Source: Streptomyces sp. NBC_01571
GTDB lineage: Bacteria > Actinomycetota > Actinomycetes > Streptomycetales > Streptomycetaceae
Reading direction: 5' to 3'
DNA: 64,000 bases
NCBI RefSeq assembly: GCF_026339875.1
Contig: NZ_JAPEPZ010000001.1
Location: 5,146,001 to 5,210,000 of the forward strand
Shown one piece after another: positions 1 to 64,000 of the stretch. The translations under genes and the position numbers were made by a program. How positions within the stretch are numbered: position 1 is the stretch's first letter; each line of letters begins with the position of its first letter. A model generated the notes under the pieces. The model had not been told where the DNA came from and ran no database searches. It worked only from the letters and a program-made list of their open reading frames with translations.

Positions 1-9
1 CAGGCGCCG

Positions 10-294
10 GTGCGCGAACTCGACTTGGAGCGGTATCGCGCCCGATACGGACTACAGGCGGTTCTCCTGAGCAATCTGGCGATCGCCGGCGTGGCGATCT
101 TCGGAGTCTGGCGCCTGGACGGCGACAAGTCCGTCATCATCGGCGTCCTCACCGCGGCCTTCACCGCCGTCAGCAGCATGACCACGGCCTACTTGGGCAT
201 CAAGGCCGTCTCCAACACCGCCCAGGCGATGGCCCAGTCGGCCCCCTCCCGCCGGGACGCGACACCCCCCGCAACACCCCCCAAGAATCCATAA
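10..294 (+). CDS. small hypothetical membrane protein, possibly 5'-truncated by the window edge
   Basis: A 94-residue protein beginning at the first available GTG. Because only nine bases precede it, the true start may lie outside the window. After a charged N-terminus there are two hydrophobic stretches (about residues 17-34 and 41-64) and a polar Pro/Ala-rich tail, so it is probably an inner-membrane protein with two helices. The second helix region (TAAFTAVSSMTTAYLGIKAV) has the same feel as the small membrane protein at 57902-58198 in the mobile element at the other end of the window, but I cannot show homology by eye. The function is unknown. Confidence 0.6.
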   Translation: MRELDLERYRARYGLQAVLLSNLAIAGVAIFGVWRLDGDKSVIIGVLTAAFTAVSSMTTAYLGIKAVSNTAQAMAQSAPSRRDATPPATPPKNP

Positions 295-360
295 CCGCCC
301 CCACGCCCCCGCGGCCGCCCATGCCACACGAGGGCTGTGCCGTTTGTAGCGCAAGGCCAT

Positions 361-544
361 CGCCGACGCACCCGCAGCCGCCGACACACGGAAGGGGCCG
401 TCCCGGCGTCTCGCAGACCGCCGCCCACGCACCCGCAGCCGCCGACACACGGAAGGGGCCGTCCCGGCGTCTCGCAGACCGCCGCCCACGCACCCGCAGC
501 AGCCGACACACGGAAGGGGCCGTGCCGGTGTGTCGCAGGCCGTC
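361..544. repeat. three tandem copies of a 61-bp repeat
   Basis: The sequence ACCCGCAGCCGCCGACACAC recurs at 370, 431 and, with a one-base change, 492, giving an exact 61-bp period for about three units. Copies one and two are nearly identical; the third diverges in its second half. No gene is credible across it. It lies in the 508-bp gap between the small membrane protein and hrpA. Confidence 0.9.
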
Positions 545-629
545 GCTTACGTTCGGATCGAGCAGCGGCTCGCATACCCGGCCCACGCCTGATCCAGCGG
601 CGACGGCCTCGACACACCGGCACGGCCCC
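516..629. repeat. long imperfect inverted repeat upstream of hrpA
   Basis: A 20-bp arm at 516-535 is exactly complementary to 610-629. The pairing extends inward for nine more base pairs (536-545 against 601-609) with one bulged base, leaving a loop of about 55 nt. The left arm begins inside the third 61-bp repeat. It could be a transcript-level hairpin or a decayed mobile fragment; there is no U-tract, so it is not a classical terminator. Confidence 0.75.
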
Positions 630-655
630 GACCCACCCACCGCCCGGCACACCCG

Positions 656-715
656 CCACTGCCACTGCCACTGCCACCGCCACCGCCACCGCCACCGCCA
701 CCGCCACCGCCACCG
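656..715. repeat. hexanucleotide microsatellite (CCACTG)3(CCACCG)7
   Basis: Ten uninterrupted hexamers, three CCACTG followed by seven CCACCG, end 87 bp upstream of the hrpA start. The copy number is probably variable between strains. No coding role is apparent. Confidence 0.92.
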
Positions 716-802
716 GGAACCCCACCCCACACCCCCGCCGAAGGCACCCCCGCCCAAAACCGTTCGCCAGGAATTTCGGCGAGGTGAGATCCTGGACCGC
801 GT

Positions 803-3800
803 ATGTCTACGCATCCTGCCCCCGCCCTCGGCGATCTCGCCCCCCGCCTGGCCGAGCTGTCCCTGCGCGACGCGCACCGGCTCGGCCGCAGGCTCGAGGG
901 CGCGCGCCGGATCCGCAAGCCCGAGGCCCGGACCGCCGTGCTCGCCGAGATCGAGGCGGAGGTCACCAAGGCCGAGGCCCGCATGGCCGAGCGCCGCGCC
1001 CGCGTGCCCGCCGTCACCTACCCCGAGCAGCTCCCCGTCAGCCAGAAGAAATCGGACATCGCCGACGCCATACGCGACCACCAGGTCGTGATCGTCGCCG
1101 GTGAGACCGGCTCCGGCAAGACCACCCAGATCCCCAAGATCTGCCTCGAACTCGGCCGCGGCGTCCGCGGCATGATCGGCCACACCCAGCCCCGCCGCAT
1201 CGCCGCCCGCACCGTGGCAGAGCGCGTCGCCGACGAGCTGGACACCCCGCTGGGCGAGGCCGTCGGCTGGAAGGTCCGCTTCACCGACCAGGTCAACCCG
1301 GACGGCACCTTCGTCAAGCTCATGACGGACGGCATCCTGCTCGCCGAGATCCAGACCGACCGCGAGCTGCGCGCCTACGACACGATCATCATCGACGAGG
1401 CCCACGAACGCTCCCTCAACATCGACTTCCTGTTGGGCTACCTCGCGCAACTGCTCCCCAAGCGCCCGGACCTCAAGGTCGTCATCACCTCCGCGACCAT
1501 CGACCCCGAACGCTTCTCCCGGCACTTCGGCGACGCCCCGATCGTCGAGGTCAGCGGCCGCACCTACCCCGTGGAGGTCCGCTACCGCCCGCTCCTGGAG
1601 GAGGAAGGCGACGACGCGGACCGCGACCAGATCACCGCGATCACCGACGCCGTGGAGGAGCTGCAGGCCGAGGGCAAGGGCGACATCCTCGTCTTCCTCT
1701 CCGGTGAGCGCGAGATCCGCGACACGGCGGACGCGCTCACGAAGAAGAACTACCGCTTCACCGAGGTCCTCCCCCTCTACGCCCGCCTCTCGCACGCCGA
1801 GCAGCACCGCGTCTTCCAGCCTCACACCGGCCGCAGGATCGTGCTGGCGACGAACGTCGCGGAGACCTCGCTCACCGTCCCGGGCATCAAGTACGTCATC
1901 GACCCGGGCACCGCCCGCATCTCCCGCTACAGCCACCGCACGAAGGTCCAGCGTCTCCCGATCGAACCCGTCTCGCAGGCCAGCGCCAACCAGCGCAAGG
2001 GCCGCTGCGGCCGTACGTCCGACGGCATCTGCATCCGTCTGTACTCCGAGGACGACTTCGTCTCCCGCCCGGAGTTCACGGACGCGGAGATCCTCCGTAC
2101 GAACCTGGCGAGCGTCATCCTCCAGATGACCGCGGCCGGCCTCGGCGACATCGAGAAGTTCCCCTTCATCGACCCGCCGGACCACCGCAACATCCGTGAC
2201 GGCGTCCAGCTCCTCCAGGAGCTGAACGCGTTGGACCCCACGGAGAAGGACGTACGCAAGCGCCTGACCGAGACGGGCCGCAAGCTCGCCCAGCTCCCCG
2301 TGGACCCCCGGCTGGCCCGGATGGTGCTGGAGGCCGACAAGAACGGCTGTGCGCGTGAGGTGATGGTGATCGCCGCGGCGCTGTCCATCCAGGACCCGCG
2401 CGAGCGCCCCTCCGACAAGCAGACGCAGGCCGACCAGCAGCACGCCCGCTTCAGGGACGAGACCAGCGACTTCCTCGCGTTCCTGAACCTGTGGCGCTAC
2501 GTCCGCGAGCAGCAGAAGGAGCGGGGCTCCTCCGCCTTCCGCCGCATGTGCAAACAGGAGTTCCTGAACTTCCTGCGCATCCGCGAGTGGCAGGACATCT
2601 ACACCCAGCTGCGCACGGTGGCGAAGCAGATGGGCATCCACCTGAACGAGGAGGACGCGGCCGACCAGAGCGTCCATGTCTCGCTCCTGGCCGGCCTGCT
2701 CTCGCACGTCGGCATGAAGGACGTGAAGGAGACCGGCGGCGAGAGCGGGCGCGCCACCGGCAAGAACGAGTACCTGGGCGCCCGCAACGCCAAGTTCGCG
2801 ATCTTCCCCGGTTCGGCGCTCTTCAAGAAGCCCCCGCGCTTCGTGATGTCGGCCGAGCTGGTGGAGACCTCCCGCCTCTGGGCGCGGGTCAACGCGAAGA
2901 TCGAGCCGGAGTGGGTCGAGCCCCTGGCCGGGCACCTCCTGAAGCGGACGTACAGCGAACCGCACTGGGAGAAGGACCAGGCCGCCGTGATGGCGTACGA
3001 GAAGGTCACCCTCTACGGCGTGCCGATCGTCGCCCAGCGGAAGGTCAACTACGGGCGCATCGACCCCGAGACGTCCCGCGAACTCTTCATCCGCAACGCC
3101 CTCGTGGAGGGCGACTGGCGCACGCACCACAAGTTCTTCGCCGACAACCGCAGGCTGCTGACCGAGGTGGAGGAGCTGGAGCACCGTGCCCGGCGCCGGG
3201 ACATCCTGGTCGACGACGAGACGCTCTTCGACTTCTACGACCAGCGGGTGCCGGAACACGTCGTGTCCGGAGCGCACTTCGACTCCTGGTGGAAGCACAA
3301 GCGCCACGACGAGCCCGAGCTTCTCGACTTCGAGCGTTCGATGCTCATCAACGAGAAGGCGGGGGCCGTCACCAAGGACGACTACCCCGACTCGTGGCGT
3401 CAGGGGCGTCTCAAGTTCCGGGTGACGTACCAGTTCGAGCCGGGCGCGGACGCCGACGGCGTGACGGTCCACATCCCGCTCCAGGTCCTGAACCAGGTGA
3501 CGGACGAGGGCTTCGACTGGCAGATCCCGGGTCTGCGGGAGGACGTCGTGACGGAGCTGATCCGCTCCCTCCCCAAGCCCATCCGCCGCAACTACGTGCC
3601 CGCCCCGAACGTCGCGCGGGCCTTCCTCGACCGTGCGGTCCCCCTCCAGGAACCGCTGGCGACGACGATGGCCCGCGAGCTGAAGCGCATGGTCGGTGTC
3701 ACGCTCACCGCCGACGACTTCGACTGGTCCCGGGTCCCCGACCACCTGAAGATCACTTTCCGGATCGTCGACGAGCGGCGCCGCAAGCTCGCCGAGGACA

Positions 3801-4771
3801 AGGACCTCCAGGCGCTGCAGCTCCAGCTGAAGCCGAAGGCCCGCAAGGCGATCTCGCAGGCCGCGGCGGCGACGGCGGAGCGCGAGGGCGGCGAGTCCCT
3901 GGAGCGCACGGGCCTCACGGACTGGACGATCGGCTCGCTGGCGCGCGTCTTCGAGACGCGCCGGGCGGGCCAGCCGGTCAAGGCCTACCCGGCCCTGGTG
4001 GACGACGGCGACACGGTCTCCGTACGCCTCTTCGACACCGAGGCCGAGCAGGCGCAGGCCATGTGGAAGGGCACCCGGCGGCTGATCCTGCGCAACATCC
4101 CGGTGAACCCGGGCAAGTTCGCCTCGGACAAGCTGACGAACGCCCAGAAGCTCGCCCTGTCCGCCAATCCGCACGGCACCGTGCAGGCCCTCTTCGACGA
4201 CTGCGCGACGGCCGCGGCGGACAAGCTGATCGGCGACTTCGGAGGCCCGGCGTGGGACGAGGAGTCGTACCGGAAGCTGTACGACAGGGTGCGCGCCGAG
4301 ATCGTCGACACGACGGTCCGTACGGTCGGACAGGTGCAGCAGGTGCTGGCCGCCTGGCAGGCCTGTGAGCGCCGTCTGAAGGACGTCAGGAGCCCCGTGC
4401 TGCTGGCGAACCTCGCGGACGTGCGGGGGCAGCTCGACGCCCTCGTGAAGCCCGGCTTCGTCACGGCGACCGGTCTGCGCCGGCTGGCCGACCTCATGCG
4501 CTATCTGGTGGCCGCGGACCGCCGGCTGCAGCAGATGCCGACCAGCGTCCAGCGGGACACCACCCGGATGGAGAAGGTCCACGAGATGCAGGACGAGTAC
4601 GCCTGGCTCCTGGAGCAGATGCCGCAGGGCCGTCCGGTACCGCAACAGGTCCTGGACATCCGCTGGATGATCGAGGAGCTGCGGGTCAGCTATTTCGCCC
4701 ACGCGCTCGGCACGGCGTACCCCGTCTCCGACAAGCGCATCGTGAAGGCGATCGACGCCGCGGCGCCGTAA
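803..4771 (+). CDS. hrpA: ATP-dependent RNA helicase HrpA (DEAH box)
   Basis: A 1322-residue DEAH-box helicase, the usual length for bacterial HrpA (about 1300). Motif I GETGSGKT is at residues 100-107, motif II DEAH at 198-201, motif III SAT at 229-231 and motif VI QRKGRCGR at 396-403. These are followed by the helicase-associated winged-helix/ratchet and OB-type regions and the long HrpA-specific C-terminal domain. The family unwinds structured RNA and, in E. coli, rescues stalled ribosomes. ATG at 803 gives the expected N-terminus; the nearest purine-rich stretch (GAGGTGAG at 781) is rather distant. The gene stands alone, followed by tRNA-Asp, matching the position I recall for SCO4092 next to bldC in S. 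coelicolor. Confidence 0.95.
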   Translation: MSTHPAPALGDLAPRLAELSLRDAHRLGRRLEGARRIRKPEARTAVLAEIEAEVTKAEARMAERRARVPAVTYPEQLPVSQKKSDIADAIRDHQVVIVAGETGSGKTTQIPKICLELGRGVRGMIGHTQPRRIAARTVAERVADELDTPLGEAVGWKVRFTDQVNPDGTFVKLMTDGILLAEIQTDRELRAYDTIIIDEAHERSLNIDFLLGYLAQLLPKRPDLKVVITSATIDPERFSRHFGDAPIVEVSGRTYPVEVRYRPLLEEEGDDADRDQITAITDAVEELQAEGKGDILVFLSGEREIRDTADALTKKNYRFTEVLPLYARLSHAEQHRVFQPHTGRRIVLATNVAETSLTVPGIKYVIDPGTARISRYSHRTKVQRLPIEPVSQASANQRKGRCGRTSDGICIRLYSEDDFVSRPEFTDAEILRTNLASVILQMTAAGLGDIEKFPFIDPPDHRNIRDGVQLLQELNALDPTEKDVRKRLTETGRKLAQLPVDPRLARMVLEADKNGCAREVMVIAAALSIQDPRERPSDKQTQADQQHARFRDETSDFLAFLNLWRYVREQQKERGSSAFRRMCKQEFLNFLRIREWQDIYTQLRTVAKQMGIHLNEEDAADQSVHVSLLAGLLSHVGMKDVKETGGESGRATGKNEYLGARNAKFAIFPGSALFKKPPRFVMSAELVETSRLWARVNAKIEPEWVEPLAGHLLKRTYSEPHWEKDQAAVMAYEKVTLYGVPIVAQRKVNYGRIDPETSRELFIRNALVEGDWRTHHKFFADNRRLLTEVEELEHRARRRDILVDDETLFDFYDQRVPEHVVSGAHFDSWWKHKRHDEPELLDFERSMLINEKAGAVTKDDYPDSWRQGRLKFRVTYQFEPGADADGVTVHIPLQVLNQVTDEGFDWQIPGLREDVVTELIRSLPKPIRRNYVPAPNVARAFLDRAVPLQEPLATTMARELKRMVGVTLTADDFDWSRVPDHLKITFRIVDERRRKLAEDKDLQALQLQLKPKARKAISQAAAATAEREGGESLERTGLTDWTIGSLARVFETRRAGQPVKAYPALVDDGDTVSVRLFDTEAEQAQAMWKGTRRLILRNIPVNPGKFASDKLTNAQKLALSANPHGTVQALFDDCATAAADKLIGDFGGPAWDEESYRKLYDRVRAEIVDTTVRTVGQVQQVLAAWQACERRLKDVRSPVLLANLADVRGQLDALVKPGFVTATGLRRLADLMRYLVAADRRLQQMPTSVQRDTTRMEKVHEMQDEYAWLLEQMPQGRPVPQQVLDIRWMIEELRVSYFAHALGTAYPVSDKRIVKAIDAAAP

Positions 4772-4865
4772 CGGGGCCCGTACGGTGGGTGAGTTCGACC
4801 CCGGGCTCACCCTCCTGTACAGTCTCTTCTCGCAGCACAGCGCACGAACAGTGACTGCGAAACCT

Positions 4866-4940
4866 GGTCCTGTGGAGCAGTTTGGAGTGCTCGCCACCCT
4901 GTCAAGGTGGAGGCCGCGGGTTCAAATCCCGTCAGGACCG
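4866..4940 (+). tRNA. tRNA-Asp (anticodon GTC)
   Basis: A 75-nt cloverleaf. The acceptor GGTCCTG (4866-4872) pairs with CAGGACC (4933-4939), with G4940 as discriminator. The anticodon stem CCACC/GGTGG encloses the loop CTGTCAA with GTC at 4901-4903, and the T-loop is TTCAAAT. CCA is not encoded. Confidence 0.95.
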
Positions 4941-4948
4941 CAGTAGAT

Positions 4949-4982
4949 ACGAGAGCCCGGGTCTTCGGACCCGGGCTCTCGT
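4949..4982 (+). terminator. strong hairpin after tRNA-Asp
   Basis: A perfect 15-bp stem (4949-4963 with 4968-4982) closed by a TTCG tetraloop, nine bases after the tRNA. It lacks a long T run, as is common for Streptomyces intrinsic terminators. Confidence 0.85.
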
Positions 4983-5128
4983 GCGTCCGATACTCTCGCG
5001 CATCCCGTACTCCCGCGCGGTCCACACTCCTCCGCCCCTGCTCCGCCCGCGGGGCTTCCGCGTCTTGACGGCGCCACATTCCCCGGGTACCCCAGAAACC
5101 AGGGCTCTCGACCCCCTGGAGGTGGCCC

Positions 5129-5317
5129 ATGGCGGCATCGGCCCGGCACGAGACGCGCGCCCTGCTCCGCGCCCATCTGTCGGCCGCTTCCGGCTACCGC
5201 CATCTGACCCGGCACTGCCCGATCTGCCACCGGCTCCTGAGGCTGGCCATGGAACCCGCTCCGTACGGCGAGGAGGACGAGACGGCGGCCGAGGACGAGA
5301 GCCCCTCCAGGGCCTGA
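5129..5317 (+). CDS. conserved small actinobacterial protein (DUF6274-like)
   Basis: A 62-residue protein with the shadow of a CxxC knuckle (CPICHRLL, about residues 30-37) in an Arg/His-rich N-terminal half and an acidic tail. An excellent ribosome binding site, GGAGGTGG at 5118-5125, sits just upstream of the ATG and fixes the start. I recognise it from memory as a Streptomyces-conserved DUF6274-type protein found beside bldC; no function is known. The single CPIC motif could bind a metal, perhaps as a dimer, but this is only inference. Confidence 0.8.
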   Translation: MAASARHETRALLRAHLSAASGYRHLTRHCPICHRLLRLAMEPAPYGEEDETAAEDESPSRA

Positions 5318-5659
5318 GCCGGGGCGCCGGGAATACGGACCCCCTCCCAACTCCTTTAGCGCAGAGGAGTCGTGAGCGACAAGGACTCTGGCATGTGACG
5401 GGTGTCACCGCATAAGTTTTCAGAACAGCGAAACTTACACCCCACCTACAACTAGTCAATTTAATATGTGCAATTGCACCACCCGCCGAGGACTCCCACA
5501 GAAGATCCGACGGCCCTCCCCAGACTCCCACAAGGCCGCTCACAGACCCTCCGCGCCGCCCGCTCCCACGACCGCCCGGCGCACGGACGGAGCGTCAAGG
5601 GGGCGCGCCCGGGGCGCCGGAGGAGCGCCGTCGGGCCCGCCAGGACCCGGCCGGGGCAC
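5318..5659. other. gap with no gene recognised
   Basis: About 340 bp between the DUF6274-like gene and the bldC terminator. It contains a short inverted repeat around 5352-5364 (CTCCT...AGGAG) and a comparatively AT-rich stretch at 5411-5470. I see no RNA gene or credible coding region. Confidence 0.5.
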
Positions 5660-5697
5660 AAAAAAATCGCGCTGGACCCGGCGGAGTCCAGCGCGAT
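5660..5697 (-). terminator. Rho-independent terminator of bldC
   Basis: On the minus strand a 12-bp perfect stem (5686-5697 with 5666-5677) with an 8-nt loop is followed directly by a run of six T residues (A5660-A5665 on the plus strand). It lies about 137 bp beyond the bldC stop codon, implying a long 3' untranslated region. Confidence 0.85.
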
Positions 5698-5834
5698 CGA
5701 CGACGCACCCTTGTCATTGGTGGAACTGGGTCGGGCGTGAGCCCTGTTGGGGCAGGACCCGCGTCGCTTGAAGCTGTGGTTCGGACGTTCCGGCGGATTG
5801 GGGGAGCTGCCGAATTGTCCGGTTATGTAATTGT

Positions 5835-6041
5835 TCAGGCCTCGCTGCGCTGCTGCGGGATGCCCGCAAGCAGTGCACGGACCTCCGCTTCGCGGTAGCG
5901 GCGGTGCCCGCCGAGCGTGCGGATGGACGTAAGTTTGCCGGCCTTCGCCCACCGTGTGACCGTCTTGGGGTCGACGCGGAACATGGTGGCGACCTCAGCC
6001 GGGGTCAGCAGCGGCTCGGCATCAGGGGTGCGAGCGGTCAT
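5835..6041 (-). CDS. bldC: BldC, MerR-like developmental regulator
   Basis: A 68-residue protein consisting only of a winged-helix MerR-type DNA-binding domain: LLTPAEVATMFRVDPKTVTR forms the helix-turn-helix and GGHRRYREAEVRALL the wing and final helix. There is no effector or coiled-coil domain. BldC is known to bind cooperatively as asymmetric head-to-tail oligomers on direct repeats and to hold back entry into Streptomyces development. The ribosome binding site GAGGAGG lies a few bases upstream of the ATG. The gene has its own terminator and about 600 bp of non-coding upstream DNA with several palindromes (see the regulatory entries). Confidence 0.97.
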   Translation of the reverse strand: MTARTPDAEPLLTPAEVATMFRVDPKTVTRWAKAGKLTSIRTLGGHRRYREAEVRALLAGIPQQRSEA

Positions 6042-6280
6042 GAGCGGCCTCCTCGGGAGAACCGAACCTTCTCGGTTCTTTCCTCTAAATTCTGCACCTT
6101 GACCCGCGTTGCCCGAAATGGCGGACGCGAGTCGAGTCGGTTATAGGACGAACGGCTTGTCCTCGGCACTACAACTACACCATCCGTCCAGCCGCGTCGG
6201 CCAAACCGATGGAATTGCCCTCCCAGGTGTTCATCAGCGACGGAAGCCGATGGACCATGCCATAGCGGACAGTCACGACA

Positions 6281-6299
6281 CTGTGACGATCAGTCACAG
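6281..6299. promoter_or_regulatory. perfect 19-bp palindrome upstream of bldC
   Basis: CTGTGAC-GATCA-GTCACAG is a perfect inverted repeat about 240 bp upstream of the bldC start. The same GTCAC half-site recurs at 6272-6276 and 6313-6317. It resembles a CRP-type operator, but its spacing is one base longer than the GTG-N6-GNCAC form I remember for Streptomyces Crp. The binding protein is unknown. Confidence 0.55.
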
Positions 6300-6481
6300 G
6301 GCGATCAGGAGTCACCAGACCCCCCATAGCGTGCAATGCGGAGATTCCACCCAAACACGGGTAGAAGGAGTCCTCCCCGGACTCCTTGTCCTATTTTGGC
6401 ACGGGGAGGGGTAAGCGATGCAAGAGCCAGGTAAGTGCCATCCGTCACGCTTGACACACCGTTGACACAAAAGACCGGATC

Positions 6482-6525
6482 GGGACCTACGTCCCGTAGT
6501 CGGGACCTACGTCCTACAGTGGGAC
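6482..6525. promoter_or_regulatory. tandem GGGAC-N4-GTCCC boxes (DevR/DosR-like)
   Basis: GGGACCTACGTCCC at 6482-6495 is followed exactly 20 bp later by GGGACCTACGTCCT at 6502-6515 and by a third half-site GGGAC at 6521-6525. The spacing of two helical turns and the half-site sequence fit the DosR/DevR dormancy box family. They lie about 440-480 bp upstream of bldC and beyond the 3' end of the next minus-strand gene. TTGACA hexamers at 6451 and 6462 precede them on the plus strand. Confidence 0.5.
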
Positions 6526-6641
6526 CTCTTCGGCGTGCGAGGACCATACGTCAGTTCGGTTGCCCTCGGCTGAGATACGCGTCACACGTCCCGGACGGGG
6601 CCACGCGACACGCCCGGCCCACGTGATCCACCCGGCGGACC

Positions 6642-7490
6642 TCAGTTCGAGGACTGCCGGTCCCTGACCGAGCGCCAGCGCTCCACGAGCCGCCCGTACG
6701 CCTCGCCCGCGGTGGCCCCGTCCCCGTCGCGCAGCGCCTCGATGCCCTCGGCGACGTCCGCCGCCGAGTGGTCGTCCTCCAGGTGTCCGGCCGGCAGGAC
6801 GTGCACCAGCCCGCCGTAGTCCAGCTCGACCAGCGAGCGCGGGTGGAACTCCTCGAGCCAGCGCCCCACGTCCACCAGGCCGTCGATGAGCGGCCCCTCG
6901 TCGAGGGTGTCCCGGAGCGTCTTCAGCGCCCGCGCGGTCCGCCGGCGCGCTTGCACCATCGGCGTCCGGTAGCGCAGCACCGGCGCCGCGCCGTCGCCGC
7001 CCGCGCCCTTCTCGTACTCCCGCTCCTCGTCGGAGACGAGCACGAACCAGTTCAGCGGCACCTGCCAGGTCGAGCTGCGGATCCACGGGCGGGCGTCGGG
7101 GTTGCGGGCCAGCCAGCGCTCGTAGTCCAGGGCGGCCTGTCGGCGGACGAGCGGGGGCAGCACCGCGTCCAGGACCGGTGCCGGCAGTTCCTCGGCCAGC
7201 TCGCCCAGCGCCTGCCAGCCCCGCAGCCGGGTGCGCCAGGGACAGACGCAGAGCACCCCGTCGACGTCCAGCACGAACGCGTCGGCGCTCTCGTGCACCG
7301 GCACGGGGATCGGCGGCGTCGGGAGCAAATCGGCCAGGGAACGGCGCAGTTCGTCCTGGTACGACGGACGCTCCGCGCGCCGGGCGTAGCGCGCCCAGTG
7401 GCCGCGCTCCGGCTCCGCAAAGGCGGCCAGCGGTTCGTAGACGCGCAGATAGGACGCGTACGGGACGACCACCGAGGACACCTTGGGCAC
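6642..7490 (-). CDS. conserved hypothetical protein between bldC and vdh
   Basis: A 282-residue soluble protein of unknown function. I start it at the GTG at 7490 because GGAGGGAG lies at the right distance upstream. Upstream in-frame GTG/ATG starts would run into the vdh promoter region. The protein begins [20 protein letters not shown] and contains an Arg-rich, Trp-rich centre ([20 protein letters not shown]) and a C-terminal segment with [14 protein letters not shown]. No catalytic motif is evident. Its position matches the uncharacterised gene at this site in S. coelicolor. It is divergent from vdh across a 245-bp promoter region. Confidence 0.85.
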
Positions 7491-7735
7491 CTCTGCTCCC
7501 TCCCCATCGGACCGAACACGAAACCCGGACGGGAACGTGTTCAACCGGCACACGAGCGACCGGGAAAACACTGCAAATCGTCCCACGGTCGTGCGGAAAC
7601 GTACTCCGGGAGAAGGTGATCCTGAACACTGCGCGGATGGTGACCGGACACAGGCTCTACCCTCGTGCCCACGGGCGCCCGCCATCCGTACGGGCACCGT
7701 CCTCAACCGCCGCTACTTACCTGGGAGTCACCACA
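7491..7735. promoter_or_regulatory. divergent promoter region between the hypothetical gene and vdh
   Basis: A 245-bp intergenic spacer that must hold promoters for both divergent genes. It is slightly less GC-rich than the flanks around 7550-7600. I see no convincing operator palindrome. Confidence 0.45.
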
Positions 7736-8824
7736 GTGACCGACGTAACCGACGGCGTCCTGCACACCCTGTTCCACTCGGATCAGGGGGGTCATGAGCA
7801 AGTCGTGCTGTGCCAGGACCGGGCCAGCGGCCTCAAGGCCGTCATCGCCATCCACTCCACCGCCCTGGGCCCCGCCCTCGGCGGGACGCGTTTCTACCCG
7901 TACGCGAGCGAGGAGGAGGCCGTCGCCGACGCGCTGAACCTCTCGCGCGGGATGTCGTACAAGAACGCCATGGCCGGTCTCGACCACGGCGGCGGCAAGG
8001 CCGTCATCATCGGCGACCCCGACCAGATCAAGAGCGAGGCGCTGCTGCTGGCCTACGGCCGGTTCGTGGCCTCGCTCGGGGGTCGTTACGTCACGGCCTG
8101 CGACGTCGGCACCTACGTCGCCGACATGGACGTCGTGGCCCGGGAGTCCCGCTGGACGACCGGCCGTTCGCCGGAGAACGGCGGCGCGGGCGACTCGTCG
8201 GTCCTGACCGCCTACGGGGTCTTCCAGGGCATGCGGGCCAGCGCCCAGCACCTGTGGGGCGACCCGACGCTGCGGGGCCGCAGGGTGGGCGTCGCGGGCG
8301 TCGGCAAGGTGGGCCACCACCTCGTGGACCACCTGCGCCAGGACGGCGCCGAGGTCGTCGTCACGGACGTGCGGCCGGACTCCGTGCAGCGGATCCTGGA
8401 CAAGCACCCGACCGGGGTCACCGCCGTCGCCGACACCGAGGCACTGATCCGCGTGGACGGGCTCGACATCTACGCCCCCTGCGCGCTCGGCGGGGCACTG
8501 AACGACGCCTCCGTGCCGGTCCTCACGGCGAGGATCGTGTGCGGCGCCGCCAACAACCAGCTCGCGCACCCGGGCGTCGAGAAGGACCTCGCGGACCGCG
8601 GGATCCTGTACGCGCCCGACTACGTCGTGAACGCGGGCGGCGTCATCCAGGTCGCCGACGAACTCCACGGTTTCGACTTCGACCGGTGCAAGGCGAAGGC
8701 CGCGAAGATCTTCGACACCACGCTGGCCATATTCGCACGTGCGAAGGAGGACGGGATTCCCCCGGCCGCCGCGGCCGACCGGATCGCCGAGCAGCGGATG
8801 GCGGAGGCGCGTCACCGCGGCTGA
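7736..8824 (+). CDS. vdh: valine (branched-chain amino acid) dehydrogenase
   Basis: A 362-residue member of the Glu/Leu/Phe/Val dehydrogenase family. It catalyses NAD-dependent oxidative deamination of valine and other branched-chain amino acids, in Streptomyces linked to precursor supply for macrolides and branched fatty acids. The catalytic Lys is in [10 protein letters not shown] (K88), and the Rossmann dinucleotide loop GVAGVGKVG follows at about residue 178. The start is GTG at 7736 with a GGGAG ribosome binding site; it reads [19 protein letters not shown], the N-terminus remembered for Streptomyces Vdh. It is monocistronic. Confidence 0.96.
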
Positions 8825-9147
8825 CGGAACCGGCCATTCGGAACTCCTCGTTCCGGCTCGTTTCCAGCTTGTCAGGGACCCGCCGAGGGAAGACTTGGAG
8901 AGAACTCTCACTCCTGTCGGCGGGTCGGGCGCCAATAAGAGGTTAAAATCGCGGTTGACCAGCGGGGACAGGGCACCTCGCAGGTTCTGGGCGTAGGCGC
9001 GTCCTGCGGGCGACGTACCGTATGGGCGCGGGCTCAGGTACCGTGGAAGCCCTACGGACCGGTCTCTCCACGGAGAGCCCGTTCCAGATCATGAACGCGT
9101 GTCAAGACTCTGGGGCCACCGAGCCCCGTATCCGAGGGGGTCGAGCC
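8825..9147. other. intergenic region upstream of the DUF3073 gene
   Basis: A 323-bp gap. It holds a small hairpin CTCTC-CACG-GAGAG near 9063-9076 and the probable promoter for the following gene. I see nothing else. Confidence 0.45.
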
Positions 9148-9402
9148 ATGGGGCGCGGCCGGGCAAAGGCCAAGCAGACGAAGGTCGCCCGCCAGCTGAA
9201 GTACAGCAGCGGCGGGACTGACCTCTCGCGCCTGGCCAATGAGCTGGGCGCTTCGACTTCGAGCCAGCCGCCGAATGGCGAGCCGTTCGAGGACGACGAC
9301 GAGGAAGACGACCCGTACGCCCAGTACGCGGATCTCTACAACGACGACGATGAGGACGAGGACGACCAGTCCGGTCCTCAGTCTCAACGTCGCGGCGCTT
9401 GA
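9148..9402 (+). CDS. DUF3073 protein
   Basis: An 84-residue actinobacterial protein starting MGRGRAKAKQTKVARQLKYS with an Arg/Lys-rich N-terminus, a short central helix and a strongly acidic C-terminal half rich in Asp/Glu. This basic-then-acidic layout is characteristic of DUF3073. ATG 9148 follows GAGGGGG. The function is unknown; the basic half suggests nucleic-acid contact and the acidic tail self-inhibition, but that is inference. It is followed by a long hairpin. Confidence 0.9.
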   Translation: MGRGRAKAKQTKVARQLKYSSGGTDLSRLANELGASTSSQPPNGEPFEDDDEEDDPYAQYADLYNDDDEDEDDQSGPQSQRRGA

Positions 9403-9460
9403 CGCAACAGCGTCCCTCGCGGTTTCCGCGATCTCTCGTAGCAGATTCCTGTTGGCGGAC

Positions 9461-9515
9461 TTCTGCCGACAGATCTTCGCCGGCGGTCCTCCGTCGGCGG
9501 GTTCTGTCGGCAGAA
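9461..9515. terminator. extended two-part hairpin after the DUF3073 gene
   Basis: The outer 13-bp stem (9461-9473 with 9503-9515) encloses an inner 9-bp stem with one G-U pair and a 4-nt loop, giving one very stable 55-nt structure. It has no U tract. It probably terminates DUF3073 transcription or protects the 3' end. Confidence 0.7.
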
Positions 9516-9536
9516 TTCTCATGACAACCGCACTTC

Positions 9537-9572
9537 ACCCGGTCCGGGGCGCCAGCGCCGGACCGGGTTTTG
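9537..9572. terminator. terminator between convergent DUF3073 and purM
   Basis: An 11-bp stem, ACCCGGTCCGG (9537-9547) with CCGGACCGGGT (9558-9568), is followed by TTT on the plus strand. It sits between converging genes and could act in both directions. Confidence 0.75.
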
Positions 9573-9588
9573 TGCTGCCCGGAGGGCG

Positions 9589-10689
9589 TCAGCTCGCGTA
9601 GTCGCCGATCAGGGCCGCGCCGGTCGTGTGCTCGCCGCGCTCGGTGATCTCACCGGCGATCCAGGCGTCCACACCGCGGTCCCCGAGGGTGGCGAGCGCC
9701 GCGTCCGCCGATTCCTCGGGGACGATCGCGATCATGCCCACGCCCATGTTGAGCGTCTTCTCCAGCTCGAGCCGCTCGACCTGCCCGGTCCGGCCGACGA
9801 GGTCGAAGACCGGGGCCGGCATCCAGGTCTCACGGTCGACGATCGCGTGCAGGCCGTCCGGGATCACCCGGGCGAGGTTCGCCGCGAGCCCGCCGCCGGT
9901 GATGTGGCTGAAGGCGTGCACCTCGGTGGTCCGGGTGAGCGCCAGACAGTCCAGCGAGTAGATCTTGGTGGGCTCCAGCAGCTCCTCGCCGAGCGTACGG
10001 CCGAACTCCTCGACGTGCTGGTCGAGGCTGAGGTTCGCCCGCTCGAAGAGAACGTGCCGGACGAGGGAGTACCCGTTCGAGTGAAGCCCGGAGGCCGCCA
10101 TGGCGATCACCGCGTCACCCGTGCGGATACGATCCGCACCGAGCAGCCGGTCGGCCTCGACCACGCCCGTACCGGCGCCCGCGACGTCGAAGTCGTCCGG
10201 ACCCAGCAGACCCGGGTGTTCGGCCGTCTCGCCGCCCACCAGGGCGCAGCCCGCGAGGACGCAGCCCTCGGCGATGCCCTTCACGATGGCCGCGACACGC
10301 TCGGGGTGGACCTTGCCGACGCAGATGTAGTCGGTCATGAAGAGCGGCTCGGCGCCGCACACCACGATGTCGTCCATGACCATCGCGACCAGGTCGTGTC
10401 CGATGGAGTCGTACACGCCGAGCTGCCGGGCCAGGTCGACCTTGGTGCCGACGCCGTCCGTGGCGGAGGCGAGCAGCGGACGCTCGTACCGCTTGAGGGC
10501 GGAGGCGTCGAAGAGGCCGGCGAAGCCGCCGAGTCCGCCGAGGACCTCGGGGCGCTGCGTCTTCTTCACCCACTCCTTCATCAGCTCCACGGCGCGGTCG
10601 CCCGCTTCGATGTCGACGCCGGCAGCCGCGTAGGAAGCACCGGAAGGGCTGCCCGTCGCCGGAGGTGACTGATCAGAGACAGAAGACAT
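9589..10689 (-). CDS. purM: phosphoribosylformylglycinamidine cyclo-ligase (AIR synthetase)
   Basis: A 366-residue AIRS-family enzyme converting FGAM to AIR with ATP, the fifth step of purine synthesis. Visible family features are SYAAAGVDIEAGDRAVELMK at the N-terminus, the glycine-rich substrate loop ATDGVGTKVDLA, GVGMIAI and the C-terminal nucleotide-binding segment. Length is typical (about 350). It follows purF on the same strand after 43 bp and is probably co-transcribed with it. Confidence 0.96.
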   Translation of the reverse strand: MSSVSDQSPPATGSPSGASYAAAGVDIEAGDRAVELMKEWVKKTQRPEVLGGLGGFAGLFDASALKRYERPLLASATDGVGTKVDLARQLGVYDSIGHDLVAMVMDDIVVCGAEPLFMTDYICVGKVHPERVAAIVKGIAEGCVLAGCALVGGETAEHPGLLGPDDFDVAGAGTGVVEADRLLGADRIRTGDAVIAMAASGLHSNGYSLVRHVLFERANLSLDQHVEEFGRTLGEELLEPTKIYSLDCLALTRTTEVHAFSHITGGGLAANLARVIPDGLHAIVDRETWMPAPVFDLVGRTGQVERLELEKTLNMGVGMIAIVPEESADAALATLGDRGVDAWIAGEITERGEHTTGAALIGDYAS

Positions 10690-10732
10690 TGCCTGGGATC
10701 TTTCGGGTTGGTGAAACGGGGCTCTGCGGCAC

Positions 10733-12259
10733 TTACGGGCGACGGATGGCGTCAGCCGCGGCCGTGGCTGCGGGACCCGCGGCCAGCTCGGTCTCCAGGA
10801 GCTGCTTGCCGAGCAGCTCGGGGTCGGGAAGCTCCATCGGGTACTCGCCGTCGAAGCAGGCCCGGCACAGGTTCGGCTTGGCGATGGTCGTGGCCTCGAT
10901 CATCCCGTCGAGGGAGATGTACGAGAGGGAGTCGGCGCCGAGCGAGGTGCCGATCTCCTCGACGGTCATGCCGTTGGCGATCAGCTCGGCACGGGTCGCG
11001 AAGTCGATGCCGAAGAAGCAGGGCCACTTCACGGGCGGGGAGGAGATCCGGATGTGGACCTCGGCGGCTCCGGCCTCGCGGAGCATGCGCACCAGCGCGC
11101 GCTGGGTGTTGCCGCGGACGATCGAGTCGTCGACGACGACCAGCCGCTTCCCCTTGATGACTTCCTTGAGGGGATTCAGCTTCAGGCGGATGCCCAGCTG
11201 CCGGATGGTCTGCGAGGGCTGGATGAAGGTCCGGCCGACGTACGCGTTCTTGACCAGACCCGCGCCGAAGGGGATTCCGCTGGCCTCCGCGTAACCGATC
11301 GCGGCGGGCGTCCCGGACTCCGGAGTCGCTATCACCAGATCAGCCTCCACGGGGGCTTCCTTGGCGAGCTTGCGGCCCATCTCGACACGGGACAGGTACA
11401 CGTTCCGGCCGGCGATGTCCGTGTCGGGGCGGGCCAGGTAGACGTACTCGAAGACACAGCCCTTGGGCTTCGCTTCCGCGAAGCGCGAGGTGCGCAGGCC
11501 GTTCTCGTCGATGGCGACGAACTCGCCCGGCTCGATCTCGCGGACGTACGCGGCGCCGCAGATGTCGAGGGCGGCGGATTCGGAGGCGACCACCCAGCCG
11601 CGCTCCAGTCGGCCGAGGACCAGCGGGCGGATGCCCTGCGGGTCGCGCGCCGCGTAGAGGGTGTGCTCGTTCATGAAGACGAGGCTGAAGGCGCCCTTGA
11701 CCTGCGGGAGGACCTTCGCGGAGGCCTCTTCCACGGTGAGCGGCTTGCCGTCGTCGTCGACCTGGGCCGCGAGCAGCGCGGTGAGCAGGTCGGTGTCGTT
11801 GGTGGCGGCCACCCGGGTGGTGCGGCCGTCCTGCTTGGGGAGGTCGGCGACCATCTCGGCGAGCTGCGCCGTGTTGACCAGGTTGCCGTTGTGGCCGAGC
11901 GCGATGGAGCCGTGCGCGGTGGCACGGAACGTCGGCTGGGCGTTCTCCCAGACGGAGGCGCCGGTGGTCGAGTAGCGGGCGTGACCGACCGCGATATGAC
12001 CCTGGAGCGAACCGAGCGAGGTCTCGTCGAAGACCTGGGACACGAGGCCCATGTCCTTGAAGACGAGGATCTGGGAGCCGTTGCTGACCGCGATACCCGC
12101 GGATTCCTGGCCTCGATGCTGGAGGGCGTAGAGCCCGAAGTAAGTGAGCTTGGCGACCTCTTCACCGGGGGCCCAGACTCCGAAGACGCCGCAAGCGTCC
12201 TGGGGGCCTTTCTCGCCGGGGAGCAGATCATGATTGAGTCGACCGTCACCACGTGGCAC
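10733..12259 (-). CDS. purF: amidophosphoribosyltransferase
   Basis: A 508-residue enzyme for the committed purine step, PRPP plus glutamine to phosphoribosylamine. The N-terminal Ntn-glutaminase nucleophile is Cys23 in DACGVFGVW, so a 22-residue propeptide must be removed. The PRPP loop is VVVDDSIVRGNT. Four cysteines in GCVFEYVYL, WPCFFGIDF and CRACFDGEYP match the 4Fe-4S ligands of the B. subtilis-type enzyme. It forms a purF-purM pair. Confidence 0.96.
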   Translation of the reverse strand: MPRGDGRLNHDLLPGEKGPQDACGVFGVWAPGEEVAKLTYFGLYALQHRGQESAGIAVSNGSQILVFKDMGLVSQVFDETSLGSLQGHIAVGHARYSTTGASVWENAQPTFRATAHGSIALGHNGNLVNTAQLAEMVADLPKQDGRTTRVAATNDTDLLTALLAAQVDDDGKPLTVEEASAKVLPQVKGAFSLVFMNEHTLYAARDPQGIRPLVLGRLERGWVVASESAALDICGAAYVREIEPGEFVAIDENGLRTSRFAEAKPKGCVFEYVYLARPDTDIAGRNVYLSRVEMGRKLAKEAPVEADLVIATPESGTPAAIGYAEASGIPFGAGLVKNAYVGRTFIQPSQTIRQLGIRLKLNPLKEVIKGKRLVVVDDSIVRGNTQRALVRMLREAGAAEVHIRISSPPVKWPCFFGIDFATRAELIANGMTVEEIGTSLGADSLSYISLDGMIEATTIAKPNLCRACFDGEYPMELPDPELLGKQLLETELAAGPAATAAADAIRRP

Positions 12260-12320
12260 GGCTCCGAGTGTAGGCGAGATCGACCACTGGTCCGAATTGG
12301 GGATACGGGGCCGCTGCGGC

Positions 12321-13136
12321 TCACTTGTCGGCGACCGCCGTGACGTGCGTGCCGTTTGTGCTGGTCAGAGCGAGGCTGCGGTGATCCAGCGTGTAGCGCA
12401 CCGTGCTGTCGAAGAGGCTCAGCAGGGTGCGCTCGGTGTCCATGAGTGAGGCGTCGCACACCATCCGGGTGGTCCGGGGGGCGCCGAGGGTGATATGTCC
12501 GTCGCGGACCGTGGCTTTCGCGGAGACGCTGTTGCAGCCGACGCGGCCGGAAAGCGTGCCCCGGCGCCGGTCCAGGACGAAGTACGCCGCGGCTCCCGCG
12601 GGCAGGGGCCGGGCCGCGTCGCCGACGCCGACGGACGTGATGGTCCACTTCGTGCCGTGGAGCGGGACGTCCGCCTCCCTGGTGAGACCGACCCGGTCGC
12701 CGTCGCCGGTGGTGAGGGTGAGCCGGTCGCCCTTGACCGCGGCGGTGAACGTGTCCCGGCCGAAGACGCGGACCAGGCTCTTCTCGAAGGCCATCGGGGT
12801 CTTCCCGCAGGCCATCTCCGTCATCCGGACGTCGCCGAAGTCGACGCGGTCGTTCTTGACGGTGGCGGTCGAACCGAAGCCGTTGCAGCCGAGGTTGCCG
12901 CTGACGCGGCCGTCCCGGTCGATCCGCAGGTAGGCGCCGCCGGGTGAGCGGGTGGTCCTCCCGTCGACGGTGAGGCTGTCGACGTTCCAGTGGACGCCGG
13001 TGACGCCGGTGCCGTGCGCCGCGGTGACGGACGACGAGCCCGTCCCGCCGGGGTCACCGCCCGCCGTCTCGGTGCCGCAGGCCACGGCGAGCGGAAGCAG
13101 GGTCAGGACGCTGAGGGTCAGTCGCTGCTTGTCCAT
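12321..13136 (-). CDS. secreted lipoprotein with two META domains
   Basis: A 271-residue protein with a hydrophobic leader (MDKQRLTLSVLTLLPLAVAC) ending at a probable lipobox cysteine (Cys20), so it is probably an exported lipoprotein. Two META/HslJ-like repeats follow: one with GGAYLRIDRDGRVSGNLGCN and MTEMAC, the second with YFVLDRRRGTLSGRVGCN and TTRMVC. The cysteine pairs in each repeat are arranged as in heat-shock protein HslJ, suggesting disulphides. The -3 lipobox residue is Ala rather than Leu, so lipidation is likely but not certain. The role is unknown, perhaps envelope stress. It is transcribed toward purF. Confidence 0.85.
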   Translation of the reverse strand: MDKQRLTLSVLTLLPLAVACGTETAGGDPGGTGSSSVTAAHGTGVTGVHWNVDSLTVDGRTTRSPGGAYLRIDRDGRVSGNLGCNGFGSTATVKNDRVDFGDVRMTEMACGKTPMAFEKSLVRVFGRDTFTAAVKGDRLTLTTGDGDRVGLTREADVPLHGTKWTITSVGVGDAARPLPAGAAAYFVLDRRRGTLSGRVGCNSVSAKATVRDGHITLGAPRTTRMVCDASLMDTERTLLSLFDSTVRYTLDHRSLALTSTNGTHVTAVADK

Positions 13137-13461
13137 GGCGATGGGACGGGACGGGTGGGGTGGTCGGTTCCCTCCGGCCCGGCGTCGCGCGGGCCCGTAG
13201 GCGTCGCGCGGATCCCCTCGGCGGCGTATTGCGCGGGGCGCGGCACGCGAGGTACGCGGGGCGCGGCGCGCGGGACAGGCGAGGCCCACGGCAGCGGTTA
13301 CGCGGGTTCCGTCGCCGCGCATGCGCGAGCACCGCGGCGACACACGGCACGCGGGCACGGAGCGGGGAGCACACGGGGCACGGGGCTCGCCCTGACGGAC
13401 ACGCGAGGCGCACCGCAGGGGACTCGCGGGTCCGGCGCCGCTCCGGTGGTGAGGGTGCGGG
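13137..13461. other. gap with no gene recognised
   Basis: A 325-bp, extremely GC-rich stretch with many short GCGCGG/CACGCG runs. It must contain the promoter of the META lipoprotein gene and the 3' end of the neighbouring transcript. No RNA gene or convincing coding region is visible. Confidence 0.45.
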
Positions 13462-14295
13462 TCAGCCCATGAGCGGCAGGAGCGGGGCGAGATCCGCCCG
13501 CTCCCCGCTCGCGCCGACCCTGGCCTCGTCCAGCGCCGTCCGCCAGTCCACGCGTCCCGTGGCGAGCCGGATCCAGGTCAGCGGGTCCGTCTCGACGACG
13601 TTAGGCGGCGTTCCCCGGGTGTGGCGGGGGCCCTCGACGCACTGCACGACGGCGTACGGCGGGATCCGCACCTCCGTCGACGCGCCCGGCGCCTTCACGG
13701 CGAGCGCGTCGGCCAGCAGCCGGGTGCAGGTGGCCAGGGCCTGGCGGTCGAAGGGGATGTCCGTGCCGGCGGCGCGGTTCAGGTCGTCGGTGTGCACGAC
13801 GAGTTCCACCGTGCGGGTGACGAGGTAGTCGGCGAGGGTCATGGCGCCGGTGGGGGCACCGGCCGCCCGGTCGGAGCCGGGGGTCCGGGGGAGCGTGGCG
13901 AGCAGCCGGCCGTCGGGTGCGGTGGCCAGCCGCTCGGCGTACCGCTCCCCGGTGCGGGCGTAGAGCGCGTCGAGGTCGGGGTGGTCCGCGGCCAGGCGGC
14001 GCGTGCCGGCGGCGATGTCGCCCGCCCGCCCGGCGGTGGCGCACGGCCAGTCGAGCAGCGTGACTTCCCTGCCCGCGGGTTCCGGCCGGTCGAGGTTCCG
14101 GCTGACGTTCTCCAGGGCCGTCGTGACGTGCGCGGCCAGTTCCCGCACAGTCCAGTCCCCGAGGCCCGAGGACCGCGCCAACCGCTCCTCGTCGAGGTCG
14201 CGTACGCCGTCGCGCACGTGTCCGAACTGTGCGAGCACCGCCGCGCGCGTCTTGACGGGGTCGTAGGTGCGGGTGCGTTTCCTGGCCGGAGGCAT
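13462..14295 (-). CDS. maleylpyruvate isomerase-like, mycothiol-dependent family protein (DinB/SCP fusion)
   Basis: A 277-residue protein of the TIGR03083-type family. The N-terminal four-helix domain carries the motif GLGDWTVRELAAHVTTALEN, whose His with later His (ELVVHTDDLNRA) and acidic residues forms the metal site of mycothiol-dependent transferases. The C-terminal part (DPLTWIRLATGRVDWRTAL) is the sterol-carrier-like domain. Such proteins are predicted mycothiol S-transferases or isomerases; the substrate cannot be inferred. ATG 14295 has GGGG upstream. It is followed by the purL terminator region, apparently its own transcript. Confidence 0.85.
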   Translation of the reverse strand: MPPARKRTRTYDPVKTRAAVLAQFGHVRDGVRDLDEERLARSSGLGDWTVRELAAHVTTALENVSRNLDRPEPAGREVTLLDWPCATAGRAGDIAAGTRRLAADHPDLDALYARTGERYAERLATAPDGRLLATLPRTPGSDRAAGAPTGAMTLADYLVTRTVELVVHTDDLNRAAGTDIPFDRQALATCTRLLADALAVKAPGASTEVRIPPYAVVQCVEGPRHTRGTPPNVVETDPLTWIRLATGRVDWRTALDEARVGASGERADLAPLLPLMG

Positions 14296-14346
14296 GATCC
14301 CCAGAGTAGGCGGTGGACGGACGCGGGCGTGGGGCACGGGCGCGCG

Positions 14347-14384
14347 AAGGCCCCGCCCGGAAGTCCGCTTCCGGGCGGGGCCTT
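14347..14384 (-). terminator. terminator of the purS-purQ-purL operon
   Basis: A perfect 17-bp stem (14347-14363 with 14368-14384) with a 4-nt loop, 22 bp after the purL stop. On the minus strand it ends in TT only. Confidence 0.85.
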
Positions 14385-14406
14385 GACACTCGTACGGCCC
14401 GCGGTG

Positions 14407-16679
<2,273 letters not shown>

Positions 16680-16683
<4 letters not shown>

Positions 16684-17360
16684 GCGGTGACCAGCTTCTT
16701 GAGGATCGAGGTGAAGAAGGGGAGGCCGTCGGTGCGGCCGGAGCCGACGAGGGGCTCGACGGCGTGCTCCGGGTGCGGCATCAGACCGACGACGTTGCCC
16801 GCCTCGTTCGTGATGCCGGCGATGTCGCGCAGCGAGCCGTTCGGGTTGACGTCCAGGTAGCGGAACACGACCCGGCCCTCCGCCTCCAGCATGTCGAGCG
16901 TGCGCTCGTCGGCGACGTACCGCCCGTCCATGTTCTTCAGCGGGATGTGGATCTCCTGGCCCGACGCGTAGTCGGCCGTCCAGGAGGTCCCCGCGTTCTC
17001 CACCCGCAGCTTCTGGTCGCGGCAGATGAAGTGGAGGTGGTTGTTGCCGAGCATCGCGCCGGGCAGGAGGTGCGCCTCGGTGAGGACCTGGAAGCCGTTG
17101 CAGATGCCGAGAACCGGCATTCCGGCCTTCGCCTGGGCGATCACGGTCTCCATCACGGGCGAGAAGCGCGAGATGGCGCCGGCCCGCAGATAGTCGCCGT
17201 ACGAGAAACCGCCGGGCAGCACCACGGCGTCGACCTGCTTGAGGTCCTTGTCCTTGTGCCAGAGGGCGACGGGTTCGGCGCCCGCGAGCCGGATCGCGCG
17301 CTGGGTGTCACGGTCGTCGAGGCTGCCCGGAAAAGTGACGACTCCAATACGAGCGGTCAC
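16680..17360 (-). CDS. purQ: phosphoribosylformylglycinamidine synthase subunit I (glutaminase)
   Basis: A 226-residue class I glutamine amidotransferase. The nucleophile Cys is in [15 protein letters not shown] and the His-Glu pair in [25 protein letters not shown] is the conserved oxyanion/entry segment. It supplies ammonia to PurL in a complex stabilised by PurS. It overlaps both neighbours by 4 bp. Confidence 0.97.
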
Positions 17361-17623
17361 TTTCCTGCCTCCACCTTCTCGTCCTCCACCTTCACGGTGA
17401 AGTCCTCGATCACGGTGTTGGCGAGGAAGGATTCCGCCAGTTCGTGGATGCGGGCGAGGGCGGCCTCGTCGACCGGTCCGTCCACTTCCAGTTCGAATCG
17501 CTTTCCCTGACGTACGTCGGAGACGCCTTCGAAACCGAGACGCGGCAGTGCACGCTGCACCGCCTGGCCCTGGGGGTCGAGGATCTCCGGCTTGAGCATG
17601 ACGTCGACTACGACGCGTGCCAC
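17357..17623 (-). CDS. purS: phosphoribosylformylglycinamidine synthase subunit PurS
   Basis: An 88-residue PurS that bridges PurL and PurQ. It begins [20 protein letters not shown]. Two in-frame GTG codons exist (17629 and 17623). I prefer 17623 because GGGAG then lies 5 bp upstream, whereas the first GTG overlaps that ribosome binding site. It is the first gene of the operon. Confidence 0.95.
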
Positions 17624-17679
17624 TGGCACTCCCGGTGTGTGGTGCTGAGCAGGTCCCTTCAGACTACCCGTACAAAATT

Positions 17680-17704
17680 TCTACCCGCGTAGATTCGTAG
17701 AATC
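17680..17704. promoter_or_regulatory. overlapping palindromes upstream of purS
   Basis: TCTAC-CCGC-GTAGA (17680-17693) is immediately followed by GATTC-GTA-GAATC (17692-17704), with another CTAC just after. These adjoining palindromes lie about 60 bp upstream of the purS start in an AT-richer patch. They are the best candidate operator for the purine operon or for divergent lsrL control. Confidence 0.5.
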
Positions 17705-17984
17705 CTACGTGAGCCCGATCACGATCCCGCATCGACGCGGGGGCCTGCACGGAAAATCCTGGGAAAAACCGCAGAAGAGCGGTGGGACCCCATTGCCTCC
17801 TGACACGCGGAAGGATTTAGTCGGGCTTCACAATGCAATGCCCGGCACTGTACAAAGGAATTGGCAATAGCCGATACTTTGCCCAATAACAGCCGGACAG
17901 TCGGCATCTCCCCGACAACTCCGTGGCGTCCGCGCACGTCATGGGGTGTGATCGCAGAGGTGCCGCGCGAAGGGACCGATATTC
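17705..17984. promoter_or_regulatory. upstream region of lsrL
   Basis: A 280-bp region that includes an unusually AT-rich stretch for this chromosome (about 17830-17890). It is presumably the lsrL promoter. Lsr2-type proteins bind AT-rich DNA, so autoregulation here is plausible but not shown. Confidence 0.45.
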
Positions 17985-18302
17985 GTGGCGCAGCGTGTCG
18001 TGGTCACTCTCTTCGACGACATCGACGGCTCGGAAGCGGCGGAAACGATCGCCTTCGGACTCGACGGCAAGTCGTACGAGATCGACCTCAATCCAACCAA
18101 TGCCAAGAAACTGCGTAAGGTCCTCGCGCCCTACGTCGAGGCCGGCCGCAAGCAGTCGAAGTCCGGGAAGGCCTACACGCACACCGCGTTGACGCCCGAC
18201 CCGGCCGCCGTCCGCGCCTGGGCCCGCTCCAACAAGCTGGACGTGCCGCCGCGCGGCCGCATCCCCAAGAAGGTCTACGAGGCGTTCGCCGAGGCGCACT
18301 GA
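17985..18302 (+). CDS. lsrL: Lsr2-family nucleoid protein LsrL
   Basis: A 105-residue xenogeneic-silencer family protein. The N-terminal dimerisation domain MAQRVVVTLFDDIDGSEAAE is typical of Lsr2. The C-terminal DNA-binding domain has the hook-like PPRGRIPKKV (RGR at residues 90-92) that reads the AT-rich minor groove. The position between purS and tRNA-Gly matches the second Streptomyces paralogue, LsrL (SCO4076 in my memory), rather than the primary Lsr2. The GTG start at 17985 has AAGGGA upstream. Function in silencing is inferred from family. Confidence 0.92.
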   Translation: MAQRVVVTLFDDIDGSEAAETIAFGLDGKSYEIDLNPTNAKKLRKVLAPYVEAGRKQSKSGKAYTHTALTPDPAAVRAWARSNKLDVPPRGRIPKKVYEAFAEAH

Positions 18303-18470
18303 GGCCCGCGCTCCGTCCGCCTCGGGGCGCCCCCACTGCCCCGGGGGTGCCCGCGAGGGCCCGTCAGCGGGCCTTGCCGACAACCGACTTGCGCAGACCC
18401 CCAGGTGATCAGCTACAGTCTGGAACACGCCGAGGGGCAAGGCCGAAAGGCCCGAACCCCGAGGAGTCAC

Positions 18471-18542
18471 GCGGGTGTAGTTCAGTAGTAGAACATCCCC
18501 CTTCCAGGGGGAAGGCGCAGTGTGCAATTCCTGTCACCCGCT
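18471..18542 (+). tRNA. tRNA-Gly (anticodon TCC)
   Basis: A 72-nt cloverleaf. The acceptor GCGGGTG pairs with CACCCGC (18535-18541). The anticodon stem TCCCC/GGGGA has the loop CTTCCAG with TCC at 18503-18505. The T-loop sequence is GCAATTC rather than the usual GTTCRA, which is seen in some actinobacterial tRNA-Gly(TCC). Confidence 0.9.
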
Positions 18543-18609
18543 CTGCAACCCTTACCGATCAGGTAGGGTGGTGCTCGCACCGATCGGTGAAAGCCGGTCG
18601 GGGGCAAAT

Positions 18610-18682
18610 GCGGACGTAGCTCAGTTGGTAGAGCGCAACCTTGCCAAGGTTGAGGTCGCGAGTTCGAGCCTCGTCGTCCGCT
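18610..18682 (+). tRNA. tRNA-Gly (anticodon GCC), copy 1
   Basis: A 73-nt cloverleaf. The acceptor GCGGACG pairs with CGTCCGC. The anticodon stem CAACC/GGTTG has the loop TTGCCAA with GCC at 18643-18645. It differs from copy 2 at 22815 only in the T-arm. Confidence 0.95.
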
Positions 18683-18691
18683 CCAGGAAGC

Positions 18692-18721
18692 AAAGACCCC
18701 GGTCAGTCGACCGGGGTCTTT
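18692..18721 (+). terminator. terminator of the tRNA-Gly pair
   Basis: A 13-bp stem AAAGACCCCGGTC (18692-18704) with its exact complement (18709-18721) and AGTC loop. The right arm ends in CTTT, giving a short U tract. Confidence 0.88.
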
Positions 18722-18871
18722 CTCGTATGTCCGTCACACGGCTGCCGCATGAGCCGAAGACGTGTGTCCAGGTCGTGTGTTGAAAGCCCGTGCCGAAGGC
18801 CCGTGCCGATGGCCTGTGCCGGTGGGACCCGGTGAGAAGGAACAGCGAGAAGGCACCGGCATGCGGGCGTC

Positions 18872-18898
18872 TGACATTTGTCATGCGGAGTGATGACA
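18872..18898. promoter_or_regulatory. candidate operator upstream of the ABC/two-component cassette
   Basis: TGACA-TT-TGTCA (18872-18883) overlaps a larger inverted repeat TGTCAT-N8-ATGACA (18879-18898), about 45-70 bp upstream of the ABC ATPase start. Cassette-encoded NarL-type regulators commonly bind such a site; here the assignment is inference from position and symmetry. Confidence 0.55.
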
Positions 18899-18941
18899 CC
18901 GCGCACTGCTGCCGCGTCCGGTCCGCGGGGACGCTGATTTC

Positions 18942-19964
18942 ATGAACACGAACGAGCACGATGACGTGATTGAGGTCACCGATCTGCGGCGCGTGTACGG
19001 GGCAGATTTCGAAGCCGTGCGCGGAGTCACCTTCTCCGTGGGCCGCGGTGAACTCTTCGCACTGCTGGGAACGAACGGCGCGGGCAAGACCTCCACGGTC
19101 GAGCTGCTGGAAGGCCTCGCCCCGCCGGCCGGCGGACGGGTCCGGGTCCTCGGGCACGATCCGTACGAGCAACGCGCCGCCGTCCGGCCCCGGATCGGCG
19201 TGATGCTGCAGGAGGGCGGCTTCCCCTCCGAACTGACGGTCGCGGAGACCGTACGGATGTGGGCGGGCTGCACGAGCGGAGCCCGGCCGACGGCCCGGGC
19301 ACTCGACCTGGTCGGGCTCACACGGCGGTCCCGCGTACGGGTGAAACAGCTGTCCGGAGGCGAGAAACGGCGCCTGGACCTGGCGCTCGCCCTCCTCGGC
19401 CGCCCCGAGGTCCTCTTCCTCGACGAGCCGACGACCGGGCTGGACGCCGAAGGGCGCAGGGAGACCTGGGAGTTGGTACGCGAGCTCCGCGACACCGGCA
19501 CGACCGTGCTGCTGACCACGCACTACCTGGAGGAGGCGGAGCAGCTGGCCGACCGGCTCGCGGTCCTCCACGAAGGGCGCATCGCGGCCTCCGGCACCCC
19601 CGCCGAGGTGACCGCGTCCCAGCCGTCCCGGATCTCCTTCGAACTGCCGGCCGGCTACTTCCTCGGGGACCTGCCGCCGCTCGGCACGCTCGGCGTGACC
19701 GACCACGAGACGGCGGGCCGCACCGTCAGGCTGCGTACCGACGAACTCCAGCGGACCGCGACCCGACTCCTGCGGTGGGCCCAGGACGAACAGGTCGAAC
19801 TGCGGGGACTCGACGTCCGGTCGGCCTCGCTGGAGGAGGCGTTCCTGCGGATCGCGCGGGACGCGTCCGGGGCCGACGGAGTCTCCGGTACCGGGTCCCG
19901 GGCCGAGGCCGGCTCCGATGACCGTGACACAGGGGCGACGACGGAGAAGGAGGCCGTGGCATGA
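18942..19964 (+). CDS. ABC transporter ATP-binding protein (DrrA/NatA type)
   Basis: A 340-residue ATPase. Walker A GTNGAGKT is at residues 43-50, the signature is LSGGEKRRLDLALALL, Walker B and D-loop are LFLDEPTTGLDAEG, and the switch His is in TTHYLEEAEQLADRLAV. The region after about residue 220 is the C-terminal extension of drug/antibiotic exporter ATPases. Together with the next gene it forms an ABC-2 exporter whose expression is presumably set by the following sensor and regulator. The substrate is unknown (lipid, antibiotic or other hydrophobic compound). Its stop overlaps the permease ATG (ATGA). Confidence 0.93.
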   Translation: MNTNEHDDVIEVTDLRRVYGADFEAVRGVTFSVGRGELFALLGTNGAGKTSTVELLEGLAPPAGGRVRVLGHDPYEQRAAVRPRIGVMLQEGGFPSELTVAETVRMWAGCTSGARPTARALDLVGLTRRSRVRVKQLSGGEKRRLDLALALLGRPEVLFLDEPTTGLDAEGRRETWELVRELRDTGTTVLLTTHYLEEAEQLADRLAVLHEGRIAASGTPAEVTASQPSRISFELPAGYFLGDLPPLGTLGVTDHETAGRTVRLRTDELQRTATRLLRWAQDEQVELRGLDVRSASLEEAFLRIARDASGADGVSGTGSRAEAGSDDRDTGATTEKEAVA

Positions 19965-20761
19965 GCGCGGCGACCATGACCGACCCCCGTACGGGGACCA
20001 CCACGACGGCGGGGCGGATGGCGGCGCTCGCACGCGCCGAGCTGACCCTGCTGGGACGAACGAAGGCGACGCTCGCCGCTGCCGTGATCGTGCCGCTGGC
20101 CCTGCCGTTCAGCCTGCGCTCGACCGTCGACCAGATGGACCTGAAGGGCACCGGACTCTCGGTGGGCTCGGTCGTCCTGCCGTCCTCCGTCGGTTTCTCC
20201 CTCCTCTTCGCGGTCTACAGCTCGCTGGTGAGCGTGTACGCGGCCCGCCACAAGGAGCTCGTCCTCAAGCGGCTGCGCACCGGGGAACTGCGGGACACGG
20301 AGATCCTCGCGGGCGCTGCCCTGCCTTCGGTCGCGATCGGTCTGGTGCAGTGCCTGGCCCTGACCGTCGCATGTGCCGCCCTGCTGGACGTCGGGGCACC
20401 CCAAGCCCCCCATCTCGCCGTCCTGGGCCTGCTTCTGGGCCTGGCGATGTGGCCTCCGCTCGCGGCCGTCACCGCGAGCCTCAGCAGGAGTGTGGAAGGC
20501 GCCCAGGTGACCGCCATGCCCCTGATACTGCTGTCCCTGCTCGGTTCGGGCACCTTCGTCCCCCTCCAGATGATGCCCGGCGCACTGGCCTCGGCCTGTG
20601 AACTGCTGCCCCTGACCCCGGTGATCACCCTGGTCCGCGGCGGCTGGACCGGCGGCCTGTCCGCGCACGACGCCCTGGGCGCCGTCGGGACGGCGGTGGC
20701 CTGGACCGTGTTCGCGGTGTTTGCTGTACGGCGGTGGTTCCGCTGGGAGCCGCGGCGGTGA
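19961..20761 (+). CDS. ABC-2 type transporter permease
   Basis: A 266-residue membrane protein with about six hydrophobic segments and the layout of ABC-2 permeases: an N-terminal cytoplasmic helix, a helical core including VVLPSSVGFSLLFAVYSSLV, and a loop with the amphipathic segment RHKELVLKRLRTGELRDTEI. The late sequence MPGALASACELLPLTPVITL is typical of drug-resistance transporter permeases. It is coupled by 4-bp overlap to the ATPase gene. Confidence 0.92.
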   Translation: MSAATMTDPRTGTTTTAGRMAALARAELTLLGRTKATLAAAVIVPLALPFSLRSTVDQMDLKGTGLSVGSVVLPSSVGFSLLFAVYSSLVSVYAARHKELVLKRLRTGELRDTEILAGAALPSVAIGLVQCLALTVACAALLDVGAPQAPHLAVLGLLLGLAMWPPLAAVTASLSRSVEGAQVTAMPLILLSLLGSGTFVPLQMMPGALASACELLPLTPVITLVRGGWTGGLSAHDALGAVGTAVAWTVFAVFAVRRWFRWEPRR

Positions 20762-20783
20762 CCACGCACCCTCGGAGGTCGGT

Positions 20784-22148
20784 ATGAGCAGGCCGGGCGG
20801 CTGGTGGCGGGGCAAGAGCACGCCGGCGAAGGTCGAGACCTACACGCGGTGGTCGTTCCACTTCTTCGCCCTGATCGAGATCACCTCGATCGGACTGCCG
20901 CTGTTCGCGAACGTGGCCGGCACGCTGTCCTGGTGGCTGTTCGCGCTGGTGTGCGGGCACTCCGCGCTCTGCGCGGCGACCGCGTCGCGGGCGCTGGACT
21001 GGGTACGCGGCACCCGCGACCGCCCCCGGCGGATGCTGACCGCGCTGGCGGCGGTCACCGCTCTGGTCGCCGTGGTGGCGCTCACCCTCTCGGGCACGGA
21101 CTGGCGTCCGGCGACCGACGTCGAGGTGCGCCAGGGCGCCTCGATGTTCGTCGGTGTCATCGCCTTCGGCACCGGGACCCTCGCGCTCGGCACGCGGGAC
21201 CGGCGCCGGATGACCCATGTGGTGGTCGGGGCGACGGTGGGTGCCGGAGCGGTGTCGTTCCCGCTCGGCTTCCCCGGCCCCGCCGCGCTGATCATCGCCG
21301 GCACGGTCCTGCTCACCGCCGGATTCCTCGCCTTCACGGCCGCCTTCTCCGTCTGGCTGCTCAACGCCGTGTACGAACTCGACGCGGCCCGCGAGACCCG
21401 GGCCCGCCTCGCGGTCGCCGAGGAGCGGCTGCGGTTCGGACGCGATCTGCACGACGTGATGGGCCGCAACCTCGCGGTGATCGCGCTGAAGAGCGAACTC
21501 GCCGTGCAGCTGGCCCGGCGCGGGCGGCCGGAGGCCGTGGACCAGATGACCGAGGTGCAGCGGATAGCCCGGGAGTCCCAGCGCGAGGTGCGCGAGGTCG
21601 TACGCGGCTACCGCGAGGCCGACCTCACCGTCGAACTCGCGGGCGCTCAGGGTGTGCTGAAGGCCGCCGGCATCACCTGCGAGGTGACCGGTTCCGCGAC
21701 GAGACTTCCCGCACAGGTTCAGTCGGCGCTCGGCTGGGTCGTCCGGGAAGCGACGACGAACGTGCTGCGGCACGGGGACGCGCGGCGGTGCGGGGTCTCG
21801 CTGCGGGTGGCGGACGGGAGGGTCACCCTCACGGTGGAGAACGACGGGGTGCCGGACGCGGTCGCCGCCGCCTCCGGAGCGGGAGAAGGCGCCGGGCCCG
21901 GCGACGGCTCCCGGCCCGGCGACGGCTCCGGGCCGGGCGAGGGCTCCGGGCTCGTGGGCCTGCGGGAGCGGCTGACCGAGTTGGACGGGACCTTGCGGGC
22001 CGGACCGGCCGACGGCGGCACGTTCCGTTTGACGGCCGAGGTGCCGCTTCCGAATCCGGCGGAGCCCGATCAGCCGGAGGCGAATCCACCGGAGCCGAAT
22101 CCGTCGGCGGTGCCCGCGCCGCGTCGAGTGAACGAGGTCAGATCATGA
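20784..22148 (+). CDS. sensor histidine kinase, DesK/LiaS class (HisKA_3)
   Basis: A 454-residue kinase. The first 200 residues carry about six hydrophobic segments, then a short coiled linker (ARETRARLAVAEERLRFGRD) leads to the HisKA_3 phosphoacceptor His223 in DLHDVMGRNLAVI. The HATPase domain has the N box VREATTNVLRHG and the G-box GLVGLRERL. A Gly/Pro-rich repeat (about residues 372-389, EGAGPGDGSRPGDGSGPGEG) is inserted between the ATP-binding motifs. The ATG at 20784 has GGAGG 5 bp upstream. It overlaps the regulator gene by 4 bp. Known members sense membrane state or cell-wall drugs. Confidence 0.93.
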   Translation: MSRPGGWWRGKSTPAKVETYTRWSFHFFALIEITSIGLPLFANVAGTLSWWLFALVCGHSALCAATASRALDWVRGTRDRPRRMLTALAAVTALVAVVALTLSGTDWRPATDVEVRQGASMFVGVIAFGTGTLALGTRDRRRMTHVVVGATVGAGAVSFPLGFPGPAALIIAGTVLLTAGFLAFTAAFSVWLLNAVYELDAARETRARLAVAEERLRFGRDLHDVMGRNLAVIALKSELAVQLARRGRPEAVDQMTEVQRIARESQREVREVVRGYREADLTVELAGAQGVLKAAGITCEVTGSATRLPAQVQSALGWVVREATTNVLRHGDARRCGVSLRVADGRVTLTVENDGVPDAVAAASGAGEGAGPGDGSRPGDGSGPGEGSGLVGLRERLTELDGTLRAGPADGGTFRLTAEVPLPNPAEPDQPEANPPEPNPSAVPAPRRVNEVRS

Positions 22149-22792
22149 CGCACGTACCGTCCCCGTCACCCGTACCGCCCGTACCGCCCGTACGTCTGCT
22201 GCTCGCCGACGACGAACATCTGATCCGGGGAGCGCTCGCCGCGCTGCTGGCCCTGGAGGACGATCTCGTGGTGGTCGCCGAGGCGGCGACCGGGCCCGAG
22301 GCACTGGCCATGGCACGGGCGCACGTTCCCGATGTCGCCGTGCTCGATCTCCGGATGCCGGGGGCGGACGGTGTGAGCGTGGCCACATCGCTGCGGGCCG
22401 AACTGCCCGGCTGCCGGGTGCTGATCGTGACGAGCCATGGGCGGCCGGGTCATCTGAAGCGGGCGCTTGCGGCAGGTGTACGGGGCTTTGTCCCCAAGAC
22501 CGTCAGCGCGCAACGGCTCGCCGAGATCATCCGTACCGTGCACGCGGGAAACCGTTACGTGGACCCGGAGTTGGCCGCCGACGCGATCTCCGCCGGGGAC
22601 TCCCCGCTGACCGCGCGGGAGGCCGAGGTGCTCGAGTTCGCCGCCGACGGCGCGCCCGTCGCGGAGATCGCGGAACGGGCCGCGCTGTCGCAGGGGACGG
22701 TACGGAACTATCTGTCGTCCGCCGTCTCCAAACTCGGGGCGGAGAACCGGCACGCGGCGGTGCGTCTCGCACGGCGGCGAGGTTGGGTATAG
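22145..22792 (+). CDS. response regulator, NarL/LuxR family (DesR-like)
   Basis: A 215-residue regulator. The receiver domain has LLLADDEHLIRGAL with acidic pocket residues, phosphoacceptor Asp68 in AVLDLRMPGADG, Thr/Ser in LIVTSHG and Lys in GFVPKTVS. The C-terminal LuxR-type helix-turn-helix includes LTAREAEVLEFAADGAPVAE and GTVRNYLSSAVSKLGA. It is partner of the preceding kinase and likely regulates this cassette through the palindrome near 18880. Confidence 0.94.
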   Translation: MTHVPSPSPVPPVPPVRLLLADDEHLIRGALAALLALEDDLVVVAEAATGPEALAMARAHVPDVAVLDLRMPGADGVSVATSLRAELPGCRVLIVTSHGRPGHLKRALAAGVRGFVPKTVSAQRLAEIIRTVHAGNRYVDPELAADAISAGDSPLTAREAEVLEFAADGAPVAEIAERAALSQGTVRNYLSSAVSKLGAENRHAAVRLARRRGWV

Positions 22793-22814
22793 TTGCTCTC
22801 GCACCACAGCGCAT

Positions 22815-22887
22815 GCGGACGTAGCTCAGTTGGTAGAGCGCAACCTTGCCAAGGTTGAGGTCGCCAGTTCGAACCTGGTCGTCCGCT
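22815..22887 (+). tRNA. tRNA-Gly (anticodon GCC), copy 2
   Basis: A 73-nt cloverleaf, identical to the gene at 18610 through the anticodon arm. The T-stem is changed by compensatory bases (GCCAGTTCGAACCTGG instead of GCGAGTTCGAGCCTCG). The two copies flank the ABC/two-component cassette as direct repeats. Confidence 0.95.
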
Positions 22888-22895
22888 CCAGTGCA

Positions 22896-22924
22896 GAAGC
22901 CCCCGGCCTCCGGCCGGGGGCTTC
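22896..22924 (+). terminator. terminator after tRNA-Gly copy 2
   Basis: A 13-bp GAAGCCCCCGGCC stem with its complement and 3-nt loop. It lies between the tRNA and the end of convergent purC, so it may serve both. Confidence 0.85.
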
Positions 22925-22945
22925 TTCGTGTGCCGACCCGCTCCC

Positions 22946-23845
22946 TCAGCTCCAGCTGGTGCCGGTCAGCCGCTCGAACGCCTCGATGTACTTGGCGCTC
23001 GTCGCCTCCACGACATGCGCCGGGAGCGCGGGCGGCGGCTGCTCGCTCCTGCGGTCCCAGCCCGACTCGGCGGACGTCAGCCAGTCGCGGACGAACTGCT
23101 TGTCGAAGGACGGCTGGGCGCGGCCCGGCTCCCACGCGTCGGCCGGCCAGAAGCGCGACGAGTCCGGGGTCAGCACCTCGTCGGCCAGGACGAGGGTCCC
23201 GTCCTCGTAGCCGAACTCGAACTTGGTGTCGGCGAGGATGATCCCGCGCTCACGCGCGATGTCGCGTGCGCGGCCGTACACGGCGAGGGTCGCCTGACGC
23301 AGCTGCGCCGCGGTCTCGGCGCCGACCTGGCGGGCGACCTCCTCGTACGGGACGTTCTCGTCGTGCTCGCCGACCTCGGCCTTGGTGGCGGGGGTGAAGA
23401 TCGGCGCGGGGAGTTCCGAGCCGTCGACGAGGCCCTCGGGCAGGGCGAGACCGCAGACCGTACGGGAGGCGTCGTACTCCAACAGGCCGGAGCCGGTGAG
23501 GTAACCGCGCGCGACGCACTCGACCGGAACCATCCGCAGCGACTTGCAGATCAGGGTGCGGCCGGCCCAGTCGGCGGGGGCGCCGGGCGGGAGTTCGGTG
23601 CTCAGGACGTGGTGGGGGACGAGGTCGGCGAGCTTGTCGAACCACCACAGGGAGAGCTGGGTGAGGACCCGGCCCTTGTCGGGAATCTCGGTGGGCAGTA
23701 CCCAGTCGTAGGCGGAAAGACGGTCACTGGCGATCATCACGAGGTCGCCCGCCTCGTTCCGGTACAGGTCGCGCACCTTGCCGGTGTGCAGATGCACCAG
23801 ACCCGGGACCTGGAGGGGCTCGGGCTTTTCGACGAATCCGGACAC
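22946..23845 (-). CDS. purC: SAICAR synthase
   Basis: A 299-residue phosphoribosylaminoimidazole-succinocarboxamide synthase, joining CAIR and aspartate with ATP. Signature segments are KVRDLYRNEAGDLVMIASDR, SAYDWVLPTEIPDKG, VPVECVARGYLTGSG and ILADTKFEFGYEDGTLVL with LTPDSSRFWPAD. The GTG start at 23845 follows GGGGAGGAACC and gives the standard length. It is monocistronic and convergent with the tRNA-Gly gene. Confidence 0.96.
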   Translation of the reverse strand: MSGFVEKPEPLQVPGLVHLHTGKVRDLYRNEAGDLVMIASDRLSAYDWVLPTEIPDKGRVLTQLSLWWFDKLADLVPHHVLSTELPPGAPADWAGRTLICKSLRMVPVECVARGYLTGSGLLEYDASRTVCGLALPEGLVDGSELPAPIFTPATKAEVGEHDENVPYEEVARQVGAETAAQLRQATLAVYGRARDIARERGIILADTKFEFGYEDGTLVLADEVLTPDSSRFWPADAWEPGRAQPSFDKQFVRDWLTSAESGWDRRSEQPPPALPAHVVEATSAKYIEAFERLTGTSWS

Positions 23846-23978
23846 GGTTCCTCCCCGTATTTCTGTCCAAGTGGCTCGATTCTCCCGTATGCGGAGAGCG
23901 GCTCCGGCCACGGGGTGCCTGGACGGCGCGGGGAGGTACCGCGCGGGGTGCACGGCGGGTGCGCGCCGCGGCGCCTGC

Positions 23979-25487
23979 TCAGTCCCGTTTGCAGATGCGG
24001 TCGAGGAGGTTGGCCGTGGCCCGCTGGACGCGGGTGTCGACGTGGCCCGGCCGGTCCAGGGCCGGGGACCAGGCGAACGTCCCGGACGCAAAGACCAGCG
24101 CGCCGGAGGGCGCTCGGTAGAGGGAGGTCTCCTGGTGGCGGACGGCGCCCTCGCTGTCCCGGTACGGGGAGTGGGCGAGGAGGATGCGGCCGTCGTGCTC
24201 CGGCAGCGGGGCGCGGGGGAAGTAGCGGTCGGCCTCGCCCGCGACCATGCCCTCGAGTTCGTCGCCCTCGTGCGCGCCGGTGGCGTCCCACAGCCAGTGG
24301 TCGCAGTTGCGCACGACCAGGGGGTGGGGGTCGGGGACCCTGCCCGCGTACTGGATGCCGATGAGCTGCTGCTCGGGCCGGTCGATCTCCCGCCACAGCG
24401 ACGGCTTTCCGGGGCCCCTGCGCTTGCGGCAGGTCAGCAGGCGGTCCGCGACACCGGACGGCGAGGGACCCAACTCCACTTGCCAGTACATGGTGTTGGC
24501 GGAGAGGAAGACCAGCGAAGTGCCGTTTCCGCAGGCGAGTTCCGCGGTGCGGCGCATGGCCGGCGACCAGTACTCGTCGTGGCCCGGGAAGACCAGGCCG
24601 CGGTAACGGGTGGGGTCGACGCGGCCGGCGTGCAGGTCACGGGCGTCGGCATAGGCGAGGTCGTAGCCGTAGCGCTCGGCCCAGCGGATGAAGTCGTAGG
24701 CGTGGCCGACGTGGAGAGGGAGGCCCGCGCCCGCGTACGGGCGGTCGAAGGAGACCGTCGTCGCCGCGTCCGCCTCCCCGAGGAGCCGGCCGTCCTCGTC
24801 CCACGCGTGATAGAGGCTCGCGCCCGTACGGCCGTCCTCCGGATAGAGGTTGTACGCCTGCCAGGTGATGTCCGGGAGCAGGAGCAACAGGTCGGCGGGG
24901 TGGTTGTCGCGGACAGTGAAGGGGACGTGGGAGCGGTAGCCGTCGGCGGTGGTCAGTACGGCCACGTACGCGCCGATGTTCCAGTAGCTCGGGATCTGCA
25001 GGCGCCAGGACAGCCACCAGTGGTGGCAGGAAACGGTTCTGTCGGCGGTGAGCGGCGGGGGCTGGACGATCCCGGAGAGGCGGGGGCTGGTGGTGATCTT
25101 GCTGGCGCCGTCGCCTCCGTAGTGCCCGATGCGGTAGATGTCGACGCTGAATTCCTGGGGCGGATCGACGGTGACATGGAAGTCGATGGCCTCGCCCGGG
25201 GCGGCCGCGCCGTTGGAGGCGAACCCCTTGATCTGGCGGTGCACGTCGTCCGCGGAGCGGGGGCCCCCGATCCTGGGCTGGGGAATGGCACCCCTCACCG
25301 GCTTCGTGGCGTCCCGCAGGAGGGTGGCGCCGGGGGCGTGGTCGATGTACCAGGGGACGACGTGCCCGGTGTCGTCGAAGTACTGCTCGTCGCCGCGGAG
25401 CCAGGGAACGGGTCCCTGGCCGAAGGGGTCCGTCACGGCGTGCGCGAGAGCTCCCGACTCCCAGCGACGGATCTGCTCCGATCCCAT
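23979..25487 (-). CDS. N,N-dimethylformamidase beta-subunit-like protein
   Basis: A 502-residue protein resembling the large subunit of N,N-dimethylformamidase. An N-terminal beta-sandwich region (about residues 90-210, DFHVTVDPPQEFSVDIYRIG) is followed by a glutamine-amidotransferase-like fold (LLLLLPDITWQAYNLYPEDG, GLVFPGHDEYWSPAMR). Substrate is unknown; in actinomycetes this lone subunit lacks the small alpha partner, so DMF hydrolysis should not be assumed. Start ATG 25487 was chosen because GGGAGGGGAGC lies directly upstream. It lies between purC and the M48-like membrane gene in this genus, as I recall. Confidence 0.85.
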   Translation of the reverse strand: MGSEQIRRWESGALAHAVTDPFGQGPVPWLRGDEQYFDDTGHVVPWYIDHAPGATLLRDATKPVRGAIPQPRIGGPRSADDVHRQIKGFASNGAAAPGEAIDFHVTVDPPQEFSVDIYRIGHYGGDGASKITTSPRLSGIVQPPPLTADRTVSCHHWWLSWRLQIPSYWNIGAYVAVLTTADGYRSHVPFTVRDNHPADLLLLLPDITWQAYNLYPEDGRTGASLYHAWDEDGRLLGEADAATTVSFDRPYAGAGLPLHVGHAYDFIRWAERYGYDLAYADARDLHAGRVDPTRYRGLVFPGHDEYWSPAMRRTAELACGNGTSLVFLSANTMYWQVELGPSPSGVADRLLTCRKRRGPGKPSLWREIDRPEQQLIGIQYAGRVPDPHPLVVRNCDHWLWDATGAHEGDELEGMVAGEADRYFPRAPLPEHDGRILLAHSPYRDSEGAVRHQETSLYRAPSGALVFASGTFAWSPALDRPGHVDTRVQRATANLLDRICKRD

Positions 25488-25743
25488 GCCTGCTCCCCTC
25501 CCTCGTGCCCCCGTCGGTTCCGTCAACCTCTGCCCGGCGCGCGAGTCTCTGCCCGGCGCGCGATCGGTCCCAGCACATCACATTACGCACGCACTCCGTC
25601 ACCGTTCGTCGCGAATTGACGTGAACGGAACGGGGGAATCCGGACCCGGGCGGGAGAATCCGGACCGGGGTGAGTGGGAAGGGTCCCACTCGCTCGGTGC
25701 CGAGCACGGTACTCGGCCCGGTACCGGCGCGTCGCTGTCGTGT
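25488..25743. other. intergenic region with short hairpins
   Basis: A 256-bp gap. It contains a duplicated CTGCCCGGCGCGCGA (about 25531 and 25549) and a short stem GAGTGGGA/TCCCACTC near 25673-25691 that could terminate the minus-strand gene starting at 27621. Confidence 0.5.
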
Positions 25744-27621
25744 TCAGACGAGCCGGACCGGCTTCTCCGGGCGGACACCGAGGCGGCGGAGCCAGTCCCG
25801 GAGGGGGGCCGGGTCCCCGTCCTCGACCAGGGTCAGGACGCGCGGGCCCAGATCGGCCGCACGTTCGCCGCCGACCAGGAGGGACGGTCCGTCGAGCCAG
25901 TCGAGCCCGGGCGCCGCGCCCGCCGTGTCCATCGCGGCGCAGCAGACCATCGCGGTGACGTGGTCGGCCAGCAGCTCGCGTCCCGTGCGCGGCGGCTGGA
26001 GCGGGAAGAGCGGCAGCATCCCGTCCTCCCAGAACGCCAGGTCGGGCCCCGGCTGCTCCGCGCCGCCACTCGGTACGGAGACCGGCACCGACGCCTCGTC
26101 CCGGGCCAGCTCCGCGCTGAGGCCGGCCGCGAGCGCCGCCGTCCGCTCGCTCCCGAGGCAGAGATCGCCGTCGTCCTCGTCCGCGCCCATCCGCTCGTAC
26201 GCTCCGCGCCGCTTGGTGACGAAGGGGACGGAATCCGGCTCGGGGGCCGTCCCGGAGGCGGCGCGCGTGCCGGTGTCGGCGTCGGTGGCTGCGTCGGCAT
26301 CGGTGGCTGCGCCGGCTTCGCCGTCGTTCGGCGGCACCGTCAGGTGGTCCAGGACGCGTGCCAGTGTCGGGCCGCCACGGTCGGGCACCGTCGGGTCCGA
26401 GGAGTGGCGGACGCCCAGCGCGTCCAGGACCCGGTGCAGGCGGGCGGCGTCGGTCCGCCAGGTGCGGTCGACGACCTCGTCCGGATACTCCTGCCAGTCC
26501 ACCGGAGCCCAGTCGGGCCCGGTCTCCGCGGGCCCGCCGTGGAAGAGCCGGGCGGCGAGCAGCGAGGCCGCCTCGTCCACCGTGCCGGGCTCTTCGAGCA
26601 GGTCGCAGGCGGGGCGCTCGCCGAGGCGCGAGGTGAAGCCCTCGGCCAGCCGGTCGCGGCGGGAGAGCTCGGTGAGGGCCGCGACGACACCCGCGTCCAG
26701 CCGGGACGGCCAGCGGCCCATCCGCCAGGCGGGCAGTGCGACGCGGTTCAGCAGCCGGTCCCAGCCCGCGTAGGCCAGGCCCACCTGTTCCTGGGCGACG
26801 ATCCGCAGGCCGTAGTCCACGGCCTGCGCGCGCTCGGCCGCGGCGGCCGCCACTCCGCGCTCCATCTCGGCCGCGTGCCCCCGGCAGCTGCGCAGCAGCA
26901 GGCGGGTCACCCAGCCGACACCGGCCAGCACCGTGCGGACCACCGGGCCGTGGGCGGGTGCCGAGGCCACGGCCACGGCCGCGTCCAGCCCCCGTACGAA
27001 CCGGCGGGCCGCGGCTATGTCCGGGTGCGCGGAGGGTCCCGTACCGGCGACGACCGGGGCGAGGACGGCGCGCAGTTCACCGACGCGCATCCACCACAGG
27101 AAGGGCGAGCCGATGACGAGGACGGGAGCGGCGGGGGTGCGGCGGACGTGCGCCGAGGCTCCTCGTGCGCCCGTTATCTCGTCCCTGGCCCGGGGCGGCG
27201 GCGGTCCGTGCGCCGGGTGGGTGCGGTCCTCCAGCCAGCTGTCGCAGTCCGGGGTGAGCGCTATCGCGGAGGGGGGAGGGACGTCGAGGCGGTCGGCCAG
27301 GTCCCGGACCATGCGGTACAGGTCGGGGGCGGATTCCTCCGCTACCGGGACCGTGGGGCTCACGGCGGGACGGGCGCGGGCGACGACGAGCGCGATGCCC
27401 GCGGCCGCGAGGAGGACGAGGCCGGCGAGGACCGCTACGACCCAGCGCGTGACGGGCCACGCCCCGCCGGTGATGTGACCGGTCGAGCCGCCGACGAGCA
27501 GCACGACGGCGACAGCCGCGGGCAGCAGGGCTACGGCCAGCGCGCGGCTGCGGATCCGCAGCACGGCGAGAGCCCGGGAGCGCGCGGCCTGCGCGCCCAC
27601 CTCCACACCCATACCGGTCAC
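25744..27621 (-). CDS. membrane protein with degenerate M48-peptidase-like core
   Basis: A 625-residue protein with two N-terminal transmembrane helices (about residues 28-45 and 59-80), then a soluble region. Residues 165-194 read as an M48-type active-site region, with LVIGSPFLWWMRVGELRAVL followed by APVVAG where active enzymes have AHExxH. The zinc ligands are therefore missing, suggesting a pseudopeptidase. A linker (about 450-480) is rich in TDAD/AATDAD repeats; the tail contains DWLDGPSLLVGGERAADL. I assign it as an uncharacterised Streptomyces membrane protein. The GTG start has only a distant AGGGGG upstream, so the start is uncertain. Confidence 0.75.
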   Translation of the reverse strand: MTGMGVEVGAQAARSRALAVLRIRSRALAVALLPAAVAVVLLVGGSTGHITGGAWPVTRWVVAVLAGLVLLAAAGIALVVARARPAVSPTVPVAEESAPDLYRMVRDLADRLDVPPPSAIALTPDCDSWLEDRTHPAHGPPPPRARDEITGARGASAHVRRTPAAPVLVIGSPFLWWMRVGELRAVLAPVVAGTGPSAHPDIAAARRFVRGLDAAVAVASAPAHGPVVRTVLAGVGWVTRLLLRSCRGHAAEMERGVAAAAAERAQAVDYGLRIVAQEQVGLAYAGWDRLLNRVALPAWRMGRWPSRLDAGVVAALTELSRRDRLAEGFTSRLGERPACDLLEEPGTVDEAASLLAARLFHGGPAETGPDWAPVDWQEYPDEVVDRTWRTDAARLHRVLDALGVRHSSDPTVPDRGGPTLARVLDHLTVPPNDGEAGAATDADAATDADTGTRAASGTAPEPDSVPFVTKRRGAYERMGADEDDGDLCLGSERTAALAAGLSAELARDEASVPVSVPSGGAEQPGPDLAFWEDGMLPLFPLQPPRTGRELLADHVTAMVCCAAMDTAGAAPGLDWLDGPSLLVGGERAADLGPRVLTLVEDGDPAPLRDWLRRLGVRPEKPVRLV

Positions 27622-27867
27622 GACCGGAGGTCACCCCCTACTGTCCGCTCGTACGGGGCTGTTTCACAGCCCGCGCCGGCGGATGCCCTGGCTTTGCTCA
27701 CTCCCCCACTGTGGCACCCGCCACCGACATCGCAATGCCGGTGGGCCAAGTGCCGGAATGCTTTCGCCGCACCCTAGTTGGGGCCTCGGTCCCCGTCAGG
27801 CGGTTGGGGCATCGCTCACTCGATGGAATGGCTTTGGGGAAAGGTGGATGACCGTGGGCAATGATCA

Positions 27868-27897
27868 GGCCCCGGATTCCGTACAGAATCCGGGGCC
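27868..27897 (-). terminator. terminator of purD
   Basis: A 12-bp stem GGCCCCGGATTC (27868-27879) with its complement (27886-27897), loop CGTACA, 25 bp beyond the purD stop. Confidence 0.85.
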
Positions 27898-27921
27898 CAG
27901 GGGCAGGTCGTGGACCGGGTG

Positions 27922-29199
27922 CTACGCCGTCGCCGCGGCCCCCGCCGAGGATTCGGCCGCGGCCTTCGCGGCGATGTCCGTACGGTGCTGGGAACCGTCG
28001 AGGCCGATACGGGCGAGCGCCGTGTACGCGCGGTCGCGCGCCTCGGTGAGGCCGGTGCCGGTCGCCGTGACGGACAGCACGCGGCCCCCGGCGCTCACGA
28101 CCGCGTCGCCGTCGTACTTCGTCCCGGCGTGCAGGACGTACGCGTGCGGGGCGTCCTGGGCCGCCACCTCGTCGAGCCCGGTGATGGGATCGCCGGTACG
28201 CGGGGTGTCCGGGTAGTTGTGCGAGGCCACGACCACGGTGACCGCCGCGCCGTCGCTCCAGCGCAGCGGCGGCAGGTCGATGAGCGTGCCCTCGGCGGCG
28301 GCGAGGAGGACGCCGGCCAGCGGGGTCTTCAGACGGGCGAGGACCACCTGCGTCTCGGGGTCGCCGAAGCGGGCGTTGAACTCGATCACCCGTACGCCGC
28401 GGCTCGTGATCGCCAGGCCCGCGTAGAGAAGCCCGGAGAACGGGGTGCCGCGGCGGCGCAGCTCGTCGACGGTCGGCTGGAGAACGGTCTCCATGACCTC
28501 CTCCACCAGCTTCGGGTCCGCCCACGGGAGGGGCGAGTACGCGCCCATGCCGCCGGTGTTCGGGCCCTGGTCGCCGTCCAGCGCGCGCTTGAAGTCCTGG
28601 GCGGGCTGCAGCGGGACGACCGTCACACCGTCGGTGATCGCGAAGAGGGAGACCTCGGGGCCGTCGAGGAACTCCTCGATGACGACGCGTTCGCAGGCGT
28701 TGGCGTGCTCCCGGGCCTTCGCGAGGTCGTCGGTCACCACGACGCCCTTGCCGGCCGCGAGGCCGTCGTCCTTCACGACGTAGGGGGCACCGAAGGCGTC
28801 CAGCGCCTCGTCGACCTCTTCGGGAGCCGTGCAGACGTAGGAGCGGGCGGTCGGAACGCCCGCCCGTGCCATCACGTCCTTGGCGAAGGCCTTGGAGCCC
28901 TCCAGCTGCGCGGCCTCCTCGGAGGGGCCGAAGCAGGGGATGCCCGCGGCGCGCACGGCGTCGGCGACCCCGGCGACGAGCGGTGCCTCCGGGCCCACGA
29001 CGACCAGCTCGGCACCGAGCTCGGTGGCCAGCGCGGCCACCGCGGCGCCGTCGAGGGCGTCGACCGCGCGCAGCTCGGCCACGTCCGCGATGCCTGCGTT
29101 CCCGGGGGCGCAGTGCAGGGCGGTGACGGCGGGATCGAGGGACAGGGAACGGCACAGGGCGTGTTCGCGGGCGCCGCCGCCGATGACAAGGACCTTCAC
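27922..29199 (-). CDS. purD: phosphoribosylamine-glycine ligase (GAR synthetase)
   Basis: A 425-residue ATP-grasp enzyme joining phosphoribosylamine and glycine. It has KVLVIGGGAREHAL at the N-terminus, the APGNAG motif, the ATP-grasp segment YVVKDDGLAAGKGVVV, DGPEVSLFAI, GPNTGGMGAYSP and the metal-binding IEFNARFGDPETQ. The start is GTG 29199. The C-terminus carries a low-complexity Ala/Ser tail (AAKAAAESSAGAAATA). It is downstream of the dnaX locus but separated by 274 bp of repeats. Confidence 0.96.
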   Translation of the reverse strand: MKVLVIGGGAREHALCRSLSLDPAVTALHCAPGNAGIADVAELRAVDALDGAAVAALATELGAELVVVGPEAPLVAGVADAVRAAGIPCFGPSEEAAQLEGSKAFAKDVMARAGVPTARSYVCTAPEEVDEALDAFGAPYVVKDDGLAAGKGVVVTDDLAKAREHANACERVVIEEFLDGPEVSLFAITDGVTVVPLQPAQDFKRALDGDQGPNTGGMGAYSPLPWADPKLVEEVMETVLQPTVDELRRRGTPFSGLLYAGLAITSRGVRVIEFNARFGDPETQVVLARLKTPLAGVLLAAAEGTLIDLPPLRWSDGAAVTVVVASHNYPDTPRTGDPITGLDEVAAQDAPHAYVLHAGTKYDGDAVVSAGGRVLSVTATGTGLTEARDRAYTALARIGLDGSQHRTDIAAKAAAESSAGAAATA

Positions 29200-29347
29200 G
29201 GGGTCAGCCTAACCGCCGGGGGCGAGTGTCCTTGTGGGGGCTTCCGAAGCGGGGGGTCGGCGGAGTTGGTGGGATCCTCCAAGTGGTCCTTGGGGGTTCC
29301 TGGGGTTCTCGGCTGTTCCGGGGGTCTCGGGGTCCCGGGTGACTCGC

Positions 29348-29403
29348 CGTCCCGGCGTCCCGGCGTCCTGGCGTCCTGGCGTCCTGGCGTCCCGGGGTCC
29401 TGG
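29348..29403. repeat. seven tandem 8-bp repeats (CGTCCYGG)
   Basis: Six CGTCCYGG octamers and a seventh GGTCCTGG run without interruption. They lie in the 274-bp gap between dnaX and purD, which otherwise shows only related G/T-rich fragments (GGGGTTCTCGG, GGGGTCCCGGG). No gene is seen in the gap. Confidence 0.88.
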
Positions 29404-29473
29404 CAGGGACGTGGACAGGAACCGTGGCTCGGACGGTCACGGGCCCGTGACCGTGGCCGGACTCGGGCCCGGG

Positions 29474-31849
29474 CTACTCGTTCGAGAACTCCTCGACCAC
29501 CGTGGCACCCAGTTCGCGGACGATCAGGTCGTGGCCCGAGAGTGCGGACTCGTCGAGGTCGGGGTCGTCGTCCTCGGGAATGTCGTCCTCGGGGGCCACC
29601 GGGGGCGGCGGCTCGGGGGCGGGAGGTCCGCTGGGTCTCGACGCGGGCGCGGCCGGGGCCTGGCCCGCGGGCGGCCCCTGCGGCGCGGCGGCGCGCGAGG
29701 CCGGGGCCTGCGACTGCGGGGCCGCGGGACGCGGTGCGGCCGGCGCCCCGCCGTATCCGGCACCGCCACCGCCGTACCCGCCGCCTGCGCCACCACCACC
29801 GCCGCCGAACCCGGGGCCGGGTGCCGTCATCGGCGGCGGTGCCGAGCCGCCCGAGGCGTCGACGATCGCCTCGATCTTCCACTGGATGTTGAACTGCTCG
29901 GCCAGCGCCTGCTTGAGGACGTCCTCGCTGCCGCTGCTCGCGAAGTTGTCCCGCGCGCCCGCGTTGACGAAGCCGATCTGCAGCGTCGTGCCGTCGTACC
30001 CGGTCACCTGGGCGTTCTGGCTGAGCAGGATCCAGGTGAAGCGACGGCGGTTCTTGACCGCCTCCAGGATGTTCGGCCACAGCACGCGGGGGTCGGGGCC
30101 ACCGGCCGGGGGCGCCTGCGTCGGCGCCGCGGCGGGCGCCGCCGGGTTGCCAGGGGTGGTGGGAGCCGAAGGCGTCGGGGCTGCTGGGGGTGCGGCCTGG
30201 GCCTGGCCTCCGCCCGCGGAAGCCGGCGTCGGCCAGCCACCGGGCCGCCTGCCGCTGCCGGCGGCCGTCGCGGTGGGCCACGCACCGGGCGCGGGCCCCG
30301 CCGGCGGAGCCGCCGCGGCGGCCGGCGCCGGTGCCGGTGCCGGTTCGCTCGTCGGAGCGGGGGCGGCCGGCGTGGGGGCCTGGGACGCGGCGGCGGGTGC
30401 GGCCGGGGTGGGAGCCCCCGCACCCTGCGCCGGAGCCGCACCGCCGACACCAGCACCAGCACCGGCACCGGCACCGGCACCGGCACCGGCACCGGCAGTG
30501 TCGTACCCCCCGTGCCCCTCGGAGCCCGCGCCGCCGGGACCTTGCGCCCGTACGGCGGCCCGGGCCGCGGCGGGTCCGCCGCCCGGCGGGACCCCGGGGC
30601 CACCGGGGGCCGCGGTGGCCGCGGCCGCCATTCCATGTACTTCGGGACCGGGCACATACCCCATGGCGGGGGCGCCACCGCCGGAGAAGTTCACCCCGCG
30701 CTCGATACGGTCCAGCCGGGCCATGAGGGCCCGCTCGTCCCCGTAGGCGGCGGGCAGGAGCACGCGCGCGCAGATGAGTTCGAGCTGGAGCCGCGGCGAG
30801 GTGGCGCCGCGCATCTCCGTCAGTCCTTCGTTGACGAGATCGGCGGCGCGGCTGAGCTCGGCGGCACCGAAGACCCCGGCCTGGGCCTGCATGCGCTCCA
30901 CCACGTCGGACGGGGCGTCGATGAGCCCCTTCTCGGCGGCGTCGGGCACGGCCGCCAGGATCACCAGGTCGCGCAGCCGCTCCAGCAGGTCGGCGACGAA
31001 CCGCCGCGGATCGTTGCCCCCCTCGATCACGCGGTCCACGACCTCGAAGGCCGCGGCGCCGTCCCCCGAGGCGAACGCCTCGACGACCGAGTCGAGCAGC
31101 GACCCGTCCGTGTAGCCGAGGAGCGAGGTGGCCATGGCGTATGTCACACCCGCGTCGGCCGCTCCCGCGAGGAGCTGGTCCATGACGGACATGGAGTCAC
31201 GCACGGACCCCGCGCCGGACCGCACGACCAGCGGCAGCACCCCGTCCTCGACGGGAATGCCCTCGCGCCCGCAGACCTCGCCGAGGTACTGGCGGAGGGT
31301 CCCCGGCGGCACCAGCCGGAACGGGTAGTGGTGCGTACGGGACCGGATCGTCCCGATGACCTTCTCGGGCTCGGTGGTGGCGAAGATGAACTTGAGGTGC
31401 TCCGGCGGCTCCTCGACGACCTTCAGCAGCGCGTTGAAACCCGCCGACGTGACCATGTGGGCCTCGTCGATGATGTAGATCTTGTACCGGCTGCTCGCGG
31501 GCCCGAAGAACGCCTTCTCTCGCAGGTCACGGGCGTCGTCGACACCACCGTGCGAAGCGGCGTCGATCTCGATGACGTCGATGGATCCCGGGCCGTTGCG
31601 TGCGAGGTCGCGGCAGGACTGGCACTCCCCGCAGGGCGTCGGCGTGGGCCCCTGCTCGCAGTTGAGGCACCTGGCCAGGATGCGCGCGCTGGTGGTCTTG
31701 CCGCACCCGCGCGGACCGCTGAACAGGTACGCGTGATTGACCCGGTTGTTCCGCAGCGCCTGCTGCAACGGGTCGGTGACATGCTCCTGCCCGATGACCT
31801 CGGCGAACGACTCCGGGCGATAGCGGCGGTACAGCGCGAGAGACGACAC
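29474..31849 (-). CDS. dnaX: DNA polymerase III subunit gamma/tau
   Basis: A 791-residue clamp-loader subunit. It has AAA+ Walker A GPRGCGKT (residues 45-52), zinc-knuckle cysteines C64, C73, C76 and C79, a Walker B/DEAH region YIIDEAHMVT, and sensor 1 IFATTEPEKV. Clamp-loader domain III follows, then a very long Pro/Ala/Gly-rich tether (about 400-610), partly encoded by a CACCGG hexamer run, and a tau-type C-terminal domain and acidic tail. The start is GTG 31849 (MSSLALYRRYRPESFAEVIG), the standard N-terminus; the ribosome binding site is weak. The SRP RNA gene lies immediately upstream on the same strand. Confidence 0.95.
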   Translation of the reverse strand: MSSLALYRRYRPESFAEVIGQEHVTDPLQQALRNNRVNHAYLFSGPRGCGKTTSARILARCLNCEQGPTPTPCGECQSCRDLARNGPGSIDVIEIDAASHGGVDDARDLREKAFFGPASSRYKIYIIDEAHMVTSAGFNALLKVVEEPPEHLKFIFATTEPEKVIGTIRSRTHHYPFRLVPPGTLRQYLGEVCGREGIPVEDGVLPLVVRSGAGSVRDSMSVMDQLLAGAADAGVTYAMATSLLGYTDGSLLDSVVEAFASGDGAAAFEVVDRVIEGGNDPRRFVADLLERLRDLVILAAVPDAAEKGLIDAPSDVVERMQAQAGVFGAAELSRAADLVNEGLTEMRGATSPRLQLELICARVLLPAAYGDERALMARLDRIERGVNFSGGGAPAMGYVPGPEVHGMAAAATAAPGGPGVPPGGGPAAARAAVRAQGPGGAGSEGHGGYDTAGAGAGAGAGAGAGAGVGGAAPAQGAGAPTPAAPAAASQAPTPAAPAPTSEPAPAPAPAAAAAPPAGPAPGAWPTATAAGSGRRPGGWPTPASAGGGQAQAAPPAAPTPSAPTTPGNPAAPAAAPTQAPPAGGPDPRVLWPNILEAVKNRRRFTWILLSQNAQVTGYDGTTLQIGFVNAGARDNFASSGSEDVLKQALAEQFNIQWKIEAIVDASGGSAPPPMTAPGPGFGGGGGGAGGGYGGGGAGYGGAPAAPRPAAPQSQAPASRAAAPQGPPAGQAPAAPASRPSGPPAPEPPPPVAPEDDIPEDDDPDLDESALSGHDLIVRELGATVVEEFSNE
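30448..30497. repeat. hexanucleotide microsatellite inside dnaX
   Basis: An imperfect CAGCAC/CACCGG run of about eight hexamers encodes the Gly-Ala-Gly-Ala tract of the DnaX tether. The number of units is expected to vary without breaking the frame. Confidence 0.85.
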
Positions 31850-31949
31850 ACCTACGAGGTTATAGGCGCCCACTGACAACAAGGACCGCCCGCGATGACA
31901 GCGTCCGGCAAGCGGGGACGGCACGCCCTCACATCCCCGGCAGACGCAA

Positions 31950-32040
31950 GCGCCCCCCACGCACCCGCCAGAGCCAACCTACCCTTGCTGCCTTCCGGCC
32001 CTGGGGGAGTTCAGTCAGATAGCGCCACGTGAGGGGCTGC
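31950..32040 (-). ncRNA. ffs: signal recognition particle RNA (4.5S-type)
   Basis: The minus strand contains CAGGGCCGGAAGGCAGCAAG, the conserved GGAA tetraloop/asymmetric loop domain bound by Ffh. The flanks pair end to end: GCCCCTCACG (32028-32037 in the complement) with CGTGGGGGGC (31952-31961), one hairpin as in small bacterial SRP RNA. Position between a tRNA-Ser gene and dnaX is conserved in actinomycetes. Exact ends are estimated. Confidence 0.92.
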
Positions 32041-32112
32041 GCTCACAGTACCCGATCCGAGCGGGGGGAACGAGTTCGCGAGCACTCCTCAACGTCTTGT
32101 ATTGTTTGCCGC

Positions 32113-32200
32113 GGAGGATTCGCCTAGTGGCCTAGGGCGCACGCTTGGAAAGCGTGTTGGGGGCAACCCCTCACGAGTTCGAATCTCGTATCCTCCGCCA
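32113..32200 (+). tRNA. tRNA-Ser (anticodon GGA), integration target
   Basis: An 85-nt class II tRNA plus encoded CCA. The acceptor GGAGGAT pairs with ATCCTCC (32190-32196). The anticodon stem CACGC/GCGTG has the loop TTGGAAA with GGA at 32147-32149, and there is a long variable arm. Its last ten bases and the downstream 63 bp are duplicated at 34949-35021, and integrase remnants follow, marking it as an attachment site. Confidence 0.95.
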
Positions 32201-32263
32201 GTGCCTCACCGGGCACGACTCGAAGGGCCCCACCGTTCGCGGTGGGGCCCTTCGACGTTGTCC
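32191..32263 (+). repeat. 73-bp attachment-type direct repeat, copy A
   Basis: It starts inside the 3' end of tRNA-Ser (TCCTCCGCCA) and includes a 15-bp TTCG-loop hairpin (32221-32235 with 32240-32254). It matches 34949-35021 at 71 of 73 positions. Together they bound about 2.76 kb, as the two ends of an integrated element would. Confidence 0.9.
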
Positions 32264-33080
32264 TCAGCCCTCGTTGTCCTGGTTTTTGTCCACAGCGGGT
32301 TCCTCCGCAGGTCCCCAGATCGCTTCGGCGATCTTCCGAGCGACGTCCTTGAACACTGCGTCGGGCACATGCAGGTACCGCGCCCGCATACTCGCGGACG
32401 TACCCGGCTCCCACCCCATGATCTGATCAATGACGCGGGACGGACACCGAGCAGCATGAGAACGGTCGCGGCCGTGTGACGTGCGTCATGCAGCCGCCCG
32501 TCCCGTACCCCGCGTCCTCCAGCAGTCGCTTCCAGTCGTGATAGTCCGTGTTCGGACTCAGCGGGCCCCCAAGCAGCTTGGTGAACACTTAGTCCGACTC
32601 GGCCCACAGGTCGCCGGACGCCTTACGCTCACGCTCCTGCGTCTCGCGGTGCGCACGGAGCATGACGACCAGCGGGCCCGGCAGGGGCACGGCTCGCCGG
32701 CCTGCCCGGGACTTGGTGTTCTTGGTCTCGCGCCGGACCTGCACCTTGGCAGGGCAGTACCCCGCCTTCCGGCCGCACGGCGAGGCTTCCGGGCACCCGT
32801 GCTCGTAGCGGGGCGGAGACGGTTCCGGCGCAGTTTCAGGTACTCGTTGTCCAGGTCGACGTCAGACCAGCGCAGTCCGAGCGTCTCGCCCCTGCCGCAG
32901 TCCGAGCGCCAGTGCCGGCATCCAGAGCGCGCTGTTCCGGCGCTTGTTGGCTTTGAGCAGCAGGCACTGAACCTCTTCCAGGGAGTAGGGCTCCACCTCG
33001 GATTCGTCCTCCTCCAGCCGCGGTCGGCGCGCCGCAGCACACCGCCTCCACCACGGCGGATCACCTGCTTGCCCACCTCA
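32264..33080 (-). pseudogene. decayed tyrosine-recombinase integrase (remnant 1)
   Basis: On the minus strand, pieces in three frames line up with the intact integrase at 58232-59512. An upstream piece reads EVQCLLLKANKRRNSALWMP then ALALGLRQGR; next come a Cys/His segment (YEHGC, CGRKAGYCPAK) and KNTKSRAGRRAVPLPGPLVV. The catalytic HxxR box is in DGRLHDARHTAATVLMLLGV, and the Tyr box in SMRARYLHVPDAVF near the end. At least one in-frame stop (within DLWAESD*VFTKLLG) and several frameshifts separate them, and the N-terminal arm-binding domain is missing. It is non-functional. It lies directly beside the tRNA-Ser attachment site in the usual orientation. Confidence 0.85.
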
Positions 33081-33520
33081 GGAGAAGATCACGAAGACCT
33101 GGAAGATCCTCCGCGGCTGTCGGCTGAAGGGCGACGGAATCCCACCGCGCCATGATTGGCATCGCCCGTCTCCACAACCTTGCCCTCACCGGATGAACGA
33201 GCGTGCCGGACCTCGACCGACCACGCTCACACCGACTCGAAGATTGATTACGGGACAACGCTCAGCCATGGCGGGTGTGCCCACAAATCCCACGTGGACG
33301 GCGGTACACGACCGTGCTGCACGCGCGTACGGATCACAGGACCGAGTTCGTGGTCGGGTAGCGGCTGGTCGGTGGATCGCGGGCGGTATGACGGTGTGTC
33401 TGTAGGGCCGCGCAGGGCGGGTGTGGCTTGATCGTCGGGCGGTCCCGGCAGGGGCCTGAACATCAACCGACGTCCGTGGCACGTGCGGAGTGCCACGCTC
33501 TTTGTCGAGGAGTCCCCATC
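33081..33520. other. gap with no gene recognised
   Basis: About 440 bp inside the decayed element between the integrase remnant and the glycine-rich protein gene. It has somewhat lower GC than the core genome. I see no credible gene; it should contain the promoter for the gene at 33521. Confidence 0.45.
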
Positions 33521-34795
33521 GTGAGACCGACCCTGCAACATGTCATGTTCCCTCGACGTGGCGCGGGAGCCGCGGGTGAGCGGCGGCGCCCGGCCAGGCG
33601 TGCTGCCGTCCTGTTCGCCGCGGTGGCGCTGCCGGCGGCCCTGGTGGTGCCCTCGGCCACGCCCGCCGCAGCGGCGGTGCCCGTGACGGTCACCTTCAAC
33701 ACGGGCGCCGACCAGCCCTTCACCGTCCCGGCCGGCGTCACCCAACTGACCGTCACCGCCACAGGCGCCGCAGGACAAAACGGGACCAACGGCGGCACAG
33801 CCGGCAACGGCGCCACCGTCACCGGCACCGTCACGGTGCCGCCGAGCACCACCACCCTGTATGTCAACGTCGGCACGGGCGGGGGCGTCGGCGGCGGATC
33901 GGCGACTACGGGCGGTGCCGGCGGCGGTTCCAGCGATGTCCGCACCTGCAGCTCGGCCGGCCCCGGCTGCACCCTGACCGGCGTTCCCGGCACCGACCCC
34001 CGCCTCATCGTCGCGGGCGGCGGAGGTGGCGGCGGAAGCGGCTACTCCTCCCTCCTCAACCCGGAGGCCACCGGCGGAAACGCCGGAATCACCGGGGGGG
34101 CCGGCGGCAGCAGAACGAACAGCGGCCAGGGCGGCGGCGGCGGAACCCAGACCGCCGGCGGCGCAGGCGGAGCCGCATGCCCCTTTTCCGGTGGTACATC
34201 CGGCACTCCGGGCACGGGCGGTGCGGGCGGCAACGGCGGAGGCGGCTTCGGGGCGGGCGGAGGCGGGGGCGGCTGGTTCGGTGGCGGCGGCGGCGGAGGC
34301 TGCAACCGTATTGATTTTCCTCCCGCTTTCGGTCCCGGTGGTGGCGGTGGTGCGTCGAACCGCGTCCCCACGGGTGGCACCTCCGGACCTGCCGCGGGAG
34401 CGGCCAAGGTGACCATCACCTACGAGCCGGTGCCCCCCACCTGCGCGACCGCCACGCCGACCATCACCGGCACCAACGGCAACAACGTCCTGATCGGCAC
34501 TCCCGGCGATGACGTGATCTTCGGCCTCGGCGGCAACGACGTGGTCGACGGCCGCGGTGGCAACGACATCATCTGCGGCGGCGACGGCAACGACTCCCTC
34601 ACCGGCGGCGACGGCAACGACCGCATCGAAGGCGGCAACGGCACCGACACCCTGAACGGCGGGAATGGCAACGACGCCCTCTTCGGCGGTCCCGGCAACG
34701 ACGCCCTCTTCGGCGGCACCGGCACCAACACCAACGACGGCGGCACCGGCACCAACGCCTGCTTCAACCCCTCCACCGGACCCGGCTGCTTCTGA
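33521..34795 (+). CDS. secreted glycine-rich protein with RTX-type calcium-binding repeats
   Basis: A 424-residue exported protein. GTG 33521 has GAGGAG 8 bp upstream. A basic N-terminus (RRRPARR) and hydrophobic core up to about residue 52 (ending TPAAAA) form a signal peptide. Residues 55-300 are a Gly/Thr-rich beta-type domain with long GGGGG runs and an isolated Cys pair. Residues 325-402 hold about eight nonapeptide repeats of the GGxGxDxLx type ([20 protein letters not shown]), which would fold into a calcium-binding parallel beta-roll. It lies between the two copies of the 73-bp repeat and so looks like cargo of the dead element. Role may be adhesive or matrix-like; no enzymatic domain is visible. 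Confidence 0.88.
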
Positions 34796-34948
34796 CCCCG
34801 CACACGCCTCCGACCTGATCGACGAACATCAGAAACGGGCCCCGGCACATCCCTCGTCACAGCGGCGACCCACGCACGAGGCCCGTTTCAACACTTCGTC
34901 CATCCGAGGAGAGGAAGCCTGCTCGCATACGGAGCCGAGTCCAGAGGC

Positions 34949-35021
34949 TCCTCCGCCAGTGCCTCACCGGGCACGACTCGAAGGGCCCCACCGTTCGCAC
35001 TGGGGCCCTTCGACGTTGTCC
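34949..35021 (+). repeat. 73-bp attachment-type direct repeat, copy B
   Basis: A near-perfect duplicate of 32191-32263 (two mismatches in the hairpin loop side, GG to AC). It is preceded by a degraded tRNA 3' end (CGAGTCC, then CTCCTCCGCCA), as expected of an att site at the distal end of an inserted element. Confidence 0.9.
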
Positions 35022-35370
35022 GTCTCGGTTTCGGTCTCGGTTTCCGTCTCGACCGGCATTTCCTTCGGCTCCGGACGGCTCCCGGAGAGCCTGTCCGACC
35101 TGCCACGCGGCCTTCCGGCACATCGGGCCCGTGACGCGCGTGTACCGAGCGCTCATCCGGGCCGCTCCTCCGGGCTCCCGTCCCATGATCGCGTCGGCCA
35201 CGACGTCCGGGACGCCAAGGATCAGGAGCACGGTCGCCGCCGTGTGACGAGCGTCATGCAGCGGTCCACCCCGAACGCCCGGTGAGGCGAAGACGGACCC
35301 CTCGCCCTCGCCGTCCGCACCGGCCGCGATCCGCTCGCGACGGGCCCGCTCCCCGTCGGGCGGTAACGGC
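35022..35370 (-). pseudogene. C-terminal fragment of a second integrase (remnant 2)
   Basis: A minus-strand reading frame contains PLHDARHTAATVLLILGVPD (HxxR box) and MSARYTRVTGPM (catalytic Tyr) in one frame, followed by LREPSGAEG. This is the last third of a tyrosine recombinase closely related to the one at 58232. The core-binding domain and first catalytic Arg are absent upstream. It follows attachment copy B just as remnant 1 follows copy A, so it belongs to a separate, earlier insertion. Confidence 0.8.
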
Positions 35371-35565
35371 CTTCCGTCCGCACGAGCAGTCCCCATAAAC
35401 GTGCGCGGTACTTGGCCCGTTCCGCGATCAAGATCGATACATCTCGATATGGCCAGAAATACGAAGTGCCGCCACGCTGAGCAACGACTCCAGAGGTGGC
35501 GAACCGCCTCTCTCCGAGGTCCGTCTCATGGCTTCCCTCCGGCTGCGCGGTTCGGTTCCGCCTTC

Positions 35566-36006
35566 TCAGCTCAGTTGCTCGGCCAGTCCGACGATGATGC
35601 CCTCCGGGCCGCGGAGGTAGCAGAGCAGATAGCTGCCCTCGAACCGGGCGATCTCGCCGACGAGTTCGGCGCCGTGAGGGCGCAGGCGGGCAACGGTGTC
35701 CTCGATGTCGTCGACGGCGAACATGACGCGGTGCGTGCCGAGAATGTTGTGCGGCCGGTTGCGCGGCCCGGCACTGATCACCGCGGGGCTGCGGTACTTC
35801 GCCAGCTCGAGCCGGCTGTGCCCGTCCGGGGTCCGGACCATGGCGATGTCGCAGTGGACGCCGTCGAGTCCGGTGCACCGGTCGGCGAAGGGGCCCTCGA
35901 CCTCCGCCCTGCCCTCCAGCTCCAGGCCGAGTTCCACGAAGAACGCGATGGCGGCATCCAAGTCCTCGACGACGATGCCGACGTTGTCCATCCGCTGAAT
36001 CGCCAT
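35566..36006 (-). CDS. VOC-superfamily (glyoxalase-like) protein
   Basis: A 146-residue protein with two beta-alpha-beta-beta-beta modules: MAIQRMDNVGIVVEDLDAAI then RVMFAVDDIEDTVARLRPHG with a final EGSYLLCYLRGPEGIIVGLA. The last Glu of GPEG and other VOC metal-ligand positions are present, but only His/Glu candidates, not a full glyoxalase I set, can be named with certainty. ATG 36006 has AAGGAGAG upstream. Function could be dioxygenase, lyase or antibiotic-binding resistance; unresolved. It sits among element remnants. Confidence 0.85.
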   Translation of the reverse strand: MAIQRMDNVGIVVEDLDAAIAFFVELGLELEGRAEVEGPFADRCTGLDGVHCDIAMVRTPDGHSRLELAKYRSPAVISAGPRNRPHNILGTHRVMFAVDDIEDTVARLRPHGAELVGEIARFEGSYLLCYLRGPEGIIVGLAEQLS

Positions 36007-36420
36007 GCTGCTCTCTCCTTCTTCCTCGTACGGCCGGGTGGCCGCTGATGTCCCTGGGACGGAGCGGGTGGCACGCTCTCGACATCCACAGACCGCCGAA
36101 CTCCGAACTTCATTCGCAGCGGGCGGCACGGCGGACGCCCGTATGGGGTCCGCGCCTCTCGCTCTGAGCCGGATCAAGGAGCAGGGGACGAGCCGGCGGG
36201 GCCCCGCGGCGCCGCGGGCGCGTCTCAGGACGCCCACGACCATCCCTTGACCCTTCACAGGCGCGGTCATGACCGCGCATTCATCCCGTCTTCACCTGCG
36301 GTGATGCGTCTTTGACAGGATTCTCAACGGGCCTGTGAACGTCGGGAGTTCCGAGCGTCCGGGCTCGCTGCCCGCCCAGCGGATTCACATCGCCTCCCCT
36401 ATCGACCGTTAAGGACACGA
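36007..36420. other. intergenic region between divergent VOC and LAETG genes
   Basis: A 414-bp gap holding promoters for both divergent genes. I see no RNA gene and no strong palindrome. Confidence 0.45.
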
Positions 36421-37110
36421 GTGTTCCCTCCCCGTCACACCGCCAGAGCGGCACGCGTCATAGGCACCTTCGGCGCCGCGGCCGCACTCTCCATCGGTAT
36501 CGCTGACACGGCGTTGGCATGCAGTATCAGCGACTTCTCGGCAGCGGCCGTGTGCGACGCGGGCGGCACCGGCGTCATCCGCGTCACCGACCGGGACGGC
36601 TCCGGCACCCCGGCCACCGTCAAGCTGTACCTGCAGCTGAACATGCCCGGCGGCGAGCGGCTCGTCGACACCAGGACCATCGAGCACCCGACCGCGCAGG
36701 GCGTATCCGTCGATCTCACTCCCTCGGACTGGTACCCAGGGGGGACCTACCGGGTTCACGTCAAGGCGGGCGACCAGGTCGACGACGACATCCAGCCGAT
36801 GACCGTCATCCCGGATGAAACCTGCGCGCCCTCCACCCCCTCCTCCTCGGCGTCCGCCACTACGCCCACGCAGCCCTCCTCGCCGTCCTCCACCGCCCCG
36901 GCCGCGACGCCGAGCCCGGCGCAGAGCAGCAGCGCAGCCGCCGCGCCGGGTGCGAGCAGCGCCCCGACCCCCGCGGGCGGCAGCTCCGGCCTTGCCGAGA
37001 CCGGCGCGGGCAGCGGCACCACCGTGATCGCCGGCGCCGCCGCGGCCCTGGTCGTGACCGGCGGTGGCATGGTCGTTGCGTTGCGCCGCCGAGCGGTACG
37101 CGGCTCCTGA
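36421..37110 (+). CDS. LAETG-type sortase-anchored surface protein
   Basis: A 229-residue exported protein. The signal peptide runs to about residue 34 (ALSIGIADTALA); an N-terminal globular domain of about 100 residues has three cysteines (CSISDFSAAAVCDAGG, DETC). A Ser/Thr/Pro-rich stalk spans 140-185, the sorting motif LAETG is at 191-195, then a hydrophobic helix and RRR tail. LAXTG is the motif read by class E sortases of Streptomyces, so the protein should be linked to the cell wall. GTG start with AAGGAC upstream. Ligand unknown. Confidence 0.88.
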   Translation: MFPPRHTARAARVIGTFGAAAALSIGIADTALACSISDFSAAAVCDAGGTGVIRVTDRDGSGTPATVKLYLQLNMPGGERLVDTRTIEHPTAQGVSVDLTPSDWYPGGTYRVHVKAGDQVDDDIQPMTVIPDETCAPSTPSSSASATTPTQPSSPSSTAPAATPSPAQSSSAAAAPGASSAPTPAGGSSGLAETGAGSGTTVIAGAAAALVVTGGGMVVALRRRAVRGS

Positions 37111-37208
37111 CGGCACCTGCTCCCTCTTGAGGCCGAAGCACGATCGAGCGGCTGGGACCGGGCGGCGGCCGGCCTCATCGCGCCGGTAAGCGAGCCGGCT
37201 CCCGTCTC

Positions 37209-37262
37209 GGTCGGGCCCCGCCGTCCGCGGCGGGGCCCTTCGACGTTGCCCGTCCCGGGTTC
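37209..37262. repeat. third copy of the element-end hairpin (footprint 3)
   Basis: An 11-bp stem GGGCCCCGCCG (37213-37223) with its complement (37228-37238) is followed by CTTCGACGTTG, as in copies A and B, then CCGTC and GGTTCCGTCTC as in the DNA after copy B. It marks a third, older element end. Confidence 0.75.
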
Positions 37263-37266
37263 CGTC

Positions 37267-37827
37267 TCAGCTGGTTCTCTCTTCGGCTCCGGGCGACTCC
37301 CAGCGGGCCTGTCCTGGCACTTCGGTACGTAGCCAACGAGCAAGCACGGAGAAATCGGTCTCGGTGAGGCCCTCGGCCGGGTCGACACGGTGGAGCAGTG
37401 AGGGTCCTGGGTGCTGCGCGGCGACCCAGAGTCGGTCCACGGCGCTGATCTCGTCGTCGACCCAGATGAAGGGGCGGTGACCGGCCCACTCCACGAGGGG
37501 GCGCGTCTTCCAGTGCAGGCCGTGCGGGCCGACGTCGGTGGAGGGCTCGGGCCACTCCACGACCGGCAGCCTGGGCAGGCCGATCCGCGCGGCGACGGAC
37601 TCGTTGGCCTCCTCTATCCATGTAGAGGCCCACACCAGATCGCATCCGAGCGCCATCAGGCGCGGCCCGAGGGCGCGGTCGAGCCGTCCGAGCAGTGGGT
37701 TCCCCCCGTCGGGGACCGCTCCGGGGCCGGAAGCGGGAGCCTGAAGCCCGCCGGGCGACGCACCGAACGGGATGAGCGGTCCGTCGACGTCCAGGAAGAG
37801 GATGGGGCGCTCCACCGAGTGGGTCAC
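37267..37827 (-). CDS. HAD-like hydrolase with an integrase-derived C-terminal tail
   Basis: A 186-residue protein of the HAD superfamily type: motif I FLDVDGPLIPFG with Asp13 and Asp15, motif II-like WASTWIEEAN, and late acidic motif IWVDDE. Such small proteins dephosphorylate or act on unknown substrates. GTG 37827 is the start. The last 18 residues, VPGQARWESPGAEERTS, do not look like an HAD end but closely match the C-terminal WESPGAGP of the intact integrase at 58232, and footprint 3 lies just downstream. I infer that an insertion/deletion fused the gene to an integrase 3' end, replacing its own terminus. Confidence 0.8.
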   Translation of the reverse strand: MTHSVERPILFLDVDGPLIPFGASPGGLQAPASGPGAVPDGGNPLLGRLDRALGPRLMALGCDLVWASTWIEEANESVAARIGLPRLPVVEWPEPSTDVGPHGLHWKTRPLVEWAGHRPFIWVDDEISAVDRLWVAAQHPGPSLLHRVDPAEGLTETDFSVLARWLRTEVPGQARWESPGAEERTS

Positions 37828-38178
37828 GGCTGCACGATAGCCCTGCGTGGCAGAGCGTCAGCGCCCATGTCGGCGTGTGCGGGGGCCTCTCCGCCTGGGC
37901 GCCTTGCCTCCTTGCCGCCCGAGCGCCCGGCCGACTCGCCCGCCTCGCCGCCTCGGCCGAAGAACGTACACAGCACAGCGTGAGGTTGTCGCCCGCCGAG
38001 GGGCGTCCGGCCAGATCACCTGACGGCCGGTCTGCCGACGGGAGGTCCACGGCGTACCCGCTTCCCGTCGACTCCGTCCGCCGCGAGCGCATCCACGGCG
38101 GCCCCCGGCGGCGAATGAGCCCGGGCGCGCAGGTGCTCACGTCCGTCCCGACCACGAGAACGGCCCGTTCACTCAGCC
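37828..38178. other. gap with no gene recognised
   Basis: A 351-bp gap between divergent genes. The minus strand has an open frame with SAGDNLTLC-like text but no start signal or recognised family, so I do not call a gene. Confidence 0.4.
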
Positions 38179-38238
38179 ATGTACGACGAGAACACCCGTC
38201 AACTGTCCGTGACCTGGCCGCCGGGGGCGCCTCGATGA
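38179..38238 (+). CDS. 19-residue leader-type ORF, translationally coupled
   Basis: ATG 38179 opens MYDENTRQLSVTWPPGAPR and its TGA overlaps the ATG of the next gene (ATGA at 38235-38238). No good ribosome binding site precedes it. It may be a leader peptide controlling the next gene, or coincidental. Confidence 0.35.
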   Translation: MYDENTRQLSVTWPPGAPR

Positions 38239-38636
38239 AGGGAATCGTCCGCGGCTACTGGTGCGAGTGCCGGACCGAGGACCTCGCCGCGGGCGGTCCG
38301 CCGGCGCTGCTCGCGTCGATGGACGCCTACTCGGCCGCGCAGGCCGACCGGTGGATGGCGGTCGCCCTGCGCACCATCACACCGGCGCTCGGACCCGCCG
38401 CGGCGGACGAGGCCTGGGACTGGCTGTACGACGGCCGCATCGAGATGCGCCAGGCCCTGCTGCGCTCGGAACCGTGTTCGGTGTCGGTCGACAACAAGGC
38501 CACCCGGCTCACCTGGACCGCCCGCCCCGTCCTCTTCCTGCCCCTCGCGCACCGCGAGGGGGCGGGCTCTCCGGACTGCGCCGCCAGGCGCACCCCCGGC
38601 ACCGGCCGTCCGCATCCCCGTCCCCGTCCCCTGTAG
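38235..38636 (+). CDS. conserved hypothetical protein at the head of the lipid cluster
   Basis: A 133-residue soluble protein of no family I can name. An N-terminal MKGIVRGYWCECRTEDLAAG is followed by a helical region (AQADRWMAVALRTITPALG) and a basic beta-like segment (SVSVDNKATRLTWTARPVLF). The last 25 residues are Pro/Arg-rich and may be non-native. It may be the first gene of the same plus-strand transcript as the WS/DGAT-like gene, 184 bp downstream. Confidence 0.55.
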   Translation: MKGIVRGYWCECRTEDLAAGGPPALLASMDAYSAAQADRWMAVALRTITPALGPAAADEAWDWLYDGRIEMRQALLRSEPCSVSVDNKATRLTWTARPVLFLPLAHREGAGSPDCAARRTPGTGRPHPRPRPL

Positions 38637-38785
38637 GAACCTGCCCGGTACGGACGTACGGGGACTTGAAGGACCGCCCCGCGCGGGACCGGCGCCGGCG
38701 AGTACGCGCGAGGCGCGCCGTGACCTTTCCGCCACGCGCCCTGTTAGCGACTCTGCCCGCCGCCACCTGCGCCAGGGAAGCCCTC

Positions 38786-38824
38786 ATGACGATGACCAGG
38801 CCGTGTCCGGCGGTGTACCCGTGA
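38786..38824 (+). promoter_or_regulatory. 12-codon upstream ORF coupled to the WS/DGAT-like gene
   Basis: ATG 38786 has a good AGGGAAG ribosome binding site and encodes MTMTRPCPAVYP. Its TGA overlaps the GTG start of the acyltransferase (GTGA at 38821-38824). This arrangement decides the choice of start for the next gene and suggests translational coupling. Confidence 0.45.
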
Positions 38825-40227
38825 CCACGACGGTTCCGAGCCCCAACGCGGTCGACGGCTGCTTCCTCAGCTACGAGCGGGACGAGCCCCGGTTCCGGCC
38901 CTATGTCGGGGCGGTCCTGGAGGTGACCGGCTCCTGCCCGGGTCCGGGCCCGGTGCGCGAGCAGATCGCCGACCGCGTGGACCGCATGCCGAGCCTCGCC
39001 TGCAGGGTCACCCGGCAGGGCCGCCGGACGGTCTGGGAGCTCGATCCCGGCTTCGACCCGCGCCGCCATGTGCACGAGATCGTCGTGGAGGAGGGCCTCC
39101 CCTCGCTCGGCCGGGCCGTGGACGCGCTGCTCGGTGAGCCGATCGGCGCCGGCGCGCCCCGCTGGGGGGTCTGGCTCATCCACGGCTACTCCCCCGACGC
39201 ATACGCGCTGTTCTACCGCGCCCACCACGCCGCCCAGGACGGCCAGGCGGTGCTGGACGCGCTCACGACCCTGTTCGGGGTGGGTCCCGCCGTTCCTCCC
39301 CGCCAGGCCGTGGACGAAGCGATCGGCGGCCGTGGCACCGGCGGGGCACGGGACCCGCTCGCGTGGGTGAGGAACATCCCGGCGCGGGCGATCGCGCAGA
39401 ACGCGGCCGACACCGTACGCGGTCTGCGGTCCACCCTGACGTGGGCGCCGCACCGCCCCCTCACCGGCCGGACCCGGCTGCTGTCGGCGGCCGTGCCGGT
39501 GTCCTGGCCCCGGGACGTCGCGAAGGCCCTCGGGGCCACGCCCAACGACGTCTGTCTGGCCGCGCTGGCGGAGGCGGTACGGGACTGGGTGCCCGAGGAG
39601 TGGCGGGCCCGCCCCGGGCGCGGCCGGGAGCTGCACGTGGGAATGCCGGTCAGTCTCCGCCGGCCGGAGGAGCGGTTCGCGGTGGGCAACAGGGTCTCCG
39701 CGGTGCGCGTTCCGCTGTCCTACTGGGCGAAGTCGCCCGCCGACCGGGTGGTCGCCGTCGCCCGCGCGACCCGCCGGGTCAGGACCGAGGGAATGCGCCG
39801 GGTACTGCGGGCACAGCTGGAGTGCCTTCCGCAGTGGCTCGTCTACCGCTTCGTCCGGCAGTCCTGTGCCGCGAGCAGCGCGGTGGACACCTCCGGGCTG
39901 CTGCGCGTTCCCCGCCGGCTGGCGGTCGGGGCGGATCCGGTCGAGGGGGTGGTGCCCACCCTGTTCCTGCACGGCGACCACCTCTTCGCGGTGTCGTTCC
40001 TCTCCTACCAGGGACGGGTCCGGGTGAGCTTCACCGTCGACCGGGCACTGGACGACGTCGGTGATCTCGCCGCCCTGTGGGCCGGAGCCGTCGAGCGGCT
40101 GTGGCGCGACGTCACCGTCAGCCCCGCCGACCCCCTGGGCCCTGCCGGTCACGCCGGTCACGCCGGTCACGCCGGTCACGCCGGTCACAGAGATTCGTAC
40201 GCGTCCCGTACCGGGGAGAACTCATGA
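38821..40227 (+). CDS. WS/DGAT-like acyltransferase
   Basis: A 468-residue member of the wax ester synthase/diacylglycerol acyltransferase family, related to condensation-type acyltransferases. The active-site motif HHAAQDG (HHxxxDG) is at residues 135-141. The C-terminal half has GMPVSLRRPEERFAVGNRVS, like the conserved VPVSTR and NxxS regions of the family. Known members join an acyl-CoA (or thioester) to an alcohol. It overlaps the SDR gene by 4 bp (ATGA). The last 30 residues contain five GHA repeats from a 9-bp minisatellite (GCCGGTCAC, 40144-40188). The start was chosen at the GTG coupled to the small upstream ORF; GTG 38803 is an alternative. Confidence 0.85.
   Translation: MTTTVPSPNAVDGCFLSYERDEPRFRPYVGAVLEVTGSCPGPGPVREQIADRVDRMPSLACRVTRQGRRTVWELDPGFDPRRHVHEIVVEEGLPSLGRAVDALLGEPIGAGAPRWGVWLIHGYSPDAYALFYRAHHAAQDGQAVLDALTTLFGVGPAVPPRQAVDEAIGGRGTGGARDPLAWVRNIPARAIAQNAADTVRGLRSTLTWAPHRPLTGRTRLLSAAVPVSWPRDVAKALGATPNDVCLAALAEAVRDWVPEEWRARPGRGRELHVGMPVSLRRPEERFAVGNRVSAVRVPLSYWAKSPADRVVAVARATRRVRTEGMRRVLRAQLECLPQWLVYRFVRQSCAASSAVDTSGLLRVPRRLAVGADPVEGVVPTLFLHGDHLFAVSFLSYQGRVRVSFTVDRALDDVGDLAALWAGAVERLWRDVTVSPADPLGPAGHAGHAGHAGHAGHRDSYASRTGENS
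40144..40188. repeat. five tandem 9-bp repeats within the acyltransferase 3' end
   Basis: GCCGGTCAC occurs five times without interruption and encodes a Gly-His-Ala tract. It is in frame and likely length-variable. Confidence 0.92.
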
Positions 40228-41144
40228 GCACGACCGGCCGTGAAGGGTCCACCGCCCTGGTCACCGGCGCCAGTTACGGCATCGGCGCCGACATCGCCCG
40301 CGCCCTCGCCGCCCGCGGCCACCACCTCGTCCTGGTGGCCCGCAGCGCCGATCCCCTGGACCGGCTCGCGGCCGCCCTCGAAGCCGAGTACGGGATCGGT
40401 GCCCGCCCGCTGGCCGCCGACCTGAGCACCGAGGCCGGCATGGAGCTGGCCGCCGCGCACGCGGGCGACGCCGACATCCTCGTCAACAACGCCGGTGCGG
40501 GACTCGGCCTGTCCTTCGAGCGCACGGCGTGGGAGGAGGAGCGGCGGATGCTCGCCCTCAACGTCGTGGCCCCCTCCCGGCTCGTCCACGCGGCGCTGCC
40601 CGGAATGCTCGGCCGGGGCCGCGGACGAATCCTGAACGTCTCCTCGGTGGCCGCCACCGCGCCGGTCTGGCAGGGCACTTCCTACGGCGCCTCGAAGGCG
40701 TACGCCCTGGCGCTGACCGAGTCGCTGGCCCACACGCGCCGTATCCGCAGCTCGCCGGTGGCGCTGACCGCCCTCGTACTGGGGCACACCGTCTCGGAGT
40801 TCCACGAGCGGGCCGGTATCCCGCCGTCCCCTCCGTCGCTCACCCTCGCCTCGCCGTACGTCGCCGAGCGGGCGGTGCGGGCCATCCTCCGGCGCCGCCC
40901 GCCCGTCGTCTGCGTGCCGAGCGTCCGCTACAAACTGCTGGCCGGGCTGCTGCGTCATCTCCCGCGCCGGGTCGTCGCCCTGCCCCACCTGGCCGACGAC
41001 TTCACCGTCACCTCGTACGAGGCGCCACGCCCGCCGTACGGGGCCGGGGAGCCGCGGACCGGCGGGCGGGAGTCAGCCTGGGGTGACGGCCAGGACGGCG
41101 TTCTGCCCGCCGAAGCCCACGGACAGCGAGAGCGCCAGCCCTAG
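40224..41144 (+). CDS. short-chain dehydrogenase/reductase (ketosphinganine-reductase-like position)
   Basis: A 306-residue classical SDR: cofactor loop TGASYGIG (residues 14-21) with following Arg (VARS) suggesting NADPH, NNAG (88-91), catalytic Ser140/141, Tyr154 and Lys158 (SYGASK). A C-terminal hydrophobic/basic region (KLLAGLLRHLPRRVVALPHL) may touch the membrane, as in reductases of lipid ketones. It could reduce the ketone made by the nearby alpha-oxoamine synthase. ATG 40224 overlaps the preceding stop. The 3' end overlaps the convergent KS gene by 72 bp, so the last residues may be a recent extension. Confidence 0.87.
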   Translation: MSTTGREGSTALVTGASYGIGADIARALAARGHHLVLVARSADPLDRLAAALEAEYGIGARPLAADLSTEAGMELAAAHAGDADILVNNAGAGLGLSFERTAWEEERRMLALNVVAPSRLVHAALPGMLGRGRGRILNVSSVAATAPVWQGTSYGASKAYALALTESLAHTRRIRSSPVALTALVLGHTVSEFHERAGIPPSPPSLTLASPYVAERAVRAILRRRPPVVCVPSVRYKLLAGLLRHLPRRVVALPHLADDFTVTSYEAPRPPYGAGEPRTGGRESAWGDGQDGVLPAEAHGQRERQP

Positions 41145-42293
41145 CCTTCCCCGGCGGCTCCCGGTCGGGATGTCGAGGTCGATCGCCGGATCGGGTTCCT
41201 CCAGGTTGGCCGTGGGCGGAACGAGACCCTGTTCGACGGCGAGAACGGTGAACGCCGCCTCCACCGCGCCCGCCGCTCCCAGCAGGTGCCCGGTCACCGG
41301 CTTGGTGGACGTCACCGGCGGGCGGTGCGGGAAGAGCCCGGCCAGCACAGCGGCCTCCGCCCGGTCGCCGGCCGGGGTCCCGGTGCCGTGGGCGTTGACG
41401 TGGGTCACGTCGCGCGCGCTCGCGCCGGCCTGTGCGAGGGCCTCGCGGACGGCCGTGCCGAGTCCCGTGCCGTCGGGATGAGGCCGCACCACGTGGTGCG
41501 CGTCCGAGGAGGCGCCGTAACCCGTGATCCGGGCGCGGGTCCGGGCACCGCGGGCCCGGGCGTCGGCGGTGCGCTCCAGGACCAGCATCCCGGCCCCCTC
41601 GCCGATGACGAAGCCGTCCCGCCGCCGGTCGAAGGCGCGCGGCGCTCCGGTGGGGTCGTCGAAGCGGTGGGACAGCGCGCCGATCCGGTCGAACCCGGCG
41701 ACGTAGAACGGTGTGATGGCGGCGTCGGCGCCACCGGCCAGCGCGATGTCGCACCGGTCCAGGGTCAGCAGGTCCCGTGCCATGCCGAGGGCGGTCGCAC
41801 CCGACGCGCAGGCGGTGTTGACCGTGCAACTGGCGCCCGAGGCACCGAACTCGATGGTCAGCTGGGCGGCCAGGGAGTTGCCCAGGGCGGCGGGCACCGC
41901 GTACGGCGACATGTCCTGCGGGCCGGCCGCCAGCAGCGCGCGGTGCTCGGACTCCAGGGTCTGGGCGCCGCCGGTGCCGGAGCCCACGATCACCGCGACG
42001 CGCGCGCCGTCCCACCGCGCCGGGTCCAGCCGGGCGTCGGCCAGCGCCTCCCGCGCGGCGAGCAGGGCCAGCTGCGCGCAGCGGTCGGGCCTGCGCGCCC
42101 GGGCCCCGCCGAGCCGGACCGGGTCGAAGCCGCCCACCCGGCAGGCCAGGTGGGCCGGAAACGTCTCCTGCTCCCCCGCCAGTACGGCGGTCGGCAGTCC
42201 CTTGCAGACCCGCTCCCAGCCGGGGGCCCAGCCGTCGCCGGCCGGGGTCACCAGTCCGAGGCCCGTGACGCAGACATCCTGTCGCCCGGTCAT
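41073..42293 (-). CDS. beta-ketoacyl-ACP synthase II-like (FabF-type) KS
   Basis: A 406-residue thiolase-fold condensing enzyme with a full catalytic set: Cys162 (NTACASG), His302 (NAHGTGT), Lys331 and His336 (TSTKPVTGHLLGA). It lacks the Gln-for-Cys change of chain-length factors. It should carry out decarboxylative condensation on ACP-bound acyl chains. Paired with its own ACP gene 7 bp upstream, it is probably dedicated to a specialised lipid, not primary fatty acid synthesis. It overlaps the SDR gene at the 3' end. Confidence 0.92.
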   Translation of the reverse strand: MTGRQDVCVTGLGLVTPAGDGWAPGWERVCKGLPTAVLAGEQETFPAHLACRVGGFDPVRLGGARARRPDRCAQLALLAAREALADARLDPARWDGARVAVIVGSGTGGAQTLESEHRALLAAGPQDMSPYAVPAALGNSLAAQLTIEFGASGASCTVNTACASGATALGMARDLLTLDRCDIALAGGADAAITPFYVAGFDRIGALSHRFDDPTGAPRAFDRRRDGFVIGEGAGMLVLERTADARARGARTRARITGYGASSDAHHVVRPHPDGTGLGTAVREALAQAGASARDVTHVNAHGTGTPAGDRAEAAVLAGLFPHRPPVTSTKPVTGHLLGAAGAVEAAFTVLAVEQGLVPPTANLEEPDPAIDLDIPTGSRRGRLGLALSLSVGFGGQNAVLAVTPG

Positions 42294-42300
42294 ACGGAGG

Positions 42301-42519
42301 TCACCTGGCTCCGACGAGGGCGGCCACGTCCGCGACGGTGTGGGTGGCGCCGATCTCCTCCTCCGTCACCGCCACCCCTTTCTCGCGGCGCAGGACCAGG
42401 GCCAGTTCGACGACGGCGATGGAATCCAGGCCCGCTTCCTCGCGCGTGGCGTCCGGGCTGATGTCATCCTCGGAAAGCCCAAGAGAAACAAGAACGTTTT
42501 TGAGTTCTTCGTATGACAC
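42301..42519 (-). CDS. acyl carrier protein
   Basis: A 72-residue ACP. The phosphopantetheine Ser is in AGLDSIAVVELA (DSI motif), flanked by an acidic helix I and helix III (TEEEIGATHTVADVAALVGA). GTG 42519 has GGAG upstream. It is co-transcribed with the KS. It probably carries the acyl chain offered to the KS and to the alpha-oxoamine synthase encoded divergently 18 bp away. Confidence 0.92.
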   Translation of the reverse strand: MSYEELKNVLVSLGLSEDDISPDATREEAGLDSIAVVELALVLRREKGVAVTEEEIGATHTVADVAALVGAR

Positions 42520-42537
42520 TTTTTCTCCGTCGCGTGG

Positions 42538-43971
42538 ATGGCAGAGCAGACACCTCAAAGTACCATCTCCAAGGGAACCGAATTCTCCGAGAGAATTAAT
42601 GCGACAGGCGAGCGATGGGCGAACGCAGGAATGGATATTCTGGAAAAGTGCCGGCCGTGGACCGCGGAGCATCTGCGGGCGACGGGACGGGACTGCTACT
42701 TCCGGGCGATCGGCGACACGTTCGACGGCACGGAGGCCGATTTCGAGGGCCGTCGGGTGATCGTCGCGGCCTCTCACGACTACCTGGGCCTCTCCGCGGA
42801 GCCCCGGGTGCGTGAGGCCGCCGTCGCCGCCGTACGGCGCTTCGGCACCTCGCTGGGAGGGTCCCGGGCGGTGAGCGGCTCGCTGGAACTGCACGAGGAA
42901 CTGGAGAACGATCTGGCGGCGTTCCTGGGCCACGAGGCGGCCGCCGTTCTTCCCTCCGGATATCAGGCGAATTTGATGCTCGCCCCTCTCCTCGGGGACG
43001 GGGACACGGTATTCAGCGACTTTTCCAATCATGTTTCACTGGAAGAGGCCGTCCGTCTCGGCAGGGCGAACGAACGCAAATTCCTGCACGGCAACCTCGA
43101 TCACCTGGAGGAATTGCTCAGCACCGCCGACGGAATCGGAAACGGAAACGGAGGAGCCGGAACCCGAGGGGACGGAAGCGGAACCGGCGGGAAATTGATC
43201 CTCACGGACGGGGTCTTCTCGGTGGACGGGGACGTCTGCGACCTTCCCGGCCTCATGAAGCTGGCGGACGCCCACGGAGCACGGGTCGTCGTCGACAGCT
43301 CGCACGACCTCGGGGTGCTCGGCCCGACCGGAGCCGGCGCCGGCGAGCACTTCGGACTGCGTCCGGACCTTGTCACCAGCGCCCTGTCCAAAAGCCTGGC
43401 CTCGGTGGGCGGGGTGATCGCCGGCCCCGCCGACGTGATCCGCTATCTGCGGTTCCACGCGCGGACGGCGCTGTTCACCGCGGCGGCCTCACCGGCCAAC
43501 GTCGCCGCCGCGCTGGCCGCGCTGCGGCTCCTGCGCGCCGAACCCGAACGGCGCGTACGGGTCTTGGATCTCGCCGAGCGGCTGCACAACGGCCTGCGCG
43601 CGCTCGGCTTCGACACCGGGGCGTCCGTCACGCCGGTGGTGCCGGTGCTGGTGCCGGGGCGCGAGCAGTGCATGCGCATGTGGCGGGAGCTGTTCGAGGC
43701 CGGAGTGTTCGCCGCGCCCATGGTCCACCCGGTCGTCAGGACCGGCCGTGAGGTGCTGCGGATCACCCTCACCGCCGCGCACACCGATGACCAACTCGCG
43801 CGGGTCCTGGCCGCGTTCGAGCACGTGGGCCGCGTCGAGGGGGTCATCCCCGGCTCCGCGCCGGCCTCGCACACCCCGGTACGGATCGCCCGCCCGCGCG
43901 GCCCGCGGACACTGACCGCCACGCACGACGGGAGGCCCCTCGGTGCGGGGGTGCGGCGGCCCACCCCTTAG
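42538..43971 (+). CDS. PLP-dependent alpha-oxoamine synthase, serine palmitoyltransferase-like
   Basis: A 477-residue fold-type I PLP enzyme. Key residues: His165 (FSNHVSLEEA) stacking on PLP, Asp253 and His256 (VVVDSSHDLGVLG), and Schiff-base Lys285 (SALSKSLASVGG). The C-terminus, MWRELFEAGVFAAPMVHPVV then HTDDQLARVLAAFEHVGRVE, resembles bacterial serine palmitoyltransferase more than KBL or BioF. It should condense an acyl thioester with an amino acid, releasing CO2, to an alpha-aminoketone. Oddities: Thr before the lysine motif is Ala (SALSK), and a Gly/Asn-rich insertion occupies residues 197-218. ATG 42538 is only 18 bp from the ACP start; ATG 42631, preceded by AGGA, is an alternative. 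Confidence 0.88.
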   Translation: MAEQTPQSTISKGTEFSERINATGERWANAGMDILEKCRPWTAEHLRATGRDCYFRAIGDTFDGTEADFEGRRVIVAASHDYLGLSAEPRVREAAVAAVRRFGTSLGGSRAVSGSLELHEELENDLAAFLGHEAAAVLPSGYQANLMLAPLLGDGDTVFSDFSNHVSLEEAVRLGRANERKFLHGNLDHLEELLSTADGIGNGNGGAGTRGDGSGTGGKLILTDGVFSVDGDVCDLPGLMKLADAHGARVVVDSSHDLGVLGPTGAGAGEHFGLRPDLVTSALSKSLASVGGVIAGPADVIRYLRFHARTALFTAAASPANVAAALAALRLLRAEPERRVRVLDLAERLHNGLRALGFDTGASVTPVVPVLVPGREQCMRMWRELFEAGVFAAPMVHPVVRTGREVLRITLTAAHTDDQLARVLAAFEHVGRVEGVIPGSAPASHTPVRIARPRGPRTLTATHDGRPLGAGVRRPTP

Positions 43972-44029
43972 GCGGCGGACGTACTTCTCAGGCGGGGGAC
44001 GTACCCGGTGCCGTTCCCGGTGCCGCGGA

Positions 44030-46018
44030 TCAGCCGATCCTCACGGTCTTCGAGACGGTGACCTGGTCGATGTCGGTGGTGCGGACCGTCGCCTTCATCG
44101 TCCAGGTGCCGGCCACCGGGAGGGTGACGCCGTCGGCCCCCCAGTAGCCGCCCCGGTTCGCCAGTTCCGCGTCGATCGGGCCGATCCGCTGGGACTCCAG
44201 GGTGAAGGTGAGGCGCAGTTCGGGCACGGTCGCGATCCCTCCGTCGGGGCCGAAGATCACGGCCTGCACGGAGTTCTCGCCCACCCGGCCCGGTGCCAGT
44301 TCGATCTGCACCTTGCCGTGACCACCCGGTGTGCCCACGTCGAACGGAATGATCGTCGCGGCCCCCGCCGACTGCCCCGCGGCCGCGGTTGCCGAGGCCG
44401 CGGCGGCCTCGGTGGCCGCCCGGCCCGGCTGGGTCCCCGTGAGCAGGGTGGTGATCACCAGTACGACGATGCCGACGGTGACCTCGGCCAGGACCGAGCC
44501 CCGCAGGGCCCGCCGGTAGCGGGCGGTCTCGTCGGAAGGAGGCGCGTCCGGACCCGGGCCCGCACCCGGACTGCCGGAGGTGCCCTCCGCGTCGGCCGCA
44601 CCGTCGTCGGCGCCGGCGGACGCGCCACCCGTCGTCGAAGCGCCGGACGACACGACCCCGGAGCCGGTCCCGCTGCCGTCCGCGACGACCGGTGCCCCGC
44701 CGCTGCCCACGACCGCCGGCGCCCCGACGGTCTCCGGCACGCGCTCGGCCACCGCCACCGCCACCGCGGCGCGCTCCTGCGCCGCCGCCATCAGCCGGCC
44801 CGCCCAGCGTCGCGAGTACGCCGCCCCCGCCAGCAGGCACAGCACCGCGATCAGCTTGGCGACGAGGATGCGGCCGTACGAGGTCGAGGTGAGGGCGTCC
44901 CAGGAGCCGAGGCCGCGCCAGGACTGGTAGACGCCCGTGACGACCAGGACGGCGACGGAGGCGAGGGCGAGCCGGGAGAAGCGGTTGACGGTGGCCGCGG
45001 GGAGCGGTTCGGCCGACCGGTACAGCGCGGTCAGCAGCGCCGTCAGTCCGCCCAGCCACACCGCCATGGACAGCAGGTGCAGGACGGAGGAGACCATCGC
45101 GACGGGTACCTGGACGCCGGCGGACGCGTGCTCGGCGGCGGCCCAGGTGACGGCGAGGGAGACGGTGAGCAGCGCGCCGAGCGCGAGGACGCCGCGCTCC
45201 CTCCGGTCCGCGCGTACCGGGTAGAAGGCCACCGCCGCCAGCAGCACCAGCCGGGCCAGCAGGGTGAGACCCGGCCTGCTGACCAGTGTCTCGTTCAGGA
45301 CGGACGGGTCGAGGGCGTCCGCGGGGCCGCTGCCGCGTTCGTAGGGGCCCCGCAGCAGGAGCAGCGCGAAGGTCGAAAGGAACAGCGTCCACCAGCCCGC
45401 GAGGAGCAGTCGCCGTACCGGGCCCGGGAATCCGCAGACCAGGACGAAGGCGGCGGCCCCGATGAGCAGGGCGAGACCGCCGTACGCGACATAGCGCGCG
45501 AGGTCGTAGAGCGTGGCGGAGACCTTGTCCCCGGCGGGGTCGACGGGGACCGGCGCGACGGTCGCGGAGGGTTTGCCGATGGAGAAGGTGAAGGCGCCGG
45601 AGACCGGATGGCTGTCCGCCGAGACGACCCGCCAGGCCACGGTGAAGGTGCCGGTGCCGAGGCCCTTGGGCAGGGTCACGCGGGCGGTGTCCGACCGTCC
45701 GTCCGCGTGCCCCGGCTCGCCGGTGTGGACGCGCCGGTTGTCCGGGTCCAGCACGCGGAAGGAGTCGTCGAGGAGCCCGACCGACTCGGTGAACGTCAGG
45801 GTCACCTGGCGGGGAGCCGTCTTCAGCACGCTGCCGTCCTGGGGATCGGCACCGGTCAGCGCCGCGTGGGCGGACGCGCCGCCCACACCGCCGAAGAGGA
45901 CCAGAACCAGCACCGTGCCCAGCAGGGCCAGGCCCCGGGCCACGCGCCGTCGCTCCCGTCGCTCCCGCTGTCCTCGTCCGCTCACACGCCGTCTCCGTCT
46001 CCGCGTTTCCCGAGTCAC
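44030..46018 (-). CDS. copper-resistance CopC-CopD fusion with C-terminal YtkA/FixH-like domain
   Basis: A 662-residue membrane protein. After a basic N-terminus and signal helix (to about residue 50) comes a CopC domain with mature N-terminal His (AHAALTGADPQDGSVL) and ADSHPVSGAFTF, giving the Cu(II) histidine brace. About eight CopD transmembrane helices follow (residues 170-420), then a low-complexity Ala/Gly/Ser linker, one more helix and an exterior Ig-like domain (PELRLTFTLESQRIGPIDAE). It probably imports or binds copper at the membrane. The start codon is uncertain (GTG 46018 has no clear ribosome binding site). It lies 30 bp after the GNAT gene and may be in the same transcript. Confidence 0.9.
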   Translation of the reverse strand: MTRETRRRRRRVSGRGQRERRERRRVARGLALLGTVLVLVLFGGVGGASAHAALTGADPQDGSVLKTAPRQVTLTFTESVGLLDDSFRVLDPDNRRVHTGEPGHADGRSDTARVTLPKGLGTGTFTVAWRVVSADSHPVSGAFTFSIGKPSATVAPVPVDPAGDKVSATLYDLARYVAYGGLALLIGAAAFVLVCGFPGPVRRLLLAGWWTLFLSTFALLLLRGPYERGSGPADALDPSVLNETLVSRPGLTLLARLVLLAAVAFYPVRADRRERGVLALGALLTVSLAVTWAAAEHASAGVQVPVAMVSSVLHLLSMAVWLGGLTALLTALYRSAEPLPAATVNRFSRLALASVAVLVVTGVYQSWRGLGSWDALTSTSYGRILVAKLIAVLCLLAGAAYSRRWAGRLMAAAQERAAVAVAVAERVPETVGAPAVVGSGGAPVVADGSGTGSGVVSSGASTTGGASAGADDGAADAEGTSGSPGAGPGPDAPPSDETARYRRALRGSVLAEVTVGIVVLVITTLLTGTQPGRAATEAAAASATAAAGQSAGAATIIPFDVGTPGGHGKVQIELAPGRVGENSVQAVIFGPDGGIATVPELRLTFTLESQRIGPIDAELANRGGYWGADGVTLPVAGTWTMKATVRTTDIDQVTVSKTVRIG

Positions 46019-46048
46019 GGATACGTACGGACGAATCCGGCGCCGTGC

Positions 46049-46726
46049 TCACTCCACCGGCGATGCGCCCGATTCGGCCGGGGCGCCCGGGGTGCCCGGG
46101 GTGCCGGGCGAACCCGTCCCGAACACCGCTTCCCGGTGCAGGAAGGCGAGCCGGGCGCGCTTCTCGGGCAAGTAGACCCCGGGAAGGTCGATTTCGGGAA
46201 GCACGATCTCGGGGCCCGGTTCGAATCCCTGCCGGACCAGGCGGGAGATGGCCTTCGCGTTGCGTGCGTCGGGTTCGACCACCACCCGCCGCCGGTCGAG
46301 GCCGATCAGCACATAGGCGGTGAAGGCGGTCAGCAGCTTCGAGGACCAGCCCGGCCGGGCGCCCTCGGTGCCCGCCGGGCCGATCAGCAGATGGACCCCG
46401 ATGTCGCCGGGCTCGACGTCGTAGCACTCGCTGACCCGGTCGGCCCCGGGCTCGTACGTCTGGAAGAGCGCGGCGGGCTCGCCGTCCTTGACCACGAGGA
46501 AGGCGTGGTGGGTGTCGAGCGAGTCGAGGTGGAGGTAGGTCTCCAGGACCTGTTCCCTGGTGAACCCGGTCATGCCCCAGAATCCGGCGCGCTCCTGTGT
46601 CACCCACCGGTGGATGACGTCCAGGTCGGCGGAAGGGTCGACGGGCAGGACGCGGACGGTGCCGAAGCCGTCGATCTCCTCTTCGTGGACGGCCTCGCGG
46701 GCGGACGCGTACGGCTCAGTAGTCAT
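46049..46726 (-). CDS. GNAT acetyltransferase, siderophore-type (IucB/AlcB-like)
   Basis: A 225-residue acetyltransferase. Segments VIHRWVTQERAGFWGM, FLVVKDGEPAALFQTYEP and GDIGVHLLIGP match the hydroxylysine/hydroxyornithine acetylase type that acylates the N-hydroxylated amine in hydroxamate siderophores. The iron box upstream of its operon supports an iron role. It overlaps the penicillin acylase gene by 11 bp. The C-terminus has a GTP-repeat low-complexity tail. No siderophore synthetase gene is nearby, so it may act with one elsewhere. Confidence 0.88.
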   Translation of the reverse strand: MTTEPYASAREAVHEEEIDGFGTVRVLPVDPSADLDVIHRWVTQERAGFWGMTGFTREQVLETYLHLDSLDTHHAFLVVKDGEPAALFQTYEPGADRVSECYDVEPGDIGVHLLIGPAGTEGARPGWSSKLLTAFTAYVLIGLDRRRVVVEPDARNAKAISRLVRQGFEPGPEIVLPEIDLPGVYLPEKRARLAFLHREAVFGTGSPGTPGTPGAPAESGASPVE

Positions 46727-48905
46727 GGTTCTCCTCGTTGTCCCGGACGGATTCCGAGGTGTCGGGCGGGGCCGTCTCCCGTTCCTCGGTCAGCCGGCTC
46801 CAGTCGGTGCGGACGGGAATCAGCTCTCCCCTCAGCCACAGGGGGAGTTGGTCGCGGTGATGGGCCGAGCCGGGAACCCCGGAGGCACCGAACGGCACCA
46901 CCCAGAGGCTGTTGTCGCGGTCGGCGAGGTCCCAGACGTAGCGGGCGGCCGGGCCGCGCGCGCTCAGGTCGGTGAGGCCGGGGACGGCCGAGGTGGACAG
47001 CACGCAGTCGTGGTCGCCGGCCAGCCCCGGTTCGTCGTACGCGTCGCCCGCCAGCGCCCGCCAGGGGGCGAGGCGGTGGCTGTCGCCCCAGACTCCGAGC
47101 GGCCGCGCGGCCGCCTCCTCGACGGCCGCGCGCACGAGGCCGGCACGGTCGATGCCGTACAACTCCTCGGCCCTGAGCAGACTTTCGAGGGCGAAGCCGA
47201 TGCGGGGGAGCAGGGCGAGCCAGGGGCGGAGGACCTCGGGATACTCGGGCGGGTCGGCCAGTGCGGCAAAGACGGGGTGGGCCGCGAGCCGTCGTACGAC
47301 CCCGCCGCGGACCGCCGCGTACGCCGCCGCCCCCGCGCTGTCGGCCTCCATCCGGCGGTCCCAGAGCAGCAGCCGGTCGCGCAGGGCCGCCGCCCGCGGG
47401 GTCAGTCCGTCGAGAGTGGCGAGGAGGTCCAACAGGGGTGCGGCGGAGGCGAGATGGGTGTCCATGTGGACAGCCGCCATGTCCGGGGCCGGCCAGGCCG
47501 TGCGGGAGGCGAGCAGGTCGCGGATGCGCGCGGCGCGGTGCGGCGGGGCGAACTCGACGCCGAGCGGGGTCGCGGGGCCACGCTGGTTGGCCATCACGGC
47601 GATGCCGTCCTCGACGGTTCCGTACGGCATCTCGTGCCAGCCCCGCCACTCGTGTCCGGGCTCCCAGGCGGCGACGATCCGGGTGCGGTTGTCCTCGTCG
47701 CGGACCGGAACCCGGCCCGCGACCCGGTGCAGCACCGCGCCCGTGGTGTCGGCGGCCTGGACGACGTTGACGGGCTCGGCCCAGAGGTCGAACGCCCGGT
47801 CCACGTCGGCGACTTCGCGGGCCCGCAGAAGCGGGAGCAGGGCGCTGAAGCCGAGGTCCCCGGTGACGCGGGGCGGGTAGCGGAGGCTGATGGGGCCGAC
47901 CGCGCCGCGGCCGTCCGCGTCTCTTCCGCTCCCCTCGGCTCCCGCGTCGCTCCCCTCGGCCGTGCCGTGGTCCGTCTCGCTTCCGCCCATGACGACCAGC
48001 CCCCTCGCGGTCTCGATCACCTCGACCTCGACCGGTGCGCCGCCCGCGACCTCGACCGTCTCCACGTGCCGGGTCACCGGCCGCCACTGACCGTCCGGGT
48101 CCAGCGCCTCCAGGTCCTCGCCTCCCGCTCCGGCCGGGCGCAGCCGCTCCCGGTACAGGTCCTGGTAGTCGGCCATCGCGTTGGTGATGGCCCAGGCGAC
48201 GGTGCCCGTGTGGGCGAAGTGGGCGATGCCCGGGACGCCGGGGACGGCGAGGCCGACGACGTCGAACTCGGGGCAGGAGAGATGGATCTGCTGGTAGACG
48301 CCGGGGTCCTCGATGAAGCGGTGGGGGTCGCCCGCGATGACCGGCCGTCCGGTGACGGTCCGTTCGCCGGTGACGAGCCAGCCGTTGCTGCCGGAGGTGC
48401 CGGGCCCGTCGGTGGCGAAGAGCCCCACGGCGTCGGCGCCGAGCCGCCGGACGACCTGCTCGCGCCAGAGCTTGGCGGGGAAGCCGGCGAACAGGATGTG
48501 GGTGGTCAGCCAGACACCGAGCGGGGTCCAGGGCTCCCAGCGGCCCGGTACGAGTCCGGAGCGGGCGAACTCCGGTGCGTGGCGGGCGCCTTCGGCGAGC
48601 CCTTCGTTGACCCCTTCGACGTACGAGACGACCCACTCGGCGGTCTCCGGGTCCCGTTCCTCCAGGGCGGCGAAGCAACGCCTCGCGGTGCCGTCGAGCC
48701 GGGCCCGGCGGGCGAACACGTCCCAGGCGGCTTCCCCCGCGCCGAGGAACGTGGCGGAGGTGCCCTGCGAACGGTGCCGTTCGACCTCCAGCTGCCAAGC
48801 GCGGTCGACGGCGGTGATACGGCCCTGGGCGCGGGCGAGTTCGAGCGCGCTCGCGGCGCGCAGGTGGGGGATCCCCCAGGGGTCACGGCAGAGCTCGGCG
48901 TTCAT
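46716..48905 (-). CDS. penicillin acylase family Ntn-hydrolase lacking a signal peptide
   Basis: A 729-residue member of the penicillin G acylase family. The nucleophile Ser173 in GTSGSNGWLV would become the N-terminus of the beta chain after autocleavage. Segments VIAGDPHRF and VPGIAHFAHTGTVAWAITN are the conserved substrate and oxyanion regions. Unlike secreted acylases it starts directly with DPWGIPHLRA-type sequence and has no signal peptide, so it should act in the cytoplasm. Under the iron box and next to a siderophore-type GNAT and a siderophore reductase, it may hydrolyse the amide of siderophores or shunt products. This is inference. Confidence 0.9.
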   Translation of the reverse strand: MNAELCRDPWGIPHLRAASALELARAQGRITAVDRAWQLEVERHRSQGTSATFLGAGEAAWDVFARRARLDGTARRCFAALEERDPETAEWVVSYVEGVNEGLAEGARHAPEFARSGLVPGRWEPWTPLGVWLTTHILFAGFPAKLWREQVVRRLGADAVGLFATDGPGTSGSNGWLVTGERTVTGRPVIAGDPHRFIEDPGVYQQIHLSCPEFDVVGLAVPGVPGIAHFAHTGTVAWAITNAMADYQDLYRERLRPAGAGGEDLEALDPDGQWRPVTRHVETVEVAGGAPVEVEVIETARGLVVMGGSETDHGTAEGSDAGAEGSGRDADGRGAVGPISLRYPPRVTGDLGFSALLPLLRAREVADVDRAFDLWAEPVNVVQAADTTGAVLHRVAGRVPVRDEDNRTRIVAAWEPGHEWRGWHEMPYGTVEDGIAVMANQRGPATPLGVEFAPPHRAARIRDLLASRTAWPAPDMAAVHMDTHLASAAPLLDLLATLDGLTPRAAALRDRLLLWDRRMEADSAGAAAYAAVRGGVVRRLAAHPVFAALADPPEYPEVLRPWLALLPRIGFALESLLRAEELYGIDRAGLVRAAVEEAAARPLGVWGDSHRLAPWRALAGDAYDEPGLAGDHDCVLSTSAVPGLTDLSARGPAARYVWDLADRDNSLWVVPFGASGVPGSAHHRDQLPLWLRGELIPVRTDWSRLTEERETAPPDTSESVRDNEENHDY

Positions 48906-48923
48906 GATCCATCCCCACTGTTC

Positions 48924-48942
48924 TCAGGTTAGGCTAACCTAA
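48924..48942. promoter_or_regulatory. iron box (DmdR1/IdeR-type operator)
   Basis: TCAGGTTAGGCTAACCTAA departs from the Streptomyces consensus TTAGGTTAGGCTNACCTAA at only one of 19 positions. The core AGGTTAG-G-CTAACCT is perfectly symmetric. It lies between the divergent penicillin acylase and siderophore-interacting protein genes, so both should be repressed by DmdR1 when iron is plentiful. Confidence 0.9.
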
Positions 48943-48980
48943 CTACCGTTGCGAAATCGTACGCGAGGGGTGGGGACAGG

Positions 48981-49709
48981 ATGGGCCAGGGGCACGGCTG
49001 GGAGGGCGCGGTACTCAAGCTGCTGCGCGGCAAGGACTTCACGTTCACCGTGATCGGGGCCGAGGACGTCACCCCGCACTACCGGCGGCTGCGCCTCACC
49101 GCCGGCGGCATGCTCGCGGCGACCGGGGTGCATCCCACGCTGTGGGTCCGGCTGTGGTTCGACGACGCGGGCAAACCGCACCAGCGGGCGTACACGCTGG
49201 TCGACCCCGATCCGGCCGCCGGCACCTTCGGTCTGGAGTTCGCGCTGCACGAGGGCCGCGCCTCGGACTGGGCGCGGGCGGCCCGTCCCGGCGACACCAT
49301 CGAGGCGACGGTCCACGGCACCGCGTTCACGGATCCGGACCCGGCCCCCTCCCATGTCTTCGCCGTCGCCGACCCGGCCTCGCTCCCCGCCCTCAACTCC
49401 CTGCTGGACGCGATGGGGCAGGCCCCGGCGACGATCTGGTTCGAGACGGACCACGGCGTGGACGGGCTCCCCTTCCGCACCGCTTCCGCCCGCCACACCG
49501 TCCGCCCGGTGCCCCGCCGCGACCGGGGCGCCCACCTCGTCGCCGAGGTCAAGGCGGACCTCCCCGGCCTCCTCGAGGGCGAGTCGGACCCGTACGTCTG
49601 GATCGCCTGCGACACCGCCACGACCCGCTCCCTGACGACGTACGTCCGCAAGGAGCTCGCCCTCCCCAAGCAGCGGGTCAACGCGATGGGCTACTGGCGT
49701 ACGACCTGA
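48981..49709 (+). CDS. siderophore-interacting protein (ViuB/SIP ferric reductase)
   Basis: A 242-residue flavoprotein of the SIP family. It has an N-terminal FAD-binding beta-barrel (FTVIGAEDVTPHYRRLRL, motif QRAYTLVDPD) and a C-terminal NAD(P)H region ending MGYWR. It releases iron by reducing imported ferric siderophores. ATG 48981 lies 39 bp from the iron box. It forms a unit with the HhH-GPD gene 71 bp downstream. Confidence 0.93.
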   Translation: MGQGHGWEGAVLKLLRGKDFTFTVIGAEDVTPHYRRLRLTAGGMLAATGVHPTLWVRLWFDDAGKPHQRAYTLVDPDPAAGTFGLEFALHEGRASDWARAARPGDTIEATVHGTAFTDPDPAPSHVFAVADPASLPALNSLLDAMGQAPATIWFETDHGVDGLPFRTASARHTVRPVPRRDRGAHLVAEVKADLPGLLEGESDPYVWIACDTATTRSLTTYVRKELALPKQRVNAMGYWRTT

Positions 49710-49780
49710 ACGGTGCCCCGCGCGAGGACGGTGCACCGCGCGAGGAGGCGCCGGGGCCGTCCGCGCCGGATCATCGACGC

Positions 49781-50359
49781 ATGAACATCAGCCTTCACAT
49801 CGCCCAGGATCCCGACGCCGACGAACTGCTCGGCCGCAGCCCGCTCGCCGCCCTGGTCGGAATGCTGCTCGACCAGCAGGTACCGATGGAGTGGGCGTTC
49901 AAGGGACCCCGCACGATCGCCGAGCGCCTCGGCACGGACGACCTGGACGCGCACGAGATCGCGGCGTACGACCCGGAGAAGTTCACCGCGCTGCTCTCGG
50001 CGAAACCGGCCGTGCACCGCTACCCCGGCTCGATGGCCAAGCGGATCCAGCAACTGTGCCAGTACCTCGTGGAGCACTACGACGGAGACGCCGCCGCCGT
50101 CTGGAAGGACGCCGGCACCGGCGCGGAGCTCCTCCGGCGCCTCAACGAGCTGCCCGGTTTCGGCGCCCAGAAGGCCCAGATCTTCCTGGCCCTCCTCGGC
50201 AAACAGCTCGGCGTACACCCCAAGGGCTGGCGCGAGGCGGCGGGCGCCTACGGCGAACCGAAGGCGTTCCGCTCGGTCGCCGACATCACCGGACCCGAGT
50301 CCCTGGCGAAGGTGCGGGCCCACAAACAGGAACTGAAGGCGAAGGCCTCCGGCGGATGA
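49781..50359 (+). CDS. HhH-GPD family base-excision DNA glycosylase
   Basis: A 192-residue protein with the helix-hairpin-helix LNELPGFGAQKAQIFLALLG and following basic segment. N-terminal helices include LVGMLLDQQVPMEWAFKGP as in the MPG/AlkA-like branch. The expected catalytic Asp of the HhH-GPD motif is not obvious in the short C-terminus, where GWREAAGAYGEPKAFRSVAD replaces it; it may be a divergent glycosylase. Possible co-regulation with the iron gene would fit oxidative damage repair. Confidence 0.87.
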   Translation: MNISLHIAQDPDADELLGRSPLAALVGMLLDQQVPMEWAFKGPRTIAERLGTDDLDAHEIAAYDPEKFTALLSAKPAVHRYPGSMAKRIQQLCQYLVEHYDGDAAAVWKDAGTGAELLRRLNELPGFGAQKAQIFLALLGKQLGVHPKGWREAAGAYGEPKAFRSVADITGPESLAKVRAHKQELKAKASGG

Positions 50360-50660
50360 CCGGCACCGTCCGCCCGGGCCGTGCCGGCGCCCGGGCCCGC
50401 GCCGTTCCCGGGGGCTGCCGCCCCCGGACCCCCGCTCCGGCCTGAACGGCCTCGTCCTCGAACGCCGGACGGGCTGAAAGACATGCCCCTGGCCCGAACA
50501 TACCTACGAGGACCGCCACCTCCGGCCCGTCCGGCCTGAACGGCCTTGTCCTCAATCGCCGGACGGGCTGGGGGTGCGGGCCGGCGCTGAAAGCCTGACG
50601 CCCGAGCCGGAACGATCCAGCACGGGCGTGCACCATCCAGCACCAGCCCGCGTCTCCACA
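50360..50660. repeat. dispersed Streptomyces-type intergenic repeats
   Basis: GCCGGACGGGCTG and its complement recur around 50464-50477 and 50525-50571, with CCTGAACGGCCT(C/T)GTCCTC segments, and again at 50931-50959 (AGCCCGTCCGGCGTTTGAGGACGAG). These form imperfect hairpins of the kind widely scattered in Streptomyces intergenic DNA. No gene is present. Confidence 0.8.
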
Positions 50661-50933
50661 GACGGCCGAACTCTCCAGCACCGGCCCGCACCTCCACCCG
50701 ACGGCCGAACTCTCCAGCACCAGCCCGCACCACCACCCGACGGCCGAACTCTCCAGCACCAGCCCGCACCACCACCCGACGGCCGAACTCTCCAGCACCA
50801 GCCCGCACCACCACCCGACGGCCGAACTCTCCAGCGCAGGCCTCCATCTCCACCCGACGGCCGAACTCTCCAGCACCAGCCCGCACCACCACCCGACGGC
50901 CGAACTCTTCAGCGCAGGCCCGCACCTCCAGCC
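50661..50933. repeat. seven tandem 39-bp repeats
   Basis: A 39-bp unit beginning GACGGCCGAACTCTCCAGCA occurs seven times with few substitutions (start positions 50661 plus multiples of 39). 39 is divisible by 3, so open frames run through it on both strands, but none has a start signal or codon bias. The stretch from 50360 to 51257 otherwise holds no gene. Confidence 0.92.
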
Positions 50934-51257
50934 CGTCCGGCGTTTGAGGACGAGCCCTTCGGGCGAGCGGGGGTCCAGGGGCGGCAGCCCCTTGGCAGGG
51001 GATCCGGGGGGCGGAGCCCCAGGGATGGGCCGGGTAGGGGCGGCGGGGGCGAGCGAGGGGCCACCGGCGCAGCCCCCGGCAGGGTCCCGTGTGGGCCACC
51101 CCACTGGCGGACCGCCCCCCACAGCCGAAGCATGAGACAGAACCGCGGCACCCGACACCGCCCCCACCGTCAACCACACGCCGCGCCCGTACGCCATGAG
51201 GGCGTATCTCCCCGCCGCCGGATGAACCAACCTCCCGCTGAGGGGACATGACCTGAC

Positions 51258-51605
51258 ATGAGTCCCGCCCCGTCGCGCCGCCGCCCGCATCCGTGGCGCC
51301 GGCACGCGTGGATGCGGGTCCTGGCGCTGCTCGTCGTCACGTTCCTCGCCGCGGGCGCGCAGGCCGAGGCGCTCTCCGCGTCGGCCCCCGTGGCGGTCGC
51401 CGACGTCTCCGGCCACTGCTCCGAACACGACGCACCCGACACGGCGCTCCGTCCGCCCGGCCGGCCCGAACACGGCCGCGTCACCCCGCCGCACCCCACC
51501 CCCGGCACCGCCGGACACCCGGACCACGCGTCCCGGCCCCGCCCCGTGGCGGCTTCGCCCTCTCCCGTCCCGCCCGCCCTGCGCTCGGTGGTCCTGCGCT
51601 GCTGA
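51258..51605 (+). CDS. small exported His/Cys-containing protein
   Basis: A 115-residue protein with a basic N-terminus (RRRPHPWRRHAWMR) and one hydrophobic signal/anchor segment (VLALLVVTFLAAGAQA). An extracellular His/Pro-rich domain has SGHCSEHD and ends in LRC. The Cys/His content hints at metal binding (copper or zinc). No known family can be named with confidence. It probably forms an operon with the 59-residue gene 51 bp downstream. Confidence 0.65.
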   Translation: MSPAPSRRRPHPWRRHAWMRVLALLVVTFLAAGAQAEALSASAPVAVADVSGHCSEHDAPDTALRPPGRPEHGRVTPPHPTPGTAGHPDHASRPRPVAASPSPVPPALRSVVLRC

Positions 51606-51656
51606 CAGACCCGGTCGGTCAGCAGATCAGGTACCAGCGAACGCAAGGACACAGTC

Positions 51657-51836
51657 ATGCCCAACGACCCGTACGCGGTCCTGCGCGCCCTGCTGCGCGC
51701 GGAAGCCGCACGCAACACGCCCAAGCCGAACCAGGACGCCCTCCGGCCGCACGGACCGGACGAGGGCCGGGACGCCGCGTCCCCGTCGTCTCTGACCTCC
51801 CCGGCTGTCGCACCGAGGAAGGGCGGGCGCGGCTAG
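51657..51836 (+). CDS. 59-residue hypothetical protein
   Basis: ATG 51657, with AAGGAC 6 bp upstream, encodes MPNDPYAVLRALLRAEAARN followed by a Pro/Arg/Gly-rich, disordered tail ending RKGGRG. The N-terminal amphipathic helix is the only order predicted. It is too short for confident recognition and may work with the exported protein upstream. Confidence 0.55.
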   Translation: MPNDPYAVLRALLRAEAARNTPKPNQDALRPHGPDEGRDAASPSSLTSPAVAPRKGGRG

Positions 51837-51962
51837 GCGCCCACAGAGACAGGGGACGGCCGTCCGCACCGGACGGCCGTCCCTGGGGCATGTCCTCCCC
51901 TTCCCGTGGCGCCCTCCCCGTCCCGTCGCGCCCCTCCCGTCGGCGGGCACGCCGGGGGAGTC

Positions 51963-53606
51963 CTACCGCCTGCGGCGAGCCGTCCCGAAGAGGGAGCGGG
52001 TGATCTCCCGCCCGATCTGCGTCCCGACCGACCGCGCCAGGGACTTGAACACACCGCTGGTGACTACCTGCTCGACGACCGACGTCTCCTTCTTGGGACC
52101 GCCCTTCGCCGGCGTCCTCCCGGGCGAGGGCTCGACCTCCGCGGCAGCCCGCGCGCGTGCGGCCTCCTGAGCGGTGAGTTTCTCGTACGCGGACTCGCGG
52201 TCGACCGCCTGCGCGTACCGCCCGTACAGCGAGGACTCCCGCGCCGCCCGGTCCAGCGCGGCCGCGTCGACCGGACCCATCAGGGACCGCGGGGCCCGCA
52301 GCCGGGTCGCCGCGACCGGCGTCGGCGCGCCCTTCTCGCTCAGCACGGTCACCACGGCCTCGCCGATACCGAGCGCGGTGAGGACCTCCTCCAGGTCGTA
52401 CCCGGAGTCCGGGAAGGTCCGCACCGTCGCCTTCAGCGCCTTCTGGTCGTCCGGTGTGAAGGCGCGCAGCGCGTGCTGGACACGGTTGCCGAGCTGCGCG
52501 AGGACGTCGGCCGGCACGTCCTTCGGGGTCTGGGTGACGAAGAAGACGCCGACCCCTTTCGAGCGAATGAGACGGACCGTCTGCGTGATGGACTCCAGGA
52601 AGGCCTTCGACGCGCCGGAGAAGAGCAGATGGGCCTCGTCGAAGAAGAAGACCAGCTTCGGCCGGTCGGCGTCGCCGACCTCCGGGAGGTCGTGGAAGAG
52701 GTCCGCGAGCATCCACATCAGGAAGGTCGAGAAGAGCTGCGGTCTGTCCTGGACCTCGGGGAGTTCGAGGACGGAGACCAGGCCGCGCCCGTCCGGCGCC
52801 GTCCGCAGCAGCGCACCGGTGTCGAACTCCGGTTCCCCGAAGAACGGGCTCATGCCCTGCGCCTCGAACGCGGTGATGGAACGCAGGATCACCCCGGCCG
52901 TCGCCGTCGACAGCCCGCCGATCCCCGTCAGCTCCTGCTTGCCCTCGTCCGAGCCCAGGAACGCGACGACCGCGCGCAGGTCCTTGAGGTCGACCAGTTC
53001 GAGGCCCTTCCGGTCGGCGTAGTGGAAGATCAGACCGAGGGACTGCTCCTGGGTCCGGTTGAGCTGGAGCACCTTCGACAGCAGCACCGGCCCGAAGCTG
53101 GTGACCGTGGCCCGTACGGGGATGCCGTGCCCCAGACCTCCGAGCGCGAGGAACTCGGCCGGGCAGCCGGCCGGCGTCCACGCCTGATGGAGCTCCTGGG
53201 CCCGCGCCCGCACCTTCTCCTGCGGCACGCCCGGCTCCGAGATCCCGGACATGTCGCCCTTGACGTCGGCCAGGAACACCGGCACCCCCTGGGCCGACAG
53301 CTGTTCGGCGATCAGTTGCAGCGTCTTGGTCTTGCCGGTGCCGGTGGCACCCGCGACCAGGCCGTGCCGGTTGAGCATGGGCAGCGGGATGCGGATCTGC
53401 GCGTCCGGCAGACACCGCCCGTCCCAGAGCAGGGCGCCCAGGTCGAGAGCCGGCCCGGCGAAGGCGTATCCGGCGGCGATCCTCAGGGCTTCGGCGGGCA
53501 GCGCGGCCCCGCCGCTCACCGCCTCCGGCCCGACGGCCGCGTCGCCGCTCACCCGATCAGGTGCAGCTGTCGGAGGCGTCCCCGACCCGGTGTCACTGTC
53601 ACTCAT
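51963..53606 (-). CDS. HerA/DUF853-type P-loop ATPase (YjgR-like)
   Basis: A 547-residue ATPase. Walker A GATGTGKT is at residues 86-93, Walker B LVFFFDEAHLLF, and the arginine-rich sensor region VRLIRSKGVGVFFVTQTPKD. HerA-family hexamers move DNA or act in repair; YjgR/DUF853 itself is uncharacterised. The protein N-terminus carries a low-complexity 35-residue extension. Residues after 440 are a helical, charged tail ending TARRRR. It is a single-gene transcript, convergent with the small genes at 51.3-51.8 kb. Confidence 0.92.
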   Translation of the reverse strand: MSDSDTGSGTPPTAAPDRVSGDAAVGPEAVSGGAALPAEALRIAAGYAFAGPALDLGALLWDGRCLPDAQIRIPLPMLNRHGLVAGATGTGKTKTLQLIAEQLSAQGVPVFLADVKGDMSGISEPGVPQEKVRARAQELHQAWTPAGCPAEFLALGGLGHGIPVRATVTSFGPVLLSKVLQLNRTQEQSLGLIFHYADRKGLELVDLKDLRAVVAFLGSDEGKQELTGIGGLSTATAGVILRSITAFEAQGMSPFFGEPEFDTGALLRTAPDGRGLVSVLELPEVQDRPQLFSTFLMWMLADLFHDLPEVGDADRPKLVFFFDEAHLLFSGASKAFLESITQTVRLIRSKGVGVFFVTQTPKDVPADVLAQLGNRVQHALRAFTPDDQKALKATVRTFPDSGYDLEEVLTALGIGEAVVTVLSEKGAPTPVAATRLRAPRSLMGPVDAAALDRAARESSLYGRYAQAVDRESAYEKLTAQEAARARAAAEVEPSPGRTPAKGGPKKETSVVEQVVTSGVFKSLARSVGTQIGREITRSLFGTARRRR

Positions 53607-53768
53607 GTCAGGCCTCTGTTCCCTGTTGCTTCCCGGTCCGGGTGTGCCCGGCAGGTTCCGGGCAGGCAGGGAGAGTTACCGGTTCGCCCGGATTTACAGC
53701 GTCTTTTCCAGCGTCGCACTCCGTCGCCATGGCTGCGCCCGGAAGGTCTGGGCCGGTAGGCTTTCCGT

Positions 53769-54065
53769 GTGATCTTCAAGCGCATCGGAAACGGCCGGCC
53801 GTACCCCGACCACGGCCGGGAAAGCACCCGGCAGTGGGCGGACGTCGCACCGCGCCCGGTCCGCCTCGATCAGCTCGTCACGACCAAGGGCCAGCTGGAT
53901 CTGGAGACCCTCCTCGCGGAGGACTCCACCTTCTACGGCGACCTCTTCGCGCACGTCGTGAAGTGGCAGGGCGACCTGTACCTCGAGGACGGCCTGCACC
54001 GCGCCGTGCGCGCCGCGCTGCAGCAGCGCCAGGTGCTCCACGCCCGCGTCCTCGAGCTGGGCTAG
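53769..54065 (+). CDS. VapB-like orphan antitoxin family protein
   Basis: A 98-residue protein, MIFKRIGNGRPYPDHGRES then FYGDLFAHVVKWQGDLYLED, recognised as the conserved Streptomyces protein often annotated as type II toxin-antitoxin VapB family. No PIN-domain toxin is adjacent, and it lacks an obvious ribbon-helix-helix or AbrB fold, so the annotation is doubtful. GTG 53769 is the start. It is followed by the LytR_C gene. Confidence 0.75.
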   Translation: MIFKRIGNGRPYPDHGRESTRQWADVAPRPVRLDQLVTTKGQLDLETLLAEDSTFYGDLFAHVVKWQGDLYLEDGLHRAVRAALQQRQVLHARVLELG

Positions 54066-54187
54066 AACCCGCCGGACCGGAGCCCCACCCCCGCGAACGG
54101 GCGTACGTTGACCCTTTTGGGTTGGACTGCGTGCGGGTCAATGATCATTTAGTAGGCATCGCCGCCGCGGCACACTACGCTGCGCCC

Positions 54188-54847
54188 ATGAGCATGCTCA
54201 CTCCCCCTGGCATGGGCGGCCAGTACCGGATCACGGGGGACAAGTACCCACGGATGCGCCGGCCCCGAGGGCGCCGCAGGCTCGTGTTCCTGGTCGTCGC
54301 CTCCGTCACCGCGCTCGGGCTGATCGGGTGGGGAACCCTCCAGCTCATCGACGTCTTCACGGGCGGAGGTGACAAGGCCACGGCAGCCGGCACCAAGGCG
54401 CACTGCGGGACCGGTCCGTCGGCCAAGGCGTCCACGGCCGCGGTGTCCAGCGCCGCCGGCGCCCTGCCCCGACCCGGCAAAATCACGGTCAACGTCCTGA
54501 ACGCCACGCCCCGCAGCGGGCTCGCCAAGGACACCGCCGACGAGCTGAAGAAGCGCGGGTTCCGCATCGGCGACGTGGGCAACGCGCCGAAGGAGTACGA
54601 CAAGAAGGTGGCCGGCCCCGGGCTGCTCCTCGGCTCCACGGCCGCCGTCAAGGCCGCGCTGCCCGTCCTGGGCACCCAGCTCGCCGGCGCCCAGCTGAAG
54701 GCCGACGGCCGGACGCAGGCGGACCGGGTCGACCTCGTCATCGGCACCGGCTTCACCTCGCTCACGAAGAAGGAGGACGCCGACAAGGCGCTCGCCCTTC
54801 TGACCCAGCCGAAGCCGGACTCCTCCACCGAGCCGAAGAACTGCTGA
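54188..54847 (+). CDS. LytR C-terminal (LytR_C) domain membrane protein
   Basis: A 219-residue bitopic protein. A basic cytoplasmic N-terminus (RMRRPRGRRR) precedes one transmembrane helix (about residues 32-52), then a linker and a LytR_C domain: ITVNVLNATPRSGLAKDTAD and KKRGFRIGDVGNAP. The phosphotransferase (LCP) domain that this module often follows is absent. Likely cell-wall associated. TTGACC near 54109 could be its -35 element. Confidence 0.9.
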   Translation: MSMLTPPGMGGQYRITGDKYPRMRRPRGRRRLVFLVVASVTALGLIGWGTLQLIDVFTGGGDKATAAGTKAHCGTGPSAKASTAAVSSAAGALPRPGKITVNVLNATPRSGLAKDTADELKKRGFRIGDVGNAPKEYDKKVAGPGLLLGSTAAVKAALPVLGTQLAGAQLKADGRTQADRVDLVIGTGFTSLTKKEDADKALALLTQPKPDSSTEPKNC

Positions 54848-54893
54848 CCGCCGGACGGCGCGACACGCGCCGCCGACGGCGCCGAACAGACCC

Positions 54894-54948
54894 GACACAC
54901 CGAACACACCGGACACACCGAAGGTCCCGCGTCCGACGCGGGACCTTC
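54894..54948. terminator. terminator between LytR_C and upp with 9-bp repeats
   Basis: Three 9-bp units RACACACCG (54894-54920) run into a 13-14 bp hairpin (54919-54932 with 54936-54949). It lies between converging genes and may serve both. Confidence 0.8.
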
Positions 54949-54982
54949 GACGACTTCACGGGCCGGGCGGCACGCGGGGCTG

Positions 54983-55618
54983 CTACTCGGCGGCCCCGTA
55001 CATCCGGTCGCCGGCGTCGCCCAGGCCGGGCACGATGTAGCCGTTCTCGTTCAGGCGTTCGTCGACGGAGGCCGTGACGACGGTGACCGGCGTGCCCGCG
55101 AGCTCGCGCTCCATGACCTCGACGCCTTCCGGGGCGGCGAGCAGCACGACGGCGGTGACGTCGTCGGCGCCGCGCTTGATCAGTTCCTGGATCGCCGCGA
55201 CGAGCGTGCCGCCGGTGGCCAGCATCGGGTCCAGGACGTAGACCTGGCGCCCGGAGAGGTCGTCCGGCATCCGGGTCGCGTACGTGGACGCCTGGAGGGT
55301 CTCCTCGTCGCGCACCATGCCCAGGAAGCCCACCTCGGCGGTCGGCAGCAGCCGCACCATGCCGTCGAGCATGCCGAGGCCCGCGCGCAGGATCGGCACG
55401 ACCAGCGGGCGCGGGTAGGACAGCTTGACGCCCGTCGTGGAGGCCACCGGGGTCACGATGTCGACCTGCTCGGTGCGCACGTCCCTGGTGGCCTCGTAGG
55501 CGAGCAGGGTGACCAGCTCGTCGGCGAGCCGCCGGAAGGTCGCGGAGTCGGTGCGCCGGTCGCGCAGGGTGGTGAGCTTATGGGCGACCAGGGGGTGGTC
55601 GACGACGTGGAGACGCAT
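54983..55618 (-). CDS. upp: uracil phosphoribosyltransferase
   Basis: A 211-residue UPRTase (uracil plus PRPP to UMP, pyrimidine salvage). It has [20 protein letters not shown] at the N-terminus, [12 protein letters not shown], the PRPP loop [14 protein letters not shown] and the C-terminal uracil hood [16 protein letters not shown] 55618 is preferred over GTG 55624 by comparison with the family N-terminus. Confidence 0.97.
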
Positions 55619-55714
55619 GCCCACAACAGTAGCCGGGCCGCCATGTCGCTCGCGCTGGCATCAAACCGCCCGTCCGGGGGAAGGCGGAAAGGACGAACCT
55701 GGGGTGGTGTGCGT

Positions 55715-55990
55715 ATGACGGACCGGGAAGAGAAGTCCCCGGAGCAGTCCATGCAGCCGAAGCAACAAAAGCGCTCGGCGCGACCCGAGCGGCCCGAGCA
55801 GCCGCCACGCTGGCCGGAGCGGCCGGTCCAGCGGCCGGAGCAGGAGACGGACGCCCAGCGCAGGCGACGCCGGGCCCAGTTCCTCCGTGAACTCACCGAG
55901 GCGCGCGAGCTGCGCGACCGCGTCCAGCCACGCCGCGCCAAGGTCGCCCGCCTCCGCCACGCCATGCGCATGCGCACCTTCCGCTGGTAG
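55715..55990 (+). CDS. small basic hypothetical protein
   Basis: A 91-residue protein. The first half is Gln/Pro/Glu/Arg-rich and disordered; the second half is a strongly basic helix, RRRRAQFLRELTEARELRDR then PRRAKVARLRHAMRMRTFRW. The conserved-looking C-terminus suggests RNA or DNA binding. I recall a homologue in the same position upstream of the tadA region in other Streptomyces. Confidence 0.75.
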   Translation: MTDREEKSPEQSMQPKQQKRSARPERPEQPPRWPERPVQRPEQETDAQRRRRRAQFLRELTEARELRDRVQPRRAKVARLRHAMRMRTFRW

Positions 55991-56230
55991 CTCCGCGGGG
56001 ATCCGCCCACGCCGTGAGGGCGTAGACATGCACGCGCGACGCCAAGGGCCGCGTACGATCCGCTGGTAGCGATCAAAAGAGGCAGACACAGCAGCCCGAA
56101 GACGTCCCCTGGGCGCTCTGTTTCTGCCACGATTCCGAGTGGGTGGGGTCTCGGAGCAGCACTCCCCGCCCACCAACCTCCGCCGGGGGGACCCCCAACC
56201 GGCACGCCTATGACCAGTGGGAGAGTCACG

Positions 56231-56770
56231 GTGTACTTCGCCGCACTGCTCGCGCGCACCGAAGACGGGTGGGAAGCGAGCGACACAGAGCTCGACGATG
56301 TGGAGACCCTGTCGGATCTGACCGACCTGGCCCGTGAAGCCTCGGAGGAGGACACGGTGCTCGTACTCATCGAGCAGGAGGACGCGTGGTTCGGCGTCGT
56401 CCGCGTGGACGGCGAGGAGGACCCTCGTATCTACGTCTCGGATGCCGCAGCCGCCGCCCGCAGCTCGTACGGCGAGATCCTGCTCACGGACGAACTACTA
56501 GGACGGGATCCGGGCGACGACGACGCCGACCTGGACTCCCTCGACCTGGACGGCACCGAGGACGGTGAGCCCGACGACGCACACGACTCCGATGACGAGG
56601 ACGAGACCGTGTCCAGCGAGGCCGTCTCGCACAGCCCCGTCGGGGACCGCGAGATCCTCGCCGACCTCGGGGTGAGCGAGAAGGAACTGCTCGCCCTGGA
56701 CGAAGGCGACGCGCTCAGCACGATCGCCGACGCCCTGGGGGCGGCGGAGGTCCTGGAGACCGTCCGCTAG
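56231..56770 (+). CDS. tRNA adenosine deaminase-associated protein
   Basis: A 179-residue acidic protein. The N-terminal half (MYFAALLARTEDGWEASDTE, then IYVSDAAAAARSSYGEILL) is the conserved domain of the TadA-associated family; the centre is an Asp/Glu-rich linker and the C-terminus a short helical domain. I start at GTG 56231, which has GGGAGAG upstream; the in-frame ATG at 56210 lacks a ribosome binding site. It lies 22 bp before tadA, presumably as an operon partner of the deaminase. Confidence 0.9.
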   Translation: MYFAALLARTEDGWEASDTELDDVETLSDLTDLAREASEEDTVLVLIEQEDAWFGVVRVDGEEDPRIYVSDAAAAARSSYGEILLTDELLGRDPGDDDADLDSLDLDGTEDGEPDDAHDSDDEDETVSSEAVSHSPVGDREILADLGVSEKELLALDEGDALSTIADALGAAEVLETVR

Positions 56771-56792
56771 TTCCCCGGGTTAGGTTTCCCGG

Positions 56793-57284
56793 GTGAGCGG
56801 CACAACAGAGACCTTTCCACGAGATCCGGTACGCGACCGCTGGCGGGCCGCGATGCGGCTCGCCCTGGACGAGGCCGAGCGGGCCGTCCGGGGCGGGGAT
56901 GTCCCCGTCGGCGCCGTCGTGCTGTCCACGGACGGTACGACGGTGCTCGCGACCGGACACAACGAGCGTGAGGCCACCGGTGATCCGACGGCCCACGCCG
57001 AGGTGCTCGCGATCCGCGGGGCCGCCCAGCGGCTCGGCGAGTGGCGGCTGTCCGGTTGCACGCTCGTCGTGACCCTGGAGCCCTGCGCGATGTGCGCGGG
57101 CGCGCTGGTGCAGTCCCGGGTGGACCGGGTGGTCTTCGGAGCCCGCGACGAGAAGGCGGGCGCGGTCGGCTCCGTCTGGGACCTCGTACGCGACCGCCGG
57201 CTCAACCACCGGCCCGAGGTCATCGGCGGTGTGCTCGACGAGGAGTGCGGCCGTCTCCTCACCGGATTCTTCCGCTCCCGCTGA
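56793..57284 (+). CDS. tadA: tRNA-specific adenosine deaminase
   Basis: A 163-residue zinc deaminase forming inosine at the wobble position of tRNA-Arg(ACG). Zinc ligands and catalytic Glu are His68 and Glu70 (HAE), Cys98 and Cys101 (PCAMC). The N-terminus is about 15 residues longer than E. coli TadA, as usual in Streptomyces. It is followed by tRNA-Ser(CGA). Confidence 0.95.
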   Translation: MSGTTETFPRDPVRDRWRAAMRLALDEAERAVRGGDVPVGAVVLSTDGTTVLATGHNEREATGDPTAHAEVLAIRGAAQRLGEWRLSGCTLVVTLEPCAMCAGALVQSRVDRVVFGARDEKAGAVGSVWDLVRDRRLNHRPEVIGGVLDEECGRLLTGFFRSR

Positions 57285-57345
57285 ACCCCGGAGGTGCGGG
57301 AAACGGATTTCGGACCACGGCCCACCTTGGGGTAAGGTCTCTCTC

Positions 57346-57430
57346 GGTAGCGTGTCCGAGCGGCCGAAGGAGCTCGCCTCGAAAGCGAGTGTGGCGCAAG
57401 TCACCGAGGGTTCAAATCCCTCCGCTACCG
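57346..57430 (+). tRNA. tRNA-Ser (anticodon CGA), AICE integration site
   Basis: An 85-nt class II tRNA. The acceptor GGTAGCG pairs with CGCTACC (57423-57429). The anticodon stem CTCGC/GCGAG has the loop CTCGAAA with CGA at 57380-57382. CCA is not encoded. The integrative element follows at once, so its 3' end should be the attachment core (attL); the other copy would be outside the window. Confidence 0.95.
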
Positions 57431-57436
57431 CAGGTA

Positions 57437-57473
57437 GAAGGGGCGTCCGGTTCATCGAACCGGACGCCCCTTC
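57437..57473 (+). terminator. hairpin after tRNA-Ser(CGA)
   Basis: A perfect 17-bp stem (57437-57453 with 57457-57473), loop ATC. The downstream CTTCCGTCTCAGTTTCCGTC resembles the DNA beyond attachment copy B near 35022, implying related elements at both tRNA-Ser genes. Confidence 0.88.
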
Positions 57474-57594
57474 GGCTTCCGTCTCAGTTTCCGTCTCAGT
57501 TGCGAAGCTGACCGCCCAAACCATGCGCGAGCAGGTCACCGCAAGAGCAGAATCTCAGTCGACATGTAGGAGTACTGGCCAACGGGGGCGAGGT

Positions 57595-57909
57595 ATGGAC
57601 TCAGGCCTATTCACGAATCTCGCGTCGGTCGTCACCGTAGCGGCAGTAATCTCGACAAACCCGGCAATCCGCCGCGTCCTCAAGTCGGTCTTCCAGCGCC
57701 CACGGGAGACTTCCGTCATCATCACGATGGACGGCAAGCAGATCGAGGTAACCGGCACCTCAACGGTGACAACGCAAGCTGCAGTTGAGTTGGTGCTGCG
57801 CAGAGCCTTCGAGGCGGACTCGGAGGCTGCCAGGGAAGACGACACAGCCGCCTCTCAGGCCCCGGATTCAGAAGGCACCCGAAGGAGCGGGGGTGCAGAA
57901 AATGAGTGA
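57595..57909 (+). CDS. element-encoded small membrane-anchored protein
   Basis: A 104-residue protein with one N-terminal hydrophobic helix (LFTNLASVVTVAAVIS) followed by a basic stretch (RRVLKSVFQRPRETS) and an alpha/beta-like domain with VIITMDGKQIEVTG. The topology (helix then small domain) faintly recalls effector-associated constant components of actinobacterial conflict systems, but I cannot confirm it. ATG 57595 has GGGGGCGAGG upstream. Its end overlaps the next gene by 8 bp. Confidence 0.7.
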   Translation: MDSGLFTNLASVVTVAAVISTNPAIRRVLKSVFQRPRETSVIITMDGKQIEVTGTSTVTTQAAVELVLRRAFEADSEAAREDDTAASQAPDSEGTRRSGGAENE

Positions 57910-58198
57910 AGGAGTCGTTGGAGGCCCCGCCGACGTACCTGAGCCTTCTTCATTCGCGCACAACTCGGGCGCAACGAGCACGCCCCCCGCACTAACAACC
58001 GTGACCGCCCACTTCAAGTTGGTGTTTCTGTGCGTGACTGCAATCACTCTCCTCACCCTTGCAGCCAGCTTGTATATCGGCATCTTCGTAACGAAGCCGA
58101 CTGAAGCCGCGAAGTCCGCAATGGATACCTGTTCGACCCTCGCAAATCTTGGCTTCGGTGCCATGGTCGGACTTCTGGGCGGCAAGGCCGTGAACTAA
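57902..58198 (+). CDS. element-encoded small membrane protein
   Basis: A 98-residue protein with a soluble 35-residue N-terminus, one strong transmembrane helix (LVFLCVTAITLLTLAASLYI) and a second weaker glycine-rich helix ending GLLGGKAVN. The GC content is lower than in the core genes (many A/T third positions), consistent with transfer. It is overlapped 8 bp by the upstream gene and likely works with it. No known family. Confidence 0.72.
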   Translation: MSEGVVGGPADVPEPSSFAHNSGATSTPPALTTVTAHFKLVFLCVTAITLLTLAASLYIGIFVTKPTEAAKSAMDTCSTLANLGFGAMVGLLGGKAVN

Positions 58199-58231
58199 GG
58201 GGGCAAGGATCTCCCTGCCCCCTACCCGTGT

Positions 58232-59512
58232 TCAGCCGATCCGTACGAGTGCCCCAGCGAGTCCGTCATCGTCGCCTGGTCCGGCTCCGGGCGACTCCCA
58301 AATGAGCCCGTCAACTCGCTGCGCAACCTCATCGCGAACGGTGTCGACCATGTGCTGATACCGCGCAGCCATGGCGGTGGTGGACCACCCCATGAGGCCC
58401 ATGACGGCCCTCTCTGAGACCCCGAGGATCAGGAGCACCGTTGCAGCGGTGTGACGTGCGTCATGTAGCCGGCCGTCCCGCACCTTGGCGTCCCTGAGTA
58501 GTTCCTTCCAGTCGTCATAGTCCGTGCGTGGAGGCGTTCCCCGCCCAACGGGCGTCGCGAAGAGCCAGCCCTCATCCGTCCAGTCAGACCCCGCCGCGTC
58601 GCGTTCGGCATCCTGCCTGGCTTTGTGCATCTTCAGCAGGTCTACGAGCTGAGCCGGCAGGCCGACCGATCGGCGCCCCGCGCGGGACTTCGTGTCCGCC
58701 GTCTCGGGGTTGGTCCGTTCGCGCTGCGGGCAGTAGCCGGCCTTTCTGCCGCACCTGTCGCCGCACCCGTGGGCGTAGTGAGGGCGGCGACGGCTCCGAC
58801 GCACCATCAGCACCCCACGTCGCAGATCCACATCAGCCCACTTCAGGCCGAGAGCCTCCCCCTGTCGGAGCCCGAGAGCCAGAGCTACGGCCCAGCGGGC
58901 AGAGTTCCGACGGCCGTCGGCGGTCCGAAGCAGTCGTTGAACCTCCGTGACGGTGTAGGGCTCGATCTCCTCTTCGCTCAGACGAGGAGCCTTGGCGAGC
59001 TGCACCGGATTGCGCGTGAGGTGACCCCGCCGTACCGCCTCATTCAGTGCAGTCCGAAAGGTGCGGTGGATCTGATGGATCGTTCCGGCCCTGCGACCAT
59101 CGGCCTGCATCTTTCCGTAGAACCGTTCGATGTGCTCAGGTCCGAGCTTGTCCAGACGGTGCGCTCCAAGAGCGGGGATCAGGTGTTTCCGCACTGCAAC
59201 GCCGTACCCCACCATCGTGTTCTCGTTGACGGCCAACGGGGCGATGCTTTCAACCCAATGGGTCAGCCACGTCTCTACCGTCCAGGCTCGCCCGGCCTTC
59301 CGAACGGTGCCGCCGTCCCGCTGCTTCTCCAGCTCGCGGACGGCTGTCGTGACCTCGGCTCGGGTCTTGCGTTCGACATGGCGACGATCCGGCTTGCCGT
59401 TGTCCCGGATTCCTACGGTGACGCGGCCGTGCCACTTGCCATCCTTGCCCAGGTAGATGGACGAACGGCCGTTGGGCTGCCGGGTGCGCTTGTCGTTCTT
59501 CTCTTCTGCCAC
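58232..59512 (-). CDS. tyrosine-family site-specific integrase
   Basis: A 426-residue integrase with an N-terminal arm-binding region, SAM-like core-binding domain (about 75-170) and catalytic domain: Arg216 (LGLRQGEALGL), His350/Arg353 (LHDARHTAA), Trp376 and nucleophile Tyr385 (AARYQHM). A cysteine-rich insertion between the first Arg and HxxR boxes (Cys250, Cys254, Cys261 with His residues) may bind zinc and is shared with pseudogene remnant 1. It inserts the element into tRNA-Ser(CGA). Gene is intact. Excisionase gene lies 9 bp upstream. Confidence 0.96.
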   Translation of the reverse strand: MAEEKNDKRTRQPNGRSSIYLGKDGKWHGRVTVGIRDNGKPDRRHVERKTRAEVTTAVRELEKQRDGGTVRKAGRAWTVETWLTHWVESIAPLAVNENTMVGYGVAVRKHLIPALGAHRLDKLGPEHIERFYGKMQADGRRAGTIHQIHRTFRTALNEAVRRGHLTRNPVQLAKAPRLSEEEIEPYTVTEVQRLLRTADGRRNSARWAVALALGLRQGEALGLKWADVDLRRGVLMVRRSRRRPHYAHGCGDRCGRKAGYCPQRERTNPETADTKSRAGRRSVGLPAQLVDLLKMHKARQDAERDAAGSDWTDEGWLFATPVGRGTPPRTDYDDWKELLRDAKVRDGRLHDARHTAATVLLILGVSERAVMGLMGWSTTAMAARYQHMVDTVRDEVAQRVDGLIWESPGAGPGDDDGLAGALVRIG

Positions 59513-59521
59513 GGGTACTCC

Positions 59522-59761
59522 TCAGGCTGCTGCGGCGGTCATAGGGGCGGGGGTGTGCTGCGCCTCGCGGCGGCGGGTGACGAACTCGGGCACAGCGTCG
59601 ACCGGCACCCTGCGGAGGTGGCCAACGGTGATGGATTCCAGCTCTCCGGAACTGATGAGCCGGTAGCAGACGGTGCGGCCGATCCGGAGGCGGCGGGCAG
59701 CTTCCTCCACGGTGAGCAGTACGAGGGTGTTGTCGAACGCGTCGGCGGGGGCCGTATCCAT
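59522..59761 (-). CDS. excisionase-type helix-turn-helix protein
   Basis: A 79-residue protein with a MerR/Xis-type winged helix: LLTVEEAARRLRIGRTVCYR then GHLRRVPVDAVPEFVTRRRE. It should direct excision with the integrase. I start at ATG 59761 with GGGAG upstream; a longer in-frame start at 59839 adds 26 unlike residues. The pair integrase-excisionase is typical of AICEs. Confidence 0.9.
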   Translation of the reverse strand: MDTAPADAFDNTLVLLTVEEAARRLRIGRTVCYRLISSGELESITVGHLRRVPVDAVPEFVTRRREAQHTPAPMTAAAA

Positions 59762-59831
59762 GCGGAGATCTCCCTGAAACCGAAGGAGTGAGGGGTAGCG
59801 GGTGCGCGTGTCTGTCCGAGGTTCGGATTTC

Positions 59832-60037
59832 TGCGTCACCGCGTCATCTGCGTCACTTGAGGCTCTGACCTGCGGTTTTGGGTGACGCGGCGGATCGGGG
59901 CTGCGTCACCGCTGCGTCATCGGCTGCGTCACCGGGTGACGCAGGTGACGCAGAATGACGCAGAGCCGACCGTCTGCGTCACCGCTATTGCCGCAGGCCA
60001 GCGGCGGTTTTCCGAGTCGGGTGACGCAGGTGACGCA
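59832..60037. repeat. array of eleven TGACGCA heptamers (candidate iterons or operator)
   Basis: TGACGCA or its complement occurs exactly at 59832, 59849, 59902, 59913, 59925, 59937, 59946, 59956, 59975, 60022 and 60031 within 206 bp, with near copies between. Orientation changes: inward CTGCGTCACC blocks and GGTGACGCAG blocks. Spacing is mostly 9-12 bp, about one helical turn. It lies between excisionase and the replication operon, the usual place for an element origin or for an Xis/repressor operator. No gene overlaps it. Confidence 0.9.
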
Positions 60038-60146
60038 GCGTCTTCCCTCTTAGGACAAAGAAGGGGCTGCCTGTAGTACTCGGGTGCGCCTCACAGAGCG
60101 AAGAAGGAGCCGCTGCGCGGCGCGACCTTGGAGCGGCGTTCCGCCG

Positions 60147-60192
60147 AACAGCAAGAGGAGCACGCCACGCCGCGGGTGCTCCTCTTGCTGTT
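60147..60192 (-). terminator. terminator of the replication operon
   Basis: A perfect 17-bp stem AACAGCAAGAGGAGCAC (60147-60163) with 60176-60192 and a 12-nt loop, 25 bp beyond the ATPase stop on the minus strand. Confidence 0.85.
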
Positions 60193-60216
60193 GGCTTGAG
60201 CGTGTGGACCCACGGG

Positions 60217-61698
60217 TCAGAACGCCTGCGTCTGCTCGTGCGGTGGCAGGGTCAGGGCGACGGTGCGGGTCATTTCGAGGTAGCGGCCCGCCTTGGTACG
60301 GCCCGAGTCGATGAGCACGCCCCGTGCCGCCAGCGTGGGTTGGAGGCGCTTGAGGCGGTCGGAGAGGACTTTGCCGGTGGTCGGCCACCCCTTGGGCAGA
60401 GGGCGGCACTCGTCGCCGCTGTAGACGCTGCTGAGGCATGACAGCCACTCCGTGGACGTCATCCGCTGCGCCGTGCCCGGCTCGATGGTGTCGGCGTGCC
60501 GCAGGACGGTCTGTGCGAGGAGGTCCCCCTCGATCACGTCGTCGTTCAGGTCGTCCAGACTGGCTCGGTAGGCGGTGAGAGCTCCGAGCCCGGTCGCGGC
60601 ATCGAGCTGTGCGCACAGGTGGGCGAAGTCCGCCATCCGTAGGTCGGTGGGGGTCTCCGTCTCCACTGCGCGGACCTTGACCGTCAGGTCCAGGAGCGAG
60701 CCGAGGACCACGGGCAAGACTTCCGCGTAATCCGCCCACAGTTCAGCTTCGGTACGCCGGACACGGGGCCGCTCCAACCGCAGCGGCAGGAGCCGTTCCG
60801 CAAGGTCGGGGCGGATGACACCGACGTCGATACCGGTGAGGAGCAGGGGGCGGCGGTAGCCGACGCGGAACACGTCCCCGTCGGTGAACAGCGCGCGTTT
60901 GACGCTCTCGGCTCCGGTCACGATGCAGCACATCGCGTCGGAGAGATCCGGCGTCATGTGCGACAGGTTGTCCAGCGCGGTGATCCATCCCGCCGCCACC
61001 GCCGCGATCAGGTTTTCCTCATCCTTCGGTGCCCGGCGCAAGTCACCGCTCATCCCCTCGATGATCCGGGTGAGCATCCGGCCCCCGGTCGACTTCCCCG
61101 CCCCCTGCGGCCCCGTAAGGAACGGCGCTGGTACCGGCACGGACGGCCCGAGACAACCGATCAGCCACGCGATAGCCAAGCACTCGGTTTCCGCGTTCGC
61201 GAAGTTGCACAGCCGCATCAGCAGGTCAATGCCCTTGCCGTTGGTGTCCTTCGCCGGCAACGGGAGTTCCCCAGTGAGCTGCGTCCGGCGCCAGCACACC
61301 TCACGCGGGTCGGGGGTGAGCACGTCCCAGCCGGTGGGGTGGATGCGGACGGACTTGCCGTCATCGCGGCCCAGGTCCAGCCACGTCGCCCCGTCGAACC
61401 CGGGGGCGACACGGATGTGCACGGCGTGCGTGTCCGCGTCCAACGCGAGTGCTTCGATCAAGTCCAACGCCTCCTTCATCGCCGACCCGTTGAACACGCC
61501 GTGCCCGTCCTTGAACAGGCCGACCATGAGTTCCTGGCGGTGGCTGCCCGTGGTGCCCTGCGAGCGGATCGGCCGGGCGACGGGGTGGCCCGTCTTCTGC
61601 GCGTACACGGTCCCGTCTGCGGTGCGGAAGTACCGGAAATGCTCCTGTGCGTAGTCCGCAATGACCTTGCGGCCGGGGTTCTTTTCGTCGTCAGACAT
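60217..61698 (-). CDS. P-loop ATPase/helicase of the AICE replication module
   Basis: A 493-residue protein with Walker A GPQGAGKSTGG (around residue 194), a Walker B-like stretch (WITALDNLSHMTPDLS) and arginine-rich C-terminal domain. The arrangement resembles VirE/D5-like helicases that partner primase-polymerases in phages and AICEs, though a clear SF3 signature is not visible. The N-terminus looks like a small DNA-binding domain. ATG 61698 overlaps the Prim-Pol stop by 8 bp, so they are translationally coupled. It probably unwinds the element during replication. Confidence 0.82.
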   Translation of the reverse strand: MSDDEKNPGRKVIADYAQEHFRYFRTADGTVYAQKTGHPVARPIRSQGTTGSHRQELMVGLFKDGHGVFNGSAMKEALDLIEALALDADTHAVHIRVAPGFDGATWLDLGRDDGKSVRIHPTGWDVLTPDPREVCWRRTQLTGELPLPAKDTNGKGIDLLMRLCNFANAETECLAIAWLIGCLGPSVPVPAPFLTGPQGAGKSTGGRMLTRIIEGMSGDLRRAPKDEENLIAAVAAGWITALDNLSHMTPDLSDAMCCIVTGAESVKRALFTDGDVFRVGYRRPLLLTGIDVGVIRPDLAERLLPLRLERPRVRRTEAELWADYAEVLPVVLGSLLDLTVKVRAVETETPTDLRMADFAHLCAQLDAATGLGALTAYRASLDDLNDDVIEGDLLAQTVLRHADTIEPGTAQRMTSTEWLSCLSSVYSGDECRPLPKGWPTTGKVLSDRLKRLQPTLAARGVLIDSGRTKAGRYLEMTRTVALTLPPHEQTQAF

Positions 61699-62539
61699 GG
61701 CTGAGTCCCAACGTGATCAGGGCGTTGGTCCACGCGTCGGTGCAGTGCCGCGGCGATTCGCCCTTGGCCTGCGCGGCCGTGAACAGCCGTGCAGCGTGGG
61801 CATCGGTGAGGCAGCCGCACCGGCCGTGCGTGGACAGCACGGCGAGGAACGTCCGGTAGACAGTGGCGTGCACCGCACTCGATGCCGCGGCGATGCTCTG
61901 TTCCGCCATGGCGATGCCACGTTCGAGAAACGAGGGTGTGCGGTGCGGACACGCGCCCCGTTGGCCACTCAGGGGCACTGAGAGCGTCTGTGGCGCCCTA
62001 CGGGCCGCGGGCGGCTCGTTTACTGTCAGGGCGCGCACAGCGTCCGTGAGAGCGGCCGTGACGCCCGTGCCAGATCCGAGCCAACGGGCGTATGCCATAA
62101 GGGACTTGATGTCGATGCCGGGTCGTACGGCGTTGGCGGACTGCATGGTGCCGCGGTAGATCCAGTGCTCGCCCCGGGTCGTGGCCACGGTCCGGGTGGC
62201 CGGCAGGGTCTCGCGGGCCCACGCGATAGCGGCGGGGTCGTCCAGGTCGACCACGGTCACCCCGGCGCCGCCGGGGTGGTAGGCGACCGCCGTCGCGTGC
62301 TGCCATACCGGCGCCCACGCTGTGGAGTTGAGGGCCTGCGGGTCGGTGGTGGCCGCGGCCCACCCGTGGCACGGCCGCGGGCAGACGCAGGGGCCCGGGG
62401 TCCGCATGTTGGGCCGGCCACCGCACGCGTTCCTGGCGCAGGTCGGGCAGTTCCCGAACGGCAGCTTCCCCCGGCGCAGTGGCAGAACGGGCACGCCCTG
62501 CGTCGCGAGAAGCAGGGCAGTGCGCAGGTGGTCTTTCAT
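61691..62539 (-). CDS. primase-polymerase (AEP-type Prim-Pol) of the AICE
   Basis: A 282-residue protein of the archaeo-eukaryotic primase type. The active-site acidic residues lie in VTVVDLDDPAA (DxD) and the basic His in TTRGEHWIYRG. The N-terminus has a Cys-rich region (CPTCARNACGG, CVCPRPCHGW) likely to bind zinc. It would make primers and extend DNA for element replication, a mode known for a subclass of AICEs. Its ATG overlaps the stop of the DpdA-like gene by 4 bp. Confidence 0.85.
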   Translation of the reverse strand: MKDHLRTALLLATQGVPVLPLRRGKLPFGNCPTCARNACGGRPNMRTPGPCVCPRPCHGWAAATTDPQALNSTAWAPVWQHATAVAYHPGGAGVTVVDLDDPAAIAWARETLPATRTVATTRGEHWIYRGTMQSANAVRPGIDIKSLMAYARWLGSGTGVTAALTDAVRALTVNEPPAARRAPQTLSVPLSGQRGACPHRTPSFLERGIAMAEQSIAAASSAVHATVYRTFLAVLSTHGRCGCLTDAHAARLFTAAQAKGESPRHCTDAWTNALITLGLSHV

Positions 62540-63399
62540 GCGGCGCTCCGGTCGGTGAGGAGCATTTGGTGGTGGCTGGGGATGGCGTCGATGACGCGCT
62601 CGCGCCAAAGCAGGGCGTAGTCAATGCAGTTCGCGCAGTTCTTGTGTGGGTGGCCGGGCAGCGGCGGCCGGCGGCGGGCGTGGGAACTCCAAGCGGCGGA
62701 GTCCGCGGAGGCGAGGAGGTGCCCGACGCGTTCCAGGCCGAGGATCTTGAAGCCGAAGCCATGCAGACGCAGGCCGTGCGCGGCCATCGCGGTGACGATG
62801 GCAGCGCCCTGGCGGGTGGACTGCAGTCGGCAGACCGAGCCCAAGCCGACGACCGGTTCCGCCCGCAGGTCCACGTCCGCCTTCTCGTACAGCTCCACGC
62901 AATGCTCGTACTCGGGGATGCTGCGCCCTTGTAGGACGGGGGCGATGCGCAGGTCGGGGGCGAGGGAGCGCAGTTCGAGGAAGTTCGCCACGGTGCGGCG
63001 CTGGTGCTCAGCAACGGACAGGTGGGTGCCGACGAAGTACTGACCGCCGAACCAACCGCCATGGATGATGGCGTCCTCGCACATCCAATCCTGTTGCGCA
63101 GCCCAGTCGTAGGGGCCGACGTGCTCCCAGATACGTCGCAGGTCATCGACGTACTGGCGCGGTGTGCGGGTCCAGATGCCCCTTTCCTTCAGCTCCGAGA
63201 AGCCTCCGGAGTCGATCGCGTAGGGGCCTTGAGCCTCGTCCCACTTCCGGGCGCGGTCGAAGTGCTCGGACTTCAAGAACAGCGGCACGTCGGTCAGGCG
63301 CAGCCAGTGCCGTTTGTGGGTGGTCAGGTAGAACCGCATACCGGCCGCGGCGGGAGCTCCCGCCGGTAAGGCTCGCGGCAGGCTGGTGGGTTGCGTCAT
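62536..63399 (-). CDS. TGT-superfamily (DpdA-like, DUF7221-type) nucleobase transglycosylase
   Basis: A 287-residue protein with a queuine-tRNA-ribosyltransferase-like core. The binding-pocket motif is YAIDSGGFSELKERGIW (Asp63), and a second Asp lies in QQDWMC. The substrate loop APVLQGRSIPEYEHCVELY precedes PVVGLGSVC, as in TGT. Near the C-terminus CANC (C255, C258) may bind zinc. It is shorter than bacterial TGT. DpdA paralogues insert 7-deazaguanine into DNA and protect it from restriction. Here it is translationally coupled to Prim-Pol, so I infer DNA rather than tRNA as target. No preQ0 synthesis genes are in the window. Confidence 0.75.
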   Translation of the reverse strand: MTQPTSLPRALPAGAPAAAGMRFYLTTHKRHWLRLTDVPLFLKSEHFDRARKWDEAQGPYAIDSGGFSELKERGIWTRTPRQYVDDLRRIWEHVGPYDWAAQQDWMCEDAIIHGGWFGGQYFVGTHLSVAEHQRRTVANFLELRSLAPDLRIAPVLQGRSIPEYEHCVELYEKADVDLRAEPVVGLGSVCRLQSTRQGAAIVTAMAAHGLRLHGFGFKILGLERVGHLLASADSAAWSSHARRRPPLPGHPHKNCANCIDYALLWRERVIDAIPSHHQMLLTDRSAA

Positions 63400-63437
63400 G
63401 CTGAATGTCTCCAGTTCCTTCGAGGGATGCTGGTGGA

Positions 63438-63481
63438 CAAGGGCGGCCCCGTTCTTTGGCGAGACGTGGGGGCCGCCCTTG
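63438..63481 (-). terminator. hairpin between the small membrane gene and the DpdA-like gene
   Basis: A 13-bp stem CAAGGGCGGCCCC (63438-63450) with its complement (63469-63481) and 18-nt loop, just downstream of the 63488 stop on the minus strand. It could end that transcript or attenuate read-through to the replication operon. Confidence 0.7.
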
Positions 63482-63487
63482 GCGTAG

Positions 63488-63952
63488 CTAGCTGTAGAAC
63501 TTGTTCCGCTTGATCACGGCTTTGCGGATGTTGACCGTCGTCCCGCCCTTCGAGCCGGATGCGGTGAAGATCTGCACGGCGATCCATCCGCCGAAGATCA
63601 CGGCGGCGAGGATGATGAGTTGGGTGATCAGGGCGGTGAGTGCGGCGATGAACGTCGTCAGGAGCAGCAGCCCGCCGCACACCGCGAGGAACCCCACGCC
63701 CCCGAGCGCGACGTTCACGGCCGCCCGGGACACGGCCGGCTTGGCAGTGGCCGGCCCCGGCTGCACGGGGCTGATGGCGTAGCCGGTGACGACGCGGCCG
63801 TCCGGCAGGACGACGCTCGCCACGCTCGGAACGGCGCCCGGCTGCACCGGAACGAGCGGCGCCGGTGCCATGACGACGGGGGTGATCGGGGTGGGCCGGT
63901 GGACGTCCACGGCGGTCTCGTACCGGCCGTGGGGGGCGTGTTCGGGGTACAT
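63488..63952 (-). CDS. element-encoded membrane protein (SpdB-like position)
   Basis: A 154-residue protein with a soluble Pro/Val-rich N-terminus (about 75 residues, DVHRPTPITPVV) and a long hydrophobic part (VALGGVGFLAVCGGLLLLTT then ALITQLIILAAVIFGGWIAV), probably two helices, ending in a Lys-rich tail (KGGTTVNIRKAVIKRNKFYS). Small membrane proteins in this position in AICEs are usually linked to mycelial spreading (Spd), but sequence alone does not prove it. The rest of the element, including any TraB translocase, lies beyond the window. Confidence 0.75.
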   Translation of the reverse strand: MYPEHAPHGRYETAVDVHRPTPITPVVMAPAPLVPVQPGAVPSVASVVLPDGRVVTGYAISPVQPGPATAKPAVSRAAVNVALGGVGFLAVCGGLLLLTTFIAALTALITQLIILAAVIFGGWIAVQIFTASGSKGGTTVNIRKAVIKRNKFYS

Positions 63953-64000
63953 GCGGAATCCCTTCGCGATGCGGTGCAGGGAGGCGGGACCACCCCCGTG

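Follow-up and report, generated by a model that had tools for sequence, protein, structure and literature searches.

A five-gene Streptomyces cassette with likeness to bacterial sphingolipid loci and a candidate two-module route to acylated amino-alcohol lipids

Pseudomonas fluorescens makes polyketide synthase (PKS)-derived sphinganines through the SgaA-SgaB-SgaC system; in strain MYb115 an alpha-oxoamine synthase (AOS) is fed by a PKS, and PfSgaC, a short-chain dehydrogenase/reductase (SDR), presumably reduces ketosphinganine (available text of PMC12134224). The SDR BT_0972 reduces ketosphinganine (PMC9278070, in the part available). A second described route is the SPT/bCerS/CerR pathway (PMC11087976). 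In the AcpR/AasR-dependent system of Rhodobacteria, a specialised acyl carrier protein (ACP) provides the preferred substrate of serine palmitoyltransferase (SPT), according to the accessible sections of PMC9386255. Sphingolipids of Gram-positive actinomycetes are treated in the available text of PMC12134224 as predicted, with the potential noted in several actinobacteria, but not as described. The window analysed here, a stretch of 64 000 nucleotides from Streptomyces sp. NBC_01571, contains a cassette of five genes that can be compared with these systems. It shares with Sga an SPT-like AOS, an SDR, which in Sga is described as homologous to ketosphinganine reductases, and a dedicated chain-building ketosynthase system. 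The chain builder of Sga is, however, one iterative type I PKS, whereas the window has a discrete FabF-like ketosynthase (KS) and ACP, the nearest relatives of which occur with WS/DGAT genes; no SgaAB-type monomodular type I PKS lies beside the AOS. The window also encodes a WS/DGAT-like acyltransferase, for which the available Sga text has no counterpart. As in the AcpR/AasR system, the ACP gene adjoins an SPT-like gene, but a KS is present where that system has an acyl-ACP synthetase, and the nearest relatives found for the ACP sit in another type of cluster. A literature search restricted to open-licence papers, at the level of titles and abstract openings, returned no description of this gene set, which is weak evidence of absence.

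We read the locus as a two-module lipid pathway and give this reading slightly better than an even chance; the genes, motifs, conserved linkage, gene phylogeny and absence of a GNAT from three cassette genomes are observed, and its reactions, substrates and product are all deduced. In the first module, the AOS would join a long-chain acyl thioester to an amino acid with loss of CO2, giving an alpha-amino ketone that the SDR would take to a sphingoid-like amino alcohol. In the second, the KS would draw on host fatty-acid enzymes to make or extend an acyl chain carried by its own ACP, and the HHxxxDG acyltransferase would move this chain to a hydroxyl (or the amine) of the amino alcohol. The outcome would be a two-chain ceramide-like or O-acyl-sphingoid lipid, formed without the GNAT and NAD-epimerase that usually accompany related AOS. 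More tentatively, and at somewhat short of an even chance, the locus may represent a chimaeric, ceramide-synthase-independent route of actinomycetes, in which an AOS of ceramide-operon lineage and an SDR have been joined to a portable ACP-KS-WS/DGAT module that elsewhere decorates drimane-type terpenoids, leading to amino-alcohol lipids, acylated on O or N, of a class not yet described.

The cassette opens with the WS/DGAT-like HHxxxDG acyltransferase (38821..40227, forward strand, 468 aa), whose proposed role is to acylate the amino alcohol, followed on the same strand, with a 7 nt overlap, by the SDR (40221..41144, 307 aa), the proposed ketone reductase. The reverse strand carries the FabF-like beta-ketoacyl-ACP synthase (41073..42293, 406 aa), with a complete Cys-His-His site and a convergent overlap of 72 nt with the SDR, and, 7 nt upstream of it, the ACP (42301..42519, 72 aa) with its GLDSI serine. 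The AOS is drawn on the forward strand at 42538..43971 (477 aa); its start is more likely to be at 42631 (446 aa, MDIL...) because three relatives have MDVL at the same point, and with this start the divergent ACP and AOS genes are separated by an intergenic region, read from the sequence, at 42520..42630. The WS/DGAT and SDR genes are thus transcribed rightward, KS and ACP leftward towards them, and the AOS rightward and away. A single operon was considered and rejected on the grounds of these three strand blocks with one convergent and one divergent junction, an arrangement that also counts against the two-module reading. No promoter-like or terminator-like signals, including a sigma-70-type consensus, were found in 38000–44500. 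The ORFs, Pfam matches and a motif check confirm the five genes and all of the active-site residues and motifs cited in the first-pass annotation. Its statement that every chemical step is encoded goes too far: we saw no acyl-activating enzyme, no malonyl loading function and no dedicated set for beta-carbon reduction among the called genes.

The AOS scores 150.9 bits against Aminotran_1_2, above the Pfam cut-off, and has the PLP lysine, Asp and His of the alpha-oxoamine synthase family: His165, Asp253, His256 and Lys285 are all present, each being invariant among 38 aligned AOS. Its top PDB match is bacterial SPT (8guh/3a2b, 259 bits), and in the tree the AOS groups with SPT 8guh and 2x8u before AONS/KBL 8s1y and the paralogues L050 and L051 of the window genome (G000), with support of 88/96, not starred, in a tree rooted on paralogue L051 with partial reference rows and long branches. 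No curated SPT cut-off is reached (NF047600, 310 of 640; NF047599, 283 of 500; NF047603, 215 of 670), and the bioF model scores slightly higher (314.2 versus 310, both under cut-off), which speaks against the two-module reading. The suggestion of a prodiginine-type aminoketone found no positive support, the AOS being a stand-alone protein. The five cassette-type AOS form a clade (100/100) nested in a 24-row, Streptomycetaceae-centred clade (99/98) that also holds the AOS genes of AOS-GNAT-epimerase operons, which gives the window its likeness to the SPT/bCerS/CerR pathway (PMC11087976, as far as available). Within 7 kb of the other 19 AOS, a GNAT is found at 18 and an NAD-epimerase at 17, neighbourhoods resembling bacterial ceramide operons; judged by fold family, the former would be bCerS and the latter CerR. 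Position 80 is His in all five cassette-type AOS, whereas 18 of the 19 sister sequences and 13 of 14 further AOS have Asn there. Because this change is clade-wide, the amino acid used may be other than serine, a further point against our reading.

The SDR matches adh_short with 126 bits, over the Pfam cut-off, and its best NCBIfam model is mycolate reductase (133 bits, cut-off 380). The motifs TGASYGIG, NNAG, Ser and YGASK are found, so that the GxxxGxG, Ser and YxxxK signature is complete; these features are generic to SDRs and not specific to ketosphinganine reductase activity. We propose that this enzyme would do the job of a ketosphinganine reductase. An SDR accompanies the AOS in all five cassette-type loci, although the copy in locus L126 is degenerate, with much of the nucleotide-binding region missing, which weighs against the pathway as proposed.

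The acyltransferase has both WS/DGAT Pfam domains above cut-off (WS_DGAT_cat PF03007, 57.6 bits against 23.6; WS_DGAT_C PF06974, 37.5 bits) and, at residue 135, the HHAAQDG motif, which is kept in all five cassette copies; by catalytic domain and HHxxxDG motif it belongs with the WS/DGAT and PapA/condensation acyltransferases. It differs from the wax ester/triacylglycerol synthases proper, falling far under the TIGR02946 cut-off (142.5 versus 309.95 bits) and giving only weak PDB matches (6chj and 7nxg). An AlphaFold2 model from five sequences has a mean pLDDT of 42.3 and a pTM of 0.40. The protein is 60% identical to its counterparts in loci L004 and L033. Cassette and terpenoid-cluster WS/DGAT proteins are about 30% identical, and for this reason the second module may not have travelled as a single unit, which counts against our reading.

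The KS exceeds the Pfam cut-offs of both its domains (ketoacyl-synt, 155.7 bits; C-terminal domain, 118 bits) and the FabF-subfamily (beta-ketoacyl-ACP synthase II) model NF005589 (398 bits, cut-off 387), with the narrower equivalog TIGR03150 at 403 bits, under 493.75; Cys162, His302, Lys331 and His336 are present. The ACP (PP-binding, 39.5 bits, over cut-off) is 72–75% identical to the copies in L004, L033 and L126. In the KS tree the four cassette sequences (99/97) nest with those of eight drimane-type terpenoid clusters (100/100). These clusters (L062 and L095–L101), which harbour the closest relatives found for the ACP-KS pair beyond the cassette itself, all encode an ACP, a WS/DGAT protein and a DXDD class II cyclase-like protein, with a Nudix-group and a P450-group protein in seven each, and none has an AOS match. 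They resemble the S. clavuligerus cav cluster (PMC11035983), the genes of which, as listed in the available text, include no ACP, KS or WS/DGAT; the window differs in turn from cav in having no terpene cyclase, Nudix or P450 gene called near the cassette. In the next KS group that was examined, eight of eight loci have an ACP and none of the eight a WS/DGAT. A WS/DGAT-like neighbour is also seen at KS loci beyond the close clade (L067 and L068), contrary to what our reading would favour.

These relationships bear on the assignment made in the first-pass annotation, in which the KS and ACP make or hold the chain used by the AOS. That alternative would be a type II parallel to the supply of SgaB by SgaA or of SPT by AcpR, with a second chain taken from ordinary acyl-CoA and added by the WS/DGAT-like enzyme. 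It draws on the divergent adjacency of the ACP and AOS genes, on the ACP preference of the rhodobacterial SPT and the PKS-fed AOS cited above, and on a second AOS lineage with its own KS/ACP pair nearby. Against it, the nearest KS/ACP pairs accompany a WS/DGAT and no AOS match in all eight terpenoid clusters; in a fifth relative, L127, the AOS and SDR persist with no KS, ACP or WS/DGAT in the 20 kb examined; and no called gene was seen to encode an acyl-ACP synthetase. We regard this wiring as unlikely, though the most serious of the alternatives, and pairing of the KS and ACP with the WS/DGAT-like enzyme, as in the two-module pathway, as the likelier option.

All five genes recur with identical order and orientation in three other genomes (L004/L032, L033 and, carrying a second WS/DGAT, L126), so that the co-occurrence of homologues on which the annotation had staked its proposal is borne out. 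Across all 17 gene-by-pair comparisons dN/dS is 0.14–0.43, by which measure all five genes are under purifying selection. The 11.5 Mb window genome has two WS/DGAT matches over cut-off and three AOS-family matches at E ≤ 1e-5; given these few matches and the recurrence, the grouping is judged to exceed chance. The segment, placed by the annotation in an accessory island, is an accessory insertion: two of two same-genus genomes examined keep both flanks, with none of nine tested window genes between them, and the host segment is an insertion hotspot. Such a site, the split into three strand blocks and the partial set in L127 could point to chance neighbours or two small unrelated units. That explanation is very improbable: order and orientation are held in four genomes in which the other called neighbours differ, save for a P450 in three, all five genes are under purifying selection, and WS/DGAT matches are scarce genome-wide. 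The P450, present at three of the four five-gene loci and lacking from the window, counts against the two-module reading, as does the rarity of the cassette type (five genomes found). A P450 in common with the AOS-GNAT operons was considered and rejected, those of L004 and L033 being 28–39% identical to the operon P450s and that of L126 30% identical to one; the L004 and L033 P450s are 36–43% identical to one terpenoid-cluster P450 group.

In contrast to the SPT/bCerS/CerR operons, the cassette-type loci contain neither a GNAT nor a CerR-type NAD-epimerase within 7 kb of the AOS (none of five), and have instead an SDR (five of five) and a WS/DGAT-like enzyme (in four). A genome-wide search of G000, G165 and G177, which a diverged enzyme could escape, gave no GNAT match at E ≤ 1e-10; G490 and G475 were covered at the 7 kb range only. 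The same search matched in two of two other genomes, one of them the query's own. A different product is conceivable, namely a small or non-serine aminoketone made in BioF-like fashion from alanine or another amino acid and esterified by the acyl module, serving as a diffusible secondary metabolite or signal and not as a membrane lipid. The clade-wide changes at or near conserved AOS motifs (His80 and Ser-Ser at 254–255), the top NCBIfam score for bioF, the patchy distribution, the accessory insertion site and the kinship of the KS with terpenoid-cluster KS would all suit such a product. We consider it improbable, since by tree and PDB search the AOS is closer to SPT than to AONS/KBL, and the desaturase at one related AOS and hydroxylase-type genes at three suggest long chains. 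The lipid hypothesis is, as a prediction from gene content and homology, supported.

If the two-module pathway is correct, there would be a second way to finish sphingolipids without the usual ceramide synthase and reductase, and ACP-KS-WS/DGAT would be a reusable unit for making and attaching acyl chains, with an amino alcohol as acceptor here and a terpenoid alcohol in drimane-type clusters. With few genes and culturable genera, the prediction is cheaply testable.

In a separate AOS lineage (L036, L038, L041 and L129), four of four loci place the AOS beside a WS/DGAT-like gene and a KS/ACP pair of more distant kinship. Such clusters, which combine AOS-GNAT-epimerase with KS, ACP and WS/DGAT, were considered as direct ancestors of the cassette and rejected: their KS are 51–52% identical to that of the window and lie elsewhere in the KS tree, which was built without L129. 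They are read as a probable separate assembly of similar parts. Among the neighbours of related AOS, fatty-acid hydroxylase-type genes stand beside three and a desaturase beside one; in L127 the AOS and SDR adjoin a fatty-acid desaturase and a flavin/2Fe-2S reductase.

The interval 38821–43971 contains five complete genes, each assigned by Pfam: a WS/DGAT-like acyltransferase and an SDR on the forward strand, a FabF-like ketosynthase (KS) and an acyl carrier protein (ACP) on the reverse strand, and an α-oxoamine synthase (AOS) on the forward strand. The five genes and all of the active-site residues named in the first-pass annotation are present, as judged by Pfam for each gene and by a residue check. 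The set is compact, but a single operon is ruled out: the SDR and KS genes lie tail to tail and the ACP and AOS genes are divergent. The SDR and KS frames overlap by 72 nt in the window and also by 72 nt in L004, the Kitasatospora sp. GAS204B locus. The AOS gene probably starts at 42631 in place of 42538, because MDVL is read there in three relatives. A 133-residue frame with no family assignment (38235–38636) and a CopC/CopD copper gene (44030–45943) adjoin the cassette.

The same neighbourhood, for which a search of other genomes had been proposed, was found in three further genomes. Order and orientation of the five genes are identical in Kitasatospora sp. GAS204B (L004, fetched again as L032), and the arrangement also occurs in a second genome of that genus group (L033) and in one of the window's own genus group (L126). 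Identities of these loci (L004, L033 and L126) to the window genes are 72–76% for AOS, 71–78% for KS, 72–75% for ACP, 60% for WS/DGAT (54% for a second copy) and 50–70% for SDR, and dN/dS ranges from 0.14 to 0.43 across the 17 gene-by-pair comparisons. The other three loci share a P450 that is absent from the window; the remaining called neighbours are unlike among the window, L032 and L033, which were clustered, those of L126 having been called outside this clustering. The window genome (11.5 Mb) contains two WS/DGAT matches above the Pfam cut-off and three AOS-family matches. Adjacency by chance is an unreasonable account of the arrangement. The cassette SDR of L126 (12257–12889) is degenerate, being without much of its nucleotide-binding region; the locus also contains the second WS/DGAT copy, along with a further SDR whose frame overlaps the final part of the P450 frame.

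The cassette-type AOS is found in five genomes: the window's own, the three with the five-gene arrangement and G475. With the best four candidates per genome scored in overlapping samples, AOS matches occur in 19 of 394 family genomes (E ≤ 1e-80), in 13 of 392 genomes of the window's genus group (E ≤ 1e-95) and, across the class, in one of 345 (the window itself; E ≤ 1e-95). Among the 13, the window, G475 and the genome with L126 stand far above the other ten (E ≤ 1e-170). A further overlapping sample, of the Kitasatospora group, gave matches in 2/70 genomes (E ≤ 1e-125). The cassette lies within a variable site (32113–44030) that extends from dnaX/tRNA-Ser(gga) to CopCD. The CopCD gene was searched for in 31 relatives, ten of which had a match, and two of the same genus were taken for comparison. 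In each, dnaX with tRNA-Ser forms one flank and the CopCD-to-tadA block the opposite flank, and between them lies none of the nine tested window genes, which span 34409–43971 (a set that does not include the ACP). With the flanks conserved and the tested genes missing, the segment looks like an accessory insertion beside tRNA-Ser, in line with the island guessed at earlier. The site also encodes a 128-residue protein made mostly of RTX-type calcium-binding repeats (PF00353; 34409–34795) and an LAETG-type sortase-dependent surface protein (NF041528, above cut-off; 36421–37110).

In the loci examined, every KS/ACP pair of this clade is accompanied by a WS/DGAT-like enzyme, whether or not an AOS is present, and every cassette-type AOS by the SDR, whether or not KS/ACP are present. 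These two constant pairings lead to a two-module reading, which on sequence grounds is the most likely mode of action: the AOS and then the SDR would form an amino alcohol, while KS/ACP would provide an acyl chain to be attached by the HHxxxDG enzyme. PapA5, of the same superfamily as the HHxxxDG enzyme, takes carrier-bound acyl groups. Less probably, KS/ACP could supply the chain to the AOS instead, as first proposed, since a dedicated ACP serves serine palmitoyltransferase (SPT) in Rhodobacteria (PMC9386255). The lipid hypothesis as such is strengthened, and its proposed wiring shifts from KS/ACP with AOS to KS/ACP with WS/DGAT.

The acyl module was followed through the KS. A survey of 394 genomes gave 34 places at E ≤ 1e-130; the neighbourhoods of 19 were examined (the window and 18 stretches of 16–20 kb; three of the 19 are cassettes), leaving 15. 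The eight closest non-cassette loci (64–74% identity) all contain an ACP; each also has a WS/DGAT-like match, and none has an AOS match. All eight contain a protein of one cyclase cluster with a DXDD motif, and 7/8 each a Nudix-cluster and a P450-cluster gene (named from Pfam on L095 members only). Their make-up is close to that of drimane biosynthesis in S. clavuligerus, as described in PMC11035983. The other eight loci (59–62%) all have an ACP and none has a WS/DGAT match. In the KS tree the four cassette sequences form a group (99/97) nested in a clade of 12 rows that also includes the closest eight (100/100). The ACPs follow this grouping (46–62% identity versus 36–48% elsewhere); the WS/DGAT proteins do not, with only ∼30% identity between the cassette and terpenoid cluster types, so joint transfer of KS, ACP and WS/DGAT as one block is not claimed. 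Two more distant KS loci (L067 and L068, 51%) also have a WS/DGAT-like gene, and thus the pairing extends beyond the close clade. In a separate AOS lineage (L036, L038, L041 and L129), the AOS has beside it a WS/DGAT-like gene together with a KS/ACP pair of more distant relationship in 4/4 cases, which suggests from gene content that the combination was assembled more than once.

L062 and L095–L101, from several Streptomycetaceae genera, contain around their centre (at ∼9–11 kb of each stretch) a drimane-type DXDD cyclase-like gene with ACP, KS and WS/DGAT, which suggests fatty-acyl drimane esters as products; such esters were not met in literature searches on the topic. L067 (7236–12424) and L068 (6034–11141), which belong to the two cassette genomes of the Kitasatospora group, have another WS/DGAT-like gene nearby and contain the KS, two ACP-like small proteins and an acyl-activating-enzyme-like protein of ∼600 residues, all but the KS judged by eye. 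L063, L102 and L104, of a neighbouring KS/ACP group, are another KS/ACP-containing cluster type, with genes of KAS III, class III aminotransferase and weakly AurF-like clusters (Pfam on L063 only).

Several results count against the sphingolipid label, although the top solved-structure match of the cassette AOS is SPT. The SPT models all stay below their cut-offs, and the bioF score is slightly above that of the best of them. The tree fork that unites the AOS with SPT, apart from AONS and KBL, has support of 88/96 and hinges on the chosen root. All five cassette-type AOSs have His at position 80 (477-residue frame; Asn in 18/19 sisters and 13/14 others), Ser at 113 (Asn in 10/19 sisters) and, where 19/19 sisters and 13/14 others have Ala, Ser at 255. 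Position 80 aligns with an Asn close to the substrate carboxylate in AONS. Given these changes, the amino-acid substrate is not to be presumed. The absence from the window of the P450 shared by the other three five-gene loci also counts against the label. The gene set is a putative variant of the bacterial sphingoid-type lipid clusters.

The AOS tree, of 38 rows, unites the five cassette-type sequences in one clade (100/100) nested in a 24-row clade (99/98); it does not resolve the branching among the 24. Within 7 kb, the 19 sister rows have a GNAT (18/19), an NAD-epimerase (17/19), a PapA/condensation-like gene (11), a P450 of one group (8) or a fatty-acid hydroxylase-type gene (3), families named from Pfam on one or two examples each. 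From fold families and two reports (PMC11087976, PMC12134224), we infer that AOS, GNAT and NAD-epimerase would correspond to SPT, ceramide synthase and ceramide reductase. A whole-genome search with the GNAT gave no match for the genomes of the window, L004 and L033; it matched the two remaining genomes, one of which had supplied the query. In 5/5 cassette-type loci, no NAD-epimerase of that type lies closer than 7 kb to the AOS. The SDR accompanies the AOS in 5/5 cassette-type loci versus 0/19 sisters. The Bacteroides SDR BT_0972 reduces ketosphinganine (PMC9278070), and the SgaABC system is proposed to use an SDR here (PMC12134224).

The fifth relative, L127, has the AOS and SDR; the 20 kb retrieved around them match neither KS nor ACP nor WS/DGAT. 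Its AOS is the first branch of the cassette clade (remaining four 99/96), and therefore the AOS–SDR pair may predate its union with the acyl module, as far as the tree indicates. Beside the pair are genes for a flavin/2Fe-2S reductase and a membrane fatty-acid desaturase; SDR, AOS, reductase and desaturase (6501–11593) all run in one direction, and a desaturated sphingoid-type base is a possible product. AOS–GNAT operons resembling bacterial ceramide operons occur in Streptomycetaceae (L028, L034–L044 and L128–L132), nearly all with the NAD-epimerase and some with a PapA/condensation-like, P450 or fatty-acid hydroxylase-type gene; that of L028 sits on a 666-kb Streptomyces plasmid.
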